Below are positions 1 to 21,086 of a DNA stretch of 21,086 bases, in pieces (the first letter of the stretch is position 1; the number at the start of each line of letters is the position of its first letter). The notes under the pieces are model-generated. The model did not search any database, was not told where the DNA came from, and worked only from the letters and a program-made list of their open reading frames with translations. Location of the stretch: positions 1-21,086 of the IMG/VR virus record IMGVR_UViG_3300025669_002485. One strand, written 5' to 3'. The translations under genes were made by a program, and so were the position numbers. The stretch is from a virus.

Positions 1-5
1 ATACT

Positions 6-419
6 ATGTTATTCCGTAAGCAGTGGGTGGAAATTTACAAGAAAAAAGGAATTGATATAGATAAAATGGGTGATACTATGAGAAGTCTTCAAAATAAAAT
101 AGATAGTTTAATGTTAAGATTGGCAAAAACTCAAAACGATAAAGATGTGGAAAAACTTAAAAATGAGATTATTCAATTAAAAGATGAACAAGCTTCTATT
201 AATATTGAGAAGACAGATTTACTGTCCTCAAGTATTGAAGATGTGCTAAATATAAATGTAACTTCATACTATGCGTATATTGTCTTGGAGAGGAAAGAAG
301 GGGATAATTGGGTTAAGGCATTTGCTACATACAAGGATTTCGTTAATAGTCATGATACTGAGCTTTTGAACAAATGTCTGTATAACGTAAATTATTTAAT
401 TTATCAACCTTTATTTTAA
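6..419 (+). CDS. Small tail-operon protein upstream of tape measure, possible tail assembly chaperone
   Basis: I do not recognise the family. The 137-residue product has a charged, probably coiled-coil segment at about residues 22-66 (heptad-like Leu/Ile spacing with many Lys, Glu and Asp). A more compact, aromatic-rich C-terminus follows. It is the second gene upstream of the tape measure gene, the place where siphophages carry their tail assembly chaperones, so that role is inferred from position only. The start is uncertain: the frame is still open to the left edge of the window, so the true start may lie outside. It ends at a TAA, 20 nt before the next gene. The next gene is in the -1 frame, as in lambda G/GT, but an in-frame stop at 437-439 blocks a frameshift fusion. 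Confidence 0.75.
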   Translation: MLFRKQWVEIYKKKGIDIDKMGDTMRSLQNKIDSLMLRLAKTQNDKDVEKLKNEIIQLKDEQASINIEKTDLLSSSIEDVLNINVTSYYAYIVLERKEGDNWVKAFATYKDFVNSHDTELLNKCLYNVNYLIYQPLF

Positions 420-439
420 AATTGGAAGGAATATTTTAA

Positions 440-793
440 ATGGAAGATGTTATAAGAAAATTGGCGAGAAGCAATTATTGGCAATTACTTTATGCTCGTG
501 CAAAAGATTTAAGTAATATTCGATTATTTAAAAATGAAATGGATTTCACGTTTTTACAATTAAATCTGCTCCAGTATTTAGAAATATACAATTCATTATA
601 CACTGATTTATACATGAAAGAGAAATACATAAGTGAAGAAGTTATTAAAGATGATTTACGAACAGATGCTTATTTATTATACAAAAGTAAAAAGAAAGAT
701 TCGGATGAAAAAGAAGACAAAAAATCAAAACAAATAGACCATGGAGGTCTTCCAAGTATAATTTTTAAATCAAAAAGTAGGAAGAAAAAATAA
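440..793 (+). CDS. Small charged protein directly upstream of tape measure, possible tail assembly chaperone
   Basis: Hypothetical protein of 117 residues, not recognised by family. The N-terminal two thirds look helical and rich in Leu and Tyr. The last 35 residues or so are a highly charged Lys/Asp/Glu tail ending in a run of basic residues, probably disordered. The start at 440 is supported by GGAAGGA nine nt upstream and by an in-frame TAA just before the ATG. The stop codon abuts the tape measure ATG, so the two are probably translationally coupled. Position suggests a tail assembly chaperone or tape-measure partner, which I infer from synteny. No sequence motif proves it. Confidence 0.8.
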   Translation: MEDVIRKLARSNYWQLLYARAKDLSNIRLFKNEMDFTFLQLNLLQYLEIYNSLYTDLYMKEKYISEEVIKDDLRTDAYLLYKSKKKDSDEKEDKKSKQIDHGGLPSIIFKSKSRKKK

Positions 794-3790
794 ATGTTAG
801 ACAATACACAATATTTAATTAGTTTTGTAGCAACTGTTCAGGGTGGTAAAATAGCAATCAGTCAACTTCAACAGATGGAACAAACTACTGGTAAATTGGA
901 TAAAGGTATGGTAAAAGCTGGAAAGAGTGCTAATAATTTCTCTCGTATGCTTAAACGCAGTGCTATGGTTATACCTCTTTGGTTTGTATTAAGAAGAGTT
1001 TTTATGGGCATTATGAACACTATTACTAATATGGTTAAATCTTGGTTAGAGTTAGATGATGCTTTAGCAAGAATTAAAACAGTAGTTTCTGCTTCGTCTA
1101 AGTCAATAGAAGCAGATATGATAGCTATTAGACGAACCATTTTAGATACTGCTGTGACAACAAGAGTTTCTATAAAGGAATTATCTGAAACTTTTTATTT
1201 CCTTAGAACTGCTGGATTATCTACTCAAGAAGCAATAGGGGCATTTAAACCTACTGTAGATGCTATGGTAGGAACAATGAATAGTGGGAAAGACACTGCA
1301 AGACTTATGGCAGGTGTTTTTAACACTATGGGAAAATATATAGGAGATAATCTTACAGTAACAGAAAAATTTACAAGAATAGCAGATGTATTAACTTATA
1401 CTTATGCAACTCAGGATGTTCAGCTTCAGGAATTAACCCAATCCTATATGAAATTAGCTCCTTATACTGCTGGAATGTCTGATAGTTTTTTAGAGATGAT
1501 TACAATGTTAGGATTTTTAAATACTCGCTTGTTGCGTTCAGGAAGAACTGGACGATTAACTGGTAGGGCATTTATACAAATAACTAAAAATGCAGATAAA
1601 TTGGCTGGTATTTTTGATGTTACATTTGAGTCAGACAAACCTCTTGGTTTTTTAGACATTATAGGACAAATACATGACAGAATAGGAACAACAGGCAAAA
1701 TATCAGCAAAAGCATCCAAGGCTTTAGAGCAAGTGTTTATGACAAGAGGAGCAGTTGCTGTTAGGTTATTAATAGAAAATTTTGAAGAATTAAAAGAGGA
1801 AATCGGATTGGCAGGAGAAAGCTCTAAAGATTTTGCTAAAAGAATGCGAGAGATTAGAGAAGCTACAGTCACTGCTCAATTTGAAAAAATGAGAAATATT
1901 TTACATACTATGTTTGCAGAGTTTATGAGTGGATTTATGGCTACTGGAGATTTGACTGAAGCTTTAAAAGAGTTTAATGATGGTTTAACATCTTCAATCC
2001 AATCAATCAAAACCTTTGGTTCATGGGTGGGGTGGCTTCAAACCCAAATGTCTCAACTTATATTGGGGATTATGGCATTGCAAAATATAAGACAAAGAGT
2101 GGCACTTGGAGAAATAGGATTTGGGGAAGGAATAGCAGAATATGCCAAATGGCTTCGTGAATCTAAAATTGAACTTATAAGTTTTGCTGAGTGGCAACAA
2201 AGAATAAAAGAAGAGCAAGAAAAAATGAAAGAGATAAGAGAAGAGGAAGTGAAAGTTCAAGAAAAACTTGTCAAGCAAGAAAAAGACCTCCTTACAGATA
2301 TGGAAATTATTTCTTCAGGATTAAGCACTGAATTGAACATAATGAAGGCATTAGAAAACACCCAGTTGAGCATACTAAAGATGAAAAAAATGCAACTCGA
2401 ACTTGATTTGGCTGGATTGGATTCAGACAAGAAAGAGATAGAGTTAGAGAAGGTGCAAGGAAAGATAACAGTAGAAACAATAAAACAACATAAGAAATTG
2501 GCAGATACTTATTTGAAAGCAGAACTTGACATACTGAAAACTATGGGTGTTCATCAACTTGACATACTCGAATATGAATTGAAAATTTTAGAAGGAAGTA
2601 AGAATTTAGTAGATTCTCGTAAACGTCAAGAGAAAATGGGAAAAGTCAGAACTAAACTGGCTAAAATAGAGAAACAATGGGGTGATAAATTAGGAAAAGG
2701 TTTGTGGGAGTCAGTTGATGCTCATTATAAGATGACTAAGGAGCAACTATATGAATTGGAGTTGGCAGAAGCATTGTCTGGGGTTGAGGGAGAAAAGCTA
2801 AGAATAGAGGAATTGAAATTACTAACGACAAAGGAACGTGTTAATCTTCTTGGCTACTATTCACAAGTTTATGCAACTCAAGAATTGAATATGGCTAAGG
2901 CTTTAGGGGCTAGTGAGTTTCAGATATTGCAAATAGAAAGGGAACAGTTAGAAGCAAGAAGAGACCAACTTCTTCCTTTAGCATATCAAGCAAAACTATT
3001 GAAAATTATAAATAAAGAGGAAATTTTACGAGCAAAAACCTTACTTAACCAACTTTCTACATATGGTGATATAATGAAAGAGTTTGAAAAGGCAACTCCA
3101 TTGGAAAGACCTATGCTATTGAAAAGGATTCAAATGCAACGAATGTCACCTGAAGAACTTTATGGAGAGATTAAAGGTTCTGCTTATATTGAAAAAATAT
3201 GGCATGATAACATGGATAAATTTAGTGAGATGCAAAATCTTATGGCAAAAAAGGCTAGTGCAGAGGCAAATAGACTTGATATTTGGAAAGTTGCATTTCC
3301 AGACCCCAAACAAACTGAGTATGATATTAAAAGACATGGGCAAACCATGATTACAGAGGCAGAACTATTTCTTAGTAACTTTGCTGAACTTTATGCAAAG
3401 GCAAAAGGAAAGACGGATGTTCGAGAACAACTTGTGGATTTATTTGCACCTTCTAAAGCAACAGCATTTTGGGCTACTTGGACAGACAGAGCATTAGAAG
3501 CAGTTCAAGCATTTAAAACAGCATATCAAAATGCTATTGAAATAACTCCAAAAGGAAAAGGTGCTGAAGCAGAAGGTGTTGGTCTAAAATCGCAAATTAT
3601 TAAAAACTTAGAACTTTTTATCAAAGGTAAACCAGTTGCTCAAATGACTATTGAAGCAATGACTATCCAATTACCTCCAGATACATTGGAGAGAGTATCA
3701 TTTGAGACTGCAAGTATAGTAGAAAGAAGATTAAAAGAAAATGAGGATTTACAAAAATTTTTAGCGGATGTCATCAGACCACATCTTTAA
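794..3790 (+). CDS. Phage tail tape measure protein, TP901 type
   Basis: The 998-residue protein scaffolds assembly of the long tail tube and sets its length. Residues 80-360 resemble the core of the TP901/PhageMin_Tail family: ELSETFYFLRTAGLS near 129-143, a conserved region with TRIADVLTYTYATQDVQL at 194-211, and a Gly/Arg-rich stretch around 250-260. A hydrophobic helix lies at 57-78. From about 465 to 760 the chain is mostly charged heptad-like helix, as expected for a rod filling the tail lumen. By the usual length rule for siphophage tape measures (about 0.15 nm per residue), the tail would be near 150 nm. The start is set by GGAAG nine nt upstream, immediately after the preceding stop. 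The size and neighbours argue for a long-tailed phage. The family call is firm. I see no lytic transglycosylase or peptidase motif in it. Confidence 0.93.
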   Translation: MLDNTQYLISFVATVQGGKIAISQLQQMEQTTGKLDKGMVKAGKSANNFSRMLKRSAMVIPLWFVLRRVFMGIMNTITNMVKSWLELDDALARIKTVVSASSKSIEADMIAIRRTILDTAVTTRVSIKELSETFYFLRTAGLSTQEAIGAFKPTVDAMVGTMNSGKDTARLMAGVFNTMGKYIGDNLTVTEKFTRIADVLTYTYATQDVQLQELTQSYMKLAPYTAGMSDSFLEMITMLGFLNTRLLRSGRTGRLTGRAFIQITKNADKLAGIFDVTFESDKPLGFLDIIGQIHDRIGTTGKISAKASKALEQVFMTRGAVAVRLLIENFEELKEEIGLAGESSKDFAKRMREIREATVTAQFEKMRNILHTMFAEFMSGFMATGDLTEALKEFNDGLTSSIQSIKTFGSWVGWLQTQMSQLILGIMALQNIRQRVALGEIGFGEGIAEYAKWLRESKIELISFAEWQQRIKEEQEKMKEIREEEVKVQEKLVKQEKDLLTDMEIISSGLSTELNIMKALENTQLSILKMKKMQLELDLAGLDSDKKEIELEKVQGKITVETIKQHKKLADTYLKAELDILKTMGVHQLDILEYELKILEGSKNLVDSRKRQEKMGKVRTKLAKIEKQWGDKLGKGLWESVDAHYKMTKEQLYELELAEALSGVEGEKLRIEELKLLTTKERVNLLGYYSQVYATQELNMAKALGASEFQILQIEREQLEARRDQLLPLAYQAKLLKIINKEEILRAKTLLNQLSTYGDIMKEFEKATPLERPMLLKRIQMQRMSPEELYGEIKGSAYIEKIWHDNMDKFSEMQNLMAKKASAEANRLDIWKVAFPDPKQTEYDIKRHGQTMITEAELFLSNFAELYAKAKGKTDVREQLVDLFAPSKATAFWATWTDRALEAVQAFKTAYQNAIEITPKGKGAEAEGVGLKSQIIKNLELFIKGKPVAQMTIEAMTIQLPPDTLERVSFETASIVERRLKENEDLQKFLADVIRPHL

Positions 3791-3805
3791 AGGAGAAAAT
3801 AAATC

Positions 3806-4231
3806 ATGGCGAATTATACTGTAAAATTGACGTTTTTGTCGTCAGAGTCAGGAAGTGTAGAATATGAGTTTCCTCATTTACAACATCTTTCCGACCCAGA
3901 AAGTGGGATGAAAGCAACTGTGATTAAGGGAAATAGAGCAGATGGGTCTTTGGTCATTCCTGGAGGAAAAAAAAGTCCTCAAATTCAAGTGAGAGGTAAA
4001 TTGTTTGATAATGATGGTTATGCTGATATAACAAGTCTAATGAATGCTATGAGAAGTGATGTAGACACAGCACAGGGGACTTTAACACTTAAACATCGTC
4101 CTCTCACGGGAGGGGATTGGTCTACGGTCTGGAGCTATACGGTGAGGAGGCTTGATGAAATTCGCTTCCCACAGTCAATGAGAACAGGTGTGCAGGAATA
4201 TGAATGCACATTTTTAATTTTGGCTTTTTAA
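3806..4231 (+). CDS. Short distal-tail-like (Dit/belt) protein
   Basis: The 141-residue protein is almost entirely beta-strand-like. It has a Gly/Pro turn with GGKKSPQIQVRGKLF near 53-67 and ends in a strand run, RTGVQEYECTFLIL. Size, predicted fold and position right after the tape measure fit the N-terminal belt domain of Dit proteins, which form the ring between tail tube and tail tip in siphophages. I saw no exact family signature, so the role rests on position and beta content. A good ribosome binding site (AAAGGAG, ten nt spacing) fixes the start. The stop is followed after three nt by the start of an inserted endonuclease gene. Without that insert, it would sit directly upstream of the gene at 4992. 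Confidence 0.7.
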   Translation: MANYTVKLTFLSSESGSVEYEFPHLQHLSDPESGMKATVIKGNRADGSLVIPGGKKSPQIQVRGKLFDNDGYADITSLMNAMRSDVDTAQGTLTLKHRPLTGGDWSTVWSYTVRRLDEIRFPQSMRTGVQEYECTFLILAF

Positions 4232-4234
4232 TAA

Positions 4235-4975
4235 ATGAAGAATTATTGCATAGATTGTCTTAACAAAGGAATTAAGACTGAAATTAGTTTAAAAGTGAAA
4301 CGATGCCAGTCTTGTGCTCAGAAAAATAGATTTAAAAATAAAGAAAATCATCCTTTTTTTGGTAAGAAACACAGCGAAACTCATAAAAAGAGAATTAGTA
4401 AAACACTGAAAAAAGCTTATAAAGAAGGGAGAAAAAAAGTTTGTCATACTAAAAAATCTAAGAAAATAATTAGCGATAAAGCTAAAGAAAGATTTAAAGA
4501 CCCTACAAAACATCCGAATTTCAAAGATGGACGAACTTTACAAAAATATTACTGTAAAGAACCCGATTGTAATAGAGAGATAAGTTTATGTTCTGCTTTA
4601 TATCATCAAGGTAGATGTCAAAGTTGTGCAAAAAAAGGAAAACTTGGTTATTGGTATGGTAAAAAACGTCCTGAACATAGTAAAAAAATGTCAGGTAAAG
4701 GAAGTCCAACTTACATAGATGGAAAAGGTAATGACCCTTATCCTTTAGAATTTAATAATAAACTCAAGGAACAAATTCATAAAAGAGATAATCATAAATG
4801 CCAAGTTTGTAATAAATCTCAATTAGAGAAAGGTAAAAAGTTATCAACTCATCACATTGATTATAACAAGGAAAATAATAAAGAAGATAATTTAATTTCT
4901 TTATGCCAAAATTGTCATGTAAAGACAAATTATAATAGAAAAGTTTGGAAAAAATATTTTAAAATAAAAGAATAA
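4235..4975 (+). CDS. HNH homing endonuclease with zinc-finger and NUMOD3 DNA-binding modules
   Basis: This 246-residue, very Lys-rich free-standing endonuclease is the type that mobilises its own gene within phage genomes. Visible order: a Cys4 module (C5, C8, C24, C27), a NUMOD3-like motif at 41-58 (GKKHSETHKKRISKTLK), a linker with DGR near 98-100, a second Cys4 module (C107, C112, C128, C131), a second NUMOD3-like motif near 141-154, then an HNH domain. The HNH domain has C189/C192 and C224/C227 zinc pairs, catalytic H206-H207, N219 and H228. It sits between two tail genes. No ribosome binding site precedes its ATG, only TAATAA, and an in-frame stop lies just upstream, so translation probably depends on re-initiation after the upstream gene. 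The Cys4 modules closely resemble those of the minus-strand endonuclease at 12096-12818. Confidence 0.92.
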   Translation: MKNYCIDCLNKGIKTEISLKVKRCQSCAQKNRFKNKENHPFFGKKHSETHKKRISKTLKKAYKEGRKKVCHTKKSKKIISDKAKERFKDPTKHPNFKDGRTLQKYYCKEPDCNREISLCSALYHQGRCQSCAKKGKLGYWYGKKRPEHSKKMSGKGSPTYIDGKGNDPYPLEFNNKLKEQIHKRDNHKCQVCNKSQLEKGKKLSTHHIDYNKENNKEDNLISLCQNCHVKTNYNRKVWKKYFKIKE

Positions 4976-4991
4976 AAAGGAGGAACTAAAT

Positions 4992-5645
4992 ATGACAAAT
5001 TTAAAATTTTATGTCAATGAGGTTGATGCTACTAAAGATTACGATACTGAACCTACTCATTATAAGGAGTTAGACCTTACGTTAGATTACTTCATTTGGA
5101 CTGCTGGTAGTGATGATGTAAAAGATGGAGTGGATGAACCTGGAGAGGATGAATTAAATGAAGCTTCTACTATTATCCACGATACAGATGAAACTCAGGT
5201 AGCTTATTGTTTAATGTATGATGACAGTGCAGATGAATTAAGAGAAGTTATTGGTATGGGTGCGAATAGTAAATTTGTATTTTGTGTTAGATTTGATGGA
5301 GATACTGCTTCTGAACCAAGATTAGAAGCTTGGGATGATGATACTCATACTACTATTGATAAACATTGTTTGGGTGATGGAATACCAGCAAATTCTATGC
5401 TAAAGAGTGCTTGCACTACTTTTAATCCACCTGGGGCTAGTTGGGCTAAGGTAGGTGGAACACATACTGAATTAGCTGGAGGTAGTAATTATCTTTTGCT
5501 TAATGGTGGCACTGGTGCAATTATTTTAGATTCTGGTGAGACTTATAGGGAACTTTATTATAATCTGGCTATTGTGCTCGAAGGAGGAGATACTGAACCA
5601 GGTGCGTTTACCTTCGTGTCTACGATAAGATTTACCTACAATTAA
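4992..5645 (+). CDS. Acidic virion structural protein of unknown function
   Basis: I do not recognise this 217-residue protein. It is strongly acidic, with dense Asp/Glu between residues 38 and 130. The C-terminus is Gly-rich and beta-strand-like and ends in a run such as FTFVSTIRFTYN, typical of phage tail or appendage beta domains. Only two or three Cys residues are present, with no zinc-finger pattern. It starts with a near-perfect ribosome binding site (AAGGAGG, eight nt spacing), the strongest in the tail operon, which suggests a protein needed in many copies. It lies between the inserted HNH gene and other small tail genes. A tail tip, tail tube decoration or fibre role is inferred from context. 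Confidence 0.85.
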   Translation: MTNLKFYVNEVDATKDYDTEPTHYKELDLTLDYFIWTAGSDDVKDGVDEPGEDELNEASTIIHDTDETQVAYCLMYDDSADELREVIGMGANSKFVFCVRFDGDTASEPRLEAWDDDTHTTIDKHCLGDGIPANSMLKSACTTFNPPGASWAKVGGTHTELAGGSNYLLLNGGTGAIILDSGETYRELYYNLAIVLEGGDTEPGAFTFVSTIRFTYN

Positions 5646-5664
5646 TTTAAGAAAGGAATAATAA

Positions 5665-6054
5665 ATGAATAATTTACCTTTATACACTTTGATATTCGAG
5701 GATGATGAGAAGTTTATTGGAGGCACAGATTATAGAGATACTAAGTGGTTATCTATCCCCTGCAATCAGAAAATCAGGAGAATATTTTACAGATTGCCCA
5801 CAAATGATTATTTAACTTTAGGGAATTTTTCTCAAATCTACCACTATGTTGAAGCCGTTCTAGATTTAAATGGCAAAAACAGAGGTAAGACTAATATAGA
5901 ATTTGTTTGTTTATTATTGGAAAGAGGAGATAAAGTTTTGCAATATAAAATTAATCAGGCAACAGGAAATATAAATATGGAAATCTTTGATAAAGATGAT
6001 GATTATATACAAAAACTTAATATAAGTGGTTGGAAATTAGGAATAACAAATTAA
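5665..6054 (+). CDS. Hypothetical tail-operon protein
   Basis: Unrecognised 129-residue protein. It is mixed in composition, with many aromatic residues and beta-strand-like segments, and has no transmembrane stretch, signal peptide or catalytic motif that I can see. The ribosome binding site (AAAGGAA, about seven nt before the ATG) supports the start. Intergenic gaps of 19 and 16 nt to its neighbours show that it belongs to the tail operon. A small baseplate or tail-tip component is the simplest guess from context, but nothing in the sequence demonstrates it. Confidence 0.8.
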   Translation: MNNLPLYTLIFEDDEKFIGGTDYRDTKWLSIPCNQKIRRIFYRLPTNDYLTLGNFSQIYHYVEAVLDLNGKNRGKTNIEFVCLLLERGDKVLQYKINQATGNINMEIFDKDDDYIQKLNISGWKLGITN

Positions 6055-6070
6055 AAAGGAGGAGAATAAT

Positions 6071-6601
6071 ATGGAAGATAAATTAGGAATTACAGATAAA
6101 ATACTGCTGAGGTTAATCAAAAAAAGAAAGTTGAATGATACTTTTAAATTAATTGGAGACGGTTACGTTGAGCTGAGGCGAAAAGATGGAAGTGTTATTG
6201 AAGGTTCACAAGAAGAAATCAAGGGAAAAAATATAGTTAATCTTGGAAAAGCACACGTAGCTAAACTATTAGGTGGAGTAGATTCAGTAGATGATTTTGA
6301 AGCTATAGCTATTGGAACTGGAACTAATGCTGAAAATGATGCTGATACTGCTTTGCAGACTGAAATTGACAGACAAGTATGTTCGCCAGTTCCAAGTTAT
6401 GAAGCAGATTATAAATGTGTATTTGAAAGAACTTTTACTTTTGATTCTGGTGAGGAATACGCCCTTTGGGAAGCTGGATTATTTGACTCAGCAACTGCTT
6501 CTGGTTCAACAATGTTAGATAGATTTAAGTTTGCATCTGTGAAGAACGTGGATGCTGACACCGATTTGTATTGCAAAATCACACTTACGGTAGCTGGATA
6601 A
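6071..6601 (+). CDS. Phage tail appendage protein with IGTGT-type domain
   Basis: The 176-residue protein contains a region recurrent in phage tail-fibre-associated proteins. It has VNLGKAHVAKLLGG at 56-69, the FEAIAIGTGTNA segment at 76-87, an ALQTEI motif at 94-99, then ALWEAGLFDSATA at 131-143 and a final ITLTV strand. The pattern of a short Gly/Thr turn, Asp-rich loop and paired beta-strands suggests a small beta-sandwich used for trimer or receptor contacts. The first 50 residues look helical and charged and may be the attachment part. The start is fixed by an excellent AAAGGAGGAG ribosome binding site. It sits just upstream of the lectin/hub fusion gene. Family-level recognition is by pattern memory only, and the function is inferred as structural. 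Confidence 0.75.
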   Translation: MEDKLGITDKILLRLIKKRKLNDTFKLIGDGYVELRRKDGSVIEGSQEEIKGKNIVNLGKAHVAKLLGGVDSVDDFEAIAIGTGTNAENDADTALQTEIDRQVCSPVPSYEADYKCVFERTFTFDSGEEYALWEAGLFDSATASGSTMLDRFKFASVKNVDADTDLYCKITLTVAG

Positions 6602-6616
6602 TAAAGAGAATAAATA

Positions 6617-9499
6617 ATGTCATACGAACTTACTGACCTTCCACAGTCTGCAAATGTCCAGGCTTTCTGGAAATTTGAAGAAGCAAGTGGAATTATCTAT
6701 GATGAAACTACCAATGATAATGATGGTAGTTATAATGGAGCATTGTATCAACAGACTGGCAAAGTAGATTATGGTCTGGGATTGGATGGAGATAATGATA
6801 AAGTTAGTGTTAATGATAGTGCTAGTTTTGATGGAATTATTGCTAGTGGCAAAATTTCTATATCTATTTGGGTAAAATTTAATAATCTTACAGGGGGTCG
6901 TTTCGTTGATAAACGAGATGATGGTAATAATAAGAGGCAATGGGGTTTTGGTTATGATGCAACAAATGTAAATTTTATCACAAATGATGATGGAACTGCT
7001 GGTGGTTGGCTTGGGGTTTCTTTTCCATTATCTGGTAACATTACTACTGGTGTTTGGTATAATATTATGGGAGTTAATGATGGAACTAATGTAAAACTAT
7101 ATCTTAATGGTATTGAAAAGGGCACTGATACAGGAAATGCTACTATTTTTGATGGTAATGCCCCTATTGGAATTGGTGCTTATATTGGTGATGGAAGTGA
7201 AAATTCTAGTAATTTGAATGCCACAATAGATGAAGCAATAATTTGGGATAAAGATTTAACTCCTACTGAAGTTGAAGATGTATATAAACTTGGAAATGCA
7301 GAATGTTTGGAAGATACTCTTACTCTATCTGATGAGGTTAAGATTAGTCTTCGTCCTGAAAGAGAGGAATTGTCCGATACTATTAACTTATCAGATGAAA
7401 TACATGTTGCTAGATTATTTTATGCTGATGATTTGGAAGACACTATAAATTTATCTGACGAGATTGATGTTGAAACCTCTAAAAATTTAAAAGATACTAT
7501 AACTTTAAGTGACGATTTACATCTTGAAGTTATTGAACGTCCAGACATTGACAATGACTTTAGAAGTTGTATTGAAGTATTAGAAGATATAGATAATAAA
7601 TTTAATTCGGTTATCGAAGTTAGAAATGATAATATGAATGTGTTTAATAGTGTATTTGGTGTAAGAACTGACATTGGAGGTTATAACGACCTTAGAACAG
7701 AATTATTAGTAAGACATGACATCTTAAATGACTTTAGGACATTAGCCAAAGCACCAACAACTACTCCTTCTGTTCCAACTGGATTTGAAGGAAAAGATTG
7801 GGAAACCCCTGCTTCGGTGGCTTTTCAATCTAAAGGAAAAGAATACATTAAAGTTTATTTTGATAGTGTAGAACAAACAAATGTAGATATAGATACTATT
7901 ACTATAAATAAAATTTTAGATGGTGCTCATACTGCTACTTTTGTATTAGGAAAAGCTTATGACAGTGGAAAACCTGATATGGAATCTGTAGTAGAGATTA
8001 AATATGATGATAAATTACTTTATAAAGGTTACATTGTTCAAATAATGCCTACAGATGAACCTGATACTATTAAAATTAATTGTCAAGATAAATTTTGGAA
8101 ACAGAATAAAACTAGACATGATTTTTCAGTGGGTCATCCTCCAAGAGAAATAGGGGAAAGGACTTTCTATGAAACTATTAAAGAAGCATTGTTTTCAAAA
8201 TTTGGATGGGCTGTTGACATAGGCAATTTCACTCCACAAAACATAGACTTAAATGATACCCAAGAATCTAATGCTATTACCCAATTAATTAATGAAAGTG
8301 GTAATTATTCTTGGTATTATGATGAGAACGGAAATAAGAAGTTATGGAGAGCAGGAGAAGGTAGTATAATTAATTTACAACGACAGGAATTAAATACTAA
8401 TATTAATCTTTATCATGTATTGCGTCATAATTTAACTGACGATGTTTCTAATATAATTAACAAATACAAAGTAGTTATGGGAGATAAAGTTGAAAAGAAC
8501 ATTGATTACATAGCCAATGAAGGTTCTATTGAACATATGGCAATTCAATCCCAATCTATTCATGAAAAGGTTTATCCTGCTTGGAGTAATGATGATTATA
8601 CTAAATATGCAAAAAACACTGTTTCTGAATTTGGTATGGATAATGTAAAAAAAGTAGATGAAGAAATAGCAAAAGAAGCTTATACTAAATATTCATTTAA
8701 AAGTCTTAGAGGAGTTAATGAAGAATGGGATGACATTTATCCTCCTTACATAGTAATATCTGTGCCAAGAGGAAGATTTCTTGGTGGATATTTTATAACT
8801 ATAAAAGATTATAAAAAACGTGGAGAAGTGGTTGGTTTTAAGGATGAAGAAATCTTAACAGAGGGATTTACTATAGATTATGAAAACGAAACTGTAACTC
8901 TTGATGAGCAAGCTTATATAATACTATATAAGACAAGCAAGAAAGTAGACCCTAGTTATATGACAAAGCCTACAATTAAAGTTCATTTATGGAAAGTTAA
9001 ACGTTGGGAATGGGAAGAGGAAATGTCAGGTGAAGAAGAATATGAAAGTCCATTAATTTTTAATACTACTAAAATGTGTGATTATCCTGAAACTATTATG
9101 CAAACTTTAAGTCTTTCTAATTTAACAGTTCAGGAAGGTGGTCAATATACTAAACCAGGATACTGGGGAAGAGATGATGATGGAGATTTGGTATATTTTC
9201 CTGAAGAATTAGTAGTAATTCCTTCTTGGAATGATACTGAATTTGCTAAGGATTATGCTAATTATCTATTAAGTCAGACTTGTAACAAAAAGACCACTGG
9301 AAATATTAATTTGACTTTAGATACGATTTGCCATTACCATATTGACCTCTCCAAACGAATAAACATTACAGGAGTTACTGAAGAGGCACTGAATATAGAT
9401 TCGATGAATTTCAATATCGGTAGCTGGCTTGTTACTCTTAATCTTAAAAATGGTCGGGAATATAAAAGGCAAACCAGCATCCCGTATCGAGGAGAATAA
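6617..9499 (+). CDS. LamG-lectin / tandem-repeat / tail hub fusion protein
   Basis: A 960-residue three-part protein. Residues 10-226 match a concanavalin/LamG-like sandwich (Laminin_G_3 type): ALYQQTGKVDYGLGLDGDND, then ISIWVKF, a GVWYNIMGVNDGTNVKLYLNG stretch (in part) and a closing IDEAIIWDKDLTPTEV. Residues 231-379 hold two families of short repeats, listed separately. After a Thr/Pro linker (381-389), residues 395 to about 900 look like a gp27/GPD-type tail hub, with the strand run TINKILDGAHTATFVLG, a VEIKYDDKLLYKGYIV strand pair, a segment TFYETIKEAL, and NYSWYYDENGNKKLW. The hub would cap the tail tube, while the lectin would bind a host-surface or virion glycan. Carrying a lectin at the N-terminus of the hub is unusual, since receptor binding is generally placed at the C-terminus or in a separate fibre. 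The ribosome binding site is weak (AAAGAGAA). Confidence 0.82.
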   Translation: MSYELTDLPQSANVQAFWKFEEASGIIYDETTNDNDGSYNGALYQQTGKVDYGLGLDGDNDKVSVNDSASFDGIIASGKISISIWVKFNNLTGGRFVDKRDDGNNKRQWGFGYDATNVNFITNDDGTAGGWLGVSFPLSGNITTGVWYNIMGVNDGTNVKLYLNGIEKGTDTGNATIFDGNAPIGIGAYIGDGSENSSNLNATIDEAIIWDKDLTPTEVEDVYKLGNAECLEDTLTLSDEVKISLRPEREELSDTINLSDEIHVARLFYADDLEDTINLSDEIDVETSKNLKDTITLSDDLHLEVIERPDIDNDFRSCIEVLEDIDNKFNSVIEVRNDNMNVFNSVFGVRTDIGGYNDLRTELLVRHDILNDFRTLAKAPTTTPSVPTGFEGKDWETPASVAFQSKGKEYIKVYFDSVEQTNVDIDTITINKILDGAHTATFVLGKAYDSGKPDMESVVEIKYDDKLLYKGYIVQIMPTDEPDTIKINCQDKFWKQNKTRHDFSVGHPPREIGERTFYETIKEALFSKFGWAVDIGNFTPQNIDLNDTQESNAITQLINESGNYSWYYDENGNKKLWRAGEGSIINLQRQELNTNINLYHVLRHNLTDDVSNIINKYKVVMGDKVEKNIDYIANEGSIEHMAIQSQSIHEKVYPAWSNDDYTKYAKNTVSEFGMDNVKKVDEEIAKEAYTKYSFKSLRGVNEEWDDIYPPYIVISVPRGRFLGGYFITIKDYKKRGEVVGFKDEEILTEGFTIDYENETVTLDEQAYIILYKTSKKVDPSYMTKPTIKVHLWKVKRWEWEEEMSGEEEYESPLIFNTTKMCDYPETIMQTLSLSNLTVQEGGQYTKPGYWGRDDDGDLVYFPEELVVIPSWNDTEFAKDYANYLLSQTCNKKTTGNINLTLDTICHYHIDLSKRINITGVTEEALNIDSMNFNIGSWLVTLNLKNGREYKRQTSIPYRGE
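7307..7525 (+). repeat. Four tandem DT-LSDE protein repeats within the lectin/hub gene
   Basis: The encoded residues 231-303 contain four copies of a 13-residue unit: LEDTLTLSDEVKI, LSDTINLSDEIHV, LEDTINLSDEIDV and LKDTITLSDDLHL. They are spaced 18-21 residues apart. The consensus is L-x-D-T-I-x-L-S-D-E-I-x-V. They lie immediately after the LamG domain and read as short amphipathic beta units, perhaps a stalk between lectin and hub. The protein-level similarity is clear, while the DNA copies have diverged, so this is not a recent duplication. Confidence 0.9.
7541..7753 (+). repeat. Five 14-residue DI-NDF repeats within the lectin/hub gene
   Basis: Residues 309-379 of the lectin/hub protein carry a second, different repeat set: PDIDNDFRSCIEVL, EDIDNKFNSVIEVR, NDNMNVFNSVFGVR, a two-residue-longer copy TDIGGYNDLRTELLVR, and a terminal HDILNDFRTLAKA. 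The period is 14 residues and the consensus is x-D-I-x-N-x-F-x-S-x-I-E-V-R. They follow directly after the LSDE repeats and precede a Thr/Pro linker into the hub domain. They look like a spacer whose copy number can change, and their DNA has also diverged between copies. Confidence 0.88.
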
Positions 9500-9502
9500 A
9501 TT

Positions 9503-10234
9503 ATGTCCGAAAAAAGTTTAAATGACCGTATAGCCCAACTGGAAGATAAAATAAAAAATCTGGCTTCTCAGTTATCAATGGTGCACAAGAGCGTTAAGGG
9601 AAAAGGAAATTACGTTAAGCCCTATTCTAAAGTAAGTCCTCCACCTTTGAGAAGCACTTATAAATCAGTAGGACGATTAGGGGGAGGATTATCTGCTAGA
9701 TATGCAGGAGGAGTTCTTTGGAATGATGCAGAGACAAAAGATATTAAATGGTTTAGTCAACCTGAAACACCAACTAAAGGTTATAACAAACATGGTCATT
9801 CTCGTTATGCAGGAGGAGCTTTACCTATTAATACTTTAGAATTAGTAGAATATAAAACTAACGATGCAGGAGAGATTATAGATAAAGATGAAAAGGCATT
9901 AAATAAACATTGTCAGAGTTTTTGGACAAAAGAACCCGAAATTGCTAAATCAGATGTAGAAGGTTATGAAGATGTGGAAAAGATTGGAAATTTTTTAGTT
10001 GAATTTGACCCAGAGACTGGAACATGGCAAACATTAATAGATGTTCAAAGAACTTATATAGTGCGAAGAAATGCGGATGGAACTATTAAAACAGACCTAA
10101 GTGTAAATAAAATGAAATCTCCTTTAAATGATAAGGATGAAATAGATACTCATGTTAATCAGAATATGGTATGGGACACAAATAATCTAATATGGAGATT
10201 TTATGCAGTTTGGAGACCTTATGTTGCTCCATAA
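9503..10234 (+). CDS. Tail appendage protein with N-terminal coiled coil and RYAGG repeats
   Basis: Unrecognised 243-residue protein. Residues 5-28 form a classical heptad pattern (LNDRIAQLEDKIKNLASQL), probably a trimerising coiled coil. A flexible Pro/Ser/Gly region follows. Two copies of a short motif, ARYAGG at 65-70 and SRYAGG at 100-105, are each followed by a hydrophobic turn. The C-terminal half is soluble and Asp/Lys-rich, with no catalytic signature. The start has a good GAGGAG ribosome binding site four nt after the hub gene stop. Its place right behind the hub suggests a tail-tip or fibre-like structural protein. That is inference from context and the coiled coil, since no family was recognised. 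Confidence 0.83.
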   Translation: MSEKSLNDRIAQLEDKIKNLASQLSMVHKSVKGKGNYVKPYSKVSPPPLRSTYKSVGRLGGGLSARYAGGVLWNDAETKDIKWFSQPETPTKGYNKHGHSRYAGGALPINTLELVEYKTNDAGEIIDKDEKALNKHCQSFWTKEPEIAKSDVEGYEDVEKIGNFLVEFDPETGTWQTLIDVQRTYIVRRNADGTIKTDLSVNKMKSPLNDKDEIDTHVNQNMVWDTNNLIWRFYAVWRPYVAP

Positions 10235-10251
10235 TATAAAGAGGAAATAAG

Positions 10252-11325
10252 ATGGCTTGGTTAATAAATCCTGATGAATTGGCTAATAAACCTACTTATG
10301 GAAGAATATTAGTAGAAGCTATAAGAGCAATCAATGAAAGACAAAAAGCATGGGGTCGGGTTCAGTCAGTATTTTATAAATATGGTTTAGTAAAAACAAG
10401 TCTTGGAACTCCTGATGGTGGAATAAATATCCCTGCTTTAGATGCTCTTGATAATAGTCTTATGTGTGCTGAACAAATTCGTCAACTCAGAGACATTATA
10501 AAAAATTTAGCTGATGACATTTGGATTCCTGATGAATTTGATGATGATAATAATCCTAAAAAATATAATTGGATAGATGAAAATCCAGATAATTTGTATT
10601 ATAGAACTTTTGGAGATGGTTATACTTGGAAAGTTGCTAATATTAATAATGAATCTTTTTATGATATAACAATAAAAGAAATTTTAAAATGTATAGAAAA
10701 ACTTGATTGGATAGTTATTTATAAAGATAACGATTTTAGTTGGGGAGGTAATAAATATGTTTACATTAGTCGTTATCCCACAATTCCTCCAATTACTCCT
10801 ACAGAAGTTTGGCAAGCTTGTTTATCGGATACTCCTACATTTTGGAGAAATTATTTAGATGAATTTGGACTAGGAACAAACTTAGAAGAAATTACTGATG
10901 CTGACGCTAAAGCTTATATAATAAGGTATTATTTGCATTTTCCTACTTATATACCAGAAGACCCCCTTCTCCAAGTGAAACTTAATGGTAAATTTGGTAA
11001 TTATCGTGAGAATAAAGAAGTTCTTCAATTTTACAAAGGAACTTGGACAGGAACGGGTTCTCCTCCTTGGAATGCAGGAACTTCTCTTCTTTATGAATTT
11101 TCTCCAATTTCAGGAGGTTCTCATAAAATCTTTGATTTAGACTCTTCGGTTGTAAGTTCTGATGGTAATATAAGAATTTTTATAAAAATAAAAGCTGATG
11201 AAATACAACCTCTTGTTGATTGGGATGTTATACCTCCTGTTAATTGGGAAGCTGTAATAATATCTCAAGACCCTACTTTAATGATTAAAAGTCAGTGGGT
11301 TTATCCAGGAGAAATAATAGTTTAA
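10252..11325 (+). CDS. Hypothetical virion protein, last gene of the tail operon
   Basis: Unrecognised 357-residue protein. The first 95 residues are mostly helical (RILVEAIRAINERQKAWG near 18-35, then IRQLRDIIKNLADDIW near 76-91). The remainder is rich in Trp, Tyr, Pro and Asp and looks like a beta-rich surface domain, with FGDGYTWKV and a Gly/Ser/Pro turn region around GTWTGTGSPPWNAG. No enzyme motif, signal peptide or membrane segment is visible. A purine-rich AGAGGAAA ribosome binding site supports the start, 17 nt after the previous gene. It ends just before the strong terminator, closing the tail operon. A tail-tip or appendage role is inferred from position. Confidence 0.82.
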   Translation: MAWLINPDELANKPTYGRILVEAIRAINERQKAWGRVQSVFYKYGLVKTSLGTPDGGINIPALDALDNSLMCAEQIRQLRDIIKNLADDIWIPDEFDDDNNPKKYNWIDENPDNLYYRTFGDGYTWKVANINNESFYDITIKEILKCIEKLDWIVIYKDNDFSWGGNKYVYISRYPTIPPITPTEVWQACLSDTPTFWRNYLDEFGLGTNLEEITDADAKAYIIRYYLHFPTYIPEDPLLQVKLNGKFGNYRENKEVLQFYKGTWTGTGSPPWNAGTSLLYEFSPISGGSHKIFDLDSSVVSSDGNIRIFIKIKADEIQPLVDWDVIPPVNWEAVIISQDPTLMIKSQWVYPGEIIV

Positions 11326-11345
11326 AAAAATAATACAAAAAAATT

Positions 11346-11376
11346 AGCGGTCTTTAATTTAGACCGCTTTTTCTTT
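11346..11376 (+). terminator. Bidirectional rho-independent terminator between convergent operons
   Basis: A perfect 8-bp inverted repeat, AGCGGTCT (11346-11353) and AGACCGCT (11361-11368), encloses a seven-nt loop and is followed by TTTTCTTTT on the + strand. On the minus strand the same stem is followed by the complement of the A-run at 11337-11343, giving a run of seven T. It lies 21 nt after the last + gene and 23 nt beyond the stop of the last minus-strand gene. It can therefore end both transcripts. Confidence 0.92.
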
Positions 11377-11391
11377 TATCTTCCTTCTTTT

Positions 11392-12096
11392 TTAATTTTC
11401 TCTTATCCTCCATAACATTCTTATAAACCGCAAAGTATCCCTAAAAGGATGTATCTTACTCTTTCTTCCTTTTTCATAAATACACTTGATTGGCACACTT
11501 GTAATTTCTCCTCCTGACTTTCCTACTCTAATTAACATTTCACTTTCCCACTCAAATCTATCACTTCTAAATTGTAATTCAAACACACTTTTATGCACTA
11601 ATCTAAATCCGCACTGGGTATCAGGAATATTACGACCAGCCAAAATACTGATAATTTTACTCATAAACTTATTGGTTAATCGTCTAATTAAAGGCATTCC
11701 TACAGGGTTATGGAAACGATTTCCTACTATTATTTTAGCTTGAGGTCGTTGTTTAAGTGTTTCTATAAATTTGGGAATATCTCTAATATCGTTTTGTCCG
11801 TCACTGTCAAAAAATAAAACATAGTCCGTTTCTAATCCATTATAATATTTCTTAGTAGCTGTAGCGTAAAAAGCTCCTTGACGCATTGCAAACCCTTTAC
11901 CCATGTTGTTTGTGTATGAAATAAGGTTAAAATTAGTCCACTTTTGAACTGTTTTTAAATAAGTAAGAGAATTATCAGTTGAACCATCATTTACTATAAT
12001 ATACTTATAACCACTTCTCCATAATCTTCCACATAAATCTACAATGTGTTTTTCTTCATTAAATACAGGACTAATAATTACAATTTTAAAATTCAT
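11392..12096 (-). CDS. GT2 family glycosyltransferase, polyprenyl-phosphate sugar transferase-like
   Basis: A 234-residue single-domain GT-A enzyme that should move a sugar from a nucleotide donor. It resembles the dolichyl/polyprenyl-phosphate mannosyl or glucosyl transferase branch of GT2. Visible motifs: PVFNEE (10-15), VNDGSTDNS (35-43), GKGFAMRQGA (66-75), DSDGQND metal-binding motif (97-103), GNRF (125-128) and DTQCGFR (159-165). There are no C-terminal membrane helices, so it would be soluble or peripherally bound, unlike GtrB-type enzymes. The start overlaps the preceding gene's stop by one nt (TAATG), with AGGAG seven nt upstream inside that gene. It is the last gene of the minus-strand operon. 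Acceptor and sugar cannot be read from the sequence. Confidence 0.93.
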   Translation of the reverse strand: MNFKIVIISPVFNEEKHIVDLCGRLWRSGYKYIIVNDGSTDNSLTYLKTVQKWTNFNLISYTNNMGKGFAMRQGAFYATATKKYYNGLETDYVLFFDSDGQNDIRDIPKFIETLKQRPQAKIIVGNRFHNPVGMPLIRRLTNKFMSKIISILAGRNIPDTQCGFRLVHKSVFELQFRSDRFEWESEMLIRVGKSGGEITSVPIKCIYEKGRKSKIHPFRDTLRFIRMLWRIREN

Positions 12097-12818
12097 TATA
12101 ATACTCCTAATTCCTCTAAATCCTCTTTCATTAAAACTTTAATGTTCTTATTTGGGTATAATTTTCTAAATTGTCTAAACTTCTTTTTTGCTATATCTCT
12201 CCAATATCCTTTAATTTCAATGTAAGTATCAAACTCTGGCAAATAGAAATCAGGACGATAAGTCATTTCATCCAAGTCAAATGCCTTGGGTTCGTATAAC
12301 CACTTTATTTTATTACAATCCAAAAAGAAAGCAAATTTAATTTCGTAAGAAGACCTCATCCAAATTCCTTTATAATAATCTCCTTTTCCTCTACCTATAT
12401 GTTTATTATTATATATTTTTCCATAAGCAGAACTTTTTTTCCCAGAATAATATTTAGAATTACAATTATGACATCTTTTAGCTCTACAAACTATTTCAAT
12501 TTTTATCCCTTTCTCTAAGCAATCTATACAATAATTTATTTCTCTATATTTTAATTTACCACTTTTAAAACAATATTTAACTGCACAACTTGGACATCTT
12601 CCCCCTCCATAAATTCCACTTTGCCAATTTATTTCCTCTCCACAGTCTGAGCAATAATAAGTCTTGGAACATCTACCATCTATTAGACCATGTTTATTTC
12701 CTTTCATTCTTTTACTATTAATTTTCCCATTACATTTTCTACATCTCCCCTGTCCATACAAAGCAGTTTGATAACAAACTTCATTATCACAACCTTCTTC
12801 TATACAATAATGTTTCAT
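12096..12818 (-). CDS. Zinc-finger array PD-(D/E)XK endonuclease, mobile-type
   Basis: A 240-residue protein with three Cys4 modules in a row (C5/C10/C26/C29; C56/C59/C75/C78; C97/C100/C116/C119). A C-terminal Vsr-like or PD-(D/E)XK nuclease core follows: E159 in SSYEIKFAF, then RPDFYLP with D190, and IEIKG with E201 and K203. Such zinc-finger nucleases occur as free-standing homing endonucleases in phages. The first Cys of each module follows Tyr or an aromatic pair, and the second pair is in a G/K-R-C-x2-C context. Modules one and two are separated by an H...DGR....YYC linker that also occurs in the HNH enzyme at 4235-4975. The gene is integrated by a 4-nt ATGA overlap upstream and a TAATG overlap downstream. 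This is tighter than expected for a recent insertion. A repair-type Vsr role is an alternative. Confidence 0.85.
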   Translation of the reverse strand: MKHYCIEEGCDNEVCYQTALYGQGRCRKCNGKINSKRMKGNKHGLIDGRCSKTYYCSDCGEEINWQSGIYGGGRCPSCAVKYCFKSGKLKYREINYCIDCLEKGIKIEIVCRAKRCHNCNSKYYSGKKSSAYGKIYNNKHIGRGKGDYYKGIWMRSSYEIKFAFFLDCNKIKWLYEPKAFDLDEMTYRPDFYLPEFDTYIEIKGYWRDIAKKKFRQFRKLYPNKNIKVLMKEDLEELGVL

Positions 12819-13285
12819 TTTACTTCTTCTACTATTTTTGCTTTTTCAATATCTTTTGGAGTAGTTTTAAATATGTTCTGGTCTTTTCTAATATCTCTAT
12901 TCACAACTGAGAAACATAAATTTATAAAACTACAACAATTAATAAATGCTGTAGCTTTACCTCTCCAATTCAAATAAGCATTATAAAGATATGCTAAATA
13001 AGAATATTTATCTCCCATTTGAGCTTCTGCACAATAAATAATCTTCTCTTTTTCTTCTTCTGTTAATCCATTTATTCTTAACAATTTAGTTTTATATAAA
13101 AATTTATTTGAGTATTTAGTAATTTTACTTTTTTTAATTCCGTTTCCTTTAGCCCCTATTGTAAATTTATCATTTATGATTAACTCTACATGGTTATAAT
13201 TACATTTTGAGACTTTACGAATTAGGAAACCTATAAAATCGAAGTAATAACATACTAAAAGAATATCACAAGATTGTAGGGTCAT
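12815..13285 (-). CDS. Permuted papain-like (YiiX/NlpC-P60 type) cysteine hydrolase
   Basis: A 156-residue protein resembling the circularly permuted papain-like amidases (YiiX/YaeF, C92 type). These carry the catalytic His before the Cys. Here the N-terminal strand with CDILLV is followed by NHVELII (H32), and the Cys lies in NCCSFINLC (C117 or C118). The family commonly has Glu or Gln after Cys-Ser, and here it is Phe. That may alter activity. It has no signal peptide. Family members act on peptide or lipid-linked amide bonds. In a phage, lysis, DNA-entry or host-surface roles are possible but unproved. The gene overlaps its neighbours by ATGA on both sides, with AGGAA before the start, so it is part of the glycan operon. 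Confidence in the fold is moderate. Confidence 0.65.
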   Translation of the reverse strand: MTLQSCDILLVCYYFDFIGFLIRKVSKCNYNHVELIINDKFTIGAKGNGIKKSKITKYSNKFLYKTKLLRINGLTEEEKEKIIYCAEAQMGDKYSYLAYLYNAYLNWRGKATAFINCCSFINLCFSVVNRDIRKDQNIFKTTPKDIEKAKIVEEVK

Positions 13286-13596
13286 TTTAATATTCCTAAT
13301 ACTATTATATGAAAACTTTGGTCATATACCAAATTTAACCACATAGGCAAAGATTTGTTTTTAGGATTTATTAAGTTAGGATAAATCTTCTTTCCAATTC
13401 CAAAATAGTCAATTATAAAGTGAGTTATGAAAACTATTGCAAGTTTATTAATTTCCCAATGTGAGAATAACCAAATCCCAAAAGTATATAATAAACAATG
13501 TAATATCATAGAAAAAATTGATTGTATTTTAGTTCTTGCCAACCAGTCATTTTGTAAAAGAAAATCACCAAATAAATGCCCTGCTAATAAATTCAT
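13282..13596 (-). CDS. DUF3307 integral membrane protein
   Basis: A 104-residue hydrophobic protein matching DUF3307, a small membrane family common in phages, plasmids and bacteria, with no known function. The conserved pattern is present: H7 and GDFLLQ (10-15), W18, K23, HCLLYT (33-38), HFIIDY (59-64) and the late DQSFH (92-96). Hydrophobic stretches at about 28-44, 51-65 and 88-103 suggest three helices. The reiterated His and Asp residues hint at a metal- or proton-binding site in the membrane. AAGGAG lies about ten nt before the start. It overlaps both neighbours by ATGA. Placement next to a papain-like hydrolase and glycan enzymes suggests an envelope-linked job. Confidence 0.85.
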   Translation of the reverse strand: MNLLAGHLFGDFLLQNDWLARTKIQSIFSMILHCLLYTFGIWLFSHWEINKLAIVFITHFIIDYFGIGKKIYPNLINPKNKSLPMWLNLVYDQSFHIIVLGILK

Positions 13597-14324
13597 TGTA
13601 ATTTCTCCTTTATGTATTCTCTCAACTCATTTTGGTCATAAGTATGTTTGTCTAGCATTTTAAAGAAAGTAGAATAATCTATTTTAGGAAAGGTAGGGAT
13701 GCGACTGTCAGGTGAAACATTGTATATGCGAATTTTCTTTTCATTTTTATAGACGGAAAAATCTTTTTTTGCACGGTCTTTTGCATTATAGTAATTTATC
13801 TTGCCCGTGCCCCGATGGGTTAATTCCTCCTGATAAAAATGTGTGAGATACTTCTTCCCACTTTTATCTACTATTCTAGCTTGTTCAATAGCTCGTAAAT
13901 CAGATTTATCATAACCCTTTTTTCTGGCTTCTCCATAATCAAATCCGAGCAGGAAGCAAATGCCAGAATCTAATATATGTATTCCCAAAGATAAACTGAA
14001 AATTCCTACCAAACTTGATTTATAACACCCTTTCCTAACATCTCTATTATACTTGCTAGTGCCTTGTAAGAAAATAGTATTAGGAAGTTTACCTTCTTTG
14101 AAGCGATGAGTTTTACCGATTATCAGGGGTAATTTGGCTAATTCTTCTCTCTGTTGGTCGTAGAAAGTGCGGTCTACATAGCATAATATCGTGGAATCAA
14201 AGTAATTGAAGCTGTAGTTTAAGCCTATTGTAAACCTTCCCTTTAGCTTATCCCAAAGTCCCATAGAGAGTGCAGGTTTAATGCTTGAGCCTCCACCTAT
14301 TATGATAAGTTGATTTGGGTTCAT
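13593..14324 (-). CDS. DUF115-like glycosyltransferase-fold protein
   Basis: A 243-residue protein resembling DUF115/MptE-like and sialyltransferase-like (GT42 type) folds. Features are a Gly-rich nucleotide loop IIGGGSS (8-14), GLNYSFNYF at 34-42, YVDRTFYDQ at 49-57, and the C-terminal SGICFLLGFDYGE at 120-132. The last matches the typical strand ending in LLGFD of these families. It would bind a nucleotide or nucleotide-sugar and transfer a sugar or pyrophosphoryl group. DUF115 proteins are recurrent in phages and in flagellin or surface glycosylation loci. The start uses AGGAA ten nt upstream and comes after a 60-nt gap, the longest in the operon. It may therefore have somewhat independent translation. 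The fold call is moderate and the reaction is not established. Confidence 0.65.
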   Translation of the reverse strand: MNPNQLIIIGGGSSIKPALSMGLWDKLKGRFTIGLNYSFNYFDSTILCYVDRTFYDQQREELAKLPLIIGKTHRFKEGKLPNTIFLQGTSKYNRDVRKGCYKSSLVGIFSLSLGIHILDSGICFLLGFDYGEARKKGYDKSDLRAIEQARIVDKSGKKYLTHFYQEELTHRGTGKINYYNAKDRAKKDFSVYKNEKKIRIYNVSPDSRIPTFPKIDYSTFFKMLDKHTYDQNELREYIKEKLQ

Positions 14325-14384
14325 TTATTTATTGTTCCTATGTTTTAATTTGTTACTGTTTTAGTAATAAAATGGAATATAAGT

Positions 14385-15032
14385 TCAATTATTTGTTTTT
14401 ATCCATTCTTTATTGTGCCTGTTTTTTAGCCTTCGAGATGCCTGGTTATGGTAAATTACAATATCCTTTTCTTTTAACATATGTAGGGGCAAAGTATTAT
14501 TTTGATTAGGAAACACTATGTAGCTATAAGGCAATTCATAAACTTTCAAATCCTTCCTTCTATTTACAACTACTTCCATACTTCTCTGCTCTATGGTATT
14601 TGGGCTTTTGGAAATTTCTTCAATGAACTCCTCCACTAACCCAATTACCTTTGAATTGTAATTTAGATACATTGTGCCACTAAGAAGATGAAATTTATTC
14701 CCATCCTTTTGTTTTCGCCACCTCCACATCCAGTTCAAAAAATGCACACCAATATCGTATTCATTAGGAATCTCCCAGAAAAGAGAAGGATACTTTTTTA
14801 CTTCAGCATCTGAATCAAGGAACACAATACTTGACCCCTCATGTTTATGAAGCATTTTAAGAATAAATTCCGACTTATAGCTCGTATTAGCTTGCCATGA
14901 ACCTCTATCTTCAGGATACTCTATATCATATTCCAAATTAAACTTCTTTAAAGATGGAATTAGAAATTTATTTATTACATCAATATAAGGAGTTTCTGCT
15001 GTCGCATATGAACAAAAAATAATCTTCTTCAT
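14385..15032 (-). CDS. GT-A fold nucleotide-sugar transferase
   Basis: A 215-residue protein with a GT-A-like arrangement: an N-terminal strand KKIIFCSYAT, a long helical segment, then SIVFLDSDAEV with the D73-x-D75 metal-binding motif. An acceptor-loop-like LLSGTMYLNYN (116-126) and a C-terminal YHNQASRRLK (194-203) follow. This organisation resembles the nucleotide-diphospho-sugar transferases of the PF03407-like type. No membrane segment is seen. Its ATG overlaps the upstream methyltransferase stop by ATGA, with AAAGGAT upstream. Together with the GT2, DUF115-like and capsule-type genes it makes the fourth sugar-transfer candidate in the operon. The family call is by motif only. Substrate and linkage are unknown. 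Confidence 0.75.
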   Translation of the reverse strand: MKKIIFCSYATAETPYIDVINKFLIPSLKKFNLEYDIEYPEDRGSWQANTSYKSEFILKMLHKHEGSSIVFLDSDAEVKKYPSLFWEIPNEYDIGVHFLNWMWRWRKQKDGNKFHLLSGTMYLNYNSKVIGLVEEFIEEISKSPNTIEQRSMEVVVNRRKDLKVYELPYSYIVFPNQNNTLPLHMLKEKDIVIYHNQASRRLKNRHNKEWIKTNN

Positions 15033-15775
15033 TTCTTTATCCTTTTATCTACTGTTACTTTTCCGTGAAAACAATATTGATAACCTACTTCCCCATATTC
15101 ATCGTAAGTGGTTGTTTTATAAATTCCCCTTCTTTTCCAATCATCATTACTAATCATTTTACCACAAGGACAAATTATTCCATGTTTCATTTCTTTAGGA
15201 ACTCTTACCAAACAAATAAGATTAAACCCATTTAATCTATCAGGAACTTTCTCTAAAGATACTAATTCTAATCCAATCTTTTTAACATAATTTCTTATTT
15301 CTTTTTCACTAAAATGTTCCCAATGCCATTTAGAACGTTTTACAGGAATGCTTATATGAGGCACAGAGAAAATTAAGTATTCCTTAGTCCATTCTTTAAA
15401 TTTATCAAATAATTTATCAATATCTTTTATATGTTCCACTATCTCAAAAGCAACCACAACATCATACTTTTCTTTAATGTCAAAAACATCTCCACAAAGA
15501 TAGTTTATGTTTTTTCTTTTCCAATAAACATTGGCATAATCTATAGCTTCTTTACTATCGTCTATTGCTATTACCTTTCTTGCCTTGTTTGCTAATAAAA
15601 CACTCCCATAACCACATCCACAACCCAAATCTAATACTGTGTCAGTATTTTTAACTATTGTATAGGCTCTTTTATATCTATCTATATGAGTGGGTTCTAT
15701 TTTGTCTAAAGAAATTGCTACTTGTCTTTCTCCAGAATTTAATCTTTTATCTTGGTCTTTTCTTTGTTCGTTCAT
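15029..15775 (-). CDS. Class I SAM methyltransferase with C-terminal cysteine motif
   Basis: A 248-residue SAM-dependent methyltransferase of the Methyltransf_11/23 type. Motif I is VLDLGCGCGYGS (47-58), the acidic ribose contact is IDDSKEAI (71-78), then CGDVFDI (94-100), with FEIVEHI at 110-116 as the post-motif. After the Rossmann core comes a 50-residue extension with CPCG (202-205) and a later YCFHG (234-238). This is a possible small metal-binding finger not usual for the family. The first 30 residues include SGERQVAIS, reminiscent of O-methyltransferases in polysaccharide loci. It overlaps both neighbouring genes by ATGA. The acceptor is not evident; a sugar hydroxyl or carboxyl is likely in this context. 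Confidence 0.9.
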   Translation of the reverse strand: MNEQRKDQDKRLNSGERQVAISLDKIEPTHIDRYKRAYTIVKNTDTVLDLGCGCGYGSVLLANKARKVIAIDDSKEAIDYANVYWKRKNINYLCGDVFDIKEKYDVVVAFEIVEHIKDIDKLFDKFKEWTKEYLIFSVPHISIPVKRSKWHWEHFSEKEIRNYVKKIGLELVSLEKVPDRLNGFNLICLVRVPKEMKHGIICPCGKMISNDDWKRRGIYKTTTYDEYGEVGYQYCFHGKVTVDKRIKK

Positions 15776-16818
15776 TTTCTTGTTCCTATTAATACAAAAT
15801 ATCCTCTAACTTTATGCTTATAAACTTTAACATTAAATCCTGCTTCAGTAAATAATTTTCTTACACTTATTTCTCGATTTAAAGCCAAACTATTAATTTG
15901 ACTTCTTCGTTCTTTTGCTCTTGTTGGAATGACTACTACTTTGCATAAAGGTAATATTTTTTCTTTTAATAATTTTATTTCTTCATTGTTCATATGATAT
16001 AAAACAAAAGAAGCAACCAAAGCATTGCAAGTTGGTTTATTATTCAAAGCATAATTCTTGAAACTGGTATTGTAAAGTTTTACTTTTTCATTATTTCCCC
16101 ACAGTGATTTTATACAATCCACAGTTATTTGAGCTTGTTTATAATATTTCTCTTGCTTTTCTAAGGCAATAAGACTTTTAGCATGTTGCATAATAGACCA
16201 AATAAACATACCTGCATTGCATCCTATATCCAAAACTCTACATCCATCTAAAACAGATAAATGTTTGGAAGCAAAATCAAGACGTTGTTTTACATTTCCA
16301 TGTGTATGATAAGGTTTAATAGCTTTATCCCATTTCTTGGCAATTTTACTATGAATTATTTCAGGGATTATGGTATCTTTTATTGCTTTAAGATTACCAA
16401 AATTATAATCAGGATGACTATAAACAACATCTACAGGAATTTCTTTAATACCTAATTGTTGGGCACAGAACAATCTATGTCGCCCATCAACTAATAAAAT
16501 ATCTCCATCTCTTCCAATAGCAACTTCCACACTTCTCATGTTTGGGTTTTGAATGTAACCTTTTGTTTTAATGTTTTCATACAAACCTTCCCAATTATAA
16601 ACAGATTTTTTACCTGATTTAAACAATAAAAAATCCCTATGAAATCTACTATCATAAATTGTTTGCTTGGTTGTATCCCAACTACCTGTTAAAATCTCTC
16701 CAATTAATTTAAACTTTTTTTCATTAATTCTTCTTACTCTAGTAGTTATACACCCACCTATTGGAGAAACTCTTTTTACTACCTTTGGGTCTATAAATAT
16801 CTCATTTTTCTTTCTCAT
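15772..16818 (-). CDS. ParB-like domain fused to SAM methyltransferase
   Basis: A 348-residue two-part protein. Residues 97-131 carry a ParB/sulfiredoxin-fold signature: VEVAIGRDGDILLVDGRHRL with the conserved DGRHR at 111-115, followed by ALG-type and IPVDVVY strands. Residues 190-345 are a methyltransferase, with VLDIGCNAG (195-203), an acidic ribose contact at E220 and a VLYHMNNEEI-like catalytic loop. ParB-like folds include nucleotide- and ATP-binding enzymes as well as DNA-binding proteins. In polysaccharide loci such fusions may act as small-molecule kinases or modifying enzymes, not in chromosome partition. I infer a carbohydrate role here from the neighbours. GGAGG near the start supports translation one nt after the radical SAM gene. 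It shares ATGA with the next gene. Confidence 0.82.
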   Translation of the reverse strand: MRKKNEIFIDPKVVKRVSPIGGCITTRVRRINEKKFKLIGEILTGSWDTTKQTIYDSRFHRDFLLFKSGKKSVYNWEGLYENIKTKGYIQNPNMRSVEVAIGRDGDILLVDGRHRLFCAQQLGIKEIPVDVVYSHPDYNFGNLKAIKDTIIPEIIHSKIAKKWDKAIKPYHTHGNVKQRLDFASKHLSVLDGCRVLDIGCNAGMFIWSIMQHAKSLIALEKQEKYYKQAQITVDCIKSLWGNNEKVKLYNTSFKNYALNNKPTCNALVASFVLYHMNNEEIKLLKEKILPLCKVVVIPTRAKERRSQINSLALNREISVRKLFTEAGFNVKVYKHKVRGYFVLIGTRK

Positions 16819-16819
16819 A

Positions 16820-18091
16820 CTATTGTTTCCTCCATTTTTTAATATTTACTCGTAATTGTTTCATAAATTTTACAAACTCTACTTTACTAATACTATCATT
16901 TGTGTATAACCAATTACTATCAAGGTCTCCAGGATGTATTTGTATTCTTGAAAAGTCCATATCCAAAGACACTTTGCCCTTTTCATACATTCTTTGCCAT
17001 AATGGACTCCCTGGAAGTGGTTGGCAACAATATTGCATGAAAGATTTAAACTTGTGTTTTCCATTCCATTTTTTAAGAAATTCACTTGTCTTATTCATAC
17101 TCTCTAATGTCTCTCCAGGATAACCCCATACAGAAGAAGCCCCTGACCTTATTCCATGTTTACCAAATAAAGTAATACAATTTTCAAAATCTTTAGTAGT
17201 CACTCTACCTTTTTTCATTGCATTTAATATTTTCGGTGAGGCAGATTCTAATCCAAATCCTGCTAATTTTAATCCCAAGTCCTTTAATACTCTTACAATG
17301 TCATCAGTTACCAATTCAGAATTAACAGAACCTTTCACTATCTTAACTTTACCTAATAGATTTCTTTTATTTAATTCTTCTTTTAATCCTACTACTTTCT
17401 TCAAATTAAAAAAAGAAATGTCATCCAAAAAAACATAATTAGTCTTACCACTTTTTTTATAATGAGTTTCTATTATATCCACCAATCTTTGAGGAGATAA
17501 ATATCTAAAGGGTCTCCAAATAGCCTGTTCAGAACAATGGTCACAGTTATTTACACATCCTCTTGTTGTTAGTATTGCAACAGCGTCTCCGAAGTCGTAT
17601 TTAATCTGGGGATAAATTGGAATGGGCAATTCATCCATAGGAAGTGGCTTTCTTGATTTGTTAATTATTATTCTATTACCATCCCAAAATGAAATTCCAT
17701 CAACTTCTTCTAAACAACCCATTTTGTATTTCTCTATGTGCTTTAATAATTCTACTATTGTTACTTCTCCTTCTCCTAATATTCCTATATCCACCTCTTT
17801 GGACATGGTTAGAGGCAGGGCTGTGATGTGAGTTCCTCCCATAATTATCAAAGAACCCAATTTGTCCTTGGTTTCTTTAGCTAATCTTTTAGCAATCATA
17901 TAGGATTCAGTAGCAGAAGAAATTCCAACTATATCAGGCTTAAATTTAACTATCTCATCTAAGGAATAACAAATCTTAATATCTATATCTAATTTAGCCT
18001 CTCTCATACTTGCTATGAGATAATCAAATGTTACTGAATGACTCTTTCTCTGTCTCTCATGTAAAAATACTTTAATTAATGCTAATTTCAT
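16820..18091 (-). CDS. Radical SAM protein with cobalamin-binding-type N-terminal domain
   Basis: A 423-residue protein of the B12-binding plus radical SAM architecture. The N-terminal Rossmann-like domain has DIVGISSATESY (53-64), LIIMGGTHITALP (81-93) and VDIGILGEGE (100-109). These match the cobalamin-domain pattern GG-x-H-x-T-x-x-P and GEGE. The radical SAM cluster motif is C179-x3-C183-x2-C186 in RGCVNNCDHC. SAM-binding elements follow: LKLAGFGLESAS near 275 and a later GYPGET. Such enzymes form 5'-deoxyadenosyl radicals and, with cobalamin, methylate unreactive carbons or phosphorus, or rearrange substrates. No DxHxxG cobalamin-ligand motif is seen, as in many members. AAGGAG precedes the start. 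It is one of two adjacent radical SAM genes. The reaction is unknown. Confidence 0.93.
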   Translation of the reverse strand: MKLALIKVFLHERQRKSHSVTFDYLIASMREAKLDIDIKICYSLDEIVKFKPDIVGISSATESYMIAKRLAKETKDKLGSLIIMGGTHITALPLTMSKEVDIGILGEGEVTIVELLKHIEKYKMGCLEEVDGISFWDGNRIIINKSRKPLPMDELPIPIYPQIKYDFGDAVAILTTRGCVNNCDHCSEQAIWRPFRYLSPQRLVDIIETHYKKSGKTNYVFLDDISFFNLKKVVGLKEELNKRNLLGKVKIVKGSVNSELVTDDIVRVLKDLGLKLAGFGLESASPKILNAMKKGRVTTKDFENCITLFGKHGIRSGASSVWGYPGETLESMNKTSEFLKKWNGKHKFKSFMQYCCQPLPGSPLWQRMYEKGKVSLDMDFSRIQIHPGDLDSNWLYTNDSISKVEFVKFMKQLRVNIKKWRKQ

Positions 18092-18103
18092 TTCTTTTTC
18101 TCC

Positions 18104-19135
18104 TTATCTTATTTGCATGTTATACTCTAAAGGACTCTTTCCGTCATAAAATTTAGTTCCAGGAAAAGCTTGAAATTTGTAAAAACCACCTACAATCAAT
18201 TTTCCTTTATTTATTTTTATAAAATTCTTAGTTGCCTCAACATCTTCCCTTGTTTCTTGTGGGAAATCATGTATGAAAGAAGCAGAAATACTTAATCCTG
18301 CTCTATTTGCTATGTCTATGGTTTTCTGATTATCCTCTACAGTGGCTTGCTTGTTGTAAATTTTAAGTATCCTATTACTTCCACTCTCTGCCCCAAACTT
18401 TATCCTTCTACATCTCATTTCCTTGAGCATTTTGGCTTTCTCTTCTGTTAATAATTTCGCCCTCACTTGGATTTCAAGATAAAGTCTTTTGTTGAATTCT
18501 TCCCTCATCCACAATTCATAAAATTCATTGAATCTTTTAGTATTAGCTATAAATAAATCATCCTGTAAATAAACTATCATTGCATGGGGATTATTTTTGA
18601 AAACCTGCTTTATTTCTTTTATTATGTATTGTGCACCATGAAATCTTGCCCTTTTCCAATAGGTATGTGAGGAGCAATAATAGCAATTAAAAGGACATCC
18701 TCTTGAAGTCATAAAGGACATTAATTTAGTAGGACATTTTCCCCTAAATGGATGTTTTATAGTGTCTAAATTCTCTATTAAAGGTTCTCTTATTATTTTA
18801 GTTTCCACTTTATTATCTATAATCTTTTGAAAAGCATTTTCACCTTCTCCTATCACTATATGCTTAAAAGGATAATCTTTTAATCCTTCCCAAAGAGTCC
18901 CCTGCCCACCTATTACAATTGGAATTTTAGTTGAATCAAGAATAAGTATTGCTTCTTTTAATCCTTGCACTACACTTGATAGTCCTATTAAATCACAGTC
19001 TTTCAATTCCTCTCTATTCTTAATTATTTCAATGTCAGCATTAATACAATTAGATTTTAAATAACCAAGCCCCAAAGGGTATTCAGAGTATCTATTATTC
19101 AGTTCCCCACCACATTGATAAAGTTTAATTTTCAT
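18104..19135 (-). CDS. Radical SAM protein with shortened cobalamin-type domain
   Basis: A 343-residue protein. Residues 20-110 look like a reduced cobalamin-binding-type Rossmann domain: YPLGLGYL, DLIGLSSVVQ (48-57), IPIVIGGQGTLWEGL (71-85) and HIVIGEGENA (92-101). His-Thr of the longer paralogue's GGTHIT is absent here (GGQGTL). The radical SAM motif is C147-x3-C151-x2-C154 in RGCPFNCYYC, followed by RIKFGAESGS near 241-250 and FIHDFPQET around 288-296. It starts inside the upstream chimera gene with an 11-nt overlap and a weak ribosome site (GGAA), so it is probably translationally coupled. It has the same overall plan as the radical SAM gene at 16820-18091 but is only distantly similar to it. 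The reaction is not identifiable. Confidence 0.92.
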   Translation of the reverse strand: MKIKLYQCGGELNNRYSEYPLGLGYLKSNCINADIEIIKNREELKDCDLIGLSSVVQGLKEAILILDSTKIPIVIGGQGTLWEGLKDYPFKHIVIGEGENAFQKIIDNKVETKIIREPLIENLDTIKHPFRGKCPTKLMSFMTSRGCPFNCYYCSSHTYWKRARFHGAQYIIKEIKQVFKNNPHAMIVYLQDDLFIANTKRFNEFYELWMREEFNKRLYLEIQVRAKLLTEEKAKMLKEMRCRRIKFGAESGSNRILKIYNKQATVEDNQKTIDIANRAGLSISASFIHDFPQETREDVEATKNFIKINKGKLIVGGFYKFQAFPGTKFYDGKSPLEYNMQIR

Positions 19136-19835
19136 ATACTTTTTCCATAATTTTATACATTTCCATTTCTGTAAGGATAATCTTGGTCTTACTTGGTTTA
19201 AGATTTATCGAGTAAATATATTTCTCCAAAGGCAGTTCACAATAAGTGAATATTTTCTTTAGCTCTTTAGCAGGGTTATTAATTAAGTCCAAATAATTTA
19301 AGGTATAAAAATCTGTATTTTTTCTACATTTCTCTACATAGTCTATAGTTTCATTCCATTTATTTATAACCTCTTCCAACTTAAATTTTGGAACTCTATG
19401 TTTGAATGAATTAATAACTCCTATTGGATTCCTATAAATTGCTATTATTTTGGGTTCTAGAAAGATTTTAGGAAGTATTGAAACAGCAAAGGAAAGTGCA
19501 GGTGCTTTTAGAAGGAGTCTTTTCTCTTCAAGATTTTTGCTTACTTCTTTTCTTATTTTCTCTCTAATTGCTCGGTAAGGAGATACAAAAGAAGCTAATA
19601 CCCAAATACCTTGTTTTAAAAATAATTTAGATAATTCAGTTACTCTTCTTAAATTCTCATTCCTATCTTCTTTTGAAAATCTCAAATCTTTCCATAATTT
19701 ACCTCTCACAATATCCCCATCTAATCTTTGATTAGATATGTTCATTGTGTTTAATACTTTGGACAATTCATCCATAAGAGTAGTTTTCCCACTACAAGGA
19801 ATTCCAGTAGCCCAAATCAAATATGCTTTATTCAT
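19125..19835 (-). CDS. APS kinase-sulfotransferase chimera
   Basis: A 236-residue fusion. Residues 1-98 follow adenylylsulfate kinase (CysC): Walker A GIPCSGKTT (11-19), LDGDIVR (38-44), FSKEDRNEN (53-61), RR at 63-64 and SFVSPYR (82-88). CysC normally continues into a substrate-lid third with CEKRD and KGLYKKA motifs, which is absent here. Residues 105-236 instead look like the back half of a PAPS sulfotransferase: LLLKAPALSF (107-116), the 3'-phosphate-binding motif R135 to S143 in YRNPIGVINSF (same eight-residue spacing as in SULT enzymes), W160 and YLDLINNP (181-188). It would phosphorylate APS to PAPS and pass sulfate on. Whether each half is active is inference. It overlaps the upstream capsule-type gene by ATGA and the downstream radical SAM gene by 11 nt. 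Confidence 0.85.
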   Translation of the reverse strand: MNKAYLIWATGIPCSGKTTLMDELSKVLNTMNISNQRLDGDIVRGKLWKDLRFSKEDRNENLRRVTELSKLFLKQGIWVLASFVSPYRAIREKIRKEVSKNLEEKRLLLKAPALSFAVSILPKIFLEPKIIAIYRNPIGVINSFKHRVPKFKLEEVINKWNETIDYVEKCRKNTDFYTLNYLDLINNPAKELKKIFTYCELPLEKYIYSINLKPSKTKIILTEMEMYKIMEKVYEN

Positions 19836-21019
19836 ACTCCTAATCTTCTCCGAATACGAATTCTATCTCTCTTAACGAAATGTCTATTATATAAAAATCT
19901 GTAAAAATATAAGAACCATAATTTCATCTGGTTTACATTGATAATGTATTCAGGGTTTTCTTTTACTTTTTTCCAATTTAAACTGTTAGAATATTCCAAA
20001 GTAAATCCCTTCTGAGAAAAATAGGCATCACCAAAGACTACAACTGGTTTTTCTAATAAACATGCCTCTAAACCGCACTGAGAGGTATTAACGAACACTA
20101 AATCGGCTCTTTTGATTAGTTCTTGTGTATTAATAGTTTGGTCTTTAAATCCACTTACTATTACAACATTTTGGGGCTTTTTCTGTTTTTCTAACCATTT
20201 CCCTGTTTGTCCCCATTTTCTATGATGATACTTATCTTCTTTGGGATGACATTTTAAAATTACATTCCAATCCTTAAATTCTGTCTCAGCCAGTTCAAAA
20301 ACTCTTTTAATAAAAGTCTCATTGTTAAATTGAGAATCATACAAAGTAACTTGGTCTGCATAAACCTGAAGAGGAACAAAAATAGTTTTATCATACTTTA
20401 AAGTTGGTAATTTTCTTTCAGAAGGAGTAGGATAATTAAGAGATTCAAATACCTTTTTTATAATTTCATCGACTTCTTTTTCTCGTTCTGGAGTTAGCAC
20501 TCTCGTATCCAGCCAGTCCTGAGAGCATCTGGCAAACAAATGTCTATTAACTATGAAACCAGTATCAAAATCAATAAAAATCTTATCTTTGATAAAGGAA
20601 TTTTCAATAGTAATTATACCTATTCCCATCTCCCTTGCTACCTCTGCACAAGCCCTTGCATAATAAGTTAATCCTCCTTCTATCATTATATAATCGGGGT
20701 TTTCTTCTTTGAATGTTTTAAAACACCAATCTATTATAGCCATTGTCCTTTTAATCCATTTAACTTCCATTGCTTTATTATTACCATACCAATTTATCTC
20801 TCTTGCCATTGCTACTTTTATCATGTTTCTCAAATTAAATCCTTTATGATAAGGGTCTGCTGTTTCTGGTAAGGGCATTTCAAAGACTCTCATACCTCTA
20901 CCTACCTTGCCAGGTTCTATTCTCTTGAGTTCTACCCCACTTTTTTTAAGAAAAGCAAATTGATGTTTATTCTTGGGGAATACCCAACACATCCAATCCA
21001 AAAGAATTATTTTTCTCAT
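19832..21019 (-). CDS. Capsule polysaccharide synthesis-type glycosyltransferase
   Basis: A 395-residue protein with the Capsule_synth (KpsC/KpsS/LipB-like, PF05159) signature in its second half: IFVPLQVYADQVTLYDSQF (213-231), VILKCHPKE (253-261), then INTQELIKRADLVFVNTSQ and CGLEACLLEKPVVVFGDAYF (296-334). The first half, with YIMIEGGLTYYARACAEVA near 110-128 and ITIENSF, is a Rossmann-like donor or acceptor domain. Members transfer Kdo or other sugars during capsule or lipopolysaccharide export. It is the first complete gene of the minus-strand operon. GGAG lies seven nt upstream of the ATG, and its start overlaps the stop of a truncated upstream gene (ATGA). Donor sugar is not readable. 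The absence of Wza/KpsM-type export genes in the window is noted. Confidence 0.88.
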   Translation of the reverse strand: MRKIILLDWMCWVFPKNKHQFAFLKKSGVELKRIEPGKVGRGMRVFEMPLPETADPYHKGFNLRNMIKVAMAREINWYGNNKAMEVKWIKRTMAIIDWCFKTFKEENPDYIMIEGGLTYYARACAEVAREMGIGIITIENSFIKDKIFIDFDTGFIVNRHLFARCSQDWLDTRVLTPEREKEVDEIIKKVFESLNYPTPSERKLPTLKYDKTIFVPLQVYADQVTLYDSQFNNETFIKRVFELAETEFKDWNVILKCHPKEDKYHHRKWGQTGKWLEKQKKPQNVVIVSGFKDQTINTQELIKRADLVFVNTSQCGLEACLLEKPVVVFGDAYFSQKGFTLEYSNSLNWKKVKENPEYIINVNQMKLWFLYFYRFLYNRHFVKRDRIRIRRRLGV

Positions 21020-21086
21020 TTATTTCTCCACATTACAAATGGCGGTTTCTTAATTAATTTACTTTGGTCTAAATTATCTATAAAAT
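21016..21086 (-). CDS. C-terminal end of an upstream operon gene (truncated by window)
   Basis: On the minus strand an open frame enters from the right edge and ends in a TGA that overlaps the ATG of the capsule-type gene (ATGA), the same junction type used throughout this operon. The visible 22 residues end in KKPPFVMWRNK. The other two frames are closed by stops within this 67-nt stretch. The family cannot be judged. Confidence 0.6.
   Translation of the reverse strand, partial: FIDNLDQSKLIKKPPFVMWRNK

Follow-up and report, generated by a model that had tools for sequence, protein, structure and literature searches.

The Two Nuclease Genes of the Window

The window, that is, the whole analysed stretch of 21,086 nucleotides of viral DNA (IMG/VR record IMGVR_UViG_3300025669_002485, positions 1 to 21,086), carries two nuclease genes on opposite strands. 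The genes and their parts are as follows:

4235..4975, + strand: HNH endonuclease ORF, 246 aa, with an N-terminal Cys4/NUMOD3 region (coordinates and strand as the sequence-only reading gave them)
4241..4327, + strand: Cys4 module H1, rare subtype with an LNKGIK insert (module profile E 3.4e-13)
4343..4423, + strand: NUMOD3-type segment, HPFFGKKHSETHKKRISKTLKKAYKEGR region (Pfam NUMOD3, best stretch residues 37-55)
4508..4546, + strand: linker of the HPNFKDGRTLQK type, preceding module H2 (sequence)
4547..4639, + strand: Cys4 module H2, C-x4-C subtype, GRCQSC at its end (module profile E 6.9e-11)
4739..4948, + strand: HNH catalytic domain (Pfam HNH and invariant residues)
12096..12818, - strand: ORF of 240 aa for a PD-(D/E)XK (T7 endonuclease I-like) endonuclease that bears three Cys4 modules (coordinates and strand again as in the sequence-only reading)
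12723..12812, - strand: Cys4 module P1, C-x4-C subtype, GRCRKC (module profile E 2.7e-9)
12672..12692, - strand: linker HGLIDGR, preceding module P2 (sequence)
12573..12659, - strand: Cys4 module P2, long-loop subtype, GRCPSC (module profile E 7.1e-12)
12450..12536, - strand: Cys4 module P3, rare subtype with an LEKGIK insert (module profile E 1.0e-9)
12099..12377, - strand: PD-(D/E)XK catalytic domain (invariant residues, phmmer and fold comparison)

The HNH ORF is a free-standing gene with a tail gene on each side, and in the relatives L265, L266, L268 and L269 the same junction is empty, the two tail genes having no ORF between them. A search of the window for Rfam families at E ≤ 1 returned no match, neither a group I intron around the ORF nor any other family, and no tRNA was detected. 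The protein scores above the Pfam cut-offs for both HNH (E 1.9e-5) and NUMOD3 (E 4e-6), the latter identifying a modular DNA-binding region of the NUMOD kind. Its catalytic residues are intact: H206, H207 and N219, together with cysteines 189, 192, 224 and 227, are invariant among 24 aligned proteins. The two Cys4 modules that had been recognized in it earlier are both present, KNYCIDCLNKGIKTEISLKVKRCQSC lying close to the N-terminus and HPNFKDGRTLQKYYCKEPDCNREISLCSALYHQGRCQSC being found as well.

The PD-(D/E)XK ORF overlaps each neighboring gene by a few bases. Two modules had been counted in its product too, INYCIDCLEKGIKIEIVCRAKRCHNC and NKHGLIDGRCSKTYYCSDCGEEINWQSGIYGGGRCPSC, and to these a third has to be added, KHYCIEEGCDNEVCYQTALYGQGRCRKC (residues 2-29), which is of the C-x4-C subtype, like module H2 of the HNH protein. 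Residues E159, D190, E201 and K203 are invariant among 20 aligned proteins; the catalytic E, D and E-x-K of T7 endonuclease I are conserved. The likeness to that enzyme is detected by phmmer (E 6.2e-5), and a Foldseek search was headed by Bax1 and T7 endonuclease I (E 4e-3 to 1e-2); together, fold comparison and phmmer place the protein in the PD-(D/E)XK fold, adjoining T7 endonuclease I. The VIA alignment of the model, which covers mainly the catalytic part (residues 137-240) and is uninformative on the modules, relates it also to the phage homing endonuclease I-Bth0305I (Z 7.3, rmsd 2.8 over 78 residues, a Z under 8 being weak on its own); the related fold of that enzyme carries an EDxHD set of residues, in place of which the window protein shows E-(x)n-D-(x)n-E-x-K. 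Pfam returned Phage_endo_I and DUF790 matches only, all sub-threshold. The Phage_endo_I model, which matches 18 of the 20 aligned PD-type proteins at E ≤ 0.01, gives the window protein 17.8 bits, short of its cut-off of 29.1; judged by that model, the protein is T7 endonuclease I-like and not a Phage_endo_I member. A search for relatives of the neighboring gene at 12815-13285 found none, and the empty site of the PD gene itself was not located.

In AlphaFold models the module consists of strands and a helix that begins at RCxxC; module P3 and the linkers are modeled at low confidence. The Cys4 modules look like treble clefs.

Likeness of the Modules in the Two Genes

With the PD-(D/E)XK protein as a query, both modules of the HNH protein were matched (E 1.1e-8 and 2.1e-6). 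A module profile built from 22 rows, five of which are the window copies themselves, matches all five at E ≤ 2.7e-9. At the DNA level, the window contains two matches to a pattern for YCIDC...RCxxC, as opposed to none in 100 dinucleotide shuffles. A stricter control kept the cysteines in place and permuted every other residue (3000 shuffles). The HNH and PD arrays score 110, compared with 42.8 ± 7.0 for such shuffles, none of which reaches the observed value; the scores of module pairs 1/3 (104), 2/1 (86) and 2/2 (93) were likewise reached by 0/3000. The catalytic domains, in contrast, score 26 versus 27.5 in shuffles, which is no likeness at all. Thus, the earlier claim that two nucleases of different superfamilies carry the same zinc modules is borne out, and its alternative, a resemblance limited to generic cysteine spacing, is clearly contradicted.

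Direct exchange between the two window genes is a different matter. At many of the residues that the two arrays share the codons differ, so that neither is a recent DNA copy of the other, and the whole arrays are not mutually closest, ranking only 47th and 38th of 99 for each other. The best array partners of the window genes belong to other phages and often to another nuclease class. Only the rare C-DCL-KGIK-EI insert links the two genes specifically; among 2.9 million viral contigs this LxKGIKxEI subtype turned up a single further time, in L275, a protein of the DUF559 type. The modules had been proposed to be exchanged or recruited from one pool: the common pool stands, while exchange inside this genome is not supported by the ranks.

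Distribution of the Module among Viral Nucleases

In viral contigs the module has the consensus YCIDC-x-(K/E)EI-x(n)-RCxxC, often preceded by an 'NPxYxDGR' linker; a DGR-type linker stands before 28 of 49 HNHc modules and 19 of 35 PD modules. It is joined to C-terminal HNH, T7-endonuclease-I-like PD-(D/E)XK, Vsr/DUF559 and GIY-YIG domains and to two other HNH types; HNH_3 is among the nucleases that bear it. No LAGLIDADG protein with the module was seen among the collected loci, most of them gathered by a YCIDC or DGR..YYC pattern. As many as 20 module copies lie on single phage contigs, and one contig can combine two or three nuclease classes. A tblastn search of 50,697 phage records with an array gave no match at E ≤ 1; the sampled examples are therefore metagenomic.

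The nearest neighbors of modules with C-terminal nucleases belong to the same nuclease class in a fraction of 0.448 of cases versus 0.396 expected (p 0.23), a missing class signal that is partly saturation, since modules of about 25 aa lose their signal fast. Nuclease identity and module similarity are uncorrelated (Spearman -0.02 and -0.07) in a set whose loci were mostly gathered by a YCIDC or DGR..YYC pattern and are thereby biased toward similar modules; within a class, module similarity goes up only past about 70% nuclease identity. Similarity across classes extends to DNA, at 75% over 187 nt for an HNH and a Vsr gene and 71% over 279 nt for a GIY-YIG and an HNH gene. Shuffling of the Cys4 module among nucleases is thus well supported, and the sequence-only reading was right to see a portable module drawn from one pool: its carriers include HNH, PD-(D/E)XK, Vsr/DUF559 and GIY-YIG enzymes, and among the C-terminal nuclease classes the similarity between modules depends neither on the class nor on the identity of the nuclease.

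In the window proteins and representatives, the module received no Pfam or NCBIfam name at cut-off. It matched none of the named NUMOD1-4 models in the scanned proteins, where only NUMOD3 and NUMOD4 were found, on other segments wherever the stretches were given.

Insertions in Related Phages

G001 and G002 are two phages that are 97-99% identical and differ by clean insertions of Vsr-type, HNH and PD genes. In the case of the PD gene, a relative (G002:53497-54180) is missing from G001. One site is occupied by a PD gene in one of the two phages and by an HNH gene in the other. The arrays of this pair rank 39th and 59th for each other and so are not mutually closest, which leaves the idea that same-site nucleases share arrays unsupported. 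Different nucleases occupy one gene junction in L264 and L267 as well; the one in L264 contains NUMOD3-like segments but lacks the Cys4 module. HNH genes at different loci share a conversion patch of 86.7% DNA identity over 211 bp. The gene copies of G001 and G002 differ by 0-5 synonymous changes, too few to judge selection.

Proposed Role of the Module Arrays

Both window genes are probably free-standing phage homing endonuclease genes, whose module arrays have been joined to exchangeable nucleases via a common pool. In each protein, small beads that contact DNA (Cys4 modules, DGR linkers and NUMOD3 segments) would be strung together ahead of a replaceable cutting domain, which is HNH in one case and T7-endonuclease-I-like PD-(D/E)XK in the other. 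The Cys4 module comes from a pool that at least four kinds of nuclease have in common, and recombination between the numerous genes of this kind in one phage would join arrays to different nucleases. On a long target located at a gene junction, the array would bind lengthwise and keep the nuclease correctly spaced; the genome of a co-infecting phage that lacks the gene would be cut, and during repair the gap would be filled with a copy of the gene. Zinc and DNA binding by the module, cleavage and homing are inferred.

What the modules contribute can be read in two ways. Like the finger of I-TevI, they may be spacers or backbone clamps that set the distance between the DNA-binding parts and the nuclease and read no sequence, to which we give a little under an even chance. 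The zinc finger in the linker of I-TevI, a GIY-YIG enzyme of phage T4, is a distance determinant and redox switch (PMC2988022), and NUMOD3 comes after it, an order that the window HNH protein shares. The I-TevI finger plus NUMOD3 scores 84 with L004 (0/5000 Cys-fixed shuffles), mostly via NUMOD3, and the unlike arrays of the same-site pair in G001 and G002 fit a spacer too. The I-TevI finger is, however, a single one of the form C-x1-C-x10-C-x2-C, not the C-x2(4)-C of the module, and is part of no array; the catalytic domain differs as well. The module profile did not recover it in a PDB search, and homology could not be demonstrated by sequence, as 561 of 2000 Cys-fixed shuffles reached the score. 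Moreover, with up to three tandem modules and little else N-terminal of the nuclease, as in the window PD protein, few other candidates for recognition are left.

That the modules read DNA bases, as the sequence-only reading proposed in calling them a portable DNA-targeting unit, is possible, if somewhat doubtful. Module number and subtype vary among arrays, arrays have been swapped between nucleases, and different nucleases are found at one site in G001/G002 and at one junction in L264/L267. Against this, the same-site arrays are not especially alike, and the L264 nuclease at the common junction has NUMOD3-like segments and lacks the module; independent choice of the same gene by different homing endonuclease classes is also on record (PMC2988022). 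The nearest finger that has been studied, that of I-TevI, sets distance; portability of the module is supported, and targeting is a possibility. We consider it unlikely that the module is a class-independent sequence-reading cassette, put by recombination before HNH, PD-(D/E)XK, Vsr-type or GIY-YIG cutters, with which a target is kept while the cutter is replaced or a new target is acquired by module swap.

It is quite improbable that the genes have been domesticated, whether as resolvases or as weapons aimed at rival phages: T7 endonuclease I, which resolves Holliday junctions, is the nearest enzyme to the PD domain by sequence, and domesticated homing nucleases such as Odn of phage ICP1 exist (PMC8263062), but presence is patchy, insertion between conserved genes is exact, and genomes hold many copies. 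Convergence on a generic four-cysteine zinc ribbon is hardly credible, for although the pattern also matches DksA/TraR-like fingers of unrelated proteins and weak zinc-ribbon Pfam matches occur, the Cys-fixed shuffles never reach the observed scores, linkers and indel subtypes are common to the arrays too, and the similarity extends to DNA across nuclease classes.

As probable homing genes built from a common pool, the window genes resemble several known systems. NUMOD modules are likewise small, DNA-binding and common to unrelated homing nuclease classes, arranged as beads on a string, and the window HNH protein contains one of them, NUMOD3. Unlike them, the Cys4 module has no curated Pfam match at cut-off (proteins scanned singly), and it adds T7-endonuclease-I-like PD-(D/E)XK and DUF559/Vsr domains to the shared pool; a module unnamed in Pfam thus extends the already known idea of modular homing enzymes. 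To our knowledge, T7-endonuclease-I-like domains are not usually counted among homing nucleases. T7 endonuclease I itself is a stand-alone resolvase, whereas in the window protein three Cys4 modules precede the catalytic domain. In T4-like phages, mobE/hef and SegH/MobC are described cases of site replacement, in which nucleases of different classes sit at a gene or close to it (PMC2988022); here, in contrast, the same-site genes share one zinc-module family.

Natural sequences thus provide many joinings of one small zinc module with at least four kinds of nuclease, the T7-endonuclease-I-like kind included. G001 and G002, nearly identical and differing by single insertions, supply the gene, the empty site and the allelic replacement together, so that a long-standing question, the way in which homing enzymes acquire new targets, can be tested directly.

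The window modules are related beyond cysteine spacing

The window, a 21 kb virus record, carries a tail-gene cluster on the plus strand and a minus-strand cluster whose genes include a glycosyltransferase.

794-3790, plus strand: tape measure, part of the tail-gene cluster
4235-4975, plus strand: HNH ORF, flanked by two small tail-cluster genes and starting directly after the stop of the upstream gene
12096-12818, minus strand: PD-(D/E)XK ORF, sharing a few bases with the minus-strand gene on either side

The HNH protein contains two Cys4 modules (small four-cysteine putative zinc modules) and one NUMOD3 segment, and the PD-(D/E)XK (PD) protein contains three Cys4 modules. A profile that had these five among its 22 modules matched all of them (E 3.4e-13 to 2.7e-9). 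Catalytic residues are invariant in both the HNH and PD families, and the PD domain matches T7 endonuclease I, Bax1, and I-Bth0305I. Elsewhere in the window, a cluster of minus-strand ORFs at 15029-19135, judged by sequence, looks methyltransferase-like and radical-SAM/B12-type, an unusual phage cargo.

The sequence-only reading held that these two nucleases share their modules. When cysteines were held in place and all other residues permuted, the similarity between the HNH and PD arrays, and that of three module pairs, was reached in 0 of 3000 shuffles (z 7.6 to 13.5), while under the same control the catalytic domains scored at the shuffle mean, i.e., without excess similarity. The resemblance thus exceeds generic cysteine spacing, as claimed. 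Because the codons of the modules have diverged between the two genes, the relatedness is at the protein level.

Distribution across nuclease classes

Among viral contigs, a DNA pattern for YCIDC...RCxxC matched 116 stretches, and a pattern for the linker matched 29. The module co-occurs there with HNH, GIY-YIG, and Vsr (as DUF559/Vsr) domains, all three among those that the sequence-only reading had proposed to search for, and also with PD-(D/E)XK. It precedes C-terminal HNH, PD-(D/E)XK, and DUF559/Vsr domains, and is N-terminal in most IMG/VR relatives of the PD protein; with GIY-YIG and N-terminal HNH domains it lies C-terminal to the nuclease, often followed by a helix-turn-helix-like stretch. 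Pfam identified HNH, HNH_3 with NUMOD4, GIY-YIG, and DUF559 (one with Vsr slightly under the cut-off) in representative proteins, with Phage_endo_I slightly under its cut-off; no curated model matched the module itself at its cut-off.

Indel subtypes, parsed automatically with a few rows misassigned, are not confined to a single nuclease class: C-x4-C and the long loop are each present in PD, HNH, and Vsr types, and C-KxNEIS in PD and HNH. When 2.9 million viral contigs were scanned with an exact degenerate pattern, the LxKGIKxEI insert of two window modules turned up only once more, in a protein of DUF559 type; its three known carriers are therefore three different nucleases. Since the three-module PD array had no tblastn match at E <= 1 among 50,697 phage records, it seems either to be restricted to uncultivated phages or to have diverged too far.

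Several other proteins were observed. The YCIDC...RCxxC pattern also matched short DksA/TraR-like proteins of contigs L028, L037, L047, L049, L136, L203, and L220, and DksA-like phrog_54 weakly matched the finger of a GIY-YIG protein (L029, E 0.002). A NUMOD3-rich protein with one Cys4 module (L004:3001-3702) has a C-terminal domain unnamed in Pfam and PHROGs, whose FDF...VEFH stretch could be an EDxHD-type nuclease. Cys4/DGR-linker proteins L055_7088m and L128_5356m (reverse-strand numbering) and G001:22750-23445 share a terminal HHI.....HxxxHxxAYxYL domain of an unnamed family, possibly a degenerate HNH.

Module shuffling

Among 105 modules from 67 proteins, nearest neighbours within HNH, PD, and Vsr types were of the same class in 44.8% of cases, versus 39.6% with permuted labels (p 0.23). 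When every class was included, the values were 45.7 and 28.0% (p 0.0014), chiefly owing to a separate N-terminal-nuclease/C-terminal-finger group. The lack of class signal among HNH, PD, and Vsr types agrees with the proposal that modules were drawn from one pool. Module similarity did not increase with nuclease identity (Spearman -0.02 for HNH, -0.07 for PD); because it was high only in pairs above about 70% nuclease identity, rapid module divergence also contributes to the missing class signal. Cross-class DNA matches reach 75% over 187 nt (HNH versus Vsr-type gene) and 71% over 279 nt (GIY-YIG versus HNH gene), identities of a kind that AT-rich composition inflates.

Gene mobility

The junction occupied by the window HNH gene is empty in four tail-cluster relatives and holds a different HNH ORF in contig L264. 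At the next junction, past the homologue of 4992-5645, no gene intervenes in the window, L265, L266, or L268; L264 carries an HNH/NUMOD3-type gene there, and L267 a PD/Cys4 gene. The latter is followed, two genes on, by a further homing-type gene (L267:7076-7855), a LAGLIDADG-like ORF with YILGVTYGDGWV and an N-terminal helix-turn-helix-like stretch.

In whole-record searches, single phage contigs had as many as 20 copies of the module. Two of these contigs, G001 and G002, share 97-99% identity across long stretches and differ as follows.

G001:60033-60704: Vsr-type gene, replaced by 12 nt in G002
G001:76886-77632: HNH gene, an insertion relative to G002
G002:53497-54180: PD gene, absent from G001; the G001 junction differs beyond the ORF itself
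G001:82150-82821 and G002:82663-83367: PD/Cys4 and HNH/Cys4 genes, respectively, at the same site

The flanks of the same-site pair are 97.3% identical on one side and 71% on the other, and both genes end in the codons for IREKG(V/E)SK(V/I)D. The HNH gene G002:35962-36294 has a patch matching HNH gene 11519-12220 that is absent from the G001 allele, which points to gene conversion between HNH copies. Both alleles (G001:38565-38897 in G001) are 111-aa ORFs with half a Cys4 module joined straight to the HNH domain, and look like deletion derivatives.

Structure, proposed action, and novelty

In AlphaFold models, whose confidence is low in the linkers and in module P3 of the PD protein, well-modelled modules consist of short strands and a helix beginning at RCxxC, with flexible linkers between modules; by our reading of this secondary structure, the predicted module resembles a treble clef. 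By analogy with I-TevI, I-HmuI, and I-Bth0305I, the array would probably lie along a long target and position the nuclease (PMC3943268, PMC2988022). In such an arrangement the Cys4 modules may read bases or may only set distance. In I-TevI the finger serves to determine distance (PMC2988022); I-TevI and the window HNH protein have finger and NUMOD3 in common order, although the I-TevI finger sequence was unmatched by the module profile. A portable DNA-targeting unit had been suggested; shared targeting draws no support from the arrays of the same-site PD and HNH genes, which come only 39th and 59th in each other's rankings.

Earlier work has described NUMODs as modular DNA-binding regions common to homing endonuclease classes, a beads-on-a-string layout, the shuffling of domains in homing genes, and the occurrence of different nuclease classes at the same gene (PMC3943268, PMC1564403, PMC2988022, PMC8263062), as well as HNH domains flanked by zinc fingers in phage homing elements (PMC11855218). 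Searches of openly licensed papers turned up no account of the Cys4 module or of a protein that combines it with a T7-endonuclease-I-like domain. Against that literature, modular homing endonucleases are known, and what appears new is this Cys4 module and its combination with T7-endonuclease-I-like domains.

Follow-up and report, generated by a model that had tools for sequence, protein, structure and literature searches.

A variable, tail-linked candidate glycan-decoration cassette with a Maf-like core gene in a lineage of uncultured phages

Two converging operons

The stretch of DNA analysed here (the window) is the entire IMG/VR record IMGVR_UViG_3300025669_002485, a linear, metagenome-derived fragment of 21,086 nt. 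Its plus strand carries a tail module of eleven genes (6..11325), which include a tape-measure protein (794-3790; PHROG_28) and other large tail proteins. This module converges on a cassette of twelve minus-strand ORFs that tile 11392-21019 head to tail. Between the two operons lies a two-way terminator-like hairpin (11346..11368) of the form AGCGGTCT-N7-AGACCGCT; both strands show a T run. The tight packing of minus-strand genes described in a first-pass annotation was confirmed by measurement, with six overlaps of 4 nt, one each of 1 nt and 11 nt, and gaps of 1, 12 and 60 nt. A GGAG/AGGA-type ribosome-binding site precedes most of the cassette genes and for every one of them codon usage in its own frame beats that in both other frames. 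Only 67 nt separate the start of the first cassette gene from the end of the record, and the cassette is therefore truncated at position 21086.

Family matches also bear out the four sugar-transfer candidates of that annotation, comprising a GT2/GtrB-like protein, a Maf/sialyltransferase-like protein, a weak Nucleotid_trans match and a Capsule_synth protein. Five further genes encode an APS kinase/sulfotransferase chimera and pairs of SAM methyltransferases and radical SAM proteins. The other three of the twelve, for a DUF3307 membrane protein, a C92 amidase-like protein and an endonuclease, have no obvious role in decoration.

The cassette in related phages

The same genes are present in a 104-kb relative (G001), where they are bordered on one side by replication genes (SbcCD-like and DNA polymerase B) and on the other by the tail module. 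In nine further uncultured phages the same tail module is followed by a variable cassette of like kind. The first-pass annotation had proposed a phage-borne, tail-linked decoration locus, to be checked by looking for the same arrangement in other viral contigs and for phage genes on both flanks. The recurrence in G001 and the nine other phages, together with the flanks seen in G001, supports this proposal. The lineage is one of uncultured tailed phages of roughly 100 kb, and these records show directly that the locus exists, where it lies, which genes it has and how it varies. Tail genes g1, g2, g4, g6, g7 and g9 were kept in all ten relatives compared and the last tail gene, g11 (10252-11325), in none of them. 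The cassettes reach about 20 genes. The radical SAM genes are restricted to the window and G001 among the 11 phages. Other cassettes contain the sugar-nucleotide genes UDP-GlcNAc 2-epimerase, Polysacc_synt_2 and RmlD, and KdsA-type DAHP_synth_1 and LicD are also found in relatives. Multi-pass proteins are few in the cassettes, the main ones being a PHO4-family transporter with 7 TM helices in G007 and a small protein with 6 in G009.

Beyond this lineage the searches found little. A nucleotide search of cultured phages gave no match, and tblastn with the tape measure, g9, the ParB-methyltransferase, the Capsule_synth protein and a terminase candidate from G001 returned nothing at the limits used. 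The sole tblastn matches to the first radical SAM protein, at about 24%, were in Streptomyces phage SF3 and in a phage record without annotation. When viral contigs were scanned with single proteins and alignments from the cassette, G001 was the only lineage match, the other matches (L002 and L004) being unrelated loci. One genome-collection scan found nothing, and a second yielded just a 26% radical SAM protein from an Auribacterota bin, which was not taken to point to a host; the patterns of these scans were narrow, and cellular homologues may exist. The outcomes named beforehand as counting against the proposal, that the block is host chromosome or that homologous operons occur only in cellular polysaccharide loci, were not encountered, although the two genome-collection scans are weak in this respect. 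A defence-system reading was also set aside, as PADLOC gave only weak, generic matches to a methyltransferase, an endonuclease and a radical SAM protein.

Enzymes of the cassette

All of the following genes are on the minus strand. The GT2 protein (11392..12096; PF00535, E 3e-18; GtrB-like phrog_841, E 7e-23) resembles GtrB/AglJ-type polyprenyl-phosphate sugar transferases, has no predicted TM helix and is also found in G001 and G004. This GtrB-like gene recalls phage O-antigen conversion by gtrABC, but the window contains no recognised GtrA or GtrC partner and the cassette is larger. The Cys-rich endonuclease (12096..12818; phrog_9019/945), of PD-(D/E)XK or homing type, is present in several copies scattered at different sites in G001 and is probably a mobile passenger gene. 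The C92 permuted-papain amidase-like protein (12815..13285), found in six of ten relatives, matches PF05708 below the cut-off (E 8e-4), and the small DUF3307 membrane protein follows at 13282..13596 (PF11750, E 7e-11). A glycosyltransferase-like protein (14385..15032; PF03407, E 0.007) has a D73-x-D75 motif that is invariant in its alignment (A11); the protein recurs in seven of ten relatives. The KpsC/KpsS-like Capsule_synth glycosyltransferase (19832..21019) matches PF05159 at E 1.6e-20 and KpsC structures at E 2e-5.

One SAM methyltransferase (15029..15775; PF13489, E 1.5e-13) is fused at its C-terminus to a small Cys/His segment, for which G001 has an ORF of its own. The other (15772..16818; PF08003, E 1e-6; 50% to its G001 counterpart) has an N-terminal ParB/Srx-like segment with the motif DGRHR. 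Both methyltransferase assignments of the first-pass annotation hold, but the ParB part of the fusion that it described has no Pfam match at E 1 and is seen only as a phrog_4715 match at E 0.006. Its two cobalamin-type radical SAM proteins also fared differently. The first (16820..18091; PF04055, E 9e-22; 66% to G001) combines a B12-binding domain (PF02310, E 1e-12) with a CxxxCxxC core at 179-186 whose cysteines are conserved, as in B12-dependent radical SAM enzymes. The second (18104..19135; PF04055, E 1.6e-21; 56% to G001) has CxxxCxxC at 147-154, but its B12 domain falls below the cut-off (PF02310, 18 bits against 32, E 0.0025).

The core gene

A gene encoding a protein of 243 aa (13593..14324, minus strand) occurs near the tail module in all 11 phages (alignment A9). 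A PDB sequence search with this protein, the DxD transferase and the ParB-methyltransferase gave nothing usable. The AF2 model of the core protein (pLDDT 87.6) has a predicted Maf_flag10/CstII-like catalytic fold. Its best match is the Maf catalytic domain of 5mu5 (Z 14.5, rmsd 4.3, 199 residues aligned), followed by sialyltransferases, MptE and SteA at Z 7-9, with other folds at 4.4 or below. The likeness to the GT42 sialyltransferases CstI and CstII (Z about 9 for CstII), which agrees with a weak PHROG label of alpha-2,3-sialyltransferase, ranks below that to Maf and comes with 14-16% identity. The PF01973 (MptE-like, Maf_flag10 family) profile of the central Maf domain matched one of the 11 core members (E 2.6e-4), the window protein being unmatched. 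The core protein was not filed as a Maf, since of the 632 residues of 5mu5 it corresponds to 269-530 only and is a stand-alone domain without the flanking N- and C-terminal domains of the three-domain Maf architecture; it is moreover phage-borne, with no flagellin. GT42 enzymes that share the core fold act on glycans. Because the core protein, at 243 aa against 632 aa for Maf, is a single domain that lacks these flanking parts, a protein acceptor is not assured. Maf enzymes themselves O-glycosylate Ser/Thr of flagellin with nonulosonic acids, and CbMaf accepts both CMP-Neu5Ac and CMP-Kdo (PMC11339370).

Sulfation in the lineage and the hybrid gene of the window

A sulfotransferase was found above cut-off in 8 of 12 records (8/11 phages) and an APS kinase in 7 of 12 (7/11 phages), and in relatives these are separate, full-length genes, as for CysC and the PAPS-dependent sulfotransferases. 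The window instead has one half of each, fused in its sole sulfation gene (19125..19835, minus strand), with an APS-kinase N-half (aa 1 to about 103) and a sulfotransferase C-half (about 104-236). PF01583 covers aa 4-102 (profile 2-100 of 152) and PF13469 covers aa 90-204 (profile 86-215 of 216). A complete APS kinase is lacking, as TIGR00455 scores 109 bits against a cut-off of 138.7 and aligns over profile positions 17-115 of 184 only. The 3'-phosphate-binding half of Sulfotransfer_3 is present (41 bits against 27), but profile positions 1-85, which hold the N-terminal 5'-phosphosulfate-binding loop, are unmatched and the P-loop of the APS kinase stands in their place.

APS kinase and sulfotransferase are both P-loop folds. 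The hybrid might thus function as a single enzyme, with the P-loop half of the kinase substituting for the 5'-phosphosulfate-binding half of the sulfotransferase. Its ORF is intact, codon usage is normal throughout the two halves, and the kinase motifs and the sulfotransferase RNP...S region are retained. We think this unlikely. The C-terminal FTG...PYE region of the kinase and the N-terminal P-loop of the sulfotransferase have been lost, there is an extra strand-helix unit at the junction, the AF2 model is of low confidence (pLDDT 57.5, too poor for a fold search) and the searches gave no second copy of the architecture. With half of each parent enzyme missing, sulfation activity is doubtful and the hybrid may be inactive. 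It probably arose by in-frame deletion between an APS kinase and a sulfotransferase gene, and a local misjoin inside 19125-19835 is conceivable. The view that the window phage itself sulfates is accordingly not borne out, nor is a pairing of sulfation with radical SAM chemistry a lineage trait, as sulfation recurs and radical SAM genes are in two phages only. ATP sulfurylase and CMP-sugar synthetase were looked for and are absent, so that APS and CMP-sugars would need to be supplied by the host.

What does the locus decorate?

We put at about an even chance the reading that the phage encodes, beside its tail module, a hypervariable locus for glycan decoration whose core enzyme glycosylates a virion protein. 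The core enzyme would act in the cytosol, taking a CMP-activated nonulosonic acid or Kdo made by the host and attaching it as the first sugar to Ser/Thr of a virion protein, with one of the variable tail proteins as the likeliest acceptor. The KpsC/S-like, GtrB-like and DxD transferases would then lengthen the glycan, and the methyltransferases and B12 radical SAM enzymes would modify it, joined in relatives by the APS kinase and sulfotransferases. Turnover of the cassette would change how the virion surface is charged and its antigenicity, or would shield that surface. A more elaborate scheme is possible but doubtful, in which the phages glycosylate their tail proteins through the Maf-like core, sulfate and groups installed by radical SAM enzymes finish the glycan, the finishing genes are swapped between relatives as surface variation and one member sulfates by means of its half-kinase, half-sulfotransferase.

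The first-pass annotation left the glycan on virion or host surface. A decoration locus is upheld, the virion acceptor being only favoured. An alternative to which we give a lesser but real chance is that the host envelope (LPS, capsule, S-layer or a teichoic-type polymer) is remodelled during infection for superinfection exclusion or masking, by way of host lipid carriers and flippases. The KpsC/S-like Capsule_synth protein, the GtrB/AglJ-like GT2 and, in relatives, LicD and the UDP-sugar enzymes are typical of surface-polymer loci, and the GtrB-like sequence hints at lipid-linked sugars. Against this, two hallmarks of a Wzx/Wzy-type locus were absent from the 12 contigs, possibly fragments: the flippase Wzx (PF01943) was found in none (13 of 14 control genomes positive), and neither was the Bac_transf initiating sugar-phosphate transferase (PF02397; 9 of 14). 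Membrane proteins are few, the only invariant gene best fits the fold of a protein O-glycosyltransferase domain, and the position of the cassette beside the tail genes is fixed. The missing flippase genes are weak evidence, as a phage could use the host flippase. Taken with the modelled Maf-like core, the lack of a flippase and an initiating transferase makes it likelier that a virion protein is glycosylated in the cytosol than that a host polysaccharide is rebuilt.

Sugar hypermodification of phage DNA, as an evasion of restriction, is very improbable. DNA glycosylation by phage glycosyltransferases is possible (Pyle et al. 2024, as cited in PMC12619734), but a search for hydroxymethylases of the thymidylate-synthase type found none in the 12 contigs (control 9/14), and the enzymes belong to families of surface-glycan and protein-glycan synthesis. 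An origin of the block in host chromosome or in mis-assembly is harder still to credit: the record is a linear fragment from a metagenome, but other contigs of the lineage share the junction of tail module and cassette, which refutes this for the block overall.

Significance

Glycosylation of virions has been described in mycobacteriophages, with glycans on the capsid and tail tube, in the work of Freeman et al. 2023 as relayed in PMC12619734 and PMC10568470. The cassettes of the present lineage, known here from genes alone, differ by their Maf-like core and by additional genes for sulfation, methylation and sugar nucleotides. Relative to known phage glycosylation, the Maf-like core and the recurring sulfation are the notable new elements. 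Phage sulfotransferases have been reported without a known role (PMC10580990), and their recurrence with APS kinase in one tail-linked glycan locus suggests a concrete and testable one, in sulfated glycans on virions or hosts. The constancy of the Maf-like gene amid changing cassettes points to attachment of the first sugar as the key step, and the cassettes offer a natural series of variants for the study of phage surface variation.

Genomic setting and phage origin

The complete IMG/VR record, a linear fragment of 21,086 bases, consists of a tail module of eleven plus-strand genes (6-11325), including that for the tape-measure protein, and a convergent cassette of twelve minus-strand genes (11392-21019), with a hairpin between them (11346-11368, both strands) that is terminator-like in either direction. 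The overlaps and gaps between cassette genes described in the first-pass annotation agree with our own measurements, and its four sugar-transfer candidates, two methyltransferases and sulfation chimera were recovered with Pfam, PHROGs and NCBIfam, the first as glycosyltransferase candidates and the chimera as an APS kinase/sulfotransferase hybrid. The same libraries assigned the two radical SAM proteins and, for the remaining genes, an endonuclease (12096-12818), an amidase-like protein (12815-13285) and a DUF3307 membrane protein (13282-13596).

When viral contigs were scanned with the first radical SAM protein (16820-18091) a single close relative was identified, the 104-kb contig G001. Its tail genes are those of the window in conserved order, and its cassette, which adjoins them on the opposite strand, holds homologues of 11 of the 12 window cassette genes together with extra genes. 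No homologue of the DUF3307 gene was found in this comparison, and the match to the hybrid is confined to the kinase half. Beyond the G001 cassette, away from the tail genes, come SbcCD-like genes (a reading based on a Metallophos match and weak SMC matches) and the gene for an intein-containing family B DNA polymerase, with RecA and a primase-polymerase farther out. The phage genes sought on both sides of the block are thus present in G001, where it is flanked by tail genes on one side and by SbcCD-like and polymerase genes on the other. On this sequence evidence the block is phage DNA. The G001 polymerase (L008:3466-7056) is split by its intein, which has a LAGLIDADG-like domain.

Gene conservation in the lineage

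An alignment search with tail gene g6 identified 15 viral loci, and full comparisons were made with ten contigs other than the window (G001, G004, G005, G006, G007, G008, G009, G010, G013 and G015). G012 and G014 were left out of the counts because their match figures are identical to those of G013 and G009 respectively, of which they look like second copies. In all ten relatives a convergent cassette follows the tail module, and none of the phages is known from culture. Most window tail genes are common to 8-10 of them, the exceptions being a mobile HNH gene (six of ten) and g11 (10252-11325), the last tail gene, adjoining the cassette, which unlike the other tail genes has no homologue among the ten. 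A variable g11 beside a variable cassette would fit a candidate glycan-acceptor or receptor-binding role. In the large tail protein g9 (6617-9499), residues 231-960 are common to relatives and the first 230 or so are not.

Within the cassette the core gene (13593-14324) is present in all ten relatives, a DxD transferase (14385-15032) in seven, the amidase-like protein and the endonuclease in six each, the kinase half of the hybrid in five and every other gene in 0-3. Cellular relatives were searched by narrow patterns only. Three other cassettes (G005, G006 and G010) have in common an RmlD-type reductase, a Polysacc_synt_2 protein and a UDP-GlcNAc 2-epimerase, the set familiar from UDP-FucNAc-type pathways; families were assigned on G005 and sharing was judged by protein clusters. 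G005 further encodes LicD, ornithine-cyclodeaminase-like and class V aminotransferase proteins, and the G007 cassette a KdsA-type DAHP_synth_1 protein, a PHO4-family transporter and two sulfotransferases (Pfam). Homing-type endonuclease genes of the HNH (window 4235-4975) and Cys-rich PD-(D/E)XK (12096-12818) types are dispersed across the lineage, in tail modules as well as cassettes and, in G001, at many places, and possibly help cassette exchange.

The core protein

Alignment of 11 homologues along the whole length of the core protein showed conservation of GGG-x-S, D51, H162 and H170. An AlphaFold2 model (pLDDT 87.6, pTM 0.86) gave weak Foldseek matches (best E 0.008). The top VIA-align match was the Magnetospirillum Maf catalytic domain (5mu5; Z 14.5 over 199 residues), followed by CstII/CstI (Z about 9), MptE (8.7), SteA (8.5) and mammalian sialyltransferases (7-8), with other folds from 4.4. 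Maf enzymes transfer nonulosonic acids onto Ser/Thr of flagellin, and CbMaf also takes Kdo (PMC11339370). The predicted fold is that of the Maf catalytic domain, whereas the domains that flank it in Maf are missing from the phage protein, which is therefore not classed as a Maf. Its predicted mode of action is like that of a catalytic domain of the Maf or GT42 kind, a fold match alone showing no substrate. A limited literature search, with few terms and partial coverage, found no description of a phage Maf-like core.

Sulfation and radical SAM genes

APS kinase scores over the cut-off in seven of 12 records (the G015 copy being truncated by the contig end) and Sulfotransfer_3 is found in eight, the window's hybrid (19125-19835) counting in both. 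An APS kinase gene of G008 overlaps by 4 nt the sulfotransferase-type gene that follows it. A search of the lineage contigs found no ATP sulfurylase, so APS would be host-supplied. Residues 1 to about 103 of the hybrid show 46-55% identity with APS kinases of other phages and the remainder matches Sulfotransfer_3 positions 86-215; the kinase C-terminal part and the sulfotransferase N-terminal P-loop are missing. Codon usage is normal in both halves, and the hybrid most likely arose when an in-frame deletion fused two adjoining genes. The fusion was seen on one assembled contig, with no second example among the relatives searched, and the predicted structure (pLDDT 57.5) is too low in confidence to judge the product. 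The G007 APS kinase adjoins the PHO4-family transporter gene within the phage cassette (L035:14157-15648), the transporter being possibly a sulfate or phosphate importer. Several phage APS kinases (L008:13181-13927, L033:10684-11430) are extended at the N terminus by some 70 residues that include hydrophobic stretches, which suggests membrane attachment. Phage sulfotransferases are known, their function being unclear (PMC10580990); a partial search found no literature combining phage, sulfotransferase, radical SAM and glycosyltransferase.

Both radical SAM proteins had been annotated as cobalamin-type. The radical SAM assignment is well supported for the two (16820-18091 and 18104-19135), while a clear B12 domain was found in the first only. 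Within the lineage these genes occur in the window and G001 only, together with the ParB-like (15772-16818) and the other (15029-15775) methyltransferase. They are similar to enzymes of the BchE, MJ_0865 and MJ_1487 type, but under all curated cut-offs, and their reaction is for this reason left unassigned; our guess from the neighbourhood is that they methylate part of the glycan. The C-terminal Cys/His segment of methyltransferase 15029-15775 is a separate 71-aa ORF in G001, making this the second gene fusion of the window.

Virion or host acceptor

The cassette is not like a self-contained surface-polysaccharide locus. Wzx-type flippases were found in none of 12 contigs, whose records are possibly fragments, and in 13 of 14 control genomes; for the Bac_transf initiating transferase the figures were none of 12 and nine of 14. 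The cassette proteins are for the most part soluble by a simple hydropathy count. That the locus acts on the host surface is suggested by GtrB-like and KpsC-like genes in the cassette, and the phage may depend on the host's own flippase, but the absence of Wzx and Bac_transf and the mainly soluble proteins speak against this reading, which we consider less likely than not. These same features favour sugar transfer in the cytosol. Mycobacteriophage capsid and tail carry glycans (Freeman et al. 2023, cited in PMC12619734). We give about even chances that the cassette serves to glycosylate a virion protein.

Follow-up and report, generated by a model that had tools for sequence, protein, structure and literature searches.

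A phage gene joining APS kinase and sulfotransferase halves

One open reading frame in a viral genome segment begins as the N-terminal half of a PAPS-producing enzyme and continues as the C-terminal half of a PAPS-consuming one. PAPS, the carrier of activated sulfate, is produced by APS kinase (CysC) and consumed by sulfotransferases, and P-loop folds are found in both. The segment analyzed here, referred to as the window, is a complete IMG/VR virus record of 21,086 bases, the left part of which carries tail genes, among them one for a tape measure protein; as related contigs are much longer, reaching 104 kb, the record is probably a fragment. The chimeric gene has the coordinates given in an earlier note on this DNA and is read on the minus strand, from 19835 to 19125; the plus strand of this region is full of stops (Table 1).

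Profile searches with the whole chain identified APS_kinase (PF01583) at residues 4-102 (103.6 bits, E=1.4e-29, profile positions 2-100 of 152), Sulfotransfer_3 (PF13469) at residues 90-204 (41.1 bits, E=3.1e-10, profile positions 86-215 of 216) and Sulfotransfer_1 (PF00685) at residues 102-218 (34.6 bits, E=1.8e-8), all three above their Pfam gathering cutoffs (27 bits for Sulfotransfer_3 and 22 bits for Sulfotransfer_1). Each half was also matched when searched separately (APS_kinase 1.4e-29, Sulfotransfer_3 9.7e-10, Sulfotransfer_1 8.8e-9), and the matches to both families are far beyond chance. The earlier note's description of a CysC front and a sulfotransferase back within 236 residues is borne out by these results, as is its observation that the last part of CysC is missing. 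The score of the NCBIfam apsK model (TIGR00455; 109.3 bits) fell below the curated cutoff of 138.7, as expected from the missing C-terminal half of CysC, and phmmer searches against PDB sequences reached significance for the CysC half only.

The two halves share one frame and both have the codon style of their neighbors, with own-frame scores of 0.56 and 0.43 against 0.22-0.57 for ten neighboring genes. The gene is the second of a minus-strand run and overlaps the upstream gene by 4 bases and the downstream gene by 11 bases, indicating that it is part of a tight operon.

Table 1. Coordinates of the chimeric gene and surrounding features in the window.
Feature	Position	Strand	Evidence or remark
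Capsule_synth (PF05159) protein, upstream neighbor	19832..21019	-	1.6e-20
Chimeric ORF, CysC N-half and sulfotransferase C-half	19125..19835	-	236 aa; ORF and Pfam
CysC-derived half, residues 1-98	19542..19835	-	Pfam, conserved-column comparison
Sulfotransferase-derived half, residues 99-236	19128..19541	-	Pfam on fragment alone, shuffling z scores
Radical SAM/B12 protein, downstream neighbor	18104..19135	-	55% identical homologue in G015 cassette
Rest of glycan-type cassette: two radical SAM genes, two methyltransferases, glycosyltransferases, DUF3307 etc.	11392..19135	-	

Elements retained and lost from the two parent families

Residues 1-98 share with CysC (PF01583, TIGR00455), especially with its 'GLPCSGKTT' clade, a Walker A motif (GIPCSGKT, G11-T18), LDGD (38-41), FSKEDR (53-58), EN-RR (60-64) and SPYR (within SFVSPYR, 82-88). 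The APS-binding segments FS-EDR-EN-RR and SPY/SPYR are represented by F53, R58, N61, R64, S85 and P86. Near-invariant columns were defined as those with at least 88% conservation among 78 non-redundant CysC proteins from the loci analyzed. Of the 26 such columns in the N-terminal half, the chimera keeps 23, the exceptions being I12, M21 and R52. Sixty-six of the 78 proteins themselves depart from none or one of these columns and 8 from three or more. Matched by motif, Lys456/Ser457, Asp478/Asp480, Phe492 and Arg497 of Mycobacterium tuberculosis CysC (PMC4373884) correspond to K17/T18, D39/D41, F53 and R58 of the chimera, and all are kept. Identity of this half to phage and bacterial CysC reaches 50-56%, and its nearest viral relatives (53-56%) are ordinary CysC proteins. 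A tree of N-terminal halves grouped the chimera, which had a long branch, with CysC proteins of the 'PCSGKTT' clade, but support for this placement was weak.

Some members of this phage and bacterial clade, several of the nearest viral relatives among them, possess a membrane-like N-terminal segment. On four phage CysC proteins (L008:4767-5519, L091:4752-5519, L012:4764-5507 and L110:4764-5522) this extra segment is about 70 aa long; we take it to be DUF2061-like, with no Pfam hit for the segment, and through it the synthesis of PAPS would be anchored at the membrane.

The APS-kinase lid, RDxKG…FTG, is present in the 78 CysC proteins compared and absent from the chimera, and all 13 conserved columns of the C-terminal half of CysC (R, D, K, G ... 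F, T, G ... E, P) lack a counterpart. Compared with CysC, the chimera is thus without the RDxKG lid, the FTG segment, and the CysC strands 4 and 5. In the M. tuberculosis enzyme the lid provides Arg559, which stacks against the adenine of ATP, Lys562, which has a role in the transition state, and Phe576, which stacks against APS; a single lid change, Cys556Ser, results in loss of activity (PMC4373884). With the equivalents of Arg559, Lys562 and Phe576 gone, conversion of APS to PAPS by the chimera is unlikely.

The second half carries an intact R-x7-S 3'-phosphate motif (R135, S143), as well as K110-x-P112, W160, YLDL (181-184) and NP (187-188); the residue numbers that the earlier note gives proved correct. 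These marks (K-x-P, R-x7-S, W, Y-x-D-L...NP) are shared with PF13469 and PF00685 proteins, short phage ones included (L091:9349-9936). Unlike those proteins, the chimera is all CysC before about residue 100, and the strand-loop-helix of the phosphosulfate-binding (PSB) region is replaced by the CysC Walker A. GIPCSGKT stands in place of the PSB loop GxP[RK]SGT, with Cys14 at the position of the catalytic Arg/Lys and Walker-A Lys17 alone left. Sulfotransferases have been defined by the PSB-loop Lys/Arg together with a serine of the PB helix (PMC11625862). For the catalytic base, a His or Glu of the acceptor pocket, no unambiguous equivalent was found in the alignments. Shuffling scores for this half were highest against an Omnitrophota sulfotransferase (z=13.7), followed by a marine-virus sulfotransferase (z=8.4) and the short phage sulfotransferase L091:9349-9936 (z=4.9; 29/108 identical). 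More of the sulfotransferase is retained than would be needed just to complete the CysC part: the K-x-P segment is included, and the third beta-alpha unit of both parents is therefore partly present.

Predicted structure of the chimeric protein

An AlphaFold2 run based on an alignment of 6 CysC N-terminal halves and 16 sulfotransferases yielded one five-stranded P-loop domain (pLDDT 74.2, pTM 0.70). Strands β1-β3 (residues 6-11, 35-39 and 78-82) are modeled from the CysC half and β4-β5 (129-134 and 177-180) from the sulfotransferase half, with the doubled region of the third unit (residues 102-110, K-x-P) becoming a helix. In the model the R135/S143 site forms a strand-turn-helix (strand 129-134, helix 137-145). 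A second run, in which no alignment row spanned both halves, gave the same order of elements at lower scores (pLDDT 58.3, pTM 0.58); a 58-row mixed alignment was excluded from folding because its sulfotransferase rows were misplaced. Structural comparison (Foldseek/VIA) matched the model to whole APS-kinase chains across residues 1-204, the best alignment of the first model to a whole APS kinase covering residues 2-202 (Z 13.9, 3.5 A, 161 residues). In a viral structure library the best match was a phage sulfotransferase, and sulfotransferases were absent among the best 50 PDB matches, which does not exclude them. Together with the Pfam matches, the two models and the alignments to whole kinases are in keeping with the earlier note's proposal of one continuous P-loop core. 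They support, but do not prove, folding of the product as a single P-loop domain, since AlphaFold2 may favor a familiar P-loop layout.

Genomic context and origin of the chimera

The glycan-type cassette downstream of the chimera is syntenic with related phages. Three contigs, G015 (L091/L243), G398 (L012/L245) and G011 (L008/L247), have tail genes in common with the window (58, 61 and 54% identity for the gene at 3806, and 36-38% for the gene at 6617), and also parts of the cassette. In G015 the order is Capsule_synth, a 196-aa sulfotransferase, ParB-methyltransferase, radical SAM, methyltransferase and radical SAM; in the window it is Capsule_synth, the chimera, two radical SAM genes, ParB-methyltransferase and methyltransferase. 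Identities between the two are 51.5% for Capsule_synth (L091:8130-9353), 50% for ParB-methyltransferase, and 55% and 66% for the radical SAM proteins. Given that a complete sulfotransferase (L091:9349-9936) directly follows Capsule_synth in G015, the chimera occupies the slot of a sulfotransferase gene.

Intact cysC genes, separate from the sulfotransferase genes, were found in L008, L091, L012 and a further phage contig, L110. The cysC gene lies between two sulfotransferase genes in L008, directly after one in L012 and directly before one in L110. It seems that this group of phages encodes PAPS synthesis and sulfate use of its own within the glycan cassette. Taken together, the chimera very probably arose naturally, when a cysC gene recombined with a sulfotransferase gene, both of them phage genes from the same glycan-decoration cassette. 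The C-terminal half only distantly resembles the sulfotransferase of the syntenic slot, which is hence no more than a candidate for the exact parent, and is closer to the Omnitrophota and the marine-virus sulfotransferase named above.

Two further features of the window were observed. Next to the chimera lie two genes for radical SAM proteins that bind B12 (16820-19135), a cargo seldom expected in the glycan cassette of a phage; their homologues in the related phage contig are 55-66% identical. Also identified were two zinc-finger/HNH-like proteins, probably homing endonucleases, one among the structural genes (4235-4975) and one in the glycan cassette (12096-12818), whose homologues are placed differently in related phages.

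Searches for further chimeras

The chimera had no counterpart in IMG/VR, in phages or plasmids, in 85k genomes covered by narrow pattern scans, or in about 680 whole genomes. Single-sequence scans of IMG/VR viral contigs returned plain CysC and no close relative of the chimera, a C-half single-sequence scan had no match in viral or genome contigs, and degenerate alignment scans of these contigs recovered relatives of the N-terminal half only. Likewise, no chimera was obtained by tblastn against phages and plasmids, or by whole-genome searches of 384 genomes with the C-terminal half and of 380, 16 and 285 genomes with the full chain. Scans with alignments of the neighboring genes found contig G015 alone, and a C-half alignment scan of viral contigs found one marine sulfotransferase and mini-kinase pair, neither yielding a chimera. 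Two sets of candidates were rejected upon closer inspection: plasmid matches extending to residue 189 were ordinary CysC/CysN with a weak extension, and in viral CysC-like proteins of about 250 aa that lack the lid (L023-L036 etc.) the C-terminal part is a nucleotidyltransferase (GRYQPWHEGH). Searches of openly accessible papers likewise brought up no description of a fusion between CysC and a sulfotransferase. By these searches the chimera appears to be a singleton in the collections covered; the pattern scans being narrow, the absence of a second one is not proven.

Proposed function and alternative explanations

The chimera is an unusual, singleton join, within one fold, of two known families, and its evolutionary setting is largely explained; its function is a prediction. 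As a whole, the best explanation, which we put forward tentatively, is a recombination chimera with a single P-loop fold that has lost kinase activity and binds PAPS as an unusual sulfotransferase. From the CysC half would come the phosphate-binding loop (G11-T18) together with the edge of the pocket formed by strands 2 and 3, and from the sulfotransferase half the 3'-phosphate site (R135, S143). PAPS or PAP would then be bound with its 5'-phosphosulfate on the Walker-A loop and its 3'-phosphate on R135/S143. Such a ligand is the most economical one, as the P-loop and the 3'-phosphate site are the two PAPS anchors of a sulfotransferase and both are retained. APS-kinase activity would have been lost together with the lid, and PAPS would be supplied by an intact CysC elsewhere or by the host. 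The protein may plausibly act in the cassette as a sulfotransferase, although Cys14 in place of the PSB Arg/Lys, the lack of an assignable catalytic base, its singleton status, the long branch of the N-terminal half with its departures at I12, M21 and R52, the weak likeness of the C-terminal half to the sulfotransferase of the syntenic slot and the low-scoring AlphaFold2 rerun count against this explanation. The earlier note's suggestion of a sulfotransferase with a borrowed kinase-like loop is possible, but with Cys14 at the PSB Arg/Lys position only Lys17 of the Walker A is left. That a working enzyme arose by a half-fold swap, combining a kinase Walker A and half an APS pocket with a sulfotransferase 3'-phosphate site, is a more doubtful proposition.

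The main rival, possible to much the same doubtful degree, is that the gene is an inactive or decaying relic of an accidental cysC-sulfotransferase fusion, still open and devoid of enzyme activity. Missing PSB Arg/Lys and a lack of relatives make this a serious contender: the catalytic sets of both parents are incomplete, the chimera is a singleton in all collections searched, and the long branch and the departures at I12, M21 and R52 are compatible with relaxed constraint. Conversely, decay fits poorly with 236 open codons in an AT-rich genome, overlaps with both neighbors and a codon style intact in both halves, or with retention of 23 of 26 near-invariant CysC columns, a complete 3'-phosphate motif and, as modeled, a plausible single fold. 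An unlikely alternative is a nucleotide-binding protein with another job, whether as a P-loop kinase or as a sensor or carrier of APS/PAPS, the sulfotransferase half standing in for the kinase lid. The chimera retains the Walker A of APS kinase along with its Mg ligand and LDGD base, and its model can be superposed on whole kinases, but lid residues for ATP stacking and stabilization of phosphoryl transfer are missing, and the intact 3'-phosphate motif favors a PAP/PAPS-type ligand.

Metagenomic origin, a single contig and the lack of a second copy might suggest an assembly artefact joining two genes, which is nevertheless very improbable given the in-frame join of matching fold elements, the uniform codon style across it, the overlaps with both neighbors and the recurrence of its flanking genes in an independent contig. 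Least credible of all is the earlier note's other suggestion, a bifunctional enzyme converting APS to PAPS and then transferring the sulfate in the same site: the P-loop survives along with half of the APS pocket (D41, F53, R58, N61, S85), and R135/S143 could hold the new 3'-phosphate, but the conserved lid, in which even Cys556Ser leads to loss of activity in M. tuberculosis CysC, is absent.

With both parents present as separate genes in related phages, the chimera offers a direct test of whether the halves can be exchanged, and of whether sulfate can be transferred at a Walker-A loop. If the half-fold swap did produce a working enzyme, APS kinase and sulfotransferase halves would be interchangeable, which fits the proposed kinase-like ancestry of sulfotransferases.

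Other associations of CysC-like and sulfotransferase genes

Several other arrangements of these families were observed. In marine viruses (L043, L052, L059, L067, L073, L074, L076, L264) a complete sulfotransferase gene is followed directly, at a distance of 0-30 bases and often with overlap, by one for a CysC-like mini-kinase of about 140-150 aa, in which an NADEMR-type sequence takes the place of LDGD and the RDPKG/FTG lid is missing. These pairs represent the same two protein classes as the chimera, but as separate adjacent genes with their own P-loops; the pair is recurrent, and its two proteins are possibly functional partners. A further group of phage proteins fuses CysC or a CysC-like kinase to an NMNAT-like nucleotidyltransferase with a GRWxPFHxGH-type motif, located at either end of the kinase (L088:4611-5531, L092:4626-5510, L021:4554-5549, L097:473-1444, L098:4983-5768 and L017:4977-5807). 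Finally, in Aminicenantes (L153, L158, L161, L162, L165, L167) a sulfotransferase of about 190 aa (GLPRSGTS) is encoded just before cysC, at about 3400-4000 in most, in an operon also holding an ATP-sulfurylase-like gene and UDP-sugar genes, which looks like a pathway for a sulfated polysaccharide.
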